Assembly (NCBI GenBank): GCA_030524785.1
Contig: JAUNFZ010000009.1
Location: 1-55,395, forward strand
Source: Eubacteriales bacterium
GTDB lineage: Bacteria; Bacillota; Clostridia; Lachnospirales; Lachnospiraceae
Direction: 5' to 3'
Length of the DNA stretch: 55,395 nt
The notes under the pieces were generated by a model. That model saw nothing but the letters and a program-made list of their open reading frames with translations, was not told the origin of the DNA and searched no databases. Shown in pieces: positions 1 through 55,395 of this stretch. Every line of letters begins with the position of its first letter. Position 1 is the first letter of the stretch. The translations under genes were made by a program, and so were the position numbers.

Positions 1-148
1 TTCCCTGCTGGTAGTTCATCTGCTGACCGCCGGCGTTTCCCTGCTGCCGGTAGAATTGCTGCGGTGAAATCTCCTGATAATAATTTTGCTGATTTGCTGC
101 TTCCCTGCTGTTGCGTTTTTCCTCTCTGCTCATTTTTTTACGCGCCAT
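1..148 (-). CDS. N-terminus of an unidentified Gln-rich protein (runs off the window)
   Basis: An open frame starts at the ATG at 148 and runs off the left edge after 49 codons. A good ribosome binding site (AAGGGGAA) sits a few bases upstream. The visible part is basic at first (MARKKMSREEKR) and then rich in Gln, Asn, Tyr and Gly, with no membrane segment yet, so it looks like a disordered cytoplasmic head. It lies 23 bases after the glycosylphosphotransferase gene on the same strand and is probably the last or a late gene of the same operon. A wall-polysaccharide ligase of the LytR-CpsA-Psr family, or another envelope protein, would fit the place, but nothing visible proves it. An internal ATG at codon 6 is a possible alternative start. 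Confidence 0.6.
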   Translation of the reverse strand, partial: MARKKMSREEKRNSREAANQQNYYQEISPQQFYRQQGNAGGQQMNYQQG

Positions 149-171
149 AATGTTCCCCTTTTTCTTCTTCC

Positions 172-1572
172 CTAATATGCATTTTTATTGATAAAACCTT
201 TAAACACCGTTAAAAACAATATCTTGATATCCAGACCCAATGTCCAGTTCTCAATATAATACAGATCACATTCGATTCGTTTTCGTATTGACGTATCGCC
301 CCGGTATCCATTGACCTGCGCCCATCCGGTCATTCCCGGCCGAACCTGATGCTTTATCATATACCTTGGAATGTCCTCCCGGAACTTCTCCACAAACTGC
401 GGCCGCTCCGGCCTTGGACCCACCAGACTCATCTCACCGCGCAGTACGTTAAAAAACTGAGGCATCTCGTCAATGCTGGTTCTGCGGATAAACTTTCCGA
501 TGCCAGTCACCCTGGGATCGTTTTTCTTTGTCCAGCATTTTTGTTCCTGATGCTTTTTCTGTACCTCCATAGACCGGAACTTGTACATCACAAAGGGCTT
601 ATTGTGAAGTCCTACCCGAACCTGCCTGTAGATCAGAGGCCCCGGTGACGTCAGCTTAATCGCTGCGGCCGTCAAAAGCATAACCGGTGAAAAAATCACA
701 ATACACACAAGAGAACCAATAACGTCCACCATGCGCTTTATGATCATATTGAATGTGTTTGAAAGCGGCACATAGCGGATATTAATCACCGGCAGTCCCA
801 TCAAATCTTCCGTATAGGGCTTGGTTGGAATAATATTGCCGTAATCCGGTATAAATTTTGTGTGAACACCAGATTTTTCACACAGCGCCACAATATGCTC
901 CAGCTTGTAATATTCACTCAGTCCCAATGTGATCGCTATCTCGTCCAATGTATTGACGGACAGGATATTCATCAGGTCGTCCGTTCGTCCGATCACCGGA
1001 ATCCCACGGTAACTTATTGCGCGCCCCGCGCTATCATCCAAAATCCCATGTACCTTGTAGCCCCACTGGGGATTCTCCAGGATACGGTCTATATATTCAC
1101 GGGCGGCGGAGCCATATCCCACAAGCAGAATGTGCTTGATGTTCATCCCCCGTCTGCGGATATTCATCAATATTTTGCGGATGATTACCCTTGCAACCAG
1201 ATCAAAAAACGTATTCAGAGCAAAAAACGTAAGCACAACGCCCCGGGAGAAGTTCACCTGCTTCACCAGCATTGTCAGCGCCAGGAAGATCAGCACCCCC
1301 ATAAGGTTCGCTTTTATGATGTTGCCGTATTCAAGCCTCCTTCCCTGTACACGTTTCGACGTATACAGATTGAAAGCCGCATACATAAGCAACATTCCCG
1401 GCACCAGCGGAAACAGAACGGACATGTACACCTCAACAGGCAGTACTCCCGTACCCGCGTCAGTCAGGATCTTGATCTGAATAAACCACGCCAGCACATA
1501 AGAGCCGACGATAATCAGGGCATCAATCAGGACGTGCAGCCGATTAAAATATTTCTGGTTATCTTTAATCAA
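172..1572 (-). CDS. Polyprenyl-phosphate sugar-1-phosphate transferase (WbaP/CpsE type)
   Basis: This 466-residue membrane enzyme should start polysaccharide assembly by moving a sugar-1-phosphate from a nucleotide sugar to undecaprenyl phosphate. The order is typical of the family: hydrophobic segments in the first 130 residues, a Rossmann-like middle part (HILLVGYGSAAREY), another membrane segment near residue 290, then the catalytic domain with YRQVRVG, KFRSM, SIDEMPQFFNV, VGPRPERP and RPGMTGWAQVNGYRG. Length is normal for the family. The start is a TTG, preferred because AAGGAG stands just upstream and the next in-frame ATG would cut into the first membrane segments. It is the only initiating transferase in the window, so it may serve both polysaccharide operons. 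The sugar it uses cannot be read from the sequence. Confidence 0.9.
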   Translation of the reverse strand: MIKDNQKYFNRLHVLIDALIIVGSYVLAWFIQIKILTDAGTGVLPVEVYMSVLFPLVPGMLLMYAAFNLYTSKRVQGRRLEYGNIIKANLMGVLIFLALTMLVKQVNFSRGVVLTFFALNTFFDLVARVIIRKILMNIRRRGMNIKHILLVGYGSAAREYIDRILENPQWGYKVHGILDDSAGRAISYRGIPVIGRTDDLMNILSVNTLDEIAITLGLSEYYKLEHIVALCEKSGVHTKFIPDYGNIIPTKPYTEDLMGLPVINIRYVPLSNTFNMIIKRMVDVIGSLVCIVIFSPVMLLTAAAIKLTSPGPLIYRQVRVGLHNKPFVMYKFRSMEVQKKHQEQKCWTKKNDPRVTGIGKFIRRTSIDEMPQFFNVLRGEMSLVGPRPERPQFVEKFREDIPRYMIKHQVRPGMTGWAQVNGYRGDTSIRKRIECDLYYIENWTLGLDIKILFLTVFKGFINKNAY

Positions 1573-1616
1573 TCTGCCTCACTCCTTAAATTATCCATAC
1601 CATTTATCATAATACA

Positions 1617-2564
1617 TTACCGGGGAAAAAAATGCAACAGATTTCTCCAAAGCTCTCGCTGAATCCGCCAGCAATTATCAAAATTTTCTGCCAGAAACGG
1701 CGTTTTTTCTCCTTTTCTTGCCAGGAGCACCCCGCCCCAAAGCCCCCGCAGATACGAAAAACCCATACCCTTGCATGTGAAAAAAAGAGCTTTCAGGATC
1801 CATCCCGCCAACAAAAGAGGCAGATTAAGGAGGATCTGCCACCGGGCCATATTCTTATAAATCAGGTAAACATTATTTCTGGCCGCGTGATACACCTTAA
1901 AACGATTGTGTCTGGCTCCAGTGGAAGCGCTGCCCTTGTGGTACACAACAGCCTGGGGTTCAAACCAGTTTTCATATCCTGCAATCCGTGCCCGGTAACC
2001 TATATCCACGTCCTCCAGATAGGCAAAATGCGCCTCGTCAAAATATCCGATTTCCTCAAAAATACTGCGCCGGTAAATGGCCGCGCCTGCACAGGCGGAA
2101 AAAATCTTATCCCGGCGGCACCACCGCCCGGCCGGAGCGTCCTTTCCCCTGGTAATCGCCCAGCCAAGAGCACAGTAGAGATTTCCGGCGTCGTCGATGG
2201 TATCCGGGTGATCCATCTGCAGCATTTTTGCCTGGCAGGAAAAGATATTTTTCTCTTTCTCCATCACTTCCACGAGTTTTTCGGCAAAGTCCGCCGCCAC
2301 CTTTGTGTCATTATTCAAAAGTATCACATATTTCGTGGAGGACGCCCGAATCCCCTCGTTTACCGCCCGGCAGAATCCATAATTTTTCTCTAGGCAAATC
2401 AGCTTCACCTCAGGATACTGTTGTTTGATAAACGCTATGCTGCCGTCAGAGGAACCATTATCCACCACGATCACCGGACACTGCTGCCCCCTTAAGGATT
2501 CCAGACAGTTCTCCAGATATACCATTCCATTATAATTCGGTATGATTACCGTTGCTTCCCGCAT
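1617..2564 (-). CDS. GT2 family glycosyltransferase (rhamnosyltransferase-like)
   Basis: A 315-residue GT-A fold glycosyltransferase. The N-terminus has the nucleotide-sugar binding start VIIPNYNG and VVDNGSSDGS, followed by LLNNDT as the metal-binding acidic motif near residue 83 and YLEDVDIGYRARIAGY near residue 185, typical of bacterial rhamnosyltransferase-like GT2 enzymes. A hydrophobic stretch near residues 245-265 may tie it to the membrane. The start ATG at 2564 has GAGAGGAT upstream. It lies 24 bases after the tandem GT2 gene in the same operon. With dTDP-rhamnose made by rfbBDAC upstream, rhamnose transfer is a reasonable guess, but donor and acceptor are not shown by the sequence. 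Confidence 0.85.
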   Translation of the reverse strand: MREATVIIPNYNGMVYLENCLESLRGQQCPVIVVDNGSSDGSIAFIKQQYPEVKLICLEKNYGFCRAVNEGIRASSTKYVILLNNDTKVAADFAEKLVEVMEKEKNIFSCQAKMLQMDHPDTIDDAGNLYCALGWAITRGKDAPAGRWCRRDKIFSACAGAAIYRRSIFEEIGYFDEAHFAYLEDVDIGYRARIAGYENWFEPQAVVYHKGSASTGARHNRFKVYHAARNNVYLIYKNMARWQILLNLPLLLAGWILKALFFTCKGMGFSYLRGLWGGVLLARKGEKTPFLAENFDNCWRIQRELWRNLLHFFPR

Positions 2565-2588
2565 ATCCTCTCTCCTTCGCCTGTCACT

Positions 2589-4463
2589 TTAATGCTTCAG
2601 TTCATAATTCCATGTTTTCAGCGAAAAATTGGGATTATAATAAGGGTCTCCCTCTTTCAGCACTTTTATCCAGCGCCGCCGCATAAACTCTATTTCCCCC
2701 TGAAACCTCCGGAGCTTTTCTTTCGTATCTTCCGCTCCGCGGCTCCTGGATTCGCAGTGGTACATCTCCACATATGGATCATAGACGACCAGCAGGCCTT
2801 TTTCCCGTATGCGGAGACAGAAATCCACGTCGTTAAACGCCACCGGCAGCTGTTCTTCCATACCGCCAAGTTCCTCGTAAACTTTCTTTTTTACCATCAT
2901 GCAGGCCGCCGTCACAGCGCTCAGATCCTGCATAAGGGCGGCCTTGTGGAAATAGCCGCTCCTTTCTCTGGGAAGCCCGACAAACATGCTTCCGGCCACG
3001 CCTCCGATCCCGACTACGATCCCGGCATGCTGAATCGTATCGTCCGGATAATAAAGCCTGGCTCCAACGGCTCCCACCTCCGGCCGGCTGCAGACGCTTA
3101 AAAACTCCTCCAGCCAATCCGGTGCAATCACCGTAATATCGTTATTTAAAAGCACAAGGTATTCGCCCTTCGCTGCCGCCGCGCCATAATTGTTGATGGC
3201 CGGATAAGAAAAGCCCTTTTCTTTCCAGCGAAGCAGACGAAGCTCTTTTCCCCTCTGCTCTGCCTGTTTTTTCAGTTCCCTGTAATACGCAAAGGTGGCT
3301 TCTTCCTCGCTGTTGTTCTCCACCACAATGATCTCGTAGTTCGGATAGGAGGTTTTCTCCCAGACAGACTCCACGCAGGCCTTCAGATCGTCGGCATGAT
3401 CTTTATTGGGAATCACCAGAGACACCTTCGGCATACCGGAAAGCTCATATTTTACCCGGTAAAATCCGGCATCCTTCAGGCGCACTGCCCGACCCAGGAC
3501 GCCGCACCGCTTCAGATGGGCGTCAATTGCTCTCTGCCCCGCTTCATAGGCATATTCTTTGCTGAAGGGATTGTCCGCCGTGGACTCAGAATGAACCCGC
3601 CAGTGATAAAGCACCCTTGGCACATGCACAATCTGTCCGGCTTTTTCGGCGCACCGGAAAATAAAATCGTAATCCTGGGCACCGTCATAGGATGCATCCA
3701 GGCCGCCCACGCTCTCCTCCAGCGTTTTTTTCACCGCCAGGAAATGGCAGATATAATTGTTGGAACGCAGAAGGTCAATATTAAAATCCGGCTTCAAATG
3801 CGGCTGAAAATATTCCTTTTCATCTGCCGAGACCTTGTCCTCGTCGCTGTAGATCATCTCCGCCTCCGGATGCTTTTTCAGGGCTTCCACAAATTCAAAC
3901 AGCGCGTCCGGCTCCAGAAAATCGTCATGATCCAGCAGGCACAAAAATTCGCCCGCCGCCATTTCAAAGGCCTTGTTTGTGTTCTCCGATATGCCGCCGT
4001 TCTCCTTCAAAACGCGATAAGAGATGCGCCTATCCTGCTTCTGATATTCCCGGACAATCTTTGTAAGCTCCGTTTCATATTCCAGACTACCGTTCTTTTT
4101 GCAAGGGCTCGCATCCGCCAGGCAAAGTTCCCAGTTTCCGTAAGTCTGCGCCGTCACAGATTCAATCATCCGGCGCAAAAAAGGCTCCGGCGTCCGGTAA
4201 AGGGGCACGGCAATACTGAATGTCACACCAGTCCCAGAAGATGTCTCGCTCATACGCCTCTGGCGTTTTAATTCTTCCTGCGTCGCCGCGTGTTCTTTTC
4301 GCCATTCCTCATAGCTGATATCTGTGTATTCAAAACGGTCCGCCAGCTTTGCAAGGAAGCCTTTCCACCCGAAATGCTTCAGATACAGAAAGGCTTTCTT
4401 TATATTATAGGGGGACAGATGCCCAAGCATCCGGCCCCAATCCATCCCGCTTTTTTTTCTCAT
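2589..4463 (-). CDS. Tandem double-GT2 glycosyltransferase
   Basis: The 624-residue protein carries two GT2 domains. The first begins near residue 82 (FSIAVPLYRTPEPFL) with the acidic motif LLDHDD near 178-181; the second begins near 347 (VSLVIPNKDHADDL) with LLNNDIT near 440. Two-domain GT2 proteins of this shape often polymerise alternating linkages in wall or capsular polysaccharides. There is no signal peptide; the short N-terminal stretch is basic and helical. The start ATG overlaps the stop of the transaminase gene as ATGA, so translation is coupled. It belongs to the same group as the 8334-10814 and 10831-13851 products, which share nearly the same GT2 pair, so the three probably arose by duplication and build different linkages of one repeat unit. 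Confidence 0.88.
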   Translation of the reverse strand: MRKKSGMDWGRMLGHLSPYNIKKAFLYLKHFGWKGFLAKLADRFEYTDISYEEWRKEHAATQEELKRQRRMSETSSGTGVTFSIAVPLYRTPEPFLRRMIESVTAQTYGNWELCLADASPCKKNGSLEYETELTKIVREYQKQDRRISYRVLKENGGISENTNKAFEMAAGEFLCLLDHDDFLEPDALFEFVEALKKHPEAEMIYSDEDKVSADEKEYFQPHLKPDFNIDLLRSNNYICHFLAVKKTLEESVGGLDASYDGAQDYDFIFRCAEKAGQIVHVPRVLYHWRVHSESTADNPFSKEYAYEAGQRAIDAHLKRCGVLGRAVRLKDAGFYRVKYELSGMPKVSLVIPNKDHADDLKACVESVWEKTSYPNYEIIVVENNSEEEATFAYYRELKKQAEQRGKELRLLRWKEKGFSYPAINNYGAAAAKGEYLVLLNNDITVIAPDWLEEFLSVCSRPEVGAVGARLYYPDDTIQHAGIVVGIGGVAGSMFVGLPRERSGYFHKAALMQDLSAVTAACMMVKKKVYEELGGMEEQLPVAFNDVDFCLRIREKGLLVVYDPYVEMYHCESRSRGAEDTKEKLRRFQGEIEFMRRRWIKVLKEGDPYYNPNFSLKTWNYELKH

Positions 4464-5596
4464 CTTGTCTTCCCAAAAAATCCGTAAATTGCATTTACCA
4501 CCTGAGCGCGTTCCTCATCCGTCAGCGCATAGTACATTGGAAGCCGCGCCAGACGTTCGCTTTCTTTCGTGGTATAAACATCCTCGCCGTGAAATCTTCC
4601 AAAGCGCAGGCCCGCCGAGGCGCTGTGCAGAGGAATGTAGTGGAAGGTCGCCTGCACCCCGTGTTCTCTCAGATAAGCGATAAAGGCACCTCGCTCCTTT
4701 AAATCCTTCAGCTTCACATAATACATATGTGCATTGTGAACGGCATACTCCGGCACACAGGGACGCTCCAGAAGCCCCTCCTCTGCCAGAGGAGCCAGCG
4801 CCTCATGATAATAGTTGTAAATGCTCATGCGCTTTTCATTAATTTTTTCAAATTCCTCCAGCTGCGCATACAGATACGCGGCGTTGAGGTCGCTGGGCAA
4901 ATATGAGGAACCGTAATCCACCCAGGTATACTTATCGATCTGGCCACGGAAAAACTTGCTTCGGTCCGTTCCCTTTTCCCGCAGAATCTCTGCTTTTTCC
5001 TGATACTTATCCTCCTGAAAGAGCAGCGCGCCGCCCTCGCCCATACTGTAATTCTTTGTCTCGTGAAAGCTGTAGCATCCAAAATCCCCGATGGTTCCCA
5101 GCGCTTTTCCCTTGTAGTAGGCGTTCACGCCCTGAGCCGCATCCTCCACCACCTTCAGATGATGCTTCTTCGCTATCGCCAGAATCTCATCCATAGCGCA
5201 GGCTACTCCGGCATAATGTACGACGGCAATCGCCTTTGTCCGCTCCGTAATGGCGTCCTCAATCAGCCTCTCGTCAATGTTCATCGTTTCGGGATGAATA
5301 TCCACAAACACAATCTTCGCTCCCCGCAGCACAAACGCATCTGCGGTAGACACAAAGGTATACGAGGGCATAATCACTTCATCCCCCGGCTGGATGTCCG
5401 CCAGATAAGCCGCCATCTCCAGCGCGTGGGTACAGGAAGTCGTCAGGAACGCATGATTCACACAGAAGTGTTCCCGCATCCATGCAGAGCACTTCTTTGT
5501 AAAGGGCCCGTCGCCGCACAGCACTCCGTTTGCGATCGCCTGCTGCATATATTCTGTCTCTTTGCCGATAAAAGGCGGTTTATTAAAAACGATCAT
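4460..5596 (-). CDS. rffA: dTDP-4-amino-4,6-dideoxygalactose transaminase (RffA/WecE)
   Basis: A PLP-dependent sugar aminotransferase that should convert dTDP-4-keto-6-deoxy-glucose, the product of RfbB in the same operon, to dTDP-4-amino-4,6-dideoxygalactose (Fuc4N). The RffA/WecE signature is clear: TTSCTHALEMAA, PGDEVIMPSYTFVSTA, VVEDAAQGVNA and FHETKNYSMGEGGAL with the PLP lysine. I place the start at the ATG at 5596 (MIVFNKPP), giving 378 residues. It overlaps the YfhO stop as ATGA and has GGAAGGAAGG upstream; a longer reading would add 20 residues inside the upstream gene. No N-acetyltransferase for Fuc4N is seen in this operon, so the sugar may stay a free amine or be modified by an enzyme encoded elsewhere. 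Confidence 0.9.
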   Translation of the reverse strand: MIVFNKPPFIGKETEYMQQAIANGVLCGDGPFTKKCSAWMREHFCVNHAFLTTSCTHALEMAAYLADIQPGDEVIMPSYTFVSTADAFVLRGAKIVFVDIHPETMNIDERLIEDAITERTKAIAVVHYAGVACAMDEILAIAKKHHLKVVEDAAQGVNAYYKGKALGTIGDFGCYSFHETKNYSMGEGGALLFQEDKYQEKAEILREKGTDRSKFFRGQIDKYTWVDYGSSYLPSDLNAAYLYAQLEEFEKINEKRMSIYNYYHEALAPLAEEGLLERPCVPEYAVHNAHMYYVKLKDLKERGAFIAYLREHGVQATFHYIPLHSASAGLRFGRFHGEDVYTTKESERLARLPMYYALTDEERAQVVNAIYGFFGKTR

Positions 5597-8319
5597 TTGT
5601 TTTTTCCTTCCTTCCTGCGAATCGAATTGCTTTTTCTGACACTGCTTAAAATCCATAATACCACAAATATCCCCAGAGATACAAGACTTATCAAAAGACT
5701 TGTCTTAAACATCGGAGCTTCAAACTGAACCTCAAGCGTATAATCGCCGGGCTGTACCTCAAAAGCAATAAATCCGTAATCCCCCGCAAGAAGCTCCTGT
5801 TCCTGGCCGTTCAGCCGGACGCTCCATCCGTTCTCGTAGGGAATCGCCAGCATCACCATGCCGGCCGTCTCTGCATGGATGCTTCCTTCCAGACGGCTGT
5901 CTTTTTCGGGACTTTTTATCTCTATCACCGCCTCCTTGGAAAACTCGCTGTCCTTTAGGGAACCTCTGAATTTCAATCCGCTGATTTCGGCGTCCACACC
6001 GGCGTTTGTGATCTGTATCGTTATCTGCTCCGTACCCTGGGGCACCGCAAACCTGTACTTTTTCTTCCCGGCGTAGTGATAGCTTACATGGGAGCGCCCG
6101 TCGTTCATCCGGACTTCAATCTCTGTGCCCACGTTTGTCTCCAGCGTAAACTCCACCGCCACATTTTCATATTCCTGCAGTATCTCCTGACGCAGGGGCA
6201 GCGTAAGAAAATGTTCTCCGCTGGCTTTCATGCCGTCCTCTGTCAGAATATTGGTTTCCTGGTCCACCCTGCTTTCGTCCAGAAGATAGATTCTCTCGGC
6301 CTCATACTCCGCAAGTTCTTCCTCCGTCAGTTCATAGTTTCCTCCATCTTCCAGAATCAGCACATCTTTCAAAAGTTTCCAGATGTCCTTGCGCTTCATT
6401 TCCTCAAAGGCTTCCCTGGAAACTGTTCTGGTGAAGAATTTTCCTATGGAATCCGTATCTGTATTGCGGTAAATATATATATCACCCGTCTGGTGGCAAA
6501 GCTCGTATCCCTCCACCTCCAGATCCCCGGAATGGCTCAGGAGATACTTCACTCCCACAAGCGACGCCATCGTCTGCTCCCGCACTGTGTTGGAAAACTG
6601 GTAATGGCTCCTGTCATAACCGATCATTAACTGCGGCCAGAGCTTCTGCACAAAATTTTCCGTATTGGCATTGCGGGTAGAATTATAGGTGCTCACTCCG
6701 TAATACCCCTGCGCCATGGAGTCAAGGCAGCCCGATGCCGTGTGAAAATCCTTTTCCACCCGGTAAAAGGAATCGTCCTGTTCTTCAATCCAGGCCAGGG
6801 CGTCCTGCACCGATGAATGATACGTCGCCTCATAATAGCCTGTATCATTTTTCTTTACCGTATCCCTGTCCCTGCAGCAAAGCGCCGCATCGGATACAAG
6901 ATTCACAAACAGCATTGCGCCAAGAGCCAGATAACAGATTTTCAGGTCCGCCTGCTTTTTCTTTGCCGACCAGAGCAGAATCCCCGCCATAGCAAGCCCT
7001 GTCAGGCAGAGAATCAGCGCGTTGCCTTTGCGGCTGACCGCATCCGTATACCGATAGGCTTTCCCATATACCAGCAGAATGGCAGCCACAGACAGTGCAA
7101 GTCCCGGCAGGCTGAGCTCTTTTTCCTCCATAATTCGTTGAAGCGTTACCGCACAGAGCAGGGCAAACATTGGCATCAAAAGAAACGTATGACGTCCGAA
7201 AGCATACGCAAAACCGTTAAATATCAGACTGCCCGTAGGAACAACCACCATAAAGGCTGCAAACGCCACTCCAATATACTGAGCCGCCTTCTGAAGCTTA
7301 TTCTGCCGGCAGCGGTGTATTGTCAACACATACTGAACAACAAGGATAATGAACAGCGTGGAGAAAAACAGATTCACCGCCTCATAATAATTCTGATATC
7401 CCGTGTAATAATTTCCATTTCCCTGCAGGTTGCTTCCGAACAGGCGGTACATCAGCGTCTTGTAGTATTCTCTGGGCCAGGGAGAAAGGTTTTTCACTAC
7501 CCGCTCCAGCAAAGACAAGTTGGAGTTTAACCGCGTTGTCTCCCCCACCTGGGTTGCTGCGGAGGGAAGCAGGTTTACTGCGCCCATGATCACGCCAAAC
7601 CCCATGGCAGCCGCAGTGGAAGCAAAATCCTTCCATTTTTTCTTCCAGGGCGCATCTTCATAAAGCAGCACCCGAAGGCACACATAGATGCCGCCTCCCA
7701 GCATACACATATATCCCTGGTAATAGCCGCTTAAAATCAGAAGTGCCGACGTCAAGGCCACCCCAAAGCAGGCACGCCGGTTTCGGAGCGCCTTCTCAAT
7801 GCACATCAGCAAAAGCGGCAGAAATACTGTGTGATTTCCCATCTGATAATGCTGTCCCCAGACCATCAGAAAACCGTTCAACCCATACATCAGACACGCC
7901 GCCAGCTTATACTTTTCCTTCAGTTCAAATTCAGACAGAAAGAAATAGCAGGTGGTTCCGGCCAGCATAACCTCCAGAATGATCAGCCAGACCATACTGG
8001 TACTGATCGCCTCCGGTCCAAACAATGCGCCCACCCCGTAGAACAAAAGCAGAAGCGGGGAAGTCAGGCTCTGAACAAAGCGGTTCACTCCAAAACCGTT
8101 GGAAAAGTCCCACAGCGAAAAACTGCCTGAACGTATTCCATTCACGATACTGTTGAAATGCATCACATACTGCTCTTTTGTATCAGAGCCCACATCTGAG
8201 AAGACAAAAGTCTCGTTGCCCAAAATGTAACTGTGAAAAATCAACAGACAGGCTGTGCCCAGCAATCCCCATATCCACAAAAGTGTTTTTATGTCGATGC
8301 GTCTTATCTTCTGTTCCAT
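5593..8319 (-). CDS. YfhO family membrane protein (GT-C type)
   Basis: A 908-residue polytopic membrane protein. The N-terminal half has many hydrophobic helices with the YfhO hallmarks FVFSDVGSDTKEQY in the first outer loop and LYGLNGFLMVWGQHYQMGN. After the last helix of this half (around residue 450) comes a long extracytoplasmic part with beta-rich sections (VGTEIEVRMNDG, EISGLKFRG) and a final membrane helix near the C-terminus. YfhO proteins are linked in Bacilli to glycosylation of wall or lipoteichoic polymers outside the cell with undecaprenyl-phosphate sugars. Here it lies between sugar-transferase genes, which suggests it decorates the exported polymer or helps assembly on the outer face. 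The lipid-linked donor could come from one of the GtrB-like enzymes in the window; that is inference. Confidence 0.88.
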   Translation of the reverse strand: MEQKIRRIDIKTLLWIWGLLGTACLLIFHSYILGNETFVFSDVGSDTKEQYVMHFNSIVNGIRSGSFSLWDFSNGFGVNRFVQSLTSPLLLLFYGVGALFGPEAISTSMVWLIILEVMLAGTTCYFFLSEFELKEKYKLAACLMYGLNGFLMVWGQHYQMGNHTVFLPLLLMCIEKALRNRRACFGVALTSALLILSGYYQGYMCMLGGGIYVCLRVLLYEDAPWKKKWKDFASTAAAMGFGVIMGAVNLLPSAATQVGETTRLNSNLSLLERVVKNLSPWPREYYKTLMYRLFGSNLQGNGNYYTGYQNYYEAVNLFFSTLFIILVVQYVLTIHRCRQNKLQKAAQYIGVAFAAFMVVVPTGSLIFNGFAYAFGRHTFLLMPMFALLCAVTLQRIMEEKELSLPGLALSVAAILLVYGKAYRYTDAVSRKGNALILCLTGLAMAGILLWSAKKKQADLKICYLALGAMLFVNLVSDAALCCRDRDTVKKNDTGYYEATYHSSVQDALAWIEEQDDSFYRVEKDFHTASGCLDSMAQGYYGVSTYNSTRNANTENFVQKLWPQLMIGYDRSHYQFSNTVREQTMASLVGVKYLLSHSGDLEVEGYELCHQTGDIYIYRNTDTDSIGKFFTRTVSREAFEEMKRKDIWKLLKDVLILEDGGNYELTEEELAEYEAERIYLLDESRVDQETNILTEDGMKASGEHFLTLPLRQEILQEYENVAVEFTLETNVGTEIEVRMNDGRSHVSYHYAGKKKYRFAVPQGTEQITIQITNAGVDAEISGLKFRGSLKDSEFSKEAVIEIKSPEKDSRLEGSIHAETAGMVMLAIPYENGWSVRLNGQEQELLAGDYGFIAFEVQPGDYTLEVQFEAPMFKTSLLISLVSLGIFVVLWILSSVRKSNSIRRKEGKNK

Positions 8320-8333
8320 TACGCTTCCTTTCT

Positions 8334-10814
8334 CTATCTGAGGGCAAAATCCGACCGGTCCAGCGTCAGGTTGGGATTATAGGCCGGATCACCATTCTCT
8401 AATATCTTTTCCCATTTCTTCAGAAAAACATCTGCTTCTTTATTAAAGCGCGCCACCTTCTCCGGAGTATCCTCATACCCTCTGGAGCGGGATTCATAGT
8501 GGTACAGCTCTGCAAACGGATTGTAAACTACCAGCTTTCCGTTCTCCCTCACCCGCAGGCAAAAATCAATATCGTTAAAAGCCACCTTAAGCTCCCCGTC
8601 AAATCCCTGCGCCTGCTCAAAGACTTTACGCTTTACCATCATGCAGGCAGCCGTCACAGCGCTTAAATCGGCCGCGCATATAATGCGTGAAAAATAGCCG
8701 TTGTCCCCCCGCATGCTGCCGATAAACGCATGTCCCGCAATGCCGCCGAAACCGATAATCACCCCGGCATGCTGAATCGTATCGTCAGGATAGTAAAGCC
8801 TTGCTCCCACGCAGCCCACATCCTCACGCAGGCAGGGCCCCAGAAGTTCCTCTATACAATCCGGATTTATCATCTCCACGTCATTATTCAAAAACAGAAG
8901 ATACTCGCCTCTTGCCTCCTCTGCCCCGAAATTGTTAATCAGGGAATAATTAAATTCATCCTTCCAGTATATGACACGGACGTTTGCATGCTCCCGCTGC
9001 ACCTGGTCGTAATACGCAAAGGTCTCCTGCTCGGTGCTGTTGTTTTCCACGATCACAAATTCGATATTTTCATAAGAAGACTTCTGCCAAACAGACTGCA
9101 GGCATTTGTCCAGATCCTCCCGGTGGTCCTTGTTCGGGATAATTACGGAAACCAGCGGCTTTTCCTCCGGCATGGCATAAATCGTGCGGTAAAGTCCCGG
9201 ATATTCCCCTTCTATCACTTTTGCTTTCATCCCCAGGCGGTCATAATGGGCCTGCACAGCCCGCGCCCCGGCCTCAAAAGCGTACCGCTTGCTCTCAGGA
9301 TTCTCCGCGGTGGAATCCTTATGGGCGCGCCAGTGGTACAGCACTTTTGGAATATGGCACACTTTTTCTGCCGTCTCTACGCAGCGCAGAACAAAATCAT
9401 AATCCTGAGCTCCATTGTAGGCTGAATCTAACATTCCCACCTTTTCCAAAAGCTCTCTCTTTACCATCACCAGATGGCAGATGTAATTCATACTGCACAA
9501 AAGGTCAATATTAAAGTCCGGCTTAAAGTGAGGCTGAAAATACTCCCTGCCGTTCATGCTTACCTTGTCTTCGTCAGAATAGATGAAATCCGCCGCCGGA
9601 TGCTCATTGATTATGCGCACGCACTCATACAGCGCGTCTTCCGAAAGCAAATCGTCGTGATCTGCAAAGGCGACAAAATCTCCCCGGGCAATTTTCAACG
9701 CTTCATTCGTATTCTCGGAGATGCCAAGCGGCACAGAAGCCGACGCCACCCGGATGCGTGCATCTTTTTTCTGCAGTTCCTCCAGTATTTCCGCCAGCGG
9801 AGAATCCGCTCCGCTGCCGTCCGACAGGCAAAGCTCCCACTTTTCATAGGTCTGGGCCTGTACTGACGCTACCAGTTCCCGCAAATACTTCTCCGGCGTG
9901 CGGTAAAGAGGCACTGCGATGCTGATCAGCGGCTGCGTTTCAAACATATGGGCTCTCTGCGCCTTCAGCTCCTCCTTTGACGGCAGCACGCCTTTGCGCC
10001 ATTTACGATAATCTGCCGTATTGCCTCCGTAAAACAGCTTCTCTCCACAGCGTTTCAATGTCCGCTTCAGTCCGTTTCTCTTATAATAGGCCGCCGCTTT
10101 TTCGATATAAGGCACTGTTTTTGCACTGCCGGCAAAGCCCTTTTTCCCAATGCGGCGCACCGGCATGCGGTATGCCTTTTTCTGGTTTTTTGTCTGAACA
10201 ACAATTGCAGCCTGGCGGCAGGACGGTTTTTCAAAGGACACCTCAAAGCCAAGCGCCGGTTCGCGCTGATCCCCTGTTTCCTCCAAAAGTTCAGGAAAAG
10301 ACTGCAATACATCGGGGCGGCAGTGCCACTTCACATCTGCCGCAATCTTTTTCCCGTCGGAGCCCATCACTCTTATCCTGCTGGGAGAATCCGAAGCCAC
10401 CCAGCCTCCCGCCAGAATCTTTCCATCCTCCTCTTTCCAGGATTCCAGATAACTTTCCGGCTCCCTCTGCCTTCTCAAAAGATCGCGTACAGAAGTCCGA
10501 TACACGCGCTGTCGCTTTTCTTGCTGTTCCTGATACACTTCCAGTCTTTTTGCCTTTTCAAGACCCTCCGGAAGTGTAATCCACAGATCATACTCTCTGT
10601 CGATATAAGCGGCTTTCGTCCGCACATTGATATATTTCTGCCGTATCGCAATTCCCTGGCGCATACCAAGTCTCACCGGAAGTTTCCGTCCGTCCAGATA
10701 TGCGTTCAGTTCTCCATCCCCCATCAGATTTTCCATGAAATGTCCCTGCAGCACAAATATCCGGGGATCTCTCACACAAAATCGGCTGTTCTGCAATACA
10801 AATACGTTCTCCAT
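8334..10814 (-). CDS. Tandem double-GT2 glycosyltransferase with an extra N-terminal domain
   Basis: The protein has about 826 residues. A first part of about 280 residues matches nothing I recognise; it has beta-rich pieces (FVLQNSRFCVRDPRIFVLQG, KILAGGWVASD) that often precede GT2 domains in wall polysaccharide enzymes. Then come two GT2 domains: one from about 300 (ISIAVPLYRTPEKYL, acidic motif FADHDD) and one from about 560 (VSVIIPNKDHREDL, acidic motif FLNNDVEM). I prefer the ATG at 10814 because GGAG stands nine bases upstream; the longer frame would need a TTG at 10829 with no site. It follows the kinase-like fusion gene by 16 bases. It probably adds two successive sugars of the same repeat unit. 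Donors are unknown. Confidence 0.86.
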   Translation of the reverse strand: MENVFVLQNSRFCVRDPRIFVLQGHFMENLMGDGELNAYLDGRKLPVRLGMRQGIAIRQKYINVRTKAAYIDREYDLWITLPEGLEKAKRLEVYQEQQEKRQRVYRTSVRDLLRRQREPESYLESWKEEDGKILAGGWVASDSPSRIRVMGSDGKKIAADVKWHCRPDVLQSFPELLEETGDQREPALGFEVSFEKPSCRQAAIVVQTKNQKKAYRMPVRRIGKKGFAGSAKTVPYIEKAAAYYKRNGLKRTLKRCGEKLFYGGNTADYRKWRKGVLPSKEELKAQRAHMFETQPLISIAVPLYRTPEKYLRELVASVQAQTYEKWELCLSDGSGADSPLAEILEELQKKDARIRVASASVPLGISENTNEALKIARGDFVAFADHDDLLSEDALYECVRIINEHPAADFIYSDEDKVSMNGREYFQPHFKPDFNIDLLCSMNYICHLVMVKRELLEKVGMLDSAYNGAQDYDFVLRCVETAEKVCHIPKVLYHWRAHKDSTAENPESKRYAFEAGARAVQAHYDRLGMKAKVIEGEYPGLYRTIYAMPEEKPLVSVIIPNKDHREDLDKCLQSVWQKSSYENIEFVIVENNSTEQETFAYYDQVQREHANVRVIYWKDEFNYSLINNFGAEEARGEYLLFLNNDVEMINPDCIEELLGPCLREDVGCVGARLYYPDDTIQHAGVIIGFGGIAGHAFIGSMRGDNGYFSRIICAADLSAVTAACMMVKRKVFEQAQGFDGELKVAFNDIDFCLRVRENGKLVVYNPFAELYHYESRSRGYEDTPEKVARFNKEADVFLKKWEKILENGDPAYNPNLTLDRSDFALR

Positions 10815-10830
10815 ACTCTTACTCTCCAAA

Positions 10831-13800
10831 CTATTTCAGGGAAAAAGGTTCCTTGTCAATGGCAAGGTTCGGGTTATAGTAGGGATCTCCTGCATCCACC
10901 ACCGCTCCCCAGCGTTCACGGAAACGGGCGATCTCTCCCTGGAAGCGTTTCTCTTTTTCCGGCGTATCCTCATATCCCCTCGTCTTCGACTCATAATGAT
11001 GCCACCGGGAAAACGGAGTATACACAATCAGATGGCCTGCCGCCCTCACTTTCATGCAAAAGTCTACGTCATTGAGCGCCACCGGGAAGTCCTCCGGAAA
11101 TCCACCCACTTCCTCGTACACTTTTCGGCTCACCATAAGGCATGCCGCCGTGACGGCGCTGTAGTTGCCTGTGATTGCCGCCCGCATCATATAGCCGAGA
11201 TCATCTCCGGCTTTTCCCGTAAACACATGACCCGCAAAGCCACCGAATCCAAGCACAATTCCCGCATGCTGTATTGTGCCGTCCCCGTAGAGAAGCTTTG
11301 CTCCCACGCATCCCGTTCCCGGGCGCATACAGTAGCCCAGCATTTCCCTGATGCTGTCTGCTTCCACGAGCTCCGTATCGTTGTTTAAAAACAGCAGGTA
11401 ATTTCCCTTTGCTCTGGCCGCGCCGAAATTATTGATCGCGGAGTAATTAAACTCGCGTTCCCATCTCTCCACTCGCACCTCGGAAAATTCCTTCTGTATC
11501 CTCTCATAGTAAGCAAATGTTTCTTTTTCCGTACTGTTATTTTCCACCACCACGATCTCCAGATTGCGATAGCTGCTCCTTTCCAGAACAGAGCGAATAC
11601 AGCGGTCAAGATCCTCTGTGTGATCCTTATTGGGAATCACAATGGAAACCAGCGGGTCGCCCGGCGTCTCATAAGTCACATGATACATGCCCCAGAGTTT
11701 CATTCTCTCAGCGCTGCCCTTAAGGCCGCAGCGGCCAAGATGTGCGTCGATGGCCTTTCTGCCCGCCTCGTAAGCATACAGCTTGCTCTCCGGATTCTCC
11801 GCCGTAGAATCCTTATGGGCCCTCCAATGATACAGTACCCTTGGGATATGATATATTTTCTTTGCCTTCTCCGTACACTTAAAAATCAGATCATAATCCT
11901 GCGCGCCGTCATACTCGCTGCAAAATCCCCCCACCTCATCAAACAGCGTCTTTCTGATCACCAGAAAATGTGTAATGTAATTATGGGATCTTAAAAGGTC
12001 CGGCGCAAAATCAGGTTTAAAGTTCGGTGAGAAATGCTCCGACGAATCCATTGTAATTTTGTCTTCGTCCGTATAAACCACTTCCACCAGCGGATCCTGC
12101 AGTGCTGCAGCAACCTCGGACAACGCCTCCGGCGCAATTATGTCGTCATGATCCAAAAGGGCAATATAATCTCCCGCAGCCAGGCCGGCCGCCCCGTTGG
12201 TATTTGCGGAGATGCCGCCATTTTCCTTCAGAACCGTATATTTGATCCTGGAATCCGCCGCAGCATAATCGTCCAAAATCTTTTCTATCTCCGGCCCCGA
12301 GCCGCCGTCCGCAATACAGAGCTCCCAATTAGGATACGTCTGCGCCTGCACCGATTCTATCATTTCTCTTAAAAATGGTACCGGTGTGCGGTAAGTTGGC
12401 ACCAGAATTGAAATTTTCGGCATATACGGAAAACTGCTGTTTCGAAATAGCTGAAGTTCCTCCGCGGAAGCGCAGTGCTTTTCATACCAGTAGTGATACG
12501 GATTTTTGGGCTGCTGCGCCGGCTTTAGAAGGCCAAGCCTTGCCTTTGTAAAATTGCGGGCTCTCCGCGCCCGCTCCAGCATGCAGTACCCTTTTGTGGA
12601 CTGCGTTGCGGCAAGCTTTTGGCTCACTGCCGTAAGCTCATCCCGGAGGGCATCTCTCTCCTTTCGTATCTTTACCACAACTTCCGGTATATCGACAGTC
12701 TCTAATACATGCACTTCACCGGTAATACGAATCGTGTCTGCCTGCGAAAAATCGCCCTCCAGAAAGCACACCGGATCATAAGACCAGAAAATATCCTCGC
12801 CGTTTTCATGAAAGCTGTTGGCAGGCTGTATACGCACCAGCGCAGCAGCGTTCACAGACAAATTTCTGACCCGGCACACCTTTCCCGTCACCACATTCCA
12901 CCGAAGCTTCTTCTGCTTTTTCGCCTCCGAAGCCTCCGCCAGAGAAAACTCTACGGTAAATTCTCCGTTTTCCTTTAAATCCACAGGGGATACAACGGAT
13001 GTACTCCGGTCTTCCTTCTCCACATCGCCATAATACAGCACGCTTAAAAGCTCCCCGTCTCTCTGCGCTTTCTCCTGCCTTCTTAAAGCCTCCGGCTCCA
13101 CGCAGCCCGGCGTAATTTTCTGATACAATTCCCGTATGGGAATATAATTTCCTGTGACATAGCTCTGAAACGCCCGCTCCATCGCCTCATACTGCACAAG
13201 CTCCGCCGAAGAAATTCCGGCCTTCTGATAATACACCTCAAAAAACCGGGTTTCTGTGCCTACATTACGGTTTAAAAAGTAATGCCAGATACGGTATACC
13301 ACAAAATTTACAGGAATCGGGAAATCAAAGGTCCATTCATAATCAATCAGGTTCCAGGCGCCGTTCTTTGTCAGAAGAAGATTTCCCGCCACCATATCAA
13401 TATCCGTCACCGAAAGGCTCATCAGCCCCTCAGGAAGCTTTGCATTTCCAAATACACGGCAAAACTGTTCCGTCATCTCAAAGGGAACATCTGCCCGGGA
13501 ACGCAGAAACTTTACATAATCCTCCAAAATCGTCAGGGCTTCCTCCTGCTTTCCCCCATGCCAAAGATAGTACAGCTTTTCCTCCAGAGTGGAAGTTTCT
13601 TCCAGAAACTCAAGTTCCACGCTGCCGTCTTCCAGAAGTTCCCCTGCATTAACGCATACAGCGCTTCCCTCAAACAGTTCCGCCAATCTTGCGGACCACT
13701 CTGCAATCCTTGCCACATGGGATTTTCCCTCCGGAAAGCAGGCAGACTTTCTCACTGTTTTTGTCCCATCCTCCGCTTTCAGAATATCCGTGCGGATAGA

Positions 13801-13851
13801 AAACTCCCTGCTCCGCTCATTTGAAAATTTTGAGTATATTATTGTTTTCAT
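10831..13851 (-). CDS. Kinase-like domain fused to two GT2 glycosyltransferase domains
   Basis: A 1006-residue fusion. Residues 1-265 resemble an aminoglycoside-phosphotransferase-like kinase: a candidate ATP lysine in TVRKS (Lys35), a catalytic loop TDIDMVAGN with Asp152 and Asn157 at the usual five-residue spacing, and a metal-binding Asp170 in NLIDYEW. Residues 271-385 form a beta-rich domain with YYGD, LRWN and FWSYDP, also seen in the methyltransferase at 46580-48604. A charged helical stretch follows (386-415), then GT2 domains from about 479 (ISILVPTYRTP, LLDHDD) and 734 (VSIVIPNKDHTEDL, FLNNDTEL). The methyltransferase gene ends three bases upstream. Methyltransferase plus kinase next to a Wzt exporter recalls WbdD, which caps O-antigen chains with a methyl phosphate. 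The cap role is inference; the GT2 calls are firm. Confidence 0.85.
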   Translation of the reverse strand: MKTIIYSKFSNERSREFSIRTDILKAEDGTKTVRKSACFPEGKSHVARIAEWSARLAELFEGSAVCVNAGELLEDGSVELEFLEETSTLEEKLYYLWHGGKQEEALTILEDYVKFLRSRADVPFEMTEQFCRVFGNAKLPEGLMSLSVTDIDMVAGNLLLTKNGAWNLIDYEWTFDFPIPVNFVVYRIWHYFLNRNVGTETRFFEVYYQKAGISSAELVQYEAMERAFQSYVTGNYIPIRELYQKITPGCVEPEALRRQEKAQRDGELLSVLYYGDVEKEDRSTSVVSPVDLKENGEFTVEFSLAEASEAKKQKKLRWNVVTGKVCRVRNLSVNAAALVRIQPANSFHENGEDIFWSYDPVCFLEGDFSQADTIRITGEVHVLETVDIPEVVVKIRKERDALRDELTAVSQKLAATQSTKGYCMLERARRARNFTKARLGLLKPAQQPKNPYHYWYEKHCASAEELQLFRNSSFPYMPKISILVPTYRTPVPFLREMIESVQAQTYPNWELCIADGGSGPEIEKILDDYAAADSRIKYTVLKENGGISANTNGAAGLAAGDYIALLDHDDIIAPEALSEVAAALQDPLVEVVYTDEDKITMDSSEHFSPNFKPDFAPDLLRSHNYITHFLVIRKTLFDEVGGFCSEYDGAQDYDLIFKCTEKAKKIYHIPRVLYHWRAHKDSTAENPESKLYAYEAGRKAIDAHLGRCGLKGSAERMKLWGMYHVTYETPGDPLVSIVIPNKDHTEDLDRCIRSVLERSSYRNLEIVVVENNSTEKETFAYYERIQKEFSEVRVERWEREFNYSAINNFGAARAKGNYLLFLNNDTELVEADSIREMLGYCMRPGTGCVGAKLLYGDGTIQHAGIVLGFGGFAGHVFTGKAGDDLGYMMRAAITGNYSAVTAACLMVSRKVYEEVGGFPEDFPVALNDVDFCMKVRAAGHLIVYTPFSRWHHYESKTRGYEDTPEKEKRFQGEIARFRERWGAVVDAGDPYYNPNLAIDKEPFSLK

Positions 13852-13854
13852 CGG

Positions 13855-14778
13855 TCATCTGTCCCTTTCCAGCAGCACCAGGTAGGAATTTGAATACAGC
13901 GGAAAAAGTCCGCTCTCTATCAGTGAATCAAATACCTTTTCTTCATCAAAAAGCACCATGCGCTCTCTGTCAAAATTCCATATATTCATATTCAGTTCGC
14001 CTTTGCCGGGAAGATAATCGTCCGAATAAATTACCAGAGGCAGCTTATAGTCGGGATACGGATAATAAAACTGATACCTGCCAAGCCCTGTTTCCTGAAA
14101 CATTTTCTCAAGCTCCGGCTTTGCAAAGGTTCGTACGCCCACCGGGTTTGGATAATTTTCCAGCCCTTCGAAGTAGTTTCCTGTATGGTCTTCCCTGCAC
14201 CCCGCCCAGTATTTCAATCCCAGACGGTTCTCTATGGCGATCACCAGCTTCCCGCCCGGCTTCAAATGGGAAGCTACCTGGCGCAGAAACTCTGTGTAGG
14301 GCGCCTCTGTTCCAATATAGCCCCGGGCATATTCAAAAACGCCGATCAGCGTGATATAATCGTATTCCCGCGGAAGATTTCTCTCAATATCTTGAAAGTT
14401 TCCCACCAAAATCTTTAAGTTATCGTATTCCCTGTGGCGGTTTGCGTTTACAAGGCTGCGCTTTTTCGACAGGTCCACACAGGTTACGCTTCCTGCCTTT
14501 CTTGCCAGGGCGCCCGTCACTGCGCCGCAGCCGGCCCCGATTTCCAGCACCGTATCTGTCTTTTGAACCGGCAGCCAGTCAATGATATTTTCCCGAATCT
14601 GCGACATATGGTAGAGCACGGCCCAGTCTTTTTCCTTCGCGATCACCGCGTTCAGTTCATCCTCCCGGCAATTTTCTGCAATCTCCAAAAGCCGGTCCTC
14701 AATTTCCCCGTCGCTGTAAAGATCCTCTCCAGGGTACCATGTGTAGTCGACACAAACCTTTCCCACATATTCCTGCAT
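13855..14778 (-). CDS. SAM-dependent methyltransferase
   Basis: A 307-residue class I methyltransferase with the SAM-binding motif VLEIGAGCGAVTGALA near residues 77-92, an acidic strand end at CVDLSKKR, and LVGNFQD and YDYITLIGVFEYA as motifs II-III. The C-terminal half (RLGLKYWAGCREDHTGNY, YPYPDYKLPLVIYSDDYLP) is typical of methyltransferases found in wall polysaccharide loci. A ribosome binding site (AGAGGAT) precedes the ATG. It sits 13 bases after the Wzt gene and 3 bases before the kinase-like fusion, so the three are probably translated together. The substrate may be a terminal sugar or a terminal phosphate; the latter fits a WbdD-like cap but is not shown by the sequence. Confidence 0.85.
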   Translation of the reverse strand: MQEYVGKVCVDYTWYPGEDLYSDGEIEDRLLEIAENCREDELNAVIAKEKDWAVLYHMSQIRENIIDWLPVQKTDTVLEIGAGCGAVTGALARKAGSVTCVDLSKKRSLVNANRHREYDNLKILVGNFQDIERNLPREYDYITLIGVFEYARGYIGTEAPYTEFLRQVASHLKPGGKLVIAIENRLGLKYWAGCREDHTGNYFEGLENYPNPVGVRTFAKPELEKMFQETGLGRYQFYYPYPDYKLPLVIYSDDYLPGKGELNMNIWNFDRERMVLFDEEKVFDSLIESGLFPLYSNSYLVLLERDR

Positions 14779-14791
14779 AGCTATCCTCTTT

Positions 14792-16159
14792 CTATTCCAT
14801 ATTCAAAAGCTTTACTTCTGAATTTGTATCGTAAAATCCCACCGTATTTTTCGTAGAGACGATGGTCAGGTTACAGGCTTCATACAGACGGTGATGCACC
14901 ACAAAATCCATCCCGTTATAGCCGGTGCAGCCCAGAGACAGCATATACTCGCCTCCCTGCATATCCATCGCCTGGGTAAAAGAAATCTCCTGAATTTCTC
15001 CCGCATCCCGGGCCGGCACATTCACCTTTTCAAACAGGCTGTTCGTTCCCGTGATGTCCGTTCCCTTCAAATCTGTAATTGTGAAAGCGTAGATTGGATC
15101 GGAAACTTTCTGATGAAATTTCACCCGCATCTGAATTGTGCATCGGCTGCCCTTCTCCAACGTATTTGAGGACTGTCCCTTCTCATCCAAAATATTGAAA
15201 GCCACAATCTCCGCCTGGCGGTCTCCGTATTCGTTAATATTAGGATTTACAGGAAACGCCGGCGTCCACAAATCCGCGCCATTTGCGCCGTCCTGTCCGG
15301 CTGTGTCCTGCTTTCCGGCCGCCTCGCTCTCAGAATCTCCTGCTCCCTGTTTTTCGGACGCCTCGCCGTCAAAGTCTCCTGCGCCCTGCGGCTTCACCGC
15401 CTCCAGACTCTGGGTATCCAGCTGATTCACCAGCAGCTTTTTATAAAGATCCACCATTTTCTTCGGTTCGCCCTCCGCCAGCTTCTCGCCCTTGTTCAGG
15501 AGAACAACCCGGTCGCAGTACTTGCTGATGCTGCTCAGATCGTGACTGACAAACAGGATCGTCTTGCCCATCTTTTTAAATTCTTCAAACTTCCGGTAAC
15601 ATTTTGACTGGAAAAACACATCCCCTACGGAGAGCGCCTCGTCCACAATCAAGATTTCCGGTTCTATATTGATTGCCACAGCAAAAGCCAGCCGCACGAA
15701 CATGCCGCTGGAATATGTCTTTACCGGCTGATGCACAAACTCACCGATATCCGCGAAATCAAGGATATCCTGCAGCTTGGCGTCGATTTCCTCTTTTGAA
15801 AAACCGATCATCGTGCCGTTCAGATAAATATTTTCAATTCCTGTATACTCCATATTAAACCCGGCACCCAGCTCCAGCAGCGCCGAGATTCTTCCGTTGA
15901 CCGTCACGCTGCCGCTGCTTGGATTCAATACGCCGGTCACAATTTTGAGAACGGTGGATTTCCCTGAGCCGTTGGTGCCGATAATCCCCACAGTCTCGCC
16001 TCGGGCCACTTCAAAATTCACATGGCGCAGGGCATAGTGATCCCTGGAAAGCACCTTTCCCCTTGCAAGCCCCAGAGACTCGAGCAGCCTATCCTTCGGC
16101 CGGTCATATAATTTATATATTTTTGTAAGGTCTTCCACCCTGATTGCATAATCCTGCAT
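14792..16159 (-). CDS. Polysaccharide ABC exporter ATPase (Wzt/TagH type) with C-terminal sugar-recognition domain
   Basis: A 455-residue ATP-binding subunit. Walker A is GTNGSGKST, the signature motif is YSSGMFVRL and Walker B is ILIVDEALSVGD followed by SHDLSSISKYCDRV. After the roughly 245-residue ATPase comes a Gly/Ala/Glu-rich linker with two 13-residue repeats, then a beta-rich C-terminal domain of about 160 residues (IVAFNILDEKG to CNLTIVS) matching the Wzt C-terminal fold that binds the finished chain end in O9a-type systems. It pairs with the permease at 16190-16996. The C-terminal domain suggests that export depends on a feature of the polymer's non-reducing end, possibly added by the methyltransferase and kinase-like products encoded next. 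Confidence 0.92.
   Translation of the reverse strand: MQDYAIRVEDLTKIYKLYDRPKDRLLESLGLARGKVLSRDHYALRHVNFEVARGETVGIIGTNGSGKSTVLKIVTGVLNPSSGSVTVNGRISALLELGAGFNMEYTGIENIYLNGTMIGFSKEEIDAKLQDILDFADIGEFVHQPVKTYSSGMFVRLAFAVAINIEPEILIVDEALSVGDVFFQSKCYRKFEEFKKMGKTILFVSHDLSSISKYCDRVVLLNKGEKLAEGEPKKMVDLYKKLLVNQLDTQSLEAVKPQGAGDFDGEASEKQGAGDSESEAAGKQDTAGQDGANGADLWTPAFPVNPNINEYGDRQAEIVAFNILDEKGQSSNTLEKGSRCTIQMRVKFHQKVSDPIYAFTITDLKGTDITGTNSLFEKVNVPARDAGEIQEISFTQAMDMQGGEYMLSLGCTGYNGMDFVVHHRLYEACNLTIVSTKNTVGFYDTNSEVKLLNME
15308..15385 (-). repeat. Two 39-bp tandem repeats encoding the Wzt linker
   Basis: Two adjacent 39-base units (15308-15346 and 15347-15385) differ at a handful of positions and encode GAGDFDGEASEKQ and GAGDSESEAAGKQ. 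A degenerate partial third unit follows. The repeats sit exactly between the ATPase and the sugar-recognition domain, so changes in copy number would alter linker length without breaking the frame. Confidence 0.8.
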
Positions 16160-16189
16160 TGCTTATCTTCCTTATTTTTTGCGCAGACA

Positions 16190-16996
16190 TCAGAGAACGT
16201 CCGCAAAATGTATCTTCAGCTTGCCAAACACCCGGGTTCCAACAAAAAAGATCAGTATCGTAAGTACCCAGAAATACAGCGTCAGCACCGGCCGCTCCCA
16301 GAACCACCGGCCGCTGATCAGCGCGTCCCGATAGCCTTCCACAATGTAATACATGGGATTCAGTTTCAGGATCGTCACAATTATCCCACTAAGATGCAGA
16401 TCCTCAAAGTTCCACATAATCGGAGTCATCCAGACTCCCACCTGCAGAAAAATATTAATTACCTGGGATAAATCTCTGAAGAAAACCACCACCGCACAGG
16501 TAAGGTACGTCACCCCGAGCACCAGCATAAATGTGGCAAAAGAATAATACACAATCTGCACTGCCGCAATTTTCGGCGCATACCCCATCACAATATAGAG
16601 AAGCAGCATGACTCCGATAAAAAAGAGATGAACGAATGTTGCCGATATCAGCTTTACCACCGGCAGGATACTGATTTTAAACACTACTTTCTTTACCAGA
16701 TAACTGTATTCAATCAGCGCATTTGTGCCATTATTCAGTCCATCCTGAAAGAAAAACCAGGGCACCAGGCCGCTGATCAGCCAGAGCACAAAGGGCACGT
16801 CCCTCACAGCCCCCGCCCGAAGCTTTGAGAATACAAACCAGTACACCAGAACCGTCACCACAGGCTGAATAAACGCCCAGATGATTCCCAGATAAGATCC
16901 GGCATATTTTGTTTTAAAATCATTTTTTGCCAGGCTCAGCATCAGTTTTCGATTCTGATAGACCTCGCCCGGCAGAGAAAAAATTTTTGATGACAT
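16190..16996 (-). CDS. Polysaccharide ABC exporter permease (Wzm/TagG type)
   Basis: A 268-residue ABC-2 type permease with about six hydrophobic segments. The N-terminus ELxxNDFKxKYAGSYLG-like stretch (here SLAKNDFKTKYAGS), FVLWLISGLVPWFFF, YLVKKVVFKISILP and LNPMYYIVEGYRDAL are typical of Wzm, TagG and RgpC proteins. It moves lipid-linked polymer across the membrane together with the ATPase encoded next. GGAGAGCC precedes the ATG. It lies 13 bases after rfbC, so export and dTDP-rhamnose supply share one transcript. A second, clearly different permease of this type is at 49938-50732. Confidence 0.93.
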   Translation of the reverse strand: MSSKIFSLPGEVYQNRKLMLSLAKNDFKTKYAGSYLGIIWAFIQPVVTVLVYWFVFSKLRAGAVRDVPFVLWLISGLVPWFFFQDGLNNGTNALIEYSYLVKKVVFKISILPVVKLISATFVHLFFIGVMLLLYIVMGYAPKIAAVQIVYYSFATFMLVLGVTYLTCAVVVFFRDLSQVINIFLQVGVWMTPIMWNFEDLHLSGIIVTILKLNPMYYIVEGYRDALISGRWFWERPVLTLYFWVLTILIFFVGTRVFGKLKIHFADVL

Positions 16997-17009
16997 AGGC
17001 TCTCCAATT

Positions 17010-17561
17010 CTATTTCTTAAACCCGCGGATACCGCCCCATTTTTTGTCTTTTTCGGAAAGCGTTAATTCCATTCCTTCCGGTATCGGCCACTTGACACCG
17101 ATATCCGGATCGCTCCAGAGCAGTCCTCCCTCGTCGTTCGGATGGTAAAAATCGCTGCACTTATAAGCAAATTCTGCGTAATCCGACAGCACCACAAACC
17201 CGTGGGCAAAATTTTTCGGAATGAAAAACTGCTTCTTATTCTCCGCCGAAAGAATCTCCCCGTGCCATTTTCCAAAAGTCGGTGAGCCTTCTCTCAAATC
17301 TACTACTACATCAAATACCTCACCAGAAACCACACGTACCAATTTATCCTGGGGATAATTGATCTGAAAATGGAGTCCTCGCAGCACGCCCTTTTTGGAG
17401 GACGACTGATTGTCCTGCACAAATTCCACATCGATTCCCGCCGCCTTGAAATCATTGTAATTGTAGGTTTCCATAAAATAACCCCGCTCGTCGCCAAAAA
17501 CAGCCGGCGTGATTACTTTTAATCCCTCAATCTCACACGTCTCTACCGTTATTTTACCCAT
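17010..17561 (-). CDS. rfbC: dTDP-4-dehydrorhamnose 3,5-epimerase
   Basis: The third step of dTDP-L-rhamnose synthesis. The cupin-fold protein carries VITPAVFGDERGYFMETYN, the catalytic histidine in RGLHFQ, and FIPKNFAHGFVVLSDYAEF, all standard for RfbC/RmlC. I choose the ATG at 17561 (183 residues, MGKITVE), because GAGGG lies eight bases upstream; an ATG six bases earlier is too close to that site and the longest reading would need a TTG. Length is normal. It lies between rfbA and the exporter genes and acts in the cytoplasm as a dimer in known relatives. Confidence 0.95.
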   Translation of the reverse strand: MGKITVETCEIEGLKVITPAVFGDERGYFMETYNYNDFKAAGIDVEFVQDNQSSSKKGVLRGLHFQINYPQDKLVRVVSGEVFDVVVDLREGSPTFGKWHGEILSAENKKQFFIPKNFAHGFVVLSDYAEFAYKCSDFYHPNDEGGLLWSDPDIGVKWPIPEGMELTLSEKDKKWGGIRGFKK

Positions 17562-17598
17562 GGTCATATCCCTCAATCCCTAAACATTTTTTAAATCC

Positions 17599-18468
17599 TT
17601 ATAATCCCTCTGCGATCTCTGTCAGATATTGCCCGTAAGCAGTCTTAAGGAGAGGCTGCGCCAGCTCAAGGAGCTGCTCTTTTGTGATAAATCCTCTTTT
17701 ATAGGCAATCTCCTCAATGCAGGAAATATAAAGTCCCTGGCGCTTCTGAAAAGCTGCCACAAAATCCGCCGCATCCAGAAGCGCATCATGATTTCCCGTA
17801 TCCAGCCAGGCAAATCCACGCCCCAGAGTCTCCACCTGGAGCGTTCCCCTTCTGAGATACTCATTGTTGATACTTGTGATCTCAATCTCACCCCGGGCGC
17901 TGGGCTTTACATTTTTTGCAATTTCCACTACGTCGTTGTCGTAGAAGTAGAGTCCTGGCACCGCATAGTTGCTCTTTGGATGCTCCGGCTTCTCCTCGAT
18001 AGACAAAGCTTTTCCGTTCTCATCAAATTCCACCACGCCATATTCCCTGGGGTCGCGCACATAGTAACCAAAAATCGTAGCGCCCACCTCCCTGGCCGCT
18101 GCTGCCTGCAGCACCCTGGAAAAGCTCTGACCATAGAAAATATTATCTCCCAGCACAAGCGCCACCCTATCGCTTCCTATAAATTCTTCTCCAATCAAAA
18201 ATGCGTCTGCAAGTCCCCTGGGCTGCTCCTGTACCGCATAGGAAAGCGTCAGACCAAGCTGTTCTCCCGTTCCAAGAAGTTCCTCAAACACCGGCAAATC
18301 CCTCGGCGTGGAGATAATCAAAATCTCGCGAATCCCAGCCAGCATCAGCGTAGAAAGCGGATAGTAAATCATCGGTTTATCATAAACCGGCAGAATCTGT
18401 TTGGATACCGCCTTTGTCAGCGGATAAAGCCGCGTGCCGGAACCGCCCGCCAGAATAATTCCCTTCAT
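17599..18468 (-). CDS. rfbA: Glucose-1-phosphate thymidylyltransferase
   Basis: The first step of dTDP-sugar synthesis: glucose-1-phosphate plus dTTP gives dTDP-glucose. The N-terminus [18 protein letters not shown] is the nucleotide-binding signature, followed by [27 protein letters not shown] and the catalytic-region [19 protein letters not shown]. The length of 289 residues is the normal one. The start has GAGGAGAGG just upstream. The product feeds both rhamnose and, through the RfbB product, the Fuc4N branch made by the transaminase at 4460-5596. Confidence 0.97.
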
Positions 18469-18509
18469 ATGCCTCTCCTCCTAAAATTTATCCAAATCCC
18501 GTCGGCAGC

Positions 18510-19592
18510 TTACCTTCCCTCGTACATAGATTCATAATACTTCTGGTAATCGCCGCTGGTCACATTTTTCATCCATTCTTCATTTTCAAAGAACCACTGA
18601 ATCGTCTTTCGGATTCCCTCTGCAAACATTGTCTCCGGCTCCCAGCCGATCTCGCTGCGAATCTTGTCGGGCGCAATTGCATATCGCCTGTCATGGCCCT
18701 TACGGTCCGTCACGTAAGTAATCAGGTTTTCGCTTACCATCTCCTTACGGGGATCGCCTTCCGGCAGCATCTCCTTAAGCGTATCCAGAATAATGTGAAT
18801 GATCTCGATATTCTGCTTCTCATTGTGCCCGCCGATATTGTACGTTTCAAACAGCCTGCCCTTTTCCTGCACCATGTCGATTCCCTTCGCATGGTCCTCC
18901 ACATAGAGCCAGTCCCGGACATTTTTGCCGTCGCCGTATACCGGAAGTTTTTTCCCCTGAAGCGCATTGTTGATGATCAGCGGAATCAGCTTTTCCGGAA
19001 ACTGATAGGGGCCGTAGTTGTTGCTGCAGTTCGTAATATTGGCCGGAAACTTATACGTGTCCATGTAAGACTTCACCAGCATGTCTGAAGACGCCTTGCT
19101 GGCCGAATAAGGACTGTGGGGGTCATAGGGCGTCGTCTCATAGAAATACTCTCCCTCCTTTTCCAGGGAGCCGTACACCTCGTCCGTAGATACGTGCAGA
19201 AACTTCTTATCCTCCTGAAAGCTTCCATCCGGCAGCTCCCAGGCCGCCTTCGCCGCATTCAGCATTACCAGTGTCCCCAGCACATTCGTGCGCACAAACA
19301 CCTCGGGATTCTTGATGCTGCGATCCACATGGCTCTCCGCCGCAAAATGAACCACACGGTCGATATCGTTTTCCTCAAAAATCTTTGTAATGGCCGCGCT
19401 GTCCGTAATGTTTGCTTTCACAAAAGTATAATTTTCGCGTTTCTCCACATCCCGCAGATTCTCCAGGTTTCCCGCGTAGGTCAGGCAGTCCACATTGATA
19501 ATGCGAATCGCATCGCCATACTTTTTAAACATGTAATGAATATAATTGGAGCCAATAAAACCTGCTCCCCCCGTTACCAGATATGTTCTCAT
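18510..19592 (-). CDS. rfbB: dTDP-glucose 4,6-dehydratase
   Basis: The second step of dTDP-sugar synthesis, an NAD-dependent extended SDR enzyme that makes dTDP-4-keto-6-deoxy-glucose. The Rossmann motif is GGAGFIGSNY, the active-site region HVSTDEVYG and YSASKASSD (Tyr and Lys), and NCSNNYGPYQFPEKLIP is diagnostic for RfbB. I place the start at the ATG at 19592 (360 residues) because GGAGGAA lies directly upstream; a longer reading would start with TTG inside that site. Its product is a branch point: to rhamnose by RfbC and RfbD, or to Fuc4N by RffA. Confidence 0.96.
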   Translation of the reverse strand: MRTYLVTGGAGFIGSNYIHYMFKKYGDAIRIINVDCLTYAGNLENLRDVEKRENYTFVKANITDSAAITKIFEENDIDRVVHFAAESHVDRSIKNPEVFVRTNVLGTLVMLNAAKAAWELPDGSFQEDKKFLHVSTDEVYGSLEKEGEYFYETTPYDPHSPYSASKASSDMLVKSYMDTYKFPANITNCSNNYGPYQFPEKLIPLIINNALQGKKLPVYGDGKNVRDWLYVEDHAKGIDMVQEKGRLFETYNIGGHNEKQNIEIIHIILDTLKEMLPEGDPRKEMVSENLITYVTDRKGHDRRYAIAPDKIRSEIGWEPETMFAEGIRKTIQWFFENEEWMKNVTSGDYQKYYESMYEGR

Positions 19593-19624
19593 GTCTCGTT
19601 CCTCCAAAAAGTTTTATTTAATTT

Positions 19625-20566
19625 TTAAAATTCTATTTCATGCAGATATCTTCGCAGCGCATCTTTCCAGTCCGGCAGCGGTTCAAAACCATTCTTCACC
19701 AGCTTGCTCTTGTCAAGTCTGGAATTAAAAGGTCGCTTTGCCTTAGATATTCCATATTCCTCCGTCGTCACAGGAATCACTTTTACCCGATCCTCTCTGT
19801 ATTCCTCATGGCCCATTTCCTCCGCCTGACGGAATATCTCTTTCGTAAACTCGTACCAGCTGATATAACCGCCTTCATTGGTGGCGTGATAATAGCCATA
19901 CTTCTCTGTCTCTATCATGTCCACCAAAAGCCTCGCCAGATCATACGTATACGTGGGAGTACCGATCTGATCGCTCACCACCCGGATCGTATCATACTTT
20001 TTCCCCAGGTTAAGCATAGTTTTAATAAAATTCTTTCCATTCATGCCAAATACCCATGCGATACGTACAATAAAATAATTTTTCAGATTCTCTGCCACAG
20101 CCAGTTCTCCGCCCAATTTGGTCTGCCCATAGACATTAAGCGGCTGGTAGTCCCTGCAGTCCGGCTGCCAGGGTTCTGTGCCCAAACCATTAAACACATA
20201 ATCCGTAGAAATATAAACCATCTTGCAGTCTTTTGCTTTACAGGCCAGCGCAATATTCTCTGTTCCCACAACATTCACCAGATGAACCTTTTCAACCTTG
20301 TCGTCATCCTCCGCCATATCTACAGCCGTCCATGCCGCACAGTGAATTACAGTATCCGGTTTTACCTCCGCAATCACCCTTTCTACAGAGGCTTTGTCCG
20401 TAATATCCAAAGAAACATAGGGCATCGATACCACTGCCGTACCATCGTCTATCCCGCTGTATGCGAGCGCAATATCCGAGCCTACGCCTTCATAACCTCT
20501 TTTTGCCAGTTCATTCATCACGTCGTGCCCCAGCTGTCCGCCTACTCCTGTAACTAAAACTTTCAT
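19625..20566 (-). CDS. rfbD: dTDP-4-dehydrorhamnose reductase
   Basis: The last step of dTDP-L-rhamnose synthesis. The 313-residue SDR protein starts MKVLVTGVGGQLGHDV and has VIHCAAWTAVDMAEDD, YISTDYVFNG and the catalytic YGQTKLGGE, all typical of RfbD/RmlD. The ATG at 20566 has GGTGG at a good distance; a longer frame starting at 20602 has no site. It is the first gene of the left-hand operon, about 80 bases after the predicted transcription start. The gene order D-B-A-C places the last enzyme first. Confidence 0.95.
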   Translation of the reverse strand: MKVLVTGVGGQLGHDVMNELAKRGYEGVGSDIALAYSGIDDGTAVVSMPYVSLDITDKASVERVIAEVKPDTVIHCAAWTAVDMAEDDDKVEKVHLVNVVGTENIALACKAKDCKMVYISTDYVFNGLGTEPWQPDCRDYQPLNVYGQTKLGGELAVAENLKNYFIVRIAWVFGMNGKNFIKTMLNLGKKYDTIRVVSDQIGTPTYTYDLARLLVDMIETEKYGYYHATNEGGYISWYEFTKEIFRQAEEMGHEEYREDRVKVIPVTTEEYGISKAKRPFNSRLDKSKLVKNGFEPLPDWKDALRRYLHEIEF

Positions 20567-20627
20567 ATATCCACCTTTCCAACATTTCCCGCATTTCTGC
20601 ACCCATTCTGCCGAAGGAAGTCATAAT

Positions 20628-20641
20628 TTCCCAGCTGGGAA
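20628..20641. promoter_or_regulatory. Perfect 14-bp palindrome at the rml operon start, candidate operator
   Basis: TTCCCAGCTGGGAA reads the same on both strands. It lies just downstream of the predicted transcription start (around 20644) of the rfbD promoter. With no loop it cannot form a good RNA hairpin, so a dimeric repressor binding DNA is the natural explanation. No regulator gene is in the window. Confidence 0.5.
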
Positions 20642-20650
20642 TGCTCCATG

Positions 20651-20679
20651 ATTATACCATACCGGCACCGGGATTTCAA
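20651..20679 (-). promoter_or_regulatory. Sigma-70-type promoter of the rfbD-rfbB-rfbA-rfbC operon
   Basis: On the minus strand a TTGAAA box (20674-20679) and a perfect TATAAT box (20651-20656) are 17 bases apart. It is the only good promoter seen upstream of rfbD, and the genes from here down to the left edge are closely spaced, so this promoter may drive about 20 kb. Confidence 0.75.
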
Positions 20680-20696
20680 CGTCAATATCAATGGTT

Positions 20697-21098
20697 TTGA
20701 TTTATTTTGGTCAGACCTGACCAGATAAGTAACAAACGTCACAGACTATGACATTCACAGTCTGTGCATGAATTGATTTAGATATTCTTTACTTCTGCGG
20801 TGCATCCGGATTCTTCGATACAAGAGAAGCATATTCCACTTCAAACTGATGGATCGTTTCTGCTTTTGCCGCCTTCTTTAAAAGTCTCTGCAGCAGATTG
20901 ATATCTGTCTCTGATAAAATATGCTCACGAAGGGACTGCGGAACATTGCCCAAGTCCTCAAGAAGTTCGAGTACGGATTCCGCTTTGCCCTGCGTATATT
21001 CATCCTTCAGCATTTCCTCAAGTATCATATACCTTTCCTCCATCTCCCGGCTGGTTTTGATATGTGCTACCGTATCCTGAAGCTGCGACACAAAAGCA
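20697..21098 (-). repeat. Short copy of the Rpn direct repeat
   Basis: This stretch is a second copy of 22931-23405, in the same orientation. It includes the 3' part of the Rpn-type coding sequence and about 90 bases of nearly identical 3' flank. The flank has two inverted repeats: GGTCAG-AC-CTGACC (20709-20722) and CACAGACT...AGTCTGTG (20740-20766, 8-bp stem, 11-base loop). It lacks the 72-base Gly/Ala/Glu repeat part of the long copy. The flank ends next to the rfbD promoter. Confidence 0.85.
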
Positions 21099-21115
21099 TC
21101 TTCATAGTTTTTCAT
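20789..21115 (-). pseudogene. Truncated C-terminal remnant of an Rpn-family nuclease gene
   Basis: The 108-residue frame matches the C-terminal third of the 314-residue protein at 23023-23967 almost residue for residue (SREMEERYMILEEMLKDEY, NVPQSLREHILSETDI, EVEYASLVSKNPDAP) but has no nuclease domain and lacks the 24-residue Gly/Ala/Glu repeat. It begins with an ATG but has only a weak ribosome binding site. It is best read as the leftover of a second element, although a small stand-alone protein could still be made. It is not part of the rml operon: it lies upstream of that promoter, after the SecB-like gene on the same strand. Confidence 0.8.
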
Positions 21116-21170
21116 GCTTCTTTAAAAACAACGAAGGCATATCTTTTCCATAAATAAAGCATCTGATTTT

Positions 21171-21563
21171 TTATTTTGTTTTCGTAAAATCTATCACCGG
21201 AAGATTATATGCCGCATATGGTGATACCGCCGTCAACATAGCTATCACAGAGCGCAAATACCCCAGCAATATCGCTGGCGCATTTTGCTGTAACAATATA
21301 TCTACATCCTTTACATCTTTCTCCCAGCGAAACATAGCTCCTTCAGTCGCTTTAATATAAAATGGATTTGTGCTGTCTTCTGTCCCTACCACAACCGTCA
21401 GTTCTACAATTGCCTCCGAAGAATCAGGTAACTTATTCACATTAATATCGAACCCCACTTTAATATCAACAGGTCCGTCATCTATATTTTTGAATTCTTG
21501 ATTAAGCCGCAATTCTACTCCTACTAATTTTGGATTTTTGAATTGTAAACTACTTTTTTGCAT
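21171..21563 (-). CDS. SecB-like chaperone
   Basis: A 130-residue protein with the features of the SecB family: an N-terminal beta strand region (KLVGVELRLNQEF, VDIKVGFDINVNKL), a middle strand ending VELTVVVG, and the C-terminal helix and tail QQNAPAILLGYLRSVIAML and YNLPVIDF, which corresponds to the LPPINF end of SecB-type proteins. The ATG at 21563 has an excellent GAGGAGG site; a longer reading needs a TTG. Gram-positive genomes lack classical SecB export, so a solitary SecB-like protein next to small genes is more often part of a toxin-antitoxin-chaperone unit. It is the last of three genes on one transcript with the GNAT and unknown proteins. The family call is moderately sure; the TAC role is inference. 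Confidence 0.65.
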   Translation of the reverse strand: MQKSSLQFKNPKLVGVELRLNQEFKNIDDGPVDIKVGFDINVNKLPDSSEAIVELTVVVGTEDSTNPFYIKATEGAMFRWEKDVKDVDILLQQNAPAILLGYLRSVIAMLTAVSPYAAYNLPVIDFTKTK

Positions 21564-21574
21564 TATAATCCTCC

Positions 21575-21979
21575 TCAAGCTGCCGGCTTTGTCATACGTA
21601 CTTCATAATACTGATCTAAATCATAATTATGCTTTCCCGCATAATATTTTTCATCACTCACTGTGTTTTTCTGCATCCTATGCATTTCCTTTTCATAGCG
21701 CACGCATATAGAATCAATTTTTTCGCCATAACATAAACTACCTTTTTTATCCAATTCCGGCAAGCAATCACGCAAGCTCTGTTTATCTTCTAATACCAGC
21801 TCCGGGACTTCAAGCCTTACTGTACCATTTTCTCTATATTCAATACAAACATTTTTCATAGAGCTTATAAAAGCATCTCGCTTAGCTAAGTTATCCCTAT
21901 TAGGATTTAATAATGCACTTATTAAATTTCGTGTTTCATCATCAGATAAATACAAATTGTCATTCTCTACTCTACTCAT
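21575..21979 (-). CDS. Unknown 134-residue protein between GNAT and SecB-like genes
   Basis: I do not recognise this family. The protein is charged, has no membrane segment and no obvious helix-turn-helix or ribbon-helix-helix. It starts MSRVENDNLYLSDDETRNL, has a helical middle and ends with an aromatic tail (NYDLDQYYEVRM). It begins 12 bases after the GNAT gene and ends 11 bases before the SecB-like ATG, so the three are cotranscribed. If the set works as a toxin-antitoxin-chaperone system this would be the candidate antitoxin, with its C-terminal tail as the chaperone-addiction part; that is a guess from position only. Confidence 0.7.
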   Translation of the reverse strand: MSRVENDNLYLSDDETRNLISALLNPNRDNLAKRDAFISSMKNVCIEYRENGTVRLEVPELVLEDKQSLRDCLPELDKKGSLCYGEKIDSICVRYEKEMHRMQKNTVSDEKYYAGKHNYDLDQYYEVRMTKPAA

Positions 21980-21991
21980 GGTACAACCTCA

Positions 21992-22537
21992 CTATATATT
22001 ATCCAGACAACCGCTAACATAGCTATCTACCAGCTCTTTATCCAACAAACAATCCAGATACATTTTTATGGTCGAATCATTATCCTTTTGGTCTTCTTCA
22101 TTAAAAGCAACGAAGCCTATTGATCTATACCATTCATACTTTTCTTTCAACGCATCCAGTGTTATCAAACGTACTGGCCAATTCTGACATAGCTTCATAA
22201 CCTCGGTTATAATGTATTTCAATATCAATCTTCCCAGCCCTTTCCCCTGTTCTCCAACCTGCACAGCTATATACTTAATATGTACAGAAAAGCAATCATT
22301 GCATATATCGCTTTTATAATCAGAAAGACATTCCGGTCCCTGCTCCAAAACAATCTTCATAAACTTAAGCATATAAATTCCAACCACCTGTCCGTTTACT
22401 ATAGCTGTATATCCATAGGCATGTTGCAAAATTGTAGCATAATATGATTCCACAATTAATGCATTTATACTATTATTTCCACAATCAAAACTGTTATTCA
22501 TTTCTCCGCTCAGTTTTGATATTTCTATCATCGCCAT
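21992..22537 (-). CDS. GNAT family N-acetyltransferase
   Basis: A 181-residue acetyltransferase with the acetyl-CoA loop QGKGLG (in VQVGEQGKGLGRLILKY) and a catalytic-type tyrosine in YEWYRSIGF. The N-terminal FDCGNNSIN and VNGQVVGIYML stretches are shared with GNAT toxins of the TacT/AtaT kind, which acetylate aminoacyl-tRNA, but also with harmless relatives, so toxicity is not proven. The ATG at 22537 has AAAGGAG eight bases upstream. It is the first gene of a three-gene unit with an unknown protein and a SecB-like chaperone, and a strong promoter stands about 190 bases upstream. Confidence 0.85.
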   Translation of the reverse strand: MAMIEISKLSGEMNNSFDCGNNSINALIVESYYATILQHAYGYTAIVNGQVVGIYMLKFMKIVLEQGPECLSDYKSDICNDCFSVHIKYIAVQVGEQGKGLGRLILKYIITEVMKLCQNWPVRLITLDALKEKYEWYRSIGFVAFNEEDQKDNDSTIKMYLDCLLDKELVDSYVSGCLDNI

Positions 22538-22701
22538 TCAGGAAGCTCCTTTATGATACTTATACTACACGGTGCAAAAGAAAAAGTCCAACGTTTTTAA
22601 TAAAAATAGAGCACTTTAATCCATCCAAATCAAAAATACAGCAATCCCATATCCAATAAATCCAATCAGCTACAAATATTTCGATTTTTCAATATTGTAT
22701 T

Positions 22702-22796
22702 TCTTCAGTGGGATTCTATAATTTTATGTTATCACGATTTTTTCGTAGTGTCAATTATATTATGTTTCTTTTATTGAATTTTTGTGATGTTTTGAG
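22702..22796 (-). repeat. Leader copy resembling the region upstream of the Rpn gene
   Basis: This stretch matches 23979-24075, the leader of the Rpn gene, over about 95 bases with the same order of blocks (TTTCTTCAG, GATTCTAT, ATCACGATTTTT, TTTCTTTTATT). Here no Rpn coding sequence follows. The rest of the 485-base gap 22538-23022 holds the GNAT ribosome binding site, AT-rich sequence with no gene that I can see, and the 3' flank of the Rpn gene. Confidence 0.7.
22726..22754 (-). promoter_or_regulatory. Sigma-70-type promoter upstream of the GNAT-unknown-SecB unit
   Basis: On the minus strand a perfect TTGACA (22749-22754) and TAACAT (22726-22731) are 17 bases apart. It lies in the copy of the Rpn leader, so the three-gene unit seems to use a promoter from an Rpn element. 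Confidence 0.6.
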
Positions 22797-22930
22797 GCAG
22801 CTCCTCTTGCATCAAAATGTTGCTCAACTCAAGAATCTCTCCCTATACTAAAATCCCCCCTGCCTCACATTACATTTTCCACTCTGTCCATAATAAAAAA
22901 TATAGAATTCCTCTGCTCTAATACAAAATT

Positions 22931-23405
22931 TGATTTATTTTTGGTCAGACCTGACCAGATAAGTAACAAACGTCACAGACTATGACATTCACAGCCTGTG
23001 CATGAATTGATTTAGATATTCTTTACTTCCGCGGTGCATCCGGATTTTTCGATACAAGAGAAGCATATTCCACCTCAAACTGATGAAGCGTTTCTGCTTT
23101 TGCCGCCCTCTTTAAAAGTCTCTGCAGCAGCTCGATATCCGTCTCTGATAAAATATGCTCACGAAGGGACTGCGGAACATTGCCCAGTTCCTCAAGAAGC
23201 TCGAGTACAGATTCCGCTTTTCCTTCTGCACGTCCTGCTATTTCCCCAGCTGCACGTCCAATCAACTCGCCCTCTGCTTTGCCTTCAGCCTTGCCCTGTG
23301 CGTATTCATCCTTCAGCATTTCCTCAAGTATCATATACCTTTCCTCCATCTCCCGGCTGTTCTTTATCCTCCTCACCGTTCGCTGCAGCTGAGACACAAG
23401 GCTGT
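22931..23405 (-). repeat. Long copy of the Rpn direct repeat
   Basis: This is the 3' part of the intact Rpn gene and its flank, repeated at 20697-21098 in the same orientation. The flank again carries GGTCAG-AC-CTGACC (22943-22956) and an 8-bp stem at 22974-23000. In this copy one base of the stem differs, but in minus-strand RNA the change turns a pair into a G-U wobble, so the stem is kept. The two copies flank the GNAT/SecB unit. Confidence 0.85.
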
Positions 23406-23967
23406 CCCCGTACTCCTCTGTGCTCTCCTTCAGTCCTGCCTTTACATACTTCAGGAACTGCACCAGTTCCCGGGGCACTTCCTCAGTATTCTCCCCGGCA
23501 GTACTCAGGATTACCGTATGGTTCCCGTCCCCCAGGGAAAGATTTTCTTCCTCCCGGCATACGTTTTCAAAGGTATAACGGTATTTCTTTGCGTCATAGG
23601 GGTCGTAGTCGCATATGAAGATCACATAGGCATCCGAAAGCTCCCCATAGTCTGTTCCGCTGCGCAGCATCTCCATATCGATCTGGCTATGGTAATACCG
23701 GCTGCGTCTTCCCGGTTGCTGATGCGCTACCTGCATCTCCACATTATAGCGGGTATGATTCTCATCCTTTGCAAAAACATCCAGCCGGACGCCCTTATAC
23801 TCCGGGTGGTACAGTATAGTTTTTTCGTAACTTACCTCTACCCTCTCGATGGCAAAGCCAAGAGCCATCTCGAGGAATCGCCTGCAATTGTCTTCCTCCA
23901 TCATCACAGCAGCAAACATAAAACTGTCTTTTATCGTAAGCTCCTGCAGCCTTTTTCTTCTATTCAT
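23023..23967 (-). CDS. Rpn family nuclease / putative transposase (PD-(D/E)XK)
   Basis: A 314-residue protein of the Rpn (recombination-promoting nuclease) group. The N-terminus LTIKDSFMFAAVM and the nuclease core RLDVFAKDENHTRYNVEMQ, with Asp and Glu-x-Gln in the PD-(D/E)XK pattern, are typical. The middle part (RYYHSQIDMEML, YVIFICDYDPY) also fits. Near residue 225 comes a four-residue-periodic stretch (GKAEGKAEGELIGRAAGEIA) often seen in Clostridia members, followed by a helical C-terminus. GGAGG precedes the ATG at 23967. Family members act on DNA and help RecA-independent recombination. No terminal inverted repeats are visible, so it is not a classic insertion sequence. Confidence 0.88.
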   Translation of the reverse strand: MNRRKRLQELTIKDSFMFAAVMMEEDNCRRFLEMALGFAIERVEVSYEKTILYHPEYKGVRLDVFAKDENHTRYNVEMQVAHQQPGRRSRYYHSQIDMEMLRSGTDYGELSDAYVIFICDYDPYDAKKYRYTFENVCREEENLSLGDGNHTVILSTAGENTEEVPRELVQFLKYVKAGLKESTEEYGDSLVSQLQRTVRRIKNSREMEERYMILEEMLKDEYAQGKAEGKAEGELIGRAAGEIAGRAEGKAESVLELLEELGNVPQSLREHILSETDIELLQRLLKRAAKAETLHQFEVEYASLVSKNPDAPRK

Positions 23968-24003
23968 ATTTCCTCCGTTTCTTCAGAGGAATTCTATGAT
24001 TTT

Positions 24004-24032
24004 ATAGTATCACGATTTTTGCGGGAAGTCAA
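24004..24032 (-). promoter_or_regulatory. Sigma-70-type promoter of the Rpn gene
   Basis: On the minus strand TTGACT (24027-24032) and TACTAT (24004-24009) are 17 bases apart, about 36 bases upstream of the Rpn start. The block is repeated at 22726-22754. Confidence 0.6.
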
Positions 24033-24181
24033 CTTCGTTTTTGTTTCTTTTATTATGTTTTTGTGATGTTGTATTTTCTAAAACACTCTACATTTTTGTA
24101 AAAATGCAGCCAAACTTCCAAAGCTCAGCTTTTGATTCTTAACTTCCTGATTTTTTCTCACTCAAACTCTCGTTTTAAGCA

Positions 24182-24604
24182 TCATTCCCAATCATCTTCC
24201 TCGTCATCCCATTCCGGATATTGTTCTATCGAACCTTTTCCCTTAATCACATTAGGAGTAACCTTTTCTGCTGTTTCTGTTATATTTTGTACTGTAATTG
24301 TAAACATCCAATCATCTCCAAAATCATAGTGAAGGGAAAATTTCTGTTTCACAGTCAGCCCTATTTTATCAAGTTTGACTCTTGTTGAAGGTTCTCCAGC
24401 TTCCGGATACGACTGATAACTGTAATCACCATACATTCTGTTATCCATACAGAATTCATACAGATGCTCATCTATAAAATCAAACGCTGACAGAATTGCC
24501 CCGCACAAATCATCCAGTGAATGTTCACCTGATATTTCCATCACCCGGTAAACCTCCCTTCCTGCCCCTGCCGGATATACCTTCAATGTATACTTATTCT
24601 TCAT
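24182..24604 (-). CDS. Plasmid pRiA4b ORF-3-like protein
   Basis: A 140-residue protein with the family hallmarks YTLKVYPAG near the start, a short helical part (HSLDDLCGAILSAFDF) with HLYEFCMDNRMYGD, the characteristic LHYDFGDDWMFTITV, and an acidic tail ending EWDDEEDDWE. The ATG at 24604 is preferred because GGAGGGGG lies seven bases upstream; the longer frame would start at a TTG. The function of this family is unknown; members are often found on mobile or accessory DNA, which suits this place next to Rpn elements. Confidence 0.82.
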   Translation of the reverse strand: MKNKYTLKVYPAGAGREVYRVMEISGEHSLDDLCGAILSAFDFIDEHLYEFCMDNRMYGDYSYQSYPEAGEPSTRVKLDKIGLTVKQKFSLHYDFGDDWMFTITVQNITETAEKVTPNVIKGKGSIEQYPEWDDEEDDWE

Positions 24605-24777
24605 TATGTGGCCCCCTCCGTATTCTTCCATTTTCAGAAACTCCATGATCTCTTCATACGTTTTGCTGCTCTTTTCTACCGCTTCAAACAACTCTTTTTC
24701 TTTATTTCATCCCTTTTTGCATAAAGGTCTCTCAGTTTCTTCACATCCGCATCATACTTTGCTTTTGATTTTGAAAT
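24605..24777 (-). pseudogene. Decayed, frameshifted coding fragment of a small helical protein
   Basis: Upstream of the pRiA4b gene the minus strand reads SKAKYDADVKKLRDLYAKRD in one frame and, after an A-rich run near 24694-24703, continues ELFEAVEKSSKTYEEIMEFL in another. Together they look like the C-terminal part of a small charged helical protein with a one-base frame change and no start. The rest of the gap to 24838 shows no gene. Confidence 0.4.
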
Positions 24778-24838
24778 CTACTTTATACATTGTACACATG
24801 TCACACACGAAGCCCAACACCAATTTTCATTCATATCA

Positions 24839-25348
24839 CTACCTTTTTCTAAACGCCCAGAACTTATTTAATACAAAGTTTATCGGTACGCTCAGCAATA
24901 GGTTAAATATAGGCGCAGCTATTTTGGGAATATGTAAACACTGTACCCAGAGAACAGACAATATGCTGTTTAGAAAGAGCCCGGTAAACGCATATGAAAT
25001 ATACGTCTTTAGCAGCGCCTGCGGCCATGGTATTTCTTCATTATCCGCATGAAATACAAACTTTCTGTTCCAGTAAAATGACCAAAGTACGCTGATCGAA
25101 AACGCAATCAACTGCGCAACTAAATAATCTGTTTTGGGAAGCCACCGATGTTTTTGGAGCGCCAGCAGCGCAACCACATATATCACATAGGATATCACCG
25201 TATTACTCAATCCCACAATTCCAAACTTCACAAACTGCATAATCTCACTCCATCTTTTTTCCAAAAAATGAAGATGCAGTATTTTAAAAACAAAAACATG
25301 CAGTGCCTTTTCAATCATATTCCAAAATAAATTTTCTTTTTTGCTCAA
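24839..25348 (-). CDS. GtrA family membrane protein
   Basis: A small membrane protein of the GtrA family, with four hydrophobic helices after a short N-terminal extension. FVKFGIVGLSNTVISY opens the family domain, SFYWNRKFVFHA is the diagnostic stretch between helices 2 and 3, and NFVLNKFWAFRKR closes it. GtrA proteins are thought to flip undecaprenyl-phosphate-linked sugars across the membrane. The start is uncertain: I choose a TTG at 25348 (169 residues), because GGAAGG lies nine bases upstream and the codon overlaps the stop of the previous gene as TTGA; an ATG at 25318 is possible. It completes a three-part side-chain module with the GtrB-like and membrane glycosyltransferase genes upstream and is the last gene of the right-hand operon. 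Confidence 0.85.
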   Translation of the reverse strand: MSKKENLFWNMIEKALHVFVFKILHLHFLEKRWSEIMQFVKFGIVGLSNTVISYVIYVVALLALQKHRWLPKTDYLVAQLIAFSISVLWSFYWNRKFVFHADNEEIPWPQALLKTYISYAFTGLFLNSILSVLWVQCLHIPKIAAPIFNLLLSVPINFVLNKFWAFRKR

Positions 25349-26916
25349 GATGTTGTTCCTTCCAATGTTTTTCGGTAAAGTTTCCAACACATACTATTAT
25401 ACTCAATACTATCAATTTCTTCGTATTTATCCAACAGATATCTTTCCTGAGAAGGCTCAGAATATACCAGAATATATTCATAATTCCCATCAATTAAGGA
25501 TTGCACTAAAAACTTCTCCGCATCAGGATTAACAATTCCATTTTCGCTCATCTTCTTCGACAAATCCACCAAATCCTCCCAGTCTGCAAAATACAAACCT
25601 GTATCCATGTTTGCATAAGCAAATAACTGCGCTGTGGCTGTCCCAAAGGCTACTGTCCCCTCCGGTATCTTTTCCAGTAACTCGCTCTTTGTTTCCTTAA
25701 ACAAAGTTTCATCATAGGTCGTTGATATCTTTTCTGATAATGTTTTCCCAAATGTACTAACTGATGCAAGCGCCATAGACACAAGTATAGTCAGCGCAAA
25801 CAGGCTTGTTCCGCTTTGAGCCGGTTTCCGCAGTATGCCGTGCAGTGACCCGTCTGAATCCCCAAAATAATTATCACATAACACGGTTAAAACAAAAACC
25901 AGCGGGAATATGCAAATCGAAGCATTTGTTCCCTCAACCGGGCGATTTATATAATATGTATAAACGCCATATCCCATAATCGCGGCAAGCAGCATCATTA
26001 ACTGCCGTATACTGAGCCTAAGATGTAAAAAGTCCATGAAATAATAACCTAACACCACCAAAAAGGACGCGATGACAGCAAAATACGGTCCCCATGAATT
26101 CATAAGCGGCAAATACAACTTTTCTATAACATAGCTTTTTGAGCCAATCGGATAAATAAATGTTGAAACGGAAATCCCTTTTCCGCCAACGGCAATATTA
26201 TACAAGTTTACGATTCCATAAGCCAGAAAAAAGGCTCCTGCCAAAAAAGCAATATTTTTAATTATAACAATTAAACTCCATTTTCCCCTTTCCTGCGATT
26301 CCAAAAACGCGATTCCAATCGTCCATACCAAAGCGCATACCGCACCTATTTCAATATTCCACAGAATTGCGCACGCCGACGCAAGCCACCCAATCGCCAT
26401 GAAAACATGCCGTCTGTGCTTATCCTGTTCCGTATATATCTTAAGAAAGCAGGCCATCATGACTGTCTGGAACAGTAATCTGTGCGGCAACATTTGAAAA
26501 TACTGTCCCCAGAATATTTCTGTCGACACAACCGTGCAGGCCAGTACCGACAAATAATACACTGTATCGCTGCGCACCATTTTATGCAACGTCCAATAGC
26601 CCAATGCAAAACAAATTCCTCCCGTTATGGCAATCGCCGCTGCAACGGCAAGCCATTCATTGAGCCCCAGTATACGGAGCAATTTGCATGGAATAATATA
26701 AAACAGCCCATAGTGACCATATATAGAAGCCGAGTACAATTCATGCGGTGCAAAATACAGCGTATTAATTATAGAGTTTGTATAGGCATCTATATGATAT
26801 ATCGTGCCCAACTCATCCGCGAAAGGATTCGGGCAGTACAAAAACCATGCCTGAACGAAAACAATAAGTGCTGTAAAAATCCCTCTCGTCCTTGCGCACC
26901 CCCCCCCGTATATCAC
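25345..26916 (-). CDS. C-terminal part of a poly-G-interrupted GT-C-like membrane glycosyltransferase
   Basis: This frame of about 520 residues encodes most of a polytopic membrane protein: the outer loop ADELGTIYHIDAYTNS, many hydrophobic helices (FALGYWTLHKM, YFAVIASFLVVLGYYFMDF) and a soluble C-terminus (EGTVAFGTATAQLFAYAN). It begins at a GTG inside a run of nine G bases and has no ribosome binding site, so it is not likely to be made alone. With eight G bases the frame joins the N-terminal part at 26813-27325, giving one protein of about 659 residues. Between GtrB-like and GtrA genes, it should be the specific glycosyltransferase that moves the sugar from undecaprenyl phosphate to the polymer outside the cell. 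The GT-C class is inferred from shape and place; no sequence motif proves it. Confidence 0.7.
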   Translation of the reverse strand: MIYGGGCARTRGIFTALIVFVQAWFLYCPNPFADELGTIYHIDAYTNSIINTLYFAPHELYSASIYGHYGLFYIIPCKLLRILGLNEWLAVAAAIAITGGICFALGYWTLHKMVRSDTVYYLSVLACTVVSTEIFWGQYFQMLPHRLLFQTVMMACFLKIYTEQDKHRRHVFMAIGWLASACAILWNIEIGAVCALVWTIGIAFLESQERGKWSLIVIIKNIAFLAGAFFLAYGIVNLYNIAVGGKGISVSTFIYPIGSKSYVIEKLYLPLMNSWGPYFAVIASFLVVLGYYFMDFLHLRLSIRQLMMLLAAIMGYGVYTYYINRPVEGTNASICIFPLVFVLTVLCDNYFGDSDGSLHGILRKPAQSGTSLFALTILVSMALASVSTFGKTLSEKISTTYDETLFKETKSELLEKIPEGTVAFGTATAQLFAYANMDTGLYFADWEDLVDLSKKMSENGIVNPDAEKFLVQSLIDGNYEYILVYSEPSQERYLLDKYEEIDSIEYNSMCWKLYRKTLEGTTS

Positions 26917-27325
26917 ATTTTATCGCTTTCGAATACACAAGCATGACACAAAGCACAAGAACGATTGCATATACTGTGCCCGGAATCATATGACGGAAAT
27001 ACCCCAGCGGAATTTGCGGATAATTTTCTGTCTCACTTTTAAAAACTCTGAAAAAATAAACAACACTGAAGGATATCACAGCCAGTAAACATACAGTACG
27101 AAGCACAGGACTCAGCGTATGCTCTCCCGCCCTAGCAACGATAAACAGCGCTACCATATAAGCAATAAAAAATATTAACGTACCAATCACATAGATTTGA
27201 ATGTTGCCTATTATTCTTTCCGCACTCCATTTGCTACCATAAAAATAGTAAATAAATTCGGCGACCAAACCGACAGTCACTGATATAACAATCTTACTTT
27301 TTGAAAAGTCCTTCCGTTCATTCAT
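26813..27325 (-). CDS. N-terminal part of the poly-G-interrupted membrane glycosyltransferase
   Basis: From the ATG at 27325 (MNERKDF), which is coupled to the stop of the GtrB-like gene, this frame encodes several hydrophobic helices (VTVGLVAEFIYYF, YVIGTLIFFIAYMVALFIV, VYAIVLVLCVMLVYS). It crosses the poly-G run at 26899-26907 and then reads a short unrelated tail to a stop at 26813. Up to the run it fits well onto the frame at 25345-26916. In the state shown here the product is cut to about 170 residues and the gene is probably off. Confidence 0.7.
   Translation of the reverse strand: MNERKDFSKSKIVISVTVGLVAEFIYYFYGSKWSAERIIGNIQIYVIGTLIFFIAYMVALFIVARAGEHTLSPVLRTVCLLAVISFSVVYFFRVFKSETENYPQIPLGYFRHMIPGTVYAIVLVLCVMLVYSKAIKCDIRGGVRKDERDFYSTYCFRSGMVFVLPESFRG
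26899..26907 (-). repeat. Poly-G tract of nine bases splitting the GT-C-like gene
   Basis: Nine C on the plus strand, G on the coding strand. Eight (or eleven) G would join the two frames into one protein. Slipped-strand change of such tracts is a common on/off switch for surface-sugar genes; a sequencing error of the tract length is the alternative. Confidence 0.75.
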
Positions 27326-28274
27326 CTTCTTCGTGAGCTTCCTCCTCAAAATTCAGCCGTTCTTCTTCAATCACCAAAGGCCGCTTCATTACTCGCTGGT
27401 TGATACTCAGAACATACTCACCCATCAGACCGATAAACACAAGCTGGACAGCTCCCAGCAAAAATATGCCTATTAAAATCGGCGCTGTACCCATAGCAAA
27501 CTGATCCCAGTAAATAAGTTTTAAAATCAAATATACCAATGCGATAATGAAGCTAATAAAAGCTATGCCAAAACCGATGAAGGTCGCCAGTCGCAAGCCT
27601 ATCTTGGTATAGGAGGTGAAGCTTAACATGGCAATGTCATATAATGAAAAGAAATTATTCTTTGATTTTCCGGCTTTTCTTCTTTGCTGTTCATAAGGAA
27701 TCTCTTTTCTTTTAAATCCCAGCTCTGCCACAATTCCCCTAAGAAACGGCGTAGGATCTTCCAGTTTCCTCAATACATCTATAAAAGAACTGTCATACAA
27801 CCCAAATCCGGTAAAGTGCTCAATCTGCTCCACTTCCGAAAACTTTTTGATTAATTTATAATAACACGTTCTCAAAAAACGCATAAATTTATTCTCTTTA
27901 CTGGTCGTCTTAATTGCACTGACTATTTTGTACCCATTTTCCCATTCTTCAAGTAATTTAGGGATCATTTCCACCGGATCCTGAAAATCAGCGCACATAA
28001 GAATCGCACAATCGCCCGTAGTCTGCATCAGCCCATATATCGGCGAATTATTCTGACCAAAGTTTTTTGCATTCAGGATTGCTTTAATGTTCTTATTGTC
28101 TTTGCACATCTGCCGCAATTTGTCACGGGTACCGTCCTGAGAATTGTTATCAATAAAAACAATTTCGTATTCATATTGCGGCAATTTATTAAATTCTCCA
28201 ATAATCGCTTTGCTTAATTCCTCCACATTCTCAATCTCATTATATGTGGGAATCAACATACTTATTTTTTTCAT
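27318..28274 (-). CDS. GtrB-like undecaprenyl-phosphate glycosyltransferase (GT2)
   Basis: A 318-residue GT2 enzyme of the GtrB/DPM1 group. The catalytic part has MLIPTYNEIENVEEL, VFIDNNSQDGT and the metal motif MCADFQDP; RGIVAELGFKRKEIPYEQQ follows; two membrane helices stand in the C-terminal third (ATFIGFGIAFISFIIALVYL and IGIFLLGAVQLVFIGLMGEY). It should load a sugar from a nucleotide donor onto undecaprenyl phosphate on the inner face. The ATG at 28274 has GGAGGAAGT directly upstream; an ATG 18 bases earlier has no site. It is followed by the interrupted membrane glycosyltransferase and GtrA, the usual three parts of a side-chain system. Confidence 0.9.
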   Translation of the reverse strand: MKKISMLIPTYNEIENVEELSKAIIGEFNKLPQYEYEIVFIDNNSQDGTRDKLRQMCKDNKNIKAILNAKNFGQNNSPIYGLMQTTGDCAILMCADFQDPVEMIPKLLEEWENGYKIVSAIKTTSKENKFMRFLRTCYYKLIKKFSEVEQIEHFTGFGLYDSSFIDVLRKLEDPTPFLRGIVAELGFKRKEIPYEQQRRKAGKSKNNFFSLYDIAMLSFTSYTKIGLRLATFIGFGIAFISFIIALVYLILKLIYWDQFAMGTAPILIGIFLLGAVQLVFIGLMGEYVLSINQRVMKRPLVIEEERLNFEEEAHEEDE

Positions 28275-28292
28275 ACTTCCTCCCGACTGCAT

Positions 28293-29342
28293 TTATTGCC
28301 TTGCGGAAATTACTCTCCGAAAGCCTTCTTCTATTGTATAGACAGCGCTCCATCCAAGCCGACACAGCTTTTGATTATCCGGAGCAATATAATTTGCAAC
28401 GCTGTTTTCAACATATGGATCATCCGCCGCACGTTTCTGATATATCACCTTTAATCCCAGTTCGGGATATAAACCTGTCAGTTTTTCTGCCAATTGAGCA
28501 ATACTGCAAAACTGCGAAGTATTGCAGACATTATACGCTTCGCCATTTTTACCGCAAAGCAGTACCAGAAAATATGCCGCTACGGCATCCGCAATATAAC
28601 AAAAACTGCGTTTCGCTTTTCCATCGCTTTTAATAACAATATCTCTCTTTTCTATAATGTCATTTGCAAAAGAAGCAAACACTCTCGGATCCGTTTTCAA
28701 ATCCATCGTAGGTGCATATGTATGCCATATACGCACGATTTTGCACGGAACATTCTTTTGCACCAACCACGCCTTACACATTGTTTCGGCCATGCGTTTG
28801 CTTTCACTATAGCAATTATGAATATCCAGAGGATCTAATACACCCAAAGTGTTTTCTGCAATCCTTGTTTCGCCTTTTACAACCCCATAAATATCTCCCG
28901 TACTGAAAAGCAAATACCCCAAAACCTTTTTTTTCACAGCAAGTTCCAGCATATGATAATTTCCTATGATATTAGGCTTCAATACTTCAACTGGGCAAAC
29001 GCTGTAATACTGCGGACTTGCCAGGCTCGCTGCATGGATAATATAATCCACATTTTCCGATATATCTATTTCACCGTCCAGAGAAGCAGTATACACTTTC
29101 ATATATTTTGCGTTTGCATATTCTTTAAAACGCCCGGCAAATTTATCGGCCGATCGAACTAATGCTATAATATTTACATGAACACCGGCAACCTCATTTA
29201 AATATATAAGCATATAAACTACATATGAGGCCAGCATACCGTATGCTCCGGTAACTAATACCGTTTTATTCTCTAACATTTCCCACGGAATATTTCTATT
29301 ATAAATATCCTTCAGGTCTTCTTCTATAATGTCTCGTTTCAT
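28293..29342 (-). CDS. NAD(P)-dependent SDR epimerase/reductase
   Basis: A 349-residue extended SDR protein. The Rossmann motif is VLVTGAYGMLASYVVYML, with DYIIHAASLASPQYY, LLFSTGDIYG and the catalytic YSESKRMAE. HTYAPTMDLKTDPRVFASF and KAKRSFCYIADAVAAY recall nucleotide-sugar dehydratases/epimerases/decarboxylases. It should act on a nucleotide-linked sugar, most likely the CDP sugar made by the genes upstream, as a reductase or epimerase in the last steps. The ATG at 29342 lies in a short gap after the other SDR gene, with GGAGG upstream. The exact reaction cannot be read from the sequence. Confidence 0.82.
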   Translation of the reverse strand: MKRDIIEEDLKDIYNRNIPWEMLENKTVLVTGAYGMLASYVVYMLIYLNEVAGVHVNIIALVRSADKFAGRFKEYANAKYMKVYTASLDGEIDISENVDYIIHAASLASPQYYSVCPVEVLKPNIIGNYHMLELAVKKKVLGYLLFSTGDIYGVVKGETRIAENTLGVLDPLDIHNCYSESKRMAETMCKAWLVQKNVPCKIVRIWHTYAPTMDLKTDPRVFASFANDIIEKRDIVIKSDGKAKRSFCYIADAVAAYFLVLLCGKNGEAYNVCNTSQFCSIAQLAEKLTGLYPELGLKVIYQKRAADDPYVENSVANYIAPDNQKLCRLGWSAVYTIEEGFRRVISARQ

Positions 29343-29414
29343 GCGGCATACACCTCCATCCTGCTTACCATTTTCTGTATTTCAGGATGCCATATGCCTG
29401 CTACTACTATAGTC

Positions 29415-30359
29415 TTATTTTGCCCCCCCCCGAGCAATATTCCGTAGATTCCATAACTTCGTTCTGAACTTTATCATATCCGATACTCCTTCTGCAAATT
29501 CTATTTCAGGCGCATAATGTATTTCATCTTTCAGCGTACTGATATCCGCCTCTAATCCAAGTAAGCTGCTATGCTCCGACGGTTTCTCAAATTCACACGC
29601 CGCACTGTCGCCGAAACAATCTTTCAATTCCATTATAAATTCTTTCAGTGGCCTTGCCTGTCCACTCGCAATACAATAGACACCATTTTTTACCGGTTCT
29701 TTTCCTAATAAATAAAATATCTGTCCCGCATCTTTCTCATGAAGATAATCCCACATTTGCGTCGCAGCCGAAAACTTTGCCGTGTTTCCGTCAAGCCACT
29801 GGTCAATTGCATAAACGAGCATTGTTCCTTCATTATCGTAGCGCCCATATACGCTGAAAATCCTGCCCCAAACAAACTCCATTCCCAACTGACTACATCT
29901 TTTTTCGCTAAGTTTTCCTGCCGCATATTTTGCCATACCATATGAAATAAGCGGTGATACTGATGAATCCGGCCTTATCATCCCGTCTATTTTTCCATAT
30001 TCAGCTTGCGAACCCGCTCCGATAAATTTCCTGCATCCCAGCTTTTTTGCCAGTTCAACTGCATCCAATGTATATTTTATATTTTTTTCCTGCAATATCG
30101 GGTTATCACGATTAGTTTTAGAGGTATAATCCCATGCGAAATGATAAAAGACATCATATTTCTTTTCTTCAATATCAACTGATTCCAACTCATCCAAACT
30201 ACTTTCACAGATAGTAATCAAACTGCTTTTAGGCAATCTGTCCAAATGAACAGACTGCCTCCTTACAATCGCTAAAACCTCAATATTTTCTTTCACGCAC
30301 GCCTCAATAAGCGCCACCCCAATCATACTGGTAGCGCCGGTGACTACAATACTTTTCAT
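29415..30359 (-). CDS. NAD-dependent SDR reductase/epimerase, candidate CDP-sugar ketoreductase
   Basis: A 314-residue SDR protein with VVTGATSMIGVALIEA at the N-terminus, YHFAWDYTSKTNRDNP, KFIGAGSQAEYG and the catalytic YGMAKYAAGK. This subgroup includes reductases that end CDP-dideoxysugar pathways (abequose synthase-like RfbJ, and YerF for yersiniose). Its place right after the thiamine-diphosphate enzyme supports reduction of a keto branch. The ATG at 30359 has GGGAG six bases upstream. The last codons lie in a run of nine G followed by a TAA; a different tract length would extend the protein by about 28 residues to a stop that overlaps the next gene's ATG. Confidence 0.82.
   Translation of the reverse strand: MKSIVVTGATSMIGVALIEACVKENIEVLAIVRRQSVHLDRLPKSSLITICESSLDELESVDIEEKKYDVFYHFAWDYTSKTNRDNPILQEKNIKYTLDAVELAKKLGCRKFIGAGSQAEYGKIDGMIRPDSSVSPLISYGMAKYAAGKLSEKRCSQLGMEFVWGRIFSVYGRYDNEGTMLVYAIDQWLDGNTAKFSAATQMWDYLHEKDAGQIFYLLGKEPVKNGVYCIASGQARPLKEFIMELKDCFGDSAACEFEKPSEHSSLLGLEADISTLKDEIHYAPEIEFAEGVSDMIKFRTKLWNLRNIARGGAK
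29423..29431 (-). repeat. Poly-G tract of nine bases at the 3' end of an SDR gene
   Basis: Nine C on the plus strand. In the present length the gene ends five codons after CTCGG; with eight G the frame runs on for about 28 more codons and stops at a TGA that overlaps the next ATG. Confidence 0.7.
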
Positions 30360-30375
30360 TTCAGTCTCCCGGTTC

Positions 30376-32160
30376 TTACTTTTCCGCAACCATATTTGCC
30401 TTTACTTCTTCTGCCGGCAAATACGGGAACATATCTTCATAATTTCTGGAAACCAAAGTCCCGTCCGGCAATTTATCAGATGCGATTCTCGGGATCAGGA
30501 GTTGCCATTCCGGCGTCATAACCTCGCATATTACCGGACCATCATATGCAAGTACTTCTCTTATTTTGTTCTCCGCTTCTTCTACATTTTCTATTCTAAC
30601 GCCCTTAATTCCATAGGCCGCAGCAATTTTCATAGAATCCGGACACCATACGCCTGAATCCGGGCCTTCGCCGACAAATCTGTCCTCCATAAAATTACGC
30701 TGTGTATGGCGAATCAATAAATACCCGTTATTGTTTAAGATAAAAACTTTAATCGGCAAATTATTATGCTTTATCGGCGCAAATTCCTGCAGATTCATCT
30801 GAAGGCTGCCATCGCCTGTAATAACAATTGTATCTTTCCTGTCATTCGCCATACAAGCTCCTATACCGGCGCACCAGTATCCCATAGAAGATAATCCACC
30901 GGTCGTTAAATATTTTTGGCCTTTTTTTACTTTCCATGTCTGGCAGGCAACGTGGAAGCAGGAACCCGTATCCACTAAAATCGCTGCGTCAGCCGGAGCA
31001 ATCTGAGATAACTTATCAATAAAATAATAGGAATTTACAGGCTTTTCATCTTTATATTCAGGCTGAACCACCGGATACTTTTTCTTCCATTCGTTACACA
31101 ATTTCACCCATTCCTCATAGTCCGGAAGCGTATGCCCCGCCAGATCCTCCGCCATTTTCTCAAAGAACGCTTTACAATCAAGTTTTGCTTTATAATCAAC
31201 CTGTACTCCTGGTTTATCTAATTCCTTTTGATCGATATCCACCACATAAATATACGCATTCTTCCCAAACACTTTGGGATTGTGTCCCACCAGAGAAGAT
31301 GCCATTCTGCATCCCACGGAAATAATCACGTCTGCATTCTGAATTGCAAAGTTTGCAGAACGTTCTCCATAGTTTCCGGGTCTTCCAACATACAGATCAT
31401 TGTCAGATTCCATCAGGTCTATGCCAAGTCTGGCCGTGATCACCGGGATCCGCACTTTATTTACATATTCATAAAATATATTCCTTGCTCCGGCAAGACT
31501 AACGCCCTGTCCAACAAGAAATACGGGTCTTTTTGCTTTTTCCAGCAATTTATAAGCCTGCTTTACCGCCTGTTTCAGAGAAACCCTGCCCTCTGCTTCT
31601 TTTTCGGGAACATATTTCTCCAGATATTTTTCATTTACTTCCATTTTCTGAATATCAAGCGGCACATCAATCCAGACAGGTCCCGGGCGCCCTCCCGTCG
31701 CTTCATGATAGGCTTTTTCCAGATAATATTCAATTTTCTGGGGATCATCTACCGTAATAAAATATTTGGTCACATTTTCAACCAACGGCTTAATATTAAT
31801 TCCCTGAACCCCATGCTGACGGATCTTTGTTTCCTCCTGATACTGCACAAAAGACAGCGCCGCCTGTCCGGATATAATAATCATGGGCGATGAATCCGTA
31901 TAACCGCCCACTACGCCGTTCATTGCATTTACGCTTCCGGGGCCTGCCGTAACAATCGTAAGAGCTGGTTTATTCTTCATTCTTCCATAGGCGTCGGCAG
32001 ACATAGCCGCGCTCTGCTCATGATGGGTACAAATAATATTGTAATTCTTATTCTTCCCAACCGCGTCATTCAGCCACATGGCCTGACCGCCTGTTACCAT
32101 AAATGCCGTGTCAATTCCTTTCTTCGCAAAAAAATCAAAAATAAATTCTGAAACGTTCAT
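30376..32160 (-). CDS. Thiamine-diphosphate-dependent enzyme (acetolactate synthase-like, YerE-like role)
   Basis: A 594-residue three-domain ThDP enzyme. The N-terminal pyrimidine-binding domain has the catalytic Glu in CTHHEQSAAMSADAY; the middle domain follows with LVGQGVSLAGARN; the C-terminal ThDP-binding domain has VITGDGSLQMNLQEF with the GDG metal motif. Length matches acetolactate synthase and YerE, which decarboxylates pyruvate and adds the two-carbon unit to C4 of CDP-4-keto-3,6-dideoxyglucose to make yersiniose. The gene stands in a CDP-sugar operon right after a 4-hydroxy-2-oxovalerate aldolase gene, so the 2-oxo acid used here may be 4-hydroxy-2-oxovalerate rather than pyruvate. 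AAGGAGG precedes the ATG. Confidence 0.87.
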   Translation of the reverse strand: MNVSEFIFDFFAKKGIDTAFMVTGGQAMWLNDAVGKNKNYNIICTHHEQSAAMSADAYGRMKNKPALTIVTAGPGSVNAMNGVVGGYTDSSPMIIISGQAALSFVQYQEETKIRQHGVQGINIKPLVENVTKYFITVDDPQKIEYYLEKAYHEATGGRPGPVWIDVPLDIQKMEVNEKYLEKYVPEKEAEGRVSLKQAVKQAYKLLEKAKRPVFLVGQGVSLAGARNIFYEYVNKVRIPVITARLGIDLMESDNDLYVGRPGNYGERSANFAIQNADVIISVGCRMASSLVGHNPKVFGKNAYIYVVDIDQKELDKPGVQVDYKAKLDCKAFFEKMAEDLAGHTLPDYEEWVKLCNEWKKKYPVVQPEYKDEKPVNSYYFIDKLSQIAPADAAILVDTGSCFHVACQTWKVKKGQKYLTTGGLSSMGYWCAGIGACMANDRKDTIVITGDGSLQMNLQEFAPIKHNNLPIKVFILNNNGYLLIRHTQRNFMEDRFVGEGPDSGVWCPDSMKIAAAYGIKGVRIENVEEAENKIREVLAYDGPVICEVMTPEWQLLIPRIASDKLPDGTLVSRNYEDMFPYLPAEEVKANMVAEK

Positions 32161-32170
32161 TTTATCCTCC

Positions 32171-33223
32171 TTATAATAATGATCCTAATTGATAATCCAT
32201 ATTGTGTCCTGAAGCGCTTCCTGCAGGGCGGCTCAATTTTTCTGCAATTTCAACAATCATATCCTCCTGCCCCGCCACCGCTTTCCTGCGCCCAAGCTCT
32301 TTGAAAATATCCCGTGCATCTACATGAAATTCCTCTGCAGCTTTCTGCACATGAATCTTAAATGCTGAAAAGACACCATTCTGGCCGCTTACAATACTGA
32401 GAGGATCCTGACCCATCTCTTTACCCATAATCCCCGGCATAATCTGCTCACTTGCGTCTAATAATTTATAAAAATCAATACCTGTTTTTACATGACATTT
32501 TTCAAGTAGCGCAACAAAATCCTCTAACTGACAGTTTCCTGCTCCGGCGCCAAACCCGCGCAAAGTTCCGTCTATAATTGTCGCCCCTTCTAAATAAGCC
32601 GTATAAGCATTCGCTACAGCCATGCCCATATTATTATGCGGATGAAAACCCACATGAATCTGCAACCCATCATATAACGTACTGATGGTTTTCTGAACCA
32701 TTTCCGGAGTAGATGCTCCTGCAGAATCCATTAAAATAACCCCTTGCGCTCCATATGACTGCATTTTCTGCGCTTCTTCAAGAATCTTCTCCGTCGATGC
32801 CATATGATACATCATGAGAACGCCGTATGTCTCTTTCCCCGCATTTCTCAGGAATTCTATGTGCTGTCTTGTGGTATCCGCTTCCGTACAATGGCACCCG
32901 ATCGTAAACAATTCTACCCCGATTTCAATTGCCGGTTCCAGATTATCATGAATCGTTCCAAATCCGGGAATCATATATGCGCCCAAACGCGTCCTTTCCA
33001 GACTATCCCGCGCGGTTTGCAGCATTTCTTTTTCTGATATTCCCGAAAATCCAACCTGCAGTGAAGACGCTCCCAGTCCGTTCCCATGTCCAACGATAAT
33101 TGTATGCACACCGGAGCCATCCATTGCCAAACAATAATCTTCTATACTATCTTTACTAATCTGATGCTTTACCGCGTGATTTCCGTCGCGTAGCGTTGAA
33201 TCAAATATCATTAATTTAGCCAT
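32171..33223 (-). CDS. 4-hydroxy-2-oxovalerate aldolase-like enzyme
   Basis: A 350-residue DRE-TIM metallolyase. The signature is FDSTLRDGNHAVKHQ at the N-terminus, with FTIGCHCTEADTT, VILMDSAGASTPE, the metal-binding HVGFHPHNNMGMAVANAY and GTLRGFGAGAGNC. This is the DmpG/MhpE pattern, including the C-terminal partner-binding part. It joins or splits pyruvate and an aldehyde at 4-hydroxy-2-oxovalerate. The ATG at 33223 overlaps the stop of the acetaldehyde dehydrogenase gene by eight bases, as expected for partners that channel acetaldehyde. No other meta-cleavage catabolic gene is present, so a building role in sugar synthesis is more likely than breakdown of aromatics; that is inference. 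Confidence 0.9.
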   Translation of the reverse strand: MAKLMIFDSTLRDGNHAVKHQISKDSIEDYCLAMDGSGVHTIIVGHGNGLGASSLQVGFSGISEKEMLQTARDSLERTRLGAYMIPGFGTIHDNLEPAIEIGVELFTIGCHCTEADTTRQHIEFLRNAGKETYGVLMMYHMASTEKILEEAQKMQSYGAQGVILMDSAGASTPEMVQKTISTLYDGLQIHVGFHPHNNMGMAVANAYTAYLEGATIIDGTLRGFGAGAGNCQLEDFVALLEKCHVKTGIDFYKLLDASEQIMPGIMGKEMGQDPLSIVSGQNGVFSAFKIHVQKAAEEFHVDARDIFKELGRRKAVAGQEDMIVEIAEKLSRPAGSASGHNMDYQLGSLL

Positions 33224-34100
33224 TCGCGTCACCCAAAATCCTTTGTCTCGCATAATTCTCTGCAATTTCAATAGCCGCACAGGTAATAACGTCTAAATTA
33301 CCAGAATATTTGGGAAGATAATCCCCCAATCCTACTACCTGCAAAGAAGTCGTAACCCGCCCATTTTCATACACCGGCTCCATAACAATCTTATATCCGG
33401 GTACATATTGACGGATTTTTTTCTCCATCTCCTTAACACTTTTTCTGATTGCCGCCATATCCGGATTATCTATCAGGGCATATAAAGTGTTATGCATAGT
33501 AATCGGCGGCTCCGCCGGATTCAGCACTATAATAGCCTTTGTATTTTCAATTCCCGTAAATTCAGACAGGGCATCGCGTGTTGCCTGAGTAAATTCATCA
33601 ATATTATTTCTCGTTCCTGCTCCGGCGGATTTTGACGCAATCGTCGCCACTATCTCTATATATTTTGTGTCCGGATGTATCTGACTGATGGCATACGCAA
33701 TAGGTATCGTTGCCTGTCCGCCGCATGTAATCAAATTTACATTGTCCTCGCTTAAACACTCCTGCATATTCAGTACGGGAACGCACATCTTCCCAACATG
33801 CGCCGGTGTCAAATCAATCGCAAATTTCCCCAACCGCTTTAAAATAGGGGCGTTTCTGTGATGTACGCTTGCTGAAGTCGCATCAAACACAATCTCGCAG
33901 CAATCAGGAGCGTTTTCTATTGCACGAATCGAATCAACGGATGTCGGAACTCCCAATTCTCTGGCAATTTTAATACCCGCAGAATCCGGATTTCTTCCCG
34001 CAAACATACCGCACTCCAAAATTTCTGAGCGCTCCAGTTTAAGCAAAATATCAGTTCCAATATTTCCGGTACCGATAATCCCAACCTTAACTTTATTCAC
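33216..34100 (-). CDS. Acetaldehyde dehydrogenase (acylating), DmpF/MhpF type
   Basis: A 294-residue NAD-dependent enzyme interconverting acetyl-CoA and acetaldehyde. It starts VKVGIIGTGNIGTDILLKL (NAD site) and carries LITCGGQATIPIAYA with the catalytic Cys, SAGAGTRNNIDEFT, and ALIDNPDMAAIRKSV, all hallmarks of DmpF/MhpF. The start is a GTG at 34100 that overlaps the rfbH stop by eight bases, with AGGCGG upstream. The gene overlaps the aldolase gene in turn, so the two are made as a pair. In known relatives the two proteins form a complex that channels acetaldehyde. Confidence 0.92.
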   Translation of the reverse strand: MNKVKVGIIGTGNIGTDILLKLERSEILECGMFAGRNPDSAGIKIARELGVPTSVDSIRAIENAPDCCEIVFDATSASVHHRNAPILKRLGKFAIDLTPAHVGKMCVPVLNMQECLSEDNVNLITCGGQATIPIAYAISQIHPDTKYIEIVATIASKSAGAGTRNNIDEFTQATRDALSEFTGIENTKAIIVLNPAEPPITMHNTLYALIDNPDMAAIRKSVKEMEKKIRQYVPGYKIVMEPVYENGRVTTSLQVVGLGDYLPKYSGNLDVITCAAIEIAENYARQRILGDANG

Positions 34101-35439
34101 TTTCTACCGCCTCTCTAATCACCTTCGCCATATAATCAATCATTTCATCCGTCATTCCAGGATAAACTCCTACCCAGAACGTATTATTCATGATAAATTC
34201 CGTATTTTCCAGATTGCCGGCCACGCGATAAGCCGCCGTTCCGCGAATCTGATCAAAGCAAGGATGTTTTATCAGATTGCCGCTGAACAAAAGCCTTGTC
34301 TGGACATTGTGCTTTTCAATATACGCCGTAACGTCGTTTCGTTTCAAACCACTCTCCGGGCGCACGCTGATCAAAAATCCGAACCATGATGGACGGCTGT
34401 TTTCCGCTGCCTCCGGCAAAATCAGCTTATCCTGTACACATTCCAACGCTTTATGCAGCCGCTCCCAGTTATGGCGCCTGCGCTCAATAAATCCCGGGAA
34501 CTTCTTCAGCTGCTCACAGCCGATGGCCGCCTGCATATCAGTTACTTTCAGATTGTATCCAAAATGGCTGTAAACATATTTATGGTCGTAGCCTCTTGGC
34601 AGTTCCCCGAACTGCCCGTCAAAACGATGACCACAGAAATTATCCCGACCGGACGGACAGATACAGTCGCGCCCCCAGTCCCTGAAGGACAGAATCAGTC
34701 TGTGCAGTTTTGGATTGTTTGTGTATACGCATCCACCTTCGCCCATCGTCATATGGTGCGGCGGATAAAAGCTGCTGGTTCCGATATCGCCCCATGTACC
34801 AGTGAACTTTGTCTCGCCATTAATCGTATACTGAGTCCCCAGAGCGTCGCAGTTGTCTTCCACCAGCCACAGATTATGCTTTTCGCAGAACGCTTTTACC
34901 TGTGTTAAGTCAAAGGGATTTCCCAAGGTATGCGCGATCATAACGGCCTTTGTTTTTTCAGAAAGAGCGTCCTCAAGCTTTGTGACGTCAATATTATACT
35001 GCGGAACGGTCACATCTACAAATACGGGGATTGCACCGTACTGAATCACCGGCGTTACCGTTGTCGGAAAACCGCAGGCAACGGTAATCACTTCATCTCC
35101 GCGCTTAATCTGCCGCTCTCCCAGCTCCGGCGCAGTAAGGGTCATAAACGCGATCAGATTGGCGGAAGATCCGCTGTTTACCAGATGCGCGTACTTTACG
35201 CCGATCCATTTTGCAAATTCTTTTTCAAATTCATCTGCAAATCTTCCGGTGGTAAGCCAAAAATCCAGAGCAGCGTCCGTCAGAGCGCACATTTCTTTTT
35301 CGTCAAATACACGCGCCGCATAGGTAATACGCTCCCCTTCTTTGTAAGGTTCTTTTTTCTCCTTAAAATCATGATAATATTCCGCCACCAGCTCTTTAAT
35401 CTGTTGGCGTGCTTCCTGTTCACTGTTCCACGTTGCCAT
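34093..35439 (-). CDS. rfbH: CDP-4-keto-6-deoxy-D-glucose 3-dehydrase (E1, RfbH/AscC)
   Basis: A 448-residue PMP-dependent dehydrase with a [2Fe-2S] cluster that removes the 3-hydroxyl from CDP-4-keto-6-deoxyglucose. The aminotransferase fold is evident (LVNSGSSANLIAF, EDNCDALGTQY), but the usual PLP lysine is replaced by histidine in SFYPPHHMTMGEGG, which is the mark of this family. Cysteines in WGRDCICPSGRDNFCGH fit the cluster ligands. The partner reductase E3 (AscD/RfbI type) is not in the window, so electron supply must come from elsewhere. Length is normal for the family. It lies between rfbG and the acetaldehyde dehydrogenase gene. Confidence 0.95.
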   Translation of the reverse strand: MATWNSEQEARQQIKELVAEYYHDFKEKKEPYKEGERITYAARVFDEKEMCALTDAALDFWLTTGRFADEFEKEFAKWIGVKYAHLVNSGSSANLIAFMTLTAPELGERQIKRGDEVITVACGFPTTVTPVIQYGAIPVFVDVTVPQYNIDVTKLEDALSEKTKAVMIAHTLGNPFDLTQVKAFCEKHNLWLVEDNCDALGTQYTINGETKFTGTWGDIGTSSFYPPHHMTMGEGGCVYTNNPKLHRLILSFRDWGRDCICPSGRDNFCGHRFDGQFGELPRGYDHKYVYSHFGYNLKVTDMQAAIGCEQLKKFPGFIERRRHNWERLHKALECVQDKLILPEAAENSRPSWFGFLISVRPESGLKRNDVTAYIEKHNVQTRLLFSGNLIKHPCFDQIRGTAAYRVAGNLENTEFIMNNTFWVGVYPGMTDEMIDYMAKVIREAVESE

Positions 35440-35451
35440 TGCCTTCCTCCA

Positions 35452-36540
35452 TTATCTTCTTTCGCCTGCGCGCAAAAATTCTTCTATCTGCCTGTCCATA
35501 CACGCCCGCACATCATTTCCTTCCAACCAGCATTTGCTCCACTCCACTACCATCTCAATAGCCTTTTCCAAATTCCAGTGCGGCTTCCAGCCAAACGTGG
35601 ACTTCAGTTTCGAGCAATCAAGTTTCAGAAAATTTGCCTCATGAGGGCCGCCGTCATAACGGTTTACCCACTTCATTCCTTCGCCCCACTTGGCTACAAA
35701 TACATCTACTAAAGCGCCCGTTTCAAAGCAGTCTGCGTCGTCCGGACCTACATTGTAATATCCCGCATAAGCGATATCTTCATACTGTTTTGCCGCAATC
35801 ATCAAATAGGCGTACAGCGGCTCCAGAACATGCTGATACGGTCTTGTGGAAAACGGATTTCTCACCACAATATCTTCTTTCTTTATCGCTGCACGAATAC
35901 AGTCCGGAATGATACGGTCGTTTGCAAAATCACCCCCGCCAATTACGTTGCCTGCCCGCGCAGTTGAAATAGCAGTCCGCCCATCCGCAAAAAAGCTATT
36001 TTTATAGGAATGAGTCACTAATTCTGAACAGGACTTAGAATTAGAATAAGGATCATATCCGTCCAATTCTTCATTTTCCCGATAGCCCCATGCCCATTCT
36101 TTGTTTAAATATACCTTGTCCGTTGTTATATTTAAAAAAGATTTTACACATTCACATTTTCGCACACATTCCAGAATATTTACGGTGCCCATCACATTTG
36201 CTTCATAAGTATACACCGGATCTTTATAAGAATCCCGCACGATCGGCTGTGCCGCCAGATGGAGAACAATCTCCGGCTGCGCTTCTTCAAAAACTTCCTG
36301 AAGATGTTTCAAGTCCCTGATATCTCCGATAACGGAATTCACATCTTTTTCAATTTCCGCAATATGAAACAACGACGGCTCGGTGGGCGCTTCCAGTGAA
36401 TAACCCGTCACCTCCGCCCCAGTATTTGCCAACATTTTGCAAAGCCATGAACCCTTAAAACCGGTATGTCCGGTTACCAAGACTCTTTTGCCATTATAAA
36501 AAGCTAAATCGAACGGTTTCTTTTCCATAATTTTCTCCAT
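35452..36540 (-). CDS. rfbG: CDP-glucose 4,6-dehydratase
   Basis: A 362-residue SDR enzyme making CDP-4-keto-6-deoxyglucose. VLVTGHTGFKGSWLCKML is the NAD site typical of RfbG, with LHLAAQPIVRDSYKDP, ITTDKVYLNKEW and the catalytic YSNSKSCSE, then ARAGNVIGGGDFANDRIIPD, which is diagnostic. It begins four bases after rfbF. Two starts are possible: the ATG at 36540 or the one at 36528, which has GGAG six bases upstream. It supplies the substrate of RfbH. Confidence 0.96.
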   Translation of the reverse strand: MEKIMEKKPFDLAFYNGKRVLVTGHTGFKGSWLCKMLANTGAEVTGYSLEAPTEPSLFHIAEIEKDVNSVIGDIRDLKHLQEVFEEAQPEIVLHLAAQPIVRDSYKDPVYTYEANVMGTVNILECVRKCECVKSFLNITTDKVYLNKEWAWGYRENEELDGYDPYSNSKSCSELVTHSYKNSFFADGRTAISTARAGNVIGGGDFANDRIIPDCIRAAIKKEDIVVRNPFSTRPYQHVLEPLYAYLMIAAKQYEDIAYAGYYNVGPDDADCFETGALVDVFVAKWGEGMKWVNRYDGGPHEANFLKLDCSKLKSTFGWKPHWNLEKAIEMVVEWSKCWLEGNDVRACMDRQIEEFLRAGERR

Positions 36541-36543
36541 ACG

Positions 36544-37323
36544 CTAATCTTCCCACTTTTTCCAGGGAGCTTTTTGATTCGCCAAAAGGCTCTCCAGTAT
36601 GTCTTTCTCGCGCTTCGTATCCATGCACTGCCAATATCCCGTATGCGAATACGACATCAGCTCACCCTCCGCCGCCAGCTGCTCCAGCGGAGTTTTCTCA
36701 AAGACGGTATCGTCTCCTTCAATGTAATCAAATATTTCCGGATTCAAAACCATATAGCCGGCGTTAATTGGCGCACCGTCTGACACGCTCTTTTCACGAA
36801 AAGAGCGCACTGCATTGTTGCCTCCGATATCCAGAATCCCTTTCTGCTGCTCCAAAAGCACCGAGGTCAGTGTTGCAATCTTTCCATGGAGCTGGTGAAA
36901 TTCCACCAGCTTACGAATATCTACGTCGCACACACCGTCGCCATACGTCATCATAAACGTCTCATTACCCACATACGGTTGAATACGCTTAATACGCCCG
37001 CCTGTCATGGTATGCAGTCCGGTATCCACCACCGTCACTTTCCACGGCTCGACATGCTGCTCGTGGACAATCATTTTATTGCCCTGCGTAAAATCAAAGG
37101 TAATATCGGATGTATGCAGAAAATAATCCGCAAACCATTCTTTTATCGCATGCTGCTTGTACCCCGCGCAGATAATAAACTCGTTGAATCCATAATACGA
37201 GTATTCTTTCATAATATGCCAGAGAATCGGCTTGCCGCCAATTTCAATCATAGGTTTTGGTTTGTATTCCGATTCTTCGGATATTCTGGTACCAAAGCCT
37301 CCGGCTAAGATTACGACTTTCAT
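36544..37323 (-). CDS. rfbF: Glucose-1-phosphate cytidylyltransferase
   Basis: A 259-residue nucleotidyltransferase making CDP-glucose, the entry to CDP-dideoxysugars. MKVVILAGGFGTRISEESEY is the nucleotide-binding start, followed by KPKPMIEIGGKPILWH, TYGDGVCDVD and SHTGYWQCMDTKREK, all diagnostic for RfbF. Length is normal. The ATG has AGGAAAA upstream. It is the first of eight closely packed genes (rfbF to the SDR at 28293) that form the CDP-sugar block. Confidence 0.97.
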   Translation of the reverse strand: MKVVILAGGFGTRISEESEYKPKPMIEIGGKPILWHIMKEYSYYGFNEFIICAGYKQHAIKEWFADYFLHTSDITFDFTQGNKMIVHEQHVEPWKVTVVDTGLHTMTGGRIKRIQPYVGNETFMMTYGDGVCDVDIRKLVEFHQLHGKIATLTSVLLEQQKGILDIGGNNAVRSFREKSVSDGAPINAGYMVLNPEIFDYIEGDDTVFEKTPLEQLAAEGELMSYSHTGYWQCMDTKREKDILESLLANQKAPWKKWED

Positions 37324-37413
37324 TTTTCCTGAGCCTCCAACAGTATTTTTATCCCTTTCTACTTTTTCATAATCAAACCCCTGTGCTGCACAAACAGCAT
37401 CAAAAATATTATG

Positions 37414-37445
37414 TTTATATTCTAAAGGGTTTATATTCTAAAAGG
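37414..37445. repeat. 16-bp tandem duplication at the 3' end of a membrane-protein gene
   Basis: TTTATATTCTAAAGGG is followed at once by TTTATATTCTAAAAGG. The second copy covers the stop codon of the gene at 37438. The rest of the gap 37324-37413 shows nothing I can name. Confidence 0.7.
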
Positions 37446-39288
37446 TCTTTCTTAAATTAAAACCTTCTAAACTTATAAACAGTGTATTCTCTGTCATCTC
37501 CTCTAAGTGACCGGTTTTGAGAAAACATTCTCTCAGAAAGTTTAAATCCGTCTCACTCGTGGCTGTGCCATTATACAGCCATCTATCATAAAATTCGTCA
37601 TAGATATAATAGCTTTTAAGCTGTTCCATAACATCCTCGCCTAAAATCGCCTGCATTTCCTCCACTTCACGTCCTCTAAAATTGTCTACATAATTTGCGT
37701 TTGTATACTGAACAATAGAATAGTTTTCCGGATTATATGACATTTCTTTTAGAATATCCTTTACACAATAAATAACATAAGCATGTCCTCCTACATAGGG
37801 GCCTATACTACCTTGCACAACAATCGCTTCTGTCTGAGGATTTTCAGACAATCCTTCTGCGATTGAATCTGCCAAATACTCATATGAATCGCGACAATAA
37901 TTCACCCATGCATTTTCCGCATAAGCATTTGACTGTAATACAGATATTATCATTATAGTCAATATCACGCCCTCTGATATTTTCTTATTCAAGCAGAATT
38001 TTTTCATCAAAATACTAACACCATCTATTACATACCAGAGAAATAATATTATAATTACAATTGCATAGTATGTCAAATAGGTACTTTCAGGGAGCACCAA
38101 AAACGGCCAGAAGGACAACGGTATTGCAACTAAAGCAATAAAAATATACATTACACTTTTGAGACGTATACCTGTTTTAATCACCGAAAGCGCTCCCAAG
38201 AATACCAACACGCTAACAAATAACACTCCCATCCATTCTGCTCCCGCTTTAAAAGTGACTTTATAGAACATGTTATTCTGATTAAATAGTGTATTACCAA
38301 ATAAAATTCCTATCAGCCTATGCGCTGTCTGTGGACAGACTTCCGTTAAAAACCAATATATTTTTCCTCCCACCTGATCAAGTGATATAAATTGGCCACG
38401 GGCTTCTTGCCCCATATCGATTGCGCAAATCTTCTGAAATAATTTTGTTGAACATAAATAAACAACCGCAACTATAGCATAATTTATCACGTAGTAAAAA
38501 GCGTCACAAAATCTTTTTGTGTCACTCTTTCTTTGTCTCCCTTCATAAATCATATACATTACAAAAACAAATGGTGTGCCTATCTGATACATATAAAATG
38601 CATTTAGTAAACATATCATAGATCCTATCAGCAACGCAATTTTTTCTTTCTTTTCTGCTCTTTTCGACTTTACATACAACACGAAAGAAATCCCTGAAGA
38701 AAGTAAAGATCCATTTATAGGATATATACTTGCATATGCTACACAATCAACTGCAAAGCAACTTGAAATTGCTAATGCCGAAAATATTAATGCTCGACTG
38801 GCCTGTTTCGTCTGCTCATACGTAAATTTAAATAATATACACCCAAACGCAAACAATATAAGGCTATTATAAATTCTAAAATACTTTATTGATTGAAAAG
38901 ATGTATCCAGCAAAGGTCCTTTCAGCAAATCCAAATATGGCCGACTATATAGCATAGAGGCTGTAATCGTGCCACTATAATCATCCGCAAATGCCCACAA
39001 ATCATCACCATACATAAAGCTTTGTGTATACATCGGAAGCATTGCTACTATTTGTACCAAGAGAAGTACTATATAATATTTCCAAATTTTGTCAGGACCT
39101 GTAATATCTTTTGTCAGAAAATATAATACTGAAAAGACCTCAATACTCATACAAATGAGAAACGTAAACTCGAGCAACCTTGCTCCAATACTTGTGCTAC
39201 AATATAATGCTTTTCTCGCTGTCCATACAATCAAGCAAACGCTTATGATCCCTATTATAATATTCTTACGCTTTTCACAGAATTCCAT
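37438..39288 (-). CDS. Polytopic membrane protein, likely GT-C glycosyltransferase (GtrII-like)
   Basis: A protein of about 616 residues with many hydrophobic helices (IIIGIISVCLIVWTA, YYIVLLLVQIVAMLP, YYAIVIIILFLWYVI). An acidic motif in the first large loop, MYGDDLWAFADDYSG, followed by SRPYLDLL, recalls the GtrII-type glucosyltransferase family, in which loop aspartates act in transfer from a polyprenyl-phosphate sugar. The last 150 residues are soluble and probably outside. I prefer the ATG at 39288 over a TTG six bases earlier. It stands between the CotH gene and the CDP-sugar block. A role in decorating the second polysaccharide is inferred. Confidence 0.75.
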   Translation of the reverse strand: MEFCEKRKNIIIGIISVCLIVWTARKALYCSTSIGARLLEFTFLICMSIEVFSVLYFLTKDITGPDKIWKYYIVLLLVQIVAMLPMYTQSFMYGDDLWAFADDYSGTITASMLYSRPYLDLLKGPLLDTSFQSIKYFRIYNSLILFAFGCILFKFTYEQTKQASRALIFSALAISSCFAVDCVAYASIYPINGSLLSSGISFVLYVKSKRAEKKEKIALLIGSMICLLNAFYMYQIGTPFVFVMYMIYEGRQRKSDTKRFCDAFYYVINYAIVAVVYLCSTKLFQKICAIDMGQEARGQFISLDQVGGKIYWFLTEVCPQTAHRLIGILFGNTLFNQNNMFYKVTFKAGAEWMGVLFVSVLVFLGALSVIKTGIRLKSVMYIFIALVAIPLSFWPFLVLPESTYLTYYAIVIIILFLWYVIDGVSILMKKFCLNKKISEGVILTIMIISVLQSNAYAENAWVNYCRDSYEYLADSIAEGLSENPQTEAIVVQGSIGPYVGGHAYVIYCVKDILKEMSYNPENYSIVQYTNANYVDNFRGREVEEMQAILGEDVMEQLKSYYIYDEFYDRWLYNGTATSETDLNFLRECFLKTGHLEEMTENTLFISLEGFNLRKTF

Positions 39289-39325
39289 AATCAATTGCTT
39301 TCCATCTCCTATTCGCTATTTCCTT

Positions 39326-41662
39326 TTACCCGTTCAATTCTCCATATGTCGGTATACTAAAAAACACAAAACGTTGTCCCTGTCTATATCGTCCATAACT
39401 TTCTCCCTCAGACATTTCAGGAATTGTAAGGCTGTCTATAATTTCTCCCGTAATCTTATTAGTGAGATAAACTACTTCTCCCGCTTTTAAATTGAAATTG
39501 CAAATATACGCTCCCATCTGCATATTTGCTTTCCCGTTAATTACAATAGTCTCTCCCGCTGGAAGGTACACGCTTGGGCATGAATACTTCTGCAAATTTC
39601 CTTTTTCATCCGAAAGGGAAAATTCTTCTAACTTAATGTTTTCAGCAGAGCCATTGTATATTTCTATCCAATCATTAAAACTACCCTTAGCCGAAACTTC
39701 ATTGATTACCAGTCCGTCTATTCCTTCTGTTCGTTCAAACATCGCAAAGATTTCCGTCTCATCCGTCGTTACAATTTTCTCGTCAAGAATAAGGGATTCT
39801 TCATATACCTCCGTGCCATTTACCAACCAATACGCCAATTGATAACCAGCTTGTGGTTTCGCACTAATCTCTAATTTTGCTTCTTTGTAATAATTTCCTT
39901 CATAGATAACATCATCTGACATTTCCACACGAATCGTATTACATAAAATTTCACCATAACGATTTCCATGAACTATAAGCTTATATTTTTTAGAAAGATC
40001 CCAATAACTCTCCATTTGAGAAAGCAACTCCGTATTTCTGCACTCTATTTCTGCTTCTAGACTTTGAAGCCGCATTTCCCAAGAAGCAAGAAAAGTAGAT
40101 ATCCACTTTTCCCCCTGATTATACTGATTCTCTTTCCATTTATATATCTCAAGTTTCATCTCATCCGTAATTTCTTTACAAACTTGAAGTATATGTTCCG
40201 TTTTTAGTACAGTATTGCACAAATCGCTAATCATATTAATGAATTTATTTCTATAATACTGGCTGCTTATTATATTTTCAAATCTCTCGTCTCTGTCACC
40301 CCTCAATAGCTCATCTAATATCTCAGACCCAAAAATCTCCGTTTTATAATCCTCATCTGACATATAAATGAGATCCATATCAAACAAGAGAAATCGATAA
40401 CGTCCATCTGCATATTCATTTCCTTCTACCGGCTCCCCAATGTACCGCCATGTGCCATAATTATTCCACGGCCAATCTACATTATTTAACACCGTTTGAA
40501 GCGCATAATATAGCATAAACTGATCTATATCTACCATAGCTTCTAGTTTTTCTCTGTTTTCTTTTTCTGACAAATCTGCCATAAACAATTCTTCAATATC
40601 TGAAAAATGATATATCACCGGCCCCTTCTGCACTTCTACAAATTCTTTATTCACGCCTGTTTCCTGTCCAATATTAAAAGCGGAATAATCCTCTGTCATA
40701 CTCATAAGCCCATAATATTCACCATTTAAGTATACGACCACCTTCTTACTTCCAGCCACAGGATATAGTCCCGCTTCATTGGCAAGTCTACTGGCAAGAT
40801 CCCACCTCACTTGTGTCTCCGCATAATCCTGTCCACCGCTTTTCAATAAAATTTTATTAAAAACTCTATTATGATGGTATTCTTCTACATCAGCATAATC
40901 TCTCCAAAATTCTCCCGAAAACTTGTCCTTTGTACTGTCATATATCTCATTTGCAATCAGCTTTAACGATTTAATAGGATACCCACGGGAAGCCCCCCCC
41001 TGTGTTCCTAATCCTATCCCCTGCTCTGCTTCAACAGTTCCATCCGAATCAAAAGCTCCCAAATATGCTTCTCGAATCCACTCATCCCCTCGCTGATTAT
41101 AGTTTCCCGGCACCAGGGATTTGTCTGCTTCCGGATCTCCTCCTTCATCTAAATACTTCTGGTAAGCCGCCCCCGGAACAAATATACCCTTTTCATAATC
41201 AAACAAATTATCATTATCTGTAATCAATGAAATTACAGGCACATTGTAGCGGCTCTTTATATTCTTTCCCACGAAAAAGCTTCTATTTATCACTTCACTA
41301 TACTCGCCATTGTAATACGCCACTGCTCTGAGTACAACAACTTTTTCGTCTTCTTCGGCCAAAACACTGATAGGATCCCGATATTTTTCTCCCGAAGTTC
41401 TTGGATCGTCGCCATTTAACGTATACAAGATCTCCGCTCCTTTAGGAAGTGCTGTGTCTTTATTTAATTCTATATCGATCTGACGATCATAAAATCCACT
41501 GTTCAAATTGCACTGTACAGCATTTTCACCTGTGTATGCTGAAATAACTTCCAGCGTTTCTTTTCCGCTGTAGTATTTCCATACAAATATCATAGAAAGC
41601 AATAATATCAATAGGAAAATATTTTTGATAATACTTTTTCCAACTGTATTCGTTGTTTTCAT
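39326..41662 (-). CDS. CotH-like kinase family surface protein with a lamin-tail domain
   Basis: A protein of about 778 residues anchored by one N-terminal helix (IIKNIFLLILLLSMIFVW). A chitobiase-type beta domain follows (GAEILYTLNGDDPRT), then a CotH kinase-like part with KILLKSGGQDYAETQVRWDL, VVYLNGEYYGLMSMTEDY and LLFDMDLIY, and a C-terminal lamin-tail domain (GLVINEVSAKGSFNDWIEIY). CotH proteins are atypical kinases that phosphorylate surface proteins. I choose the ATG at 41662 because the longer frame needs a TTG. It is directly coupled to DUF4956 and VTC genes, a set often found together. A run of eight G lies in the reading frame near 40993; the frame is open in the state shown. Confidence 0.87.
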   Translation of the reverse strand: MKTTNTVGKSIIKNIFLLILLLSMIFVWKYYSGKETLEVISAYTGENAVQCNLNSGFYDRQIDIELNKDTALPKGAEILYTLNGDDPRTSGEKYRDPISVLAEEDEKVVVLRAVAYYNGEYSEVINRSFFVGKNIKSRYNVPVISLITDNDNLFDYEKGIFVPGAAYQKYLDEGGDPEADKSLVPGNYNQRGDEWIREAYLGAFDSDGTVEAEQGIGLGTQGGASRGYPIKSLKLIANEIYDSTKDKFSGEFWRDYADVEEYHHNRVFNKILLKSGGQDYAETQVRWDLASRLANEAGLYPVAGSKKVVVYLNGEYYGLMSMTEDYSAFNIGQETGVNKEFVEVQKGPVIYHFSDIEELFMADLSEKENREKLEAMVDIDQFMLYYALQTVLNNVDWPWNNYGTWRYIGEPVEGNEYADGRYRFLLFDMDLIYMSDEDYKTEIFGSEILDELLRGDRDERFENIISSQYYRNKFINMISDLCNTVLKTEHILQVCKEITDEMKLEIYKWKENQYNQGEKWISTFLASWEMRLQSLEAEIECRNTELLSQMESYWDLSKKYKLIVHGNRYGEILCNTIRVEMSDDVIYEGNYYKEAKLEISAKPQAGYQLAYWLVNGTEVYEESLILDEKIVTTDETEIFAMFERTEGIDGLVINEVSAKGSFNDWIEIYNGSAENIKLEEFSLSDEKGNLQKYSCPSVYLPAGETIVINGKANMQMGAYICNFNLKAGEVVYLTNKITGEIIDSLTIPEMSEGESYGRYRQGQRFVFFSIPTYGELNG
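40993..41000 (-). repeat. Poly-G tract of eight bases inside the CotH gene
   Basis: Eight C on the plus strand, coding for part of TQGGASRG. At this length the frame is open. One base more or less would cut the protein at roughly a third of its length. Confidence 0.65.
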
Positions 41663-41664
41663 TT

Positions 41665-42336
41665 CTACCCAACCATTTCCCCAAGCTCTGACAGCCAATT
41701 CAAGTACGTAATATCCTCACATTGCATCAGATTACACAACACTGTTTCATCTTGTCCAGATTTAAGTTTTACTTCAAAAATCATTTCAATAGAACTACTA
41801 TTTTTATGCATGTTCCTCATTTTACAGTCACTAATATACGGAGATAACATTTCCATGATTCTGCTTTCTGAAATCAAATCATTACCCCTTAAAATTAATA
41901 AATACTTTCTTGACTTTTTCACGCCATATGTTGCTACGATTAAAACACATGCAATTATCAGAGAAGATATCAGCGCCAACCTGTTATTCTGAGAACCTAC
42001 GCATAGTCCTTCTATAATTGACCAAAAAATGAATACCGTATCTCTCGGATCCTTGATTGCTGTTCTAAAACGAACTATAGATAATGCGCCTACCATACCC
42101 ATGGATATTACAATATTGCTGGAAATCATTAATATTAATACAATCGTAATCAACAACAATGCCACATTAGAGACATTAAATCTGCTATTATAAGCCACAC
42201 CGCTGTATGTTAAATAGTACGTAAGATATATAATGCCTGAGATTATAAAACCCATCAAAAAAATTCCTATAATATTTTTCGTCGTAAGCGAACTGCTATT
42301 ATGATAAAACCACTCAAAAATTTGTTCTTTACTCAT
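41665..42336 (-). CDS. DUF4956 membrane protein
   Basis: A 223-residue protein with about four hydrophobic helices and a soluble C-terminal half. The diagnostic stretch is ISMGMVGALSIVRFRTAIKD followed by PRDTVFIFWSIIEGL, which defines DUF4956. Function is unknown. Members usually stand beside VTC-type and CotH genes, as here: the VTC gene ends 30 bases upstream and the CotH gene starts two bases downstream. It may form the membrane part of a polyphosphate- or phosphate-related surface complex; that is speculation. Confidence 0.88.
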   Translation of the reverse strand: MSKEQIFEWFYHNSSSLTTKNIIGIFLMGFIISGIIYLTYYLTYSGVAYNSRFNVSNVALLLITIVLILMISSNIVISMGMVGALSIVRFRTAIKDPRDTVFIFWSIIEGLCVGSQNNRLALISSLIIACVLIVATYGVKKSRKYLLILRGNDLISESRIMEMLSPYISDCKMRNMHKNSSSIEMIFEVKLKSGQDETVLCNLMQCEDITYLNWLSELGEMVG

Positions 42337-42366
42337 TTCTCTTTCCTATCACCTTTCTTTCAATAT

Positions 42367-43092
42367 TCACTCCGCATATTGCTGCAATAGTACTCTGCAC
42401 CATTCATACTTTCCATATGAAATATTTGTTAATTTCTTACTTTTCAAAATACGTTTCACAAATTGCACCAACGTCTTATTATATTTCACTTCGAGAATGG
42501 TATTTTCCAGCAATGCATAATTATAATTAATCATCGGGTCAAAAATATTTAAGTTAATTTCACTATATCTGACATTACGATCAAACGTAATCCTTGTATT
42601 ATATTCAGGATATGTATACGCCTTTCTATCATACTCAACCATCACTGTCGGTCTATACGCTCCAAGCTCCAATATGCAATAAAATTTGCACGCAGTTTGT
42701 CCTTCTTGACTACGATTCAAGAGGAAACTATAATCAGCATTCATCAAGGCTTTTGCCTCATTTCGGCTGATAACTAAACTTGTTTTTTGCTGTAAGCTTC
42801 CAACCTTTTGCTTACATTCCAATTTTAGAATATTACTATTTTCATCATATGTTCGCAAACGTATTTTTTTCTTTATATTTTCACCATCTCTTTTATCGTA
42901 AAAATCTTTATTATTAATAGTATCAAAATATAAGCTTTTCACTCTGTAAGAACCGTTTTTAGAATATGTGTCCGGCATTAAAAAGCGCCTTACTTCTTCC
43001 TCCAAAGCCGACGCCTTTACTTCATTCATCATATACTTTAGCTCACTGCGAAAAACTGATAACCTCTGTTCCATTTGATTTATTCCGGCCAT
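42367..43092 (-). CDS. VTC domain protein (polyphosphate polymerase-like)
   Basis: A 241-residue tunnel-fold protein. Basic and acidic residues of the VTC core are present in order: RSELKYMM, YRVKSLYFDT, KIRLRTYD, LKLECKQKVG, MVEYDRKAY, TRITFDRNVRYS and LEVKYN. In yeast the VTC4 domain makes polyphosphate from ATP; bacterial versions are not well studied. GATAGGAAA precedes the ATG. It is first of the VTC-DUF4956-CotH set. Confidence 0.9.
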   Translation of the reverse strand: MAGINQMEQRLSVFRSELKYMMNEVKASALEEEVRRFLMPDTYSKNGSYRVKSLYFDTINNKDFYDKRDGENIKKKIRLRTYDENSNILKLECKQKVGSLQQKTSLVISRNEAKALMNADYSFLLNRSQEGQTACKFYCILELGAYRPTVMVEYDRKAYTYPEYNTRITFDRNVRYSEINLNIFDPMINYNYALLENTILEVKYNKTLVQFVKRILKSKKLTNISYGKYEWCRVLLQQYAE

Positions 43093-43109
43093 TTTCCTAT
43101 CTCTATCTT

Positions 43110-43139
43110 TTTATAACAAGCTTTTATTAATTGCATCAA
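43110..43139 (-). promoter_or_regulatory. Possible internal promoter upstream of the VTC gene
   Basis: On the minus strand TTGATG (43134-43139) and TATAAA (43110-43115) are 18 bases apart, in the 111-base gap before the VTC gene. The sequence here is AT-rich, so a chance match is possible. Confidence 0.35.
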
Positions 43140-43203
43140 TAAACCAAAATTGCATTACACTCCAACACATATCAATTGAGTAAATGCCGCAGACATTTAG
43201 AAT

Positions 43204-45324
43204 TCAAAAATGTCCAAAAAATTTCTCCATGCATTTTCTTCCTGATACTTTTGTCTTTTCCCACACTTTACTCCATTGAAAAACGTCAGCCTTTTTAGCT
43301 TCATCCGCTTCTTTTTGAACAACAGTTTCTAATTCATCTTCATCAGGTCTCAATTCATTATTCTGTAGCTCCTTTTTTTTCACATAACCCTGCATGAATT
43401 TGCCCCACTCACATATATCCTCTCTCTTTTCATTAGGATATTCATCGTAGACTCTTTTATAATTATTCAACATTGTCTCTAGATTTACATGTTCTATGCT
43501 TTTCAATATTGCTAGTTTTTGCATATACTCATCTGGTTTTTCATAGATTTTTTCTAATAAACAAAGTATCTCCCGCGCATTTGTACGATATGATACCAAC
43601 CAGCCCGCATTATATTGGCGCATTCTTTCACCCAGCGCACCAATATCTGTTACAACAAGCGGTATCCCACTGGCCATTGCTTCCGAAAATGTGTAGGAAT
43701 ACGTCTCAGGCACCAGCGATAAAATGCACACAAGGTCAATCTTATACTCTTTTAACAATGACCCCAACTCATTTTGTCTATACCATCCATGTTTAACAAC
43801 ATTTTTTTGTTTTAACCGATATAGTTTTTTATCAGCAATCCCGCCTATTAAATACCATTGAAACTTCTCCTCATCGCCATTAATAATTATATCATATATT
43901 AGCTCAGAGCCTTTCTGTCTCCCTAAGTTCCCTATAAAGGCCACGCGCAGCACTTTCTCTTTTTGAATATTTGCATGCTCTCTTTTTTGATTCTCTGAAA
44001 CCTCAATCCCGTGATTGATCACCTCTACCTTTTCCACTAACGACGGATAATATGTTTCAATTGTTGCGCGTACGCTATCCGAAGGCACAATAATTTTGGC
44101 GCACTTACGCAAAGCACACTGCGCTTCTTCTCGCCAGAGAGTTATATAATCTATGTCTTTACTAATATTTTTTTGTTTCAGTAAACACTCGGCACATTCA
44201 CTATGCATTACACGTTCTGTACAAACTATACCATCGGAATTAACCATCGTCAATATAGGACAGACTGCATAATAGTCATGCATGGTAAACACTATTGGTA
44301 TATTCAACTTTTCTGCCTCTGTGAAAATATCAAGCGTCATCCACAGTGTATGATGTATATGCACAATATCTATACAAAATGCTGTCAAAATCATACGATA
44401 CAGCATGGCACATTCAGGATCATAAAAAATACTATACTCCGGCACAGGTCCAATATAGTATTTAAACATAAGTTTATCGTCATCTACATACTCTGTAACA
44501 CGTAAATATTCATTGTCTCGGGCAACAACTACAATATTATATTGATCCCTCAGGCCAGAAACCAGATCCTTTACATGCAATTGAGTCCCACCCATATTAT
44601 TCCATGCATCCTCTTGAAAATCAGCCAAAAGAAAATACAGTATATTCTTTTTTCCATTATGCAATTTCATTTTTTTTAAAAGGTGCATCTGTTGCACAAT
44701 TTCTACATTATTCTGCCCACCGCAAACATTTCCAACAATTGTATTGCTTTCCTGCGCAATTCTTCCTCCCATCATCCGTACAATTTCTGGCAATTCTGAA
44801 AATATCTCCTCCCGCTTATTTTGCAGCTTTAATATTGTATTAGCCTTTAAGCAAAAGCAATGGCGATCTCGATATTCCACTATTTTCTTTACATTCTTGA
44901 CACCATGTAATGATAATCTGCTTAATTCCTCCGCTCCCAATTCACTCTCTATTTTCACTTCCACCGGAACAGTAACAAAAATTGTATTGCCACTATATGC
45001 TAAATTTATTAATTTCTCTATGCAGCCCTTTGACGCAAAGATGTTAGAATCTAAAACTATGCTATCTATGGGATTGTTTTTCAAGCAATCCCATATAACC
45101 TGATCTCTGTCCTGCATATCTATAGAAACAAATTCACAAAAATTGGGGATTTTCCTTTTTTCAGACAGTTTCACATAATCTTCTTGTTTTCCTACAATGA
45201 AACACTTCTCACATATTTCTCCCGTACATCGTACCAACGCTTCAAACGCTGCTATTGTATTCTTATTATAATTCAAATAATTCCATATAAGTTGATATCT
45301 TTGTACATGGTTTTCTATTTCCAT
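43204..45324 (-). CDS. GT4 family glycosyltransferase with an extra N-terminal domain
   Basis: A 706-residue protein. Residues 1 to about 220 are not recognised. Then a GT-B fold follows: NILYFLLADF and GGTQLHVKDLVSGL open the acceptor half, VFTMHDYYAVCPIL and VIVPSDSVRATIETYYP lie in the middle, and the donor half has VAFIGNLGRQKGSELI and PETYSYTFSEAMASGIPLVV with the EX7E-type glutamates typical of GT4. The C-terminal 60 residues are charged and helical. AAGGGG precedes the ATG. It lies in the AT-rich part of the second operon. Donor and acceptor are unknown. Confidence 0.86.
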   Translation of the reverse strand: MEIENHVQRYQLIWNYLNYNKNTIAAFEALVRCTGEICEKCFIVGKQEDYVKLSEKRKIPNFCEFVSIDMQDRDQVIWDCLKNNPIDSIVLDSNIFASKGCIEKLINLAYSGNTIFVTVPVEVKIESELGAEELSRLSLHGVKNVKKIVEYRDRHCFCLKANTILKLQNKREEIFSELPEIVRMMGGRIAQESNTIVGNVCGGQNNVEIVQQMHLLKKMKLHNGKKNILYFLLADFQEDAWNNMGGTQLHVKDLVSGLRDQYNIVVVARDNEYLRVTEYVDDDKLMFKYYIGPVPEYSIFYDPECAMLYRMILTAFCIDIVHIHHTLWMTLDIFTEAEKLNIPIVFTMHDYYAVCPILTMVNSDGIVCTERVMHSECAECLLKQKNISKDIDYITLWREEAQCALRKCAKIIVPSDSVRATIETYYPSLVEKVEVINHGIEVSENQKREHANIQKEKVLRVAFIGNLGRQKGSELIYDIIINGDEEKFQWYLIGGIADKKLYRLKQKNVVKHGWYRQNELGSLLKEYKIDLVCILSLVPETYSYTFSEAMASGIPLVVTDIGALGERMRQYNAGWLVSYRTNAREILCLLEKIYEKPDEYMQKLAILKSIEHVNLETMLNNYKRVYDEYPNEKREDICEWGKFMQGYVKKKELQNNELRPDEDELETVVQKEADEAKKADVFQWSKVWEKTKVSGRKCMEKFFGHF

Positions 45325-45333
45325 TATAACCCC

Positions 45334-46527
45334 TTACTCACGTCTGTATATCGTGTACAGCCACTTCCCAAATTTGCTCTGCGCTAATGCATGAACAATC
45401 TTCCAGGACTTTGAACCATATATCTGGTATAGCTCTGTCTTTAACCTGGTATTTTCTTCTCTTAGCTTCTCCATATCTGTTTTATCGCCTGAATCCGCTG
45501 CAATTTCTGCTCTATACCAGCGATAATAGCTTTTAGTCTGCTCCACTTTATATGGATTCGTACTTTCAAAATATTCCAATACATCCAAACGCTTTCTTAA
45601 TAATTCACGTTCATCCTTTGTAATTTTCTCTCCATTATCATAAAAATTGTATTTTGACGGATATTGAGCATATTTATCCTGTTCTTCTTCTTCTTGTCGC
45701 TTGATATACCATTTTCTCAATTCATATAAGCACTTATTACCTTTTGCATATAAACCTAACATATCCGCTTGGGCACCTGAATCAAATCCGGAAAAATGAT
45801 AAAATTTCAAAGGTACGCCATTCACAAGATAAATTCCTTCTTTCGTTTTTGAAATAGTTCTATTAGAAATATTCCAAGTGGAAACATTATATCCTGGATC
45901 CCTCGTTATATAAATATTTTCAAAAAGGCACGGTGCCAAGTCTCCCCATTTCTGATCTGTAAAAATTCCATTCGGTATATCATCAAAGCAAAAATCTAAC
46001 AGCCGATCACGCCACCATTTCGCAAAAGCACATCCGTTTTCATCATTTTTAACTGCATAAAACCCAAAATTATACGCGCCATGTTTTAACGCACATATTT
46101 CGTTATCCATAATAGCTGCTTTTTCTTTTTCTTGAATTGTCACATGGGGCGTTAGTATAACTGAATATCTATCCAACATTTGCTCCAGCTCATGCAAATC
46201 ATTAAATACGGCAATATCAGGATCCAAATATACAACTTTATCAGAACCATTTTCAAGGAAATTAACCAATGCCTGTCCTTTAACCGCCGTACATAACTCT
46301 ACAACAGTATGCGTGTATATCCAAAAATCCAAATTTCCCACTGGTATTCCTAATTTATCAATTGTTATAATTTCATCGAACGGCTCTGCCTTTGGATTGA
46401 TTTCTTCCGGCCACTGATCAGAAAAAATCAACGAAAACACTGAATCCTTACAATATTCTTTTACAGATTTTGCTAAAATCCGTGCTTTGGGTAAATAATT
46501 AATATTAACGCTTGTATAAAAATGCAT
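45334..46527 (-). CDS. Glycosyltransferase-like protein with a C-terminal coiled coil
   Basis: A protein of about 397 residues. The N-terminal part has the GT-A look: MHFYTSVNINYLPKARILA, and the metal motif VVYLDPDIAVF near residue 100; YNFGFYAVKND and PLKFYHFSGFD also recall nucleotide-sugar transferases related to GT8. The C-terminus carries a coiled coil (LREENTRLKTELYQIYGSKS) and the short tail SWKIVHALAQSKFGKW seen at the end of many polysaccharide GTs. The ATG at 46527 has GGAGG at five bases; the longer frame starts inside this site. Acceptor is unknown. Confidence 0.78.
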   Translation of the reverse strand: MHFYTSVNINYLPKARILAKSVKEYCKDSVFSLIFSDQWPEEINPKAEPFDEIITIDKLGIPVGNLDFWIYTHTVVELCTAVKGQALVNFLENGSDKVVYLDPDIAVFNDLHELEQMLDRYSVILTPHVTIQEKEKAAIMDNEICALKHGAYNFGFYAVKNDENGCAFAKWWRDRLLDFCFDDIPNGIFTDQKWGDLAPCLFENIYITRDPGYNVSTWNISNRTISKTKEGIYLVNGVPLKFYHFSGFDSGAQADMLGLYAKGNKCLYELRKWYIKRQEEEEQDKYAQYPSKYNFYDNGEKITKDERELLRKRLDVLEYFESTNPYKVEQTKSYYRWYRAEIAADSGDKTDMEKLREENTRLKTELYQIYGSKSWKIVHALAQSKFGKWLYTIYRRE

Positions 46528-46579
46528 GTGAACCTCCTCACTCATTATTACATCGTATTTTGGGGCATTATGGTATTTT

Positions 46580-48604
46580 TCAAAATAGCTTCTGTTCGCT
46601 GTTTAGCATACTAATAACTGGATACAGGTCTTCCCCGATAGATTCTATTTCGAAATCAATGTCTATATATTCAACTATACTAGCTTTCTGCAATTCCATT
46701 ATAATTTGTGGATCCTTATGCCAAAAAACTAATATCTCATCTATTTTTTGATCCGCGTTCGTAACAAATGGCATTGTCTGTTCTTCCGCATCAGCAATCT
46801 TTACTCTCACGTAATTAATCTTTATCCGGCAATTTTCATTTACGGGATCAATACGTATACATTTTGTAAAAATACCATTCATAGCAATTCTTTTCTTTAT
46901 TCTTTTGCTTCCCCTATCATAAACCTCTATCATTGACTGTTCTTCAGATATTAATTCTCTGCCATCTGCATAATATACTTGAAGATAAGTTTCCTCATTA
47001 CACGCCTGGCTTAACTTCGATTCTATTTCCTTTATTTTTCTTTTATATTCCTCATTCTCATCCTTTTCTTCCTGATAAATTCTATATATATCCATATTGT
47101 AATCTACTATTTCAAATTTAAAAGAAACATAATCTAATATATCATTGGCAGGCAATTTTATTATGATCTGCGGGTCATCACTGTAAAATGAATAATATTC
47201 CCCATCCATTTTATCTGCGTTAGTATAATATTCACATTCTTGCTCTTTCTTGCCCATTGCTTTAATCCTTAAGGAAATGTTTTTTAAAATACACCTGTGT
47301 TCCAAAGGATCCAGGCGAATAATCGCCGCACGAATCCCTGCCAGGTCTACTTTTCTGTCAATTTTTCCCGCGGTAGCATCGTATTCTATATCTATTCTAT
47401 TTTGTTCGTTTATCTCATCCAAGCTGTCTCCATAATATAACTGAATAAATTCCTTTTTACCCGAAACAACCGCTAACTCTTGTTCCAACTTTTTTCGTTC
47501 ATTTATTTCTTTCTTCCATTGAGTATAAATGTCCTGATTAATATTAAAAATCTCAAACTCCATTAAGAGTTCTTGCACTGTGGTCAATTCTGCTAACTGA
47601 ATTATAATTTGCGGATCCCTGTGATAAAAGCAATACACGTCATCTTCCATAGCATCCGCATTTGTATCGAACAAAACCTCTTGCCAGTCTTCCCCTGGTT
47701 TCCTGAACGCAATTTTTCCAATCTTTAAGCAACAGCTGTTTTCCGATGGATCTATTCTAATACACCGTACAGCTATTCCATCTAACGTTACCCTTTTTAC
47801 AATTTTAGAGTCACCATTACAGTACTCAATATTAATACAATCCCTTTCATTCAGCTCATTCTGTTTTTCTCCATAATAAACTTGAATAGTATCATTTATT
47901 CTGGCATATTCATCTGGATAATAATACAACGAATTCAAATTATTGCTTTTCTCAATTTTCTGATTGCTAGCCATTGCAATGATAAATTTGCCTTTATTTC
48001 TATTCTCATAATTATATGCACTAAAGCTGCGCTTCTCATCATTCACCAAATGAGATGCTTTAGCTATAAATTGCTCATAGTATGTCACATATTGAAAACG
48101 ACTTTCAATAAAATCATGAAACTCGTCTTCATAAAATTCTTTCACATGCCATTCGGTGGCTTCTTGATGGGCATCATCTGTGTATACTTTTTTGTTTGGA
48201 GTAGACATAATCAGTATACCATCATTCTTTAGTACTCTGACTATTTCCTTTAAAAAAGCCATCTGTATCTTTTCATCAACATGTTCAATCGTTTCAAAAG
48301 AAATAACTACATCAAAAAAATTGTCTTCAAACGGTAGGCTTTCAATACTACCATGCAGATAATGTAAATTATCCTTTTTGTAATTTTCATTCGCGTAGTC
48401 TAAAGCTTCTTTACTTATATCCAATCCATACACTTCTTTTGCGCTTTGTGCTATTAAGTTTGTCCCATAACCGCTTCCACAGGCAGCATCCAAGACTATT
48501 TTTTTCTTTACCGTATTTTCTAGCATACTATATCTATGCATATGCTCAACTTCCGAATGTTTTTGCATATATCCCGGCACAAACCGTTCACCAGTAATCT
48601 TCAT
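46580..48604 (-). CDS. Methyltransferase with a triplicated C-terminal beta domain
   Basis: A 674-residue protein. Residues 1-215 are a class I SAM methyltransferase (VLDAACGSGYGTNLIA, YGLDISKEALDYA, VVISFETIEHVD). The rest is three copies of one domain of about 120 residues at about 240-360, 387-507 and 541-661, each with a YY pair at its start, R[IL]DP some 40 residues on and F-x-x-DPQI about 45 later, then an FEI strand. Short charged helices separate them. The same pattern occurs once in the kinase-like fusion at 10831-13851. The gene starts 20 bases after the Wzt gene of the second exporter. A chain-end methyltransferase with a spacer or sugar-binding array is a reasonable guess. Confidence 0.83.
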   Translation of the reverse strand: MKITGERFVPGYMQKHSEVEHMHRYSMLENTVKKKIVLDAACGSGYGTNLIAQSAKEVYGLDISKEALDYANENYKKDNLHYLHGSIESLPFEDNFFDVVISFETIEHVDEKIQMAFLKEIVRVLKNDGILIMSTPNKKVYTDDAHQEATEWHVKEFYEDEFHDFIESRFQYVTYYEQFIAKASHLVNDEKRSFSAYNYENRNKGKFIIAMASNQKIEKSNNLNSLYYYPDEYARINDTIQVYYGEKQNELNERDCINIEYCNGDSKIVKRVTLDGIAVRCIRIDPSENSCCLKIGKIAFRKPGEDWQEVLFDTNADAMEDDVYCFYHRDPQIIIQLAELTTVQELLMEFEIFNINQDIYTQWKKEINERKKLEQELAVVSGKKEFIQLYYGDSLDEINEQNRIDIEYDATAGKIDRKVDLAGIRAAIIRLDPLEHRCILKNISLRIKAMGKKEQECEYYTNADKMDGEYYSFYSDDPQIIIKLPANDILDYVSFKFEIVDYNMDIYRIYQEEKDENEEYKRKIKEIESKLSQACNEETYLQVYYADGRELISEEQSMIEVYDRGSKRIKKRIAMNGIFTKCIRIDPVNENCRIKINYVRVKIADAEEQTMPFVTNADQKIDEILVFWHKDPQIIMELQKASIVEYIDIDFEIESIGEDLYPVISMLNSEQKLF

Positions 48605-48624
48605 AAATTTCTCCTGTCTATCAT

Positions 48625-49926
48625 CTATTCTTTTCCGTTCCTATACCATTTGATTTCAGCATCCACATCTACCATTCCACTATTGTTTCCTTCATTTACA
48701 ATAGTTATAGCAAGTACATTATATAGCCAAGTTAGTATTTTATAATTTTCCATAGTTCCTTCTGCCAAAGCAAATCCTACTACGTGTTCTCCTCTCATAA
48801 ATGCCGGCATCCTAAATTTAAAAGTAACTTTATTTATACTATCCTTTTCCACTGATACAGATGTCTTTTTCCCACACATTCCGCTGTTAACGTTGATTAG
48901 CCATACGCCTTTCTTTGTTTCTAAAACAAATCCCGCCATACATTGTGCTATTTTTCTTTTTGATTGAAATACCATATTAAAAATATATTCTTTATTGACT
49001 TTACATTCCGTTACTACTTTATGGTTTTCATCTACAATATAGCAAGAAACTATTTGCACATCATCATTTAATATGCTTTCCTCTGTATAATGAATCTCAG
49101 GATAGTCCTTTATAGATAAATAGTTTATCCCATATTCATTATCATTTTTTCTTTCTAGTTCATTAATAATCGCCTCAGGTGTCCTTTCATAAATACTATT
49201 CGTATAAGCATTACATACTGAAACGCTATCTCCTATCATTCTTAGTTTTCCGGCTTCAAGCCAGAGTACCCTACTGCACATCTGTCTTACAGTTGCAATA
49301 TCATGAGAAACAAACAGTATAGTAACGCCTTTTTTTCTAAGCTCCTCAAATTTTTTAAAACATTTATTCTGAAAGAAAACATCCCCGACGCTTAGCGCCT
49401 CATCTACAATAAGGATCTCCGGTTTCACATTGATTGCCACTGAAAAAGCCAAACGTGCGAACATACCACTTGAATATGTCTTAACCTTTTGATATGCATA
49501 TTCGCCAATGTCTGCAAAATCTAATATTTCTTTCGCCTTTTCTGCCATCTCATGTTTATCGATTCCCATCATTGAACCGTTTAAGTATATATTTTCTATT
49601 CCCGTATACTCTTTATTAAACCCTGCGCCCAATTCCAGCAACGCGGACACTTTGCCTCTAACTAGCATACTTCCTGACGTAGGCTGTGTCACCCCTGTAA
49701 TCAACTTAAGCAGTGTAGATTTACCAGCTCCGTTATCTCCAATTATTCCAAATGTTTCACCTTTCGTAACACTAAAAGACAATCCATCAACTGCATAATG
49801 CTCTTTATACTGAACATTAGAAAAGCCAAGCATAATTTCTTTCAACCTAGCTGATGGTTTGTCATATAATTTATAGCATTTTGACAAATTTTCCACTTCT
49901 ATCACTGTATTAGTGTCCATTCGCAT
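48625..49926 (-). CDS. Second polysaccharide ABC exporter ATPase (Wzt type) with C-terminal domain
   Basis: A 433-residue ATP-binding subunit with Walker A GDNGAGKSTLLK, signature YSSGMFARLAFSVAI, Walker B ILIVDEALSVGD and SHDIATVRQMCSRV. After the ATPase a beta-rich C-terminal domain of about 160 residues (VQIVSCYIVDENHKVV to VLAITIVNEG) is again of the Wzt recognition type, but it differs much from that of the 14792-16159 protein, which points to a different chain end. Two starts are possible, the ATG at 49926 or the one at 49920, which has GAGG at a better distance. It pairs with the permease just upstream. Confidence 0.92.
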   Translation of the reverse strand: MRMDTNTVIEVENLSKCYKLYDKPSARLKEIMLGFSNVQYKEHYAVDGLSFSVTKGETFGIIGDNGAGKSTLLKLITGVTQPTSGSMLVRGKVSALLELGAGFNKEYTGIENIYLNGSMMGIDKHEMAEKAKEILDFADIGEYAYQKVKTYSSGMFARLAFSVAINVKPEILIVDEALSVGDVFFQNKCFKKFEELRKKGVTILFVSHDIATVRQMCSRVLWLEAGKLRMIGDSVSVCNAYTNSIYERTPEAIINELERKNDNEYGINYLSIKDYPEIHYTEESILNDDVQIVSCYIVDENHKVVTECKVNKEYIFNMVFQSKRKIAQCMAGFVLETKKGVWLINVNSGMCGKKTSVSVEKDSINKVTFKFRMPAFMRGEHVVGFALAEGTMENYKILTWLYNVLAITIVNEGNNSGMVDVDAEIKWYRNGKE

Positions 49927-49937
49927 ATACCTCGTAT

Positions 49938-50732
49938 CTATAAAACATCATCAAAATATGGTGAAAGTTTATAATAGGATTTTGAGCCATACCATAAAAC
50001 TAATAATGTAATTACCCAAAAATAAATATTATAGCCCCAATCCTCCCAAAACCATTGATGATATACAAAACAATTTCTATATCCTTCACAGAAAAAAAGC
50101 AATGGATTCAATTTTAAGATTTGCAGAACAATCGGATGTATTTGTCTCGCGTTCCAAATAATGGGCGATGCCCAAAAAGCAATTTGCAAAACAACATTGA
50201 CTATACCTGATGTATCTCTAACAAATACGTTTGCCGCAGCACAAAGCCAGCTTATTCCTAACAGAAATAATACCATTCCTGTAAAATAATATATAATCTG
50301 AATACTATGCAATGTAATTGGTTCCTGATATACTATACACATAAAGAAAATAAATGCTATAAAACCCATATGAATTAATCCTGCTGATATCACTTTTATC
50401 GCAGGAATAATTGTTACTTTAAAATTCACTTTTTTAACCAAATATGCATACTCAATGACACTATTTGTACTTTGCGACAATGCTTCATTAAAAAATGTAT
50501 AGCATAAATATGCCGGAATATACCACAAAACAAATGGTATTCCATCAATTGGCCCATTCTTAAATCCCATTTGAAAAACTAGCCAAAATATAAATATTGT
50601 GGTCAGCGGTTGTAAAAATGCCCATACAACACCTAATGCAGAAGATGCATATCTAGCTTTACAATCATTTTTAGCTAGTTCCATCACTAATTTTCTTTCT
50701 ATAAAAATATCTTTTAAAAACTTTAGAACCAT
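49938..50732 (-). CDS. Second polysaccharide ABC exporter permease (Wzm type)
   Basis: A 264-residue ABC-2 permease with about six hydrophobic helices: ELAKNDCKARYASSALG near the start, FVLWYIPAYLCYTFF, YLVKKVNFKVTIIP, and LNPLLFFCEGYRNCFV. The order of motifs matches the first permease at 16190-16996, but the sequences have diverged far, so this is a separate system and not a recent copy. It lies between a GT4 gene and the ATPase gene. It should export the polymer built by the second operon. Confidence 0.93.
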   Translation of the reverse strand: MVLKFLKDIFIERKLVMELAKNDCKARYASSALGVVWAFLQPLTTIFIFWLVFQMGFKNGPIDGIPFVLWYIPAYLCYTFFNEALSQSTNSVIEYAYLVKKVNFKVTIIPAIKVISAGLIHMGFIAFIFFMCIVYQEPITLHSIQIIYYFTGMVLFLLGISWLCAAANVFVRDTSGIVNVVLQIAFWASPIIWNARQIHPIVLQILKLNPLLFFCEGYRNCFVYHQWFWEDWGYNIYFWVITLLVLWYGSKSYYKLSPYFDDVL

Positions 50733-50736
50733 ATTT

Positions 50737-52113
50737 TTATGTTTTTTCCTTTCGTATAGACGAATATAACATATTTATTTTCTGAACATGCGCCAAAAAG
50801 CTGAAATCATAATCTATCTCTAAAATATGCTCATTCATAGTTTTCAATAATTCTCTATTATCATATATTTTTTTCAATACATTTACTAATGCATCCTTTG
50901 TACAGGGTATTACCATAGAGATATCAGGAAATTGATTCACCCAGTCCTTCGCTCCCACACACTCCGTCAGGACACATGGCACCCCATAACTTATCGCTTC
51001 CTTCACTACCAATCCAAACGTTTCCATACAAATACTGGGGATTATTAATAAATCCGTATTTTCCATTACTTGTGCCAATTGATCATATGAATATGGCAAT
51101 TGATAATGAATATAGGCATCATTTTCCTGTCTTGTCGAAAAAAACACGTTTAGTATAAAATTTTTTCTATTCAAATATAATTGATCTAGACTTTCTTTCA
51201 GTAACTGAAAGCCCTTAATCTCTCTTAAAGTCCCTAAATAACTAAGCCTTAAAACATTGCCAAAGCTCTTTTTCATTCTCTTATCACTAATATCTTTATG
51301 TGTAATATCTATCACGCATCCATATGATATCTTTATGCTGTCTTTAAAAATTTTTTCTGATTGTCTACTATTAAATTGAAACAAATCTACCAATTCAAAC
51401 ATTTCTGCATAGTATTTTTTCAAATCAAAAAAACTTTTATTATCCTCCATCTGCTTTGGCAATAAATCTCTACGCGGACGGGAATTTCCCATTTTCTTTA
51501 CTTTTGTCATCCACCTTAAGATTCGTTCATTTTGCAAAATTGCTTTTGCTCCATTTTGTTTACTTAAGCTCAAATATATTTTTCCTAAAATATTCTCTAA
51601 TTTTTCATTCTTCGCGGAGTTCCTACAACACTTTCCGCATAATTCTCCACTTTGATTTACACATAATGTCCCATCGCATAATAAATTAATATTAGGACAT
51701 ATTCCAAAATAGTCATGCACCGTATACGTAATAGGTACCATTAGCATTTTTGCAGCTATTAAAAATTCCCTATGAACTCCCATAAAACTGTGTAAGTGGA
51801 TAATATCAGGTTTAATATCTCTCAGCCATCCAATATAGACCGACAAATCCCCCATTTCCATAAATAACTCAGGTTTTTTTATACCCATTATTGGTACAGG
51901 AAGTGAATTGCCAATTCTATATAAATCAATCCCATCGATTTCCCCACGCTTTGTGATGGACATTCTCTTTCTTAAACTATTTTTTCCTCCCGGACAAAGT
52001 AAAAAAACCTTGTTTCCGAGCATTTTTTCTTCTCTTGCAAGGTCAAGAGCATATTTAATCAATCCTCCTCCCATTGCAGGCGGTATACCCGGCACATAAT
52101 ACAGTATTCTCAC
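50737..52113 (-). CDS. GT4 family glycosyltransferase
   Basis: A 458-residue GT-B protein. The N-terminal half has MRILYYVPGIPPAMGGGLIK-like opening residues, DIIHLHSFMGVHREFL and TYTVHDYFGICPNINLL; four cysteines around CDGTLCVNQSGELCGKCC may bind a metal, as in several GT4 enzymes of this look. The donor half has LSYLGTLREIKGFQLL and the glutamate region ETFGLVVKEAISYGVPCVL. The start is a GTG with AAGGAG six bases upstream. It is the first gene of the right-hand operon, and a promoter is visible between it and the divergent GT8 gene. Confidence 0.87.
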   Translation of the reverse strand: MRILYYVPGIPPAMGGGLIKYALDLAREEKMLGNKVFLLCPGGKNSLRKRMSITKRGEIDGIDLYRIGNSLPVPIMGIKKPELFMEMGDLSVYIGWLRDIKPDIIHLHSFMGVHREFLIAAKMLMVPITYTVHDYFGICPNINLLCDGTLCVNQSGELCGKCCRNSAKNEKLENILGKIYLSLSKQNGAKAILQNERILRWMTKVKKMGNSRPRRDLLPKQMEDNKSFFDLKKYYAEMFELVDLFQFNSRQSEKIFKDSIKISYGCVIDITHKDISDKRMKKSFGNVLRLSYLGTLREIKGFQLLKESLDQLYLNRKNFILNVFFSTRQENDAYIHYQLPYSYDQLAQVMENTDLLIIPSICMETFGLVVKEAISYGVPCVLTECVGAKDWVNQFPDISMVIPCTKDALVNVLKKIYDNRELLKTMNEHILEIDYDFSFLAHVQKINMLYSSIRKEKT

Positions 52114-52161
52114 TTAATACACTCCTTTTGCCCGGATTCTATCTTCATATAAATCTTATAA

Positions 52162-52190
52162 ATTTTATCACAATTTTCCGCAAAACACAA
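52162..52190 (-). promoter_or_regulatory. Promoter of the right-hand operon
   Basis: On the minus strand TTGTGT (52185-52190) and TAAAAT (52162-52167) are 17 bases apart. An overlapping alternative, TTGCGG with TATAAG, is also 17 bases apart. It is the only gap of any size at the head of this operon, which runs leftward for about 27 kb. Confidence 0.5.
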
Positions 52191-52192
52191 GG

Positions 52193-52221
52193 TTTACTTC
52201 CCCGCTCTTTTCGTTTATAAT
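52193..52221 (+). promoter_or_regulatory. Promoter of the GT8 gene
   Basis: TTTACT (52193-52198) and a perfect TATAAT (52216-52221) are 17 bases apart. The start codon lies 30 bases further on. It stands back to back with the minus-strand promoter. Confidence 0.7.
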
Positions 52222-52251
52222 GAGTTTATTCTTAGAAAAGGACTATGTTTT

Positions 52252-53229
52252 ATGAATGTTATATATATCGCCACGGATTCCTACGTATCTCTGCTTGGAG
52301 TTTCCATGCTGTCGCTTTTAGAAAATACATCTGATCTTTTGCAGCTAAATATATACATTTTATCCTCCGACCTTTGTCCCCAAAACCAACAGACATTATC
52401 TCATCTTGCCAGGCAATATAAGCGCACTATATCCTATATTGATATTTCCGGATATGAAGAACTGTTTTCTTTTCATTTTGATACATCAGGTTTTCATCCA
52501 ATTGTTCTTGCGCGCCTTCTGCTGGCAGAATATTTGCCAGACGATTTAGAACGCATACTTTATCTGGACTGCGATACGATTGTACACGGCAGTCTGCGTA
52601 ACCTTGAAGATGTTTCTCTGGAAAATGCCGCTTTTGCCGCTGTTCCCGAGCTCTGTATGCCGCCTGCTCAAAAGAAAGCGCTTGGTCTTTCGCCCCAGGA
52701 TACGTATTTTAACTGTGGTGTTCTCTTAATCCATCTGGCATATTGGCGCAGGCATCATCTTTCACGACAGTTTATTTCTTATTATGAAGAAATGAACGGC
52801 CAATTGTTATATAATGATCAGGATATTCTAAATCACTGCTGTCGTGGACACGTTTGCCCGCTGTCCCACAGCTATAATCTATCCCCGGCGCTTCGCTACT
52901 TTCCGCGCTGGTTTATAAAGACTTACCAACCAGCCTATTACTGCGCCAGCGCAAAAGAATACCGCATGATTTTAGAGCATCCATCTATTATTCACTTTTT
53001 GGGGGAAGAACGTCCCTGGTTTCGCGGCAACTGGAATTTTTACCGTCAGGTATATGAGCATTATAAAGCTTTGTCGCCCTGGAGAGAGGAAGCGCTTATC
53101 CCCGGAAAAGAACTGCAGCTGCTTTGCTATCACATATTAAATTGTATCACCCGCATCTGTCCCTGGTTTCGCAAATGGTTTACACAGCTGATCGGAATTC
53201 GTTACTATAAACTGACCAAGAAAAAATAA
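52252..53229 (+). CDS. GT8 family glycosyltransferase
   Basis: A 325-residue retaining glycosyltransferase with the GT8 pattern: NVIYIATDSYVSLLGVSMLS at the N-terminus, RLLLAEYLPDDLERILYLDC with the DCD metal motif, FNCGVLLIHLAYWR, YNDQDILNHCC and IIHFLGEERPW. The C-terminus is short and basic. The ATG at 52252 has GAAAAGGAC upstream. It is on the plus strand, divergent from the second operon, with its own promoter. It and the following GT2 gene form a small unit that may modify one of the two polymers. Confidence 0.9.
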   Translation: MNVIYIATDSYVSLLGVSMLSLLENTSDLLQLNIYILSSDLCPQNQQTLSHLARQYKRTISYIDISGYEELFSFHFDTSGFHPIVLARLLLAEYLPDDLERILYLDCDTIVHGSLRNLEDVSLENAAFAAVPELCMPPAQKKALGLSPQDTYFNCGVLLIHLAYWRRHHLSRQFISYYEEMNGQLLYNDQDILNHCCRGHVCPLSHSYNLSPALRYFPRWFIKTYQPAYYCASAKEYRMILEHPSIIHFLGEERPWFRGNWNFYRQVYEHYKALSPWREEALIPGKELQLLCYHILNCITRICPWFRKWFTQLIGIRYYKLTKKK

Positions 53230-53310
53230 CCCAGAGCCCAAGACCTGCCACAGGCAATACTTATCAGCCAATTCGGCAGTCATAACAACCAGGCGCATAA
53301 GGAGATTATT

Positions 53311-54240
53311 ATGAAATCCAAACCTGTAATATGTATCCTTCTTTCAACATATAATGGCGAAAAATACCTTGAGCAGCAGCTTGACAGTATTTTTGCGCAA
53401 ACTTTTGAAAATTTTATTCTCTTTGTCAGGGATGACGGTTCTTCCGATCATACAACGACTATACTTAACGCTTACCAGAAAAAGTATCCCGAGCGTATGC
53501 ACATCATTCCTAATCCTGAAAAGAAAAATCTGGGATATATGGCAAGTTTCTGGGTGCTTTTGTCCGAATGTGCTTCTGCCGATTATTATGCTTTCTGTGA
53601 TCAGGATGATGTCTGGCTTCCTTACAAATTGGAAAATGCCGTTTCCTTGCTGAAGGAAGAAGACCAGCAGCTTCCTGTTCTTTACTTCTGTAATTATGAA
53701 TATTGCGACGCCGACCTGAATCCACTGCATCCTGCGCCTGCAGTTTCTATGCCGATCACGTTAAAAGACGTCCTATTCTATACTCCGGCCTTTGGTTTTT
53801 CCATCGTAATCAACGATACCCTGCGCCAAATGGCCCTTTCCACGTCCAGCCGTGAACGACTCCCCCACGATGGCTGGGTACAGAAAATTGCCGCTGCCTG
53901 CGGAAAAATTCTATATGATCCCCGCATAGCAGCATATTATCGCCGTCATGATAAAGCTGTCACCGCCAGCAATAAGCAGCTTTTTTCTCTGATACACCAC
54001 TGGCTCTTTCATGATATTCTAGGTTCTTCTATGAAGGAAAATCACTATGTTTTGGACTGCTTTGCAGAAGAATACGCTGCATTGTTGGATCCAGATAATA
54101 AGCGTCTGCTCACCCTTTTTACCGGTTCTTCTGCTTCTCCTCTTATCTGGGCCAAACGCCTTCTTTTTAGAAAAAGGCTCCGCCCATCGCTGGGCGGAGA
54201 ATTGGCGTTGCGAATATGCTTTTTTCTTAATCGCTATTAG
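53311..54240 (+). CDS. GT2 family glycosyltransferase (rhamnosyltransferase-like)
   Basis: A 309-residue GT2 enzyme with ICILLSTYNGEKYLEQQL, LFVRDDGSSDHTTTIL and the metal motif FCDQDDVWLPYKLE, as in rhamnosyltransferases of the WbgA/RgpB-like type. HDGWVQKIAAACGKI and YYRRHDKAVTASNKQ in the second half also fit. AAGGAG stands six bases before the ATG. It follows the GT8 gene by 81 bases on the same strand; I see no promoter in this gap, so the two are probably cotranscribed. dTDP-rhamnose is available from the rml genes, but the donor is not proven. Confidence 0.87.
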   Translation: MKSKPVICILLSTYNGEKYLEQQLDSIFAQTFENFILFVRDDGSSDHTTTILNAYQKKYPERMHIIPNPEKKNLGYMASFWVLLSECASADYYAFCDQDDVWLPYKLENAVSLLKEEDQQLPVLYFCNYEYCDADLNPLHPAPAVSMPITLKDVLFYTPAFGFSIVINDTLRQMALSTSSRERLPHDGWVQKIAAACGKILYDPRIAAYYRRHDKAVTASNKQLFSLIHHWLFHDILGSSMKENHYVLDCFAEEYAALLDPDNKRLLTLFTGSSASPLIWAKRLLFRKRLRPSLGGELALRICFFLNRY

Positions 54241-54288
54241 CAGAAGCTGATTACCCCTTAGTGGTTACCCAATATACCAGCACCATTT

Positions 54289-55227
54289 TCACTCCTGCTT
54301 TTCTATCCTGCTCTCTATCTTCCGCGAGATCAGATACCGCGGTCTTCCTTTTACTTCCTCATAAATCTTGGATATATAATATCCGATAATGCCCAGGCTG
54401 ATCATAATCACGCTGCCAATAAATAAAATCAGCAGAATCACCGTGGTAAATCCTTCCACCGCATGACCGCCGAAGTATTTTACCAGCGTTTGGATTCCCA
54501 GCAAAATTCCCAGCAGAAATACTCCCACGCCGGCAAAGGTGACAAACTGCATGGGCGCGGAGGAAAAAGCCACAATGTTGGTAATGGCATATTTGATGAG
54601 GGATTTCGTGGACCATTTAGATTCGCCTTCCTCCCTCTCCCGCACGTCAAATTCCACAGAAGTGGACTTAAAACCGATCCAGGAAGAAAGAGCCCGGAAA
54701 AACGCGTTTCGTTCCGGCATCTCCAGAAGGGCTTCCACTGCTCTGCGATCCATCAGTTTGAAGTCCGAAGCCCGGGACATGTCGATTCCCACTGCCTTGG
54801 AAATGATTTTGTAAAACAGCCCCGCGCTGGCCTTATGCATGGCGCTTTCCTTGCCGCGACTGTGCTTCACTCCCTCCACAACCTCATAGCCCTGCTCCCA
54901 GAGCCTGTACATTTCTATCAGCGTTTCCGGCGGATGCTGAAGGTCGCAGTCCATTACCACGCAGCAGTCGCCCTTTGCATTGGCAAGTCCTGCAAACATG
55001 GCGGACTCTTTTCCAAAATTTCTGGAAAAATGCACGCCTGTCACATGAGAATCTGAAGCAGCCGTTTCCTCTATCTGCCTCCATGTGGCGTCTTTTGATC
55101 CGTCGTCCACAAAGACCAGCTCATAACTGATCCCGGCATTTTTCAGTACTTCTCCGATCACCTGCGCCGCTTTTGCAATCATTTTTTCCTCGTTGTAAGC
55201 AGGCAATACCACCGACATTATGCTCAT
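54289..55227 (-). CDS. GtrB/ArnC-like undecaprenyl-phosphate glycosyltransferase (GT2)
   Basis: A 312-residue GT2 enzyme: MSVVLPAYNEEKMIAKAA, VFVDDGSKDATW, the metal motif VVMDCDLQHPPE, then FKLMDRRAVEALLEMPERN and EREEGESKWSTKSLIKYA, typical of ArnC/GtrB. Two C-terminal helices (FVTFAGVGVFLLGILLGI and FIGSVIMISLGIIGYYI) anchor it. The ATG at 55227 has GGAGG nine bases upstream; the longer frame has no site. It should make an undecaprenyl-phosphate sugar. It stands alone with its own promoter, convergent with the GT2 gene, and has no GtrA neighbour here, so it may serve YfhO or one of the GT-C proteins. Confidence 0.9.
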   Translation of the reverse strand: MSIMSVVLPAYNEEKMIAKAAQVIGEVLKNAGISYELVFVDDGSKDATWRQIEETAASDSHVTGVHFSRNFGKESAMFAGLANAKGDCCVVMDCDLQHPPETLIEMYRLWEQGYEVVEGVKHSRGKESAMHKASAGLFYKIISKAVGIDMSRASDFKLMDRRAVEALLEMPERNAFFRALSSWIGFKSTSVEFDVREREEGESKWSTKSLIKYAITNIVAFSSAPMQFVTFAGVGVFLLGILLGIQTLVKYFGGHAVEGFTTVILLILFIGSVIMISLGIIGYYISKIYEEVKGRPRYLISRKIESRIEKQE

Positions 55228-55276
55228 ATACAGCATCCTCCGTCCTTCAAAATAATCCATCTTTAAAGCCACTACA

Positions 55277-55305
55277 ACTATACCATAAGTATAACATAAT
55301 TTCAA
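55277..55305 (-). promoter_or_regulatory. Promoter of the GtrB-like gene at the right end
   Basis: On the minus strand TTGAAA (55300-55305) and TATAGT (55277-55282) are 17 bases apart, about 50 bases upstream of the start. Confidence 0.55.
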
Positions 55306-55357
55306 ATACAGATGTATAATATAGAATTCCTCTGTTTTACTCCTAAAATGAAATTTT

Positions 55358-55389
55358 AAATTCCACCGCCCGCTTATGCGGTGGAATTT
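55358..55389. terminator. 12-bp perfect hairpin at the right edge, possible terminator
   Basis: AAATTCCACCGC and GCGGTGGAATTT pair perfectly around an eight-base loop. There is no long T run directly after the stem on either strand, so it may end transcription from either side or be a small repeat. The direction cannot be told because the neighbouring gene is outside the window. Confidence 0.45.
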
Positions 55390-55395
55390 ACTCCT

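Follow-up and report, generated by a model that had tools for sequence, protein, structure and literature searches.

A putative Lachnospiraceae operon for a CDP-3,6-dideoxyhexose with a four-carbon branch

An operon detected in the window (the whole 55,395-nucleotide stretch of DNA analysed in this study, from a member of the Lachnospiraceae) probably directs the synthesis of a CDP-3,6-dideoxyhexose carrying a four-carbon branch at C4, i.e. the carbon skeleton of erwiniose, for a cell-surface polysaccharide. The most likely product is CDP-3,6-dideoxy-4-C-(1,3-dihydroxybutyl)hexose; its ten-carbon total matches that of erwiniose, and its stereochemistry is not predictable from sequence. What the present analysis adds to the known picture is evidence for a dedicated donor supply. 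If the reading is correct, the erwiniose-type route extends to Lachnospiraceae and many other groups.

Gene content and the proposed route

The eight packed genes named in the first-pass annotation were confirmed, all on the minus strand at positions 28293–37323, their families being borne out by curated NCBIfam cut-offs, by PF01370 matches or by the match to 8rph (Table 1). The starts of the aldolase and SDR2 genes were taken slightly inside the longest open reading frames. From rfbF to the glycosyltransferase gene (GT2) the intergenic gaps are, in order, 3, 12, -8, -8, 10, 16, 72 and 0 bases, the last of these separating SDR1 from GT2.

Table 1. Genes of the predicted operon and associated transfer genes in the window.
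Gene	Assignment	Position	Strand	Basis
rfbF	Glucose-1-phosphate cytidylyltransferase, makes CDP-glucose	36544..37323	-	NCBIfam TIGR02623, 371 bits (curated cut-off 300)
rfbG	CDP-glucose 4,6-dehydratase	35452..36540	-	TIGR02622, 450 bits (cut-off 278)
rfbH	CDP-4-keto-6-deoxyglucose 3-dehydrase (E1), C3 deoxygenation	34093..35439	-	NF011936, 733 bits (cut-off 423)
Dehydrogenase	Acylating (acetylating) acetaldehyde dehydrogenase	33216..34100	-	TIGR03215, 399 bits (cut-off 282); CGGQAT motif
Aldolase	4-hydroxy-2-oxovalerate aldolase	32171..33223	-	TIGR03217, 364 bits (cut-off 286); HMGL-like and DmpG_comm domains
ThDP enzyme	Predicted YerE/ErwE/JanthE-like ThDP carboligase	30376..32160	-	Best PDB relative 8rph; Glu48, GDG 449–451
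SDR2	SDR/epimerase family, candidate ketoreductase	29415..30359	-	PF01370
SDR1	SDR/epimerase family	28293..29342	-	PF01370
GT2	GtrB/ArnC/PgfS type, outside the range of the first-pass annotation	27318..28292	-	PF00535; best NCBIfam match PgfS, below cut-off
GtrA-like	GtrA-like membrane protein	24839..25390	-	PF04138, 78.9 bits

In the proposed route, RfbF, RfbG and RfbH would convert glucose 1-phosphate into CDP-4-keto-3,6-dideoxyglucose. In parallel, the dehydrogenase would reduce acetyl-CoA to acetaldehyde, which the aldolase would join to pyruvate, yielding 4-hydroxy-2-oxovalerate. The ThDP enzyme may then decarboxylate this acid to a 3-hydroxybutanoyl carbanion equivalent and attach the latter to the ketone at C4, and reduction of the side-chain carbonyl by an SDR protein would give the 3,6-dideoxy-4-C-(1,3-dihydroxybutyl)hexose. 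Attachment of the sugar to a lipid carrier is probably the task of the GtrB-like transferase and the GtrA-like protein, and from this carrier it would be added as a side group. What the sequences show is the identity of the genes, their conserved linkage, the clade of the ThDP enzyme and part of its pocket; the direction in which the dehydrogenase and aldolase run, the donor used in this organism, the side-chain reduction and the export are steps that we infer.

Proposed donor supply and its linkage to the ThDP enzyme

The dehydrogenase and aldolase genes are adjacent and lie, with overlapping reading frames, between rfbH and the ThDP gene. Their products belong to the same families as DmpF and DmpG, both exceeding curated cut-offs, with the communication domain included in the aldolase; the CGGQAT motif of the dehydrogenase contains Cys126, which we take to be the catalytic residue. 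Unlike DmpG and DmpF, the window pair would work towards synthesis, and its aldolase clusters with ThDP-linked ones.

The linkage was examined in 80 loci encoding aldolase relatives, picked on aldolase similarity alone and with the ThDP gene ignored. An acetaldehyde dehydrogenase gene was present near the aldolase gene in all 80 (within 200 bases in 76 and within about 1 kb in four), and a YerE-like ThDP enzyme was encoded nearby in 76 of the 80, vs none of the 12 control loci (Fisher p 5e-12). A ThDP gene within 1.5 kb was found in 51 of the 80 kept loci, vs 0/29 other aldolase loci of the phylum. A search for co-occurrence of these genes, proposed earlier, revealed the aldolase, dehydrogenase, ThDP, rfbF, rfbG and rfbH genes together in 55/80 loci, a count that admits weak rfb homologues (eight matches at 24–33%) and becomes 50/80 when every rfb match is of at least 40% identity; rfb genes were found in none of the 12 controls. 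Given these counts, the grouping is not due to chance. The 76 ThDP-linked loci are spread over 14 named phyla, with two more unplaced, and include one archaeal bin; Butyrivibrio sp. WCD3002 (L099) and Flavobacterium hercynium (L114) are among the named carriers. No description of the aldolase–ThDP linkage was found among the literature matches listed.

Pairs of the DmpFG type are expected in the context of catabolic meta-cleavage, their classic role, and copies in other contexts do exist in plasmid records; a catabolic pair, splitting 4-hydroxy-2-oxovalerate derived from the breakdown of another compound, might thus have come to lie within the sugar operon by accident. This is highly improbable, in view of where the pair lies, flanked by rfbH and the ThDP gene with reading frames that overlap, and of an aldolase tree on which the 76 ThDP-linked sequences need six label changes (shuffled mean 34). 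The tree is a quick one built without bootstrapping and gave long-branch warnings, among them for L045 and L124; on it, the window aldolase groups with the ThDP-linked ones, away from most controls. Among the neighbours of the window pair, those inspected are genes for sugar nucleotides, glycosyltransferases and export, not for meta-cleavage, and the pair is classed here by protein family and not as a catabolic system.

The aldolase was detected in 4/397 genomes of the window's family (the window's genome counted) and a YerE-like ThDP enzyme (E 1e-100) in 42/200; among these 42, the window's genome is the sole one of the four with the aldolase. In a plasmid collection, the aldolase was present in 280 records, and no YerE-like ThDP match was obtained at E 1e-80. 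Five of the aldolase-bearing records were examined. No sugar-nucleotide cluster is annotated in four of them, whose annotation is incomplete, and L090, the fifth, carries no annotated genes; tblastn searches of all five detected neither a ThDP nor an rfb gene. The assignment of the Phaeobacter aldolase copies to polysaccharide genes was considered and is unsupported by annotation.

The ThDP enzyme and its characterised relatives

Of 52 NCBIfam families matched by the ThDP protein, 25 were listed, and it stayed below the cut-off in every one of these (best 359.5 against a cut-off of 538). Among solved structures, its best relative is 8rph, i.e. JanthE (402 bits, vs 231 bits for a plant acetolactate synthase). 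For these reasons, we consider an ordinary acetolactate synthase unlikely. Both the catalytic glutamate and the GDG ThDP-binding motif are present.

ErwE of Pectobacterium atrosepticum is named in a 2025 review (PMC12247030) as the enzyme making erwiniose, a ten-carbon branched sugar of side chains (described among PMC9912281, PMC8657720 and PMC5706390), which renders outdated the earlier remark that no enzyme set had been described for this sugar. According to the review, ErwE prefers hydroxylated 2-oxo acids such as 4-hydroxy-2-oxopentanoate, beside which the -butanoate and -hexanoate are listed, and pyruvate is not a donor. The acceptor (CDP-4-keto-3,6-dideoxyglucose), the type of donor (PMC12247030) and the ten-carbon product described for the ErwE pathway are also those predicted for that of the window. 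As differences from what is described for the ErwE pathway, the window operon holds candidate donor-making genes and its host, judged by nearest relatives, is Lachnospiraceae-like. The branch of caryophyllose is six carbons long. The caryophyllose enzyme MMAR_2332 of Mycobacterium marinum is reported to be YerE-like, with a donor preference resembling that of ErwE (PMC12247030).

YerE of the yersiniose A pathway uses CDP-3,6-dideoxy-4-keto-glucose as acceptor in a ThDP carboligation (PMC12247030), and the same is predicted for the window enzyme. However, the donors given for YerE are limited to pyruvate and 2-oxobutyrate, and the relevant part of that review mentions neither an aldolase nor a dehydrogenase for the YerE pathway. 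JanthE (Janthinobacterium sp. HH01) accepts 4-hydroxy-2-oxovalerate together with benzaldehyde, and its physiological substrates are referred to as unidentified as of 2025 (PMC12188165). It shares 98.7% identity with the L110 ThDP enzyme, which belongs to a Rugamonas rivuli cluster and is encoded within an rfbF-rfbG-rfbH-ThDP-dehydrogenase-aldolase run; thus the closest solved relative of the window enzyme has a near-twin with neighbours of the window type. The two enzymes differ in the ThDP-binding motif (CDG in JanthE, GDG in the window) and in several pocket residues, and they are distant on the tree.

Phylogenetic analysis (a quick tree without bootstrapping, which omits the incomplete ThDP genes of L101, L134 and L151 and keeps the second copies L150 and L155, giving 75 aldolase-linked sequences) placed the window enzyme in nested clades of 13 (support 100) and 17 sequences (support 99), the other members of which are aldolase-linked. 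An aldolase-free sequence, L005 (from G199, 70% complete), is close to this group (support 93). With midpoint rooting, the window enzyme falls together with aldolase-free enzymes of its family in a set of 55 sequences (97) that excludes JanthE; hence the kinship with JanthE is distant, and aldolase linkage does not form one clade (75 sequences, five changes).

The pocket comparison covered 12 + 61 aldolase-linked sequences and 25 of the 29 aldolase-free ones, L005, L016, L019 and L031 being set aside as lying outside the main clade. V121 and Y268 of JanthE are matched in the window enzyme by V118 and Y264, and in both enzymes the GY motif is followed by hydrophobic residues; at the respective places, D, M or V, and HS prevail in the aldolase-free clade. 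P293, Y297, K567, M406 and C458 of JanthE are replaced in the window enzyme by S, H, R, T and G, while the aldolase-free sequences mostly agree with JanthE at Y297 (Y in 21/25) and K567 (K in 25/25). The matching residues track phylogeny and are not independent evidence. On a 4-hydroxy-2-oxo acid as donor, tree and pocket together give a mixed picture.

These data bear on the question of whether the ThDP enzyme uses pyruvate and builds a two-carbon branch, as in yersiniose, with the dehydrogenase and aldolase serving some other purpose. Aldolase-free sets of RfbFGH, a YerE-like ThDP enzyme, an SDR protein and GT2 exist in the same family, it is with such enzymes and not with JanthE that the window enzyme groups on the midpoint-rooted tree, and several JanthE pocket residues are missing from it. 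Even so, we regard a pyruvate donor as quite unlikely, given the ThDP–aldolase linkage, the aldolase-linked clade to which the window enzyme itself belongs, its differences from the aldolase-free clade at V121, Y268 and the GY motif, and the published donor preferences of ErwE (PMC12247030) and JanthE (PMC12188165). The core of the first-pass proposal (a synthetic dehydrogenase–aldolase pair, ThDP transfer of a hydroxylated C4 unit to C4 of CDP-4-keto-3,6-dideoxyglucose and the erwiniose skeleton) is well supported by the linkage and by these published in vitro data on relatives.

If the aldolase took another aldehyde, e.g. propanal formed from propionyl-CoA or one bearing a hydroxyl group, the same pathway would produce a branch that differs in length or decoration. 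Aldolases of the DmpG kind accept several aldehydes, and the ErwE donors mentioned above include the hydroxylated butanoate and hexanoate. The invariable presence of an acetaldehyde dehydrogenase in the 80 loci, and the score of the window dehydrogenase above the acetaldehyde dehydrogenase cut-off, make this unlikely and favour acetaldehyde, i.e. the four-carbon branch.

With slightly less than even confidence, we propose more widely that the dehydrogenase and aldolase constitute a portable cassette supplying donors for sugars with long branches, found alongside YerE-like enzymes in 14 phyla or more, and that 4-hydroxy-2-oxovalerate is the natural donor of JanthE. The linkage suggests a natural job for this laboratory enzyme and gives a direct test. 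The proposal includes a variant leading to a GDP-linked sugar: in at least one Lachnospiraceae bin, G029 (same contig as L103), whose dehydrogenase is 66% identical to that of the window, the cassette instead accompanies a ThDP enzyme of two subunits (E1 alpha/beta type) that appears to be unrelated, together with a GDP-mannose route that includes an RfbH/ColD-like dehydrase. If the proposal is true, G029 predicts a GDP-linked four-carbon-branched dideoxy sugar, of which no description was found in the literature searched. Long-branched sugars are, to our knowledge, known from few structures. More than 200 YerE-like enzymes have been predicted, the vast majority without an identified product structure according to the review cited above (PMC12247030); a dehydrogenase–aldolase pair near the ThDP gene would allow donor and branch length to be predicted from DNA. 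Such clusters may also provide self-contained enzyme sets for chiral tertiary alcohols.

Predicted acceptor sugar, side-chain reduction and transfer

RfbF, RfbG and RfbH each exceed the curated NCBIfam cut-offs. Alignment with 3bcx revealed that His220, Cys193, Cys251, Cys253 and Cys261 are retained in the window RfbH. We take the [2Fe-2S] motif of E1 to be C-X57-C-X1-C-X7-C, with the histidine presumably standing in place of the PLP lysine; Cys257 of 3bcx, outside the motif, is Arg in the window protein. E1 needs a partner reductase (RfbI/E3), which is not a defining part of the pathway. A search of the genome (92% complete) for a reductase domain of this type gave no PF00175 match at E 1e-5 and no PF00970 match at E 0.01, a result that speaks against the proposed route; RfbH may receive electrons from a donor other than RfbI. 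A Fer2 match was obtained in 5/5 genomes behind the loci, an observation that is uninformative on the RfbI partner.

Neither SDR protein reached a curated NCBIfam cut-off, and the operon contains two such genes vs the one reduction required by the proposed route. SDR2, homologues of which adjoin both aldolase-linked and aldolase-free YerE-like enzymes, is a candidate reductase of the new side-chain carbonyl, a YerF-like role. Many related clusters have an SDR1 homologue in the vicinity of their ThDP gene, and one such homologue (36%) is also located near the dehydrogenase–aldolase pair of G029. Judging from family membership, GT2 is a candidate for moving the finished sugar onto a lipid carrier, with the GtrA-like protein as its putative flippase partner; homologues of GT2 at 60–72% are present in aldolase-free clusters.

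The eight-gene block and its precedents

The eight packed genes that the first-pass annotation had read as a candidate pathway for a CDP-linked, erwiniose-like sugar with a four-carbon branch were all located where it had placed them (see table), with spacings of -8 to 72 bases between successive genes, and five of their products exceeded curated equivalog cut-offs. The acetylating acetaldehyde dehydrogenase and the aldolase (together, the cassette) are the proposed supply of the donor 4-hydroxy-2-oxovalerate, which is the same compound as 4-hydroxy-2-oxopentanoate. RfbH aligned with 3bcx over nearly its full length and, by this alignment, retains both the His that takes the place of the PLP lysine and the four Cys of the iron-sulphur motif. 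An RfbI-type reductase domain was looked for in the window's genome and not found. The ThDP enzyme fell below the cut-off in each of the 25 families listed (of 52 matched). Its best solved relative was 8rph (402 bits, with acetolactate synthases far behind at 231), which is a structure of JanthE from Janthinobacterium sp. HH01, according to the JanthE engineering paper (PMC12188165).

The proposed pathway was right in outline, but not in its supposed lack of precedent, because of the reports on the Pectobacterium atrosepticum erwiniose enzyme ErwE (PMC12247030) and on JanthE (PMC12188165). According to the review PMC12247030, ErwE prefers hydroxylated 2-oxo-acid donors such as 4-hydroxy-2-oxopentanoate and does not use pyruvate. 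The gene block is real and coherent, the four-carbon-branch reading is probably right, and a pathway of this kind is already known through ErwE. As described in PMC12188165, JanthE accepts 4-hydroxy-2-oxovalerate as donor with benzaldehyde, and its physiological substrates are stated to be unidentified. JanthE shares 98.7% identity across 594 residues with the Rugamonas rivuli FT103W ThDP enzyme, whose gene belongs to the run rfbF, rfbG, rfbH, ThDP, dehydrogenase, aldolase. Since this near-identical enzyme sits in an rfb-cassette run, 4-hydroxy-2-oxovalerate would be predicted, by analogy, to be the natural donor of JanthE, if the JanthE genome shares these neighbours. No description of a conserved dehydrogenase-aldolase donor-supply cassette was found in the literature searched, whose coverage is incomplete.

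Linkage of the cassette to ThDP and rfb genes

A scan of genome contigs with an alignment of the aldolases of the window and of G029 (a Lachnospiraceae bin) matched at least 593 stretches, at least 164 of them encoding a relative, and the best 80 of these formed the locus set (L103 is the G029 contig itself; L100 and L102 share one bin). The dehydrogenase gene was present in all 80 best loci, at most 200 bases from the aldolase gene in 76 and about 1 kb away in four. A YerE-like ThDP gene occurred in 76 of the 80, being absent from L103, L167, L169 and L171; it lay 0–3.0 kb from the aldolase gene, on the opposite strand in one locus (L133). The cassette and ThDP gene were accompanied by at least one rfb gene in 61 of the best 80 loci (60 with an rfb identity threshold of 40%). 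The cassette, ThDP gene, rfbF, rfbG and rfbH were found together in 55 of these 80 loci (50 at 40% rfb identity), and 11 of the other 25 are shorter than 10 kb. The 76 ThDP-linked loci represent 14 named phyla, with two loci unplaced; contamination is possible among them, because many are metagenome bins, the single archaeal one (L132) included.

No ThDP or rfb gene was found in 12 loci used as controls, whose aldolases are of lower similarity (two from Lachnospiraceae, the five best others from the phylum search and five from plasmids), and a ThDP gene lay within 1.5 kb of the aldolase gene in none of 29 other phylum loci versus 51 of the best 80; as the controls differ from the 80 in similarity, this comparison shows two kinds of aldolase and is no random draw. 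On the 117-row aldolase tree, six label changes sufficed for the 76 ThDP-linked rows, against a mean of 34.3 after shuffling, and three for the 36 control rows, against 31.1; both sets were clustered, neither formed one clade, and long branches were flagged.

Within Lachnospiraceae, the aldolase was detected in 4 of 397 genomes and the YerE-like enzyme in 42 of 200, the two together only in the window's genome (assuming that the 200 lie within the 397). Among genomes lacking the aldolase, 11 larger stretches were compared; six of these carried the ThDP gene with at least one rfb gene, and all six also encoded homologues of SDR2 and the GT2 protein. Because of these stretches, the family seems to hold presumed short-branch and long-branch versions of a similar locus.

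Phylogeny and pocket of the ThDP enzyme

The ThDP tree comprised 106 rows and placed the window enzyme in a 13-row clade (support 100) nested in a 17-row clade (99), whose other rows are all aldolase-linked; 25 of the 29 aldolase-free Lachnospiraceae rows form their own clade (100). With midpoint rooting, a 55-row set (97) holds the window's group, the aldolase-free clade and nine further aldolase-linked rows; the aldolase-free L005 adjoins the window's group (93), and JanthE with 40 companions falls outside the set. This topology speaks against a straightforward reading: aldolase linkage has changed more than once, and on the midpoint-rooted tree the window enzyme is no close relative of JanthE.

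JanthE V121 and Y268 are likewise V and Y in the window. The first position is D in 20 of the 25 aldolase-free clade rows and V in 38 of 61 other aldolase-linked rows; the second is M or V in 19 of 25 and Y in 44 of 61, respectively. The two residues following a conserved GY are LL in the window, H (20/25) then S (24/25) in the aldolase-free rows, and mostly L (50/61) then M (40/61) or S (14/61) in the other aldolase-linked rows. On the opposing side, JanthE P293, Y297, K567, M406 and C458 all differ from the window (S, H, R, T and G), the aldolase-free rows agreeing with JanthE at Y297 (21/25) and K567 (25/25), and the JanthE motif CDG is GDG in the window enzyme. According to PMC12188165, Y268 and P293 take part in holding FAD, and activity is reduced in V121A. 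As judged from these residues, the pocket evidence is mixed and tracks phylogeny.

Genomic surroundings and other settings of the cassette

From the neighbouring genes we infer an exported, rhamnose-containing polysaccharide to which the branched sugar would be attached as a side group via a Gtr-like system; erwiniose is likewise a residue of side chains. CotH-kinase plus lamin-tail, DUF4956 and VTC-domain genes are consecutive within the polysaccharide region.

Positions of the features discussed
Feature	Sequence	Position	Remarks
rfbF, rfbG, rfbH, dehydrogenase, aldolase, ThDP, SDR2, SDR1 (in order)	window	28293-37323	eight-gene block, minus strand
GT2 gene	window	27318-28292	directly after SDR1 end of block
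Two ORFs	window		between GT2 and GtrA-like genes; 523 and 178 codons; no Pfam match
GtrA-like gene	window	24839-25390	
RmlA-, RmlB-, RmlD-like genes	window	17599-20602	assigned by Pfam domain
ABC export genes	window	48625-50732	one with Wzt C-terminal domain
CotH-kinase to VTC-domain genes	window	39326-43092	
G029 cassette block	L038	1026-12858	G029:C18, contig of L103
Cassette cluster	L161	304-13258	
Cassette cluster	L129	1-15000	
Dehydrogenase-aldolase pair	L091	6182-11663	Streptomyces plasmid; pair with neighbouring genes
Dehydrogenase-aldolase pair	L092	6251-10653	Kitasatospora plasmid; pair with neighbouring genes
Aldolase block	L088	5066-13260	Phaeobacter plasmid
Aldolase block	L089	5068-13251	Leisingera plasmid

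The G029 dehydrogenase and aldolase are 66% and 63% identical to those of the window. Their neighbours encode two GDP-mannose 4,6-dehydratases (TIGR01472, over cut-off), GDP-fucose-synthase-like and RfbH/ColD-like proteins (each below its own cut-off) and a two-subunit ThDP enzyme, whose alpha part matched PDH E1 alpha with 107 bits (cut-off 394) and whose beta part, without a match at E 1e-30, was assigned by eye. The RfbH/ColD-like DegT protein appears, by reading of the motif, to have His at the PLP-lysine position. Given these neighbours, the donor cassette seems to be coupled here to a different nucleotide sugar and another ThDP superfamily, possibly as a GDP-linked branched-sugar variant.

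L161 combines the cassette and a YerE-like enzyme with an E1 alpha/beta pair, an HpaI-type aldolase and methyltransferases, and L129 has the cassette, a YerE-like gene and weak E1-like matches; such combined clusters may reflect stepwise assembly of a longer branch. Six loci (L137, L144, L148, L162, L166, L170) encode the dehydrogenase, aldolase, YerE-like enzyme and a FabG-like SDR, and rfbF, rfbG and rfbH were not found in these stretches; their ThDP enzymes share a clade with those of L129 and L161. In two Pseudomonas clusters (L150, L155) a second, distant ThDP gene (28–29% to the window's), near 3.4–5.1 kb, immediately precedes the JanthE-like one.

On the L091 and L092 plasmids the pair adjoins genes for a carrier protein, a MaoC dehydratase (and KAS III in L091) and either a CoA ester lyase or a protein of the citrate-lyase family, which looks like a further synthetic use of the pair. 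The two Phaeobacter and Leisingera plasmids carry aldolase and dehydrogenase genes in similar blocks that also encode ATP-grasp, FAD/NAD(P)-binding and aminotransferase proteins.
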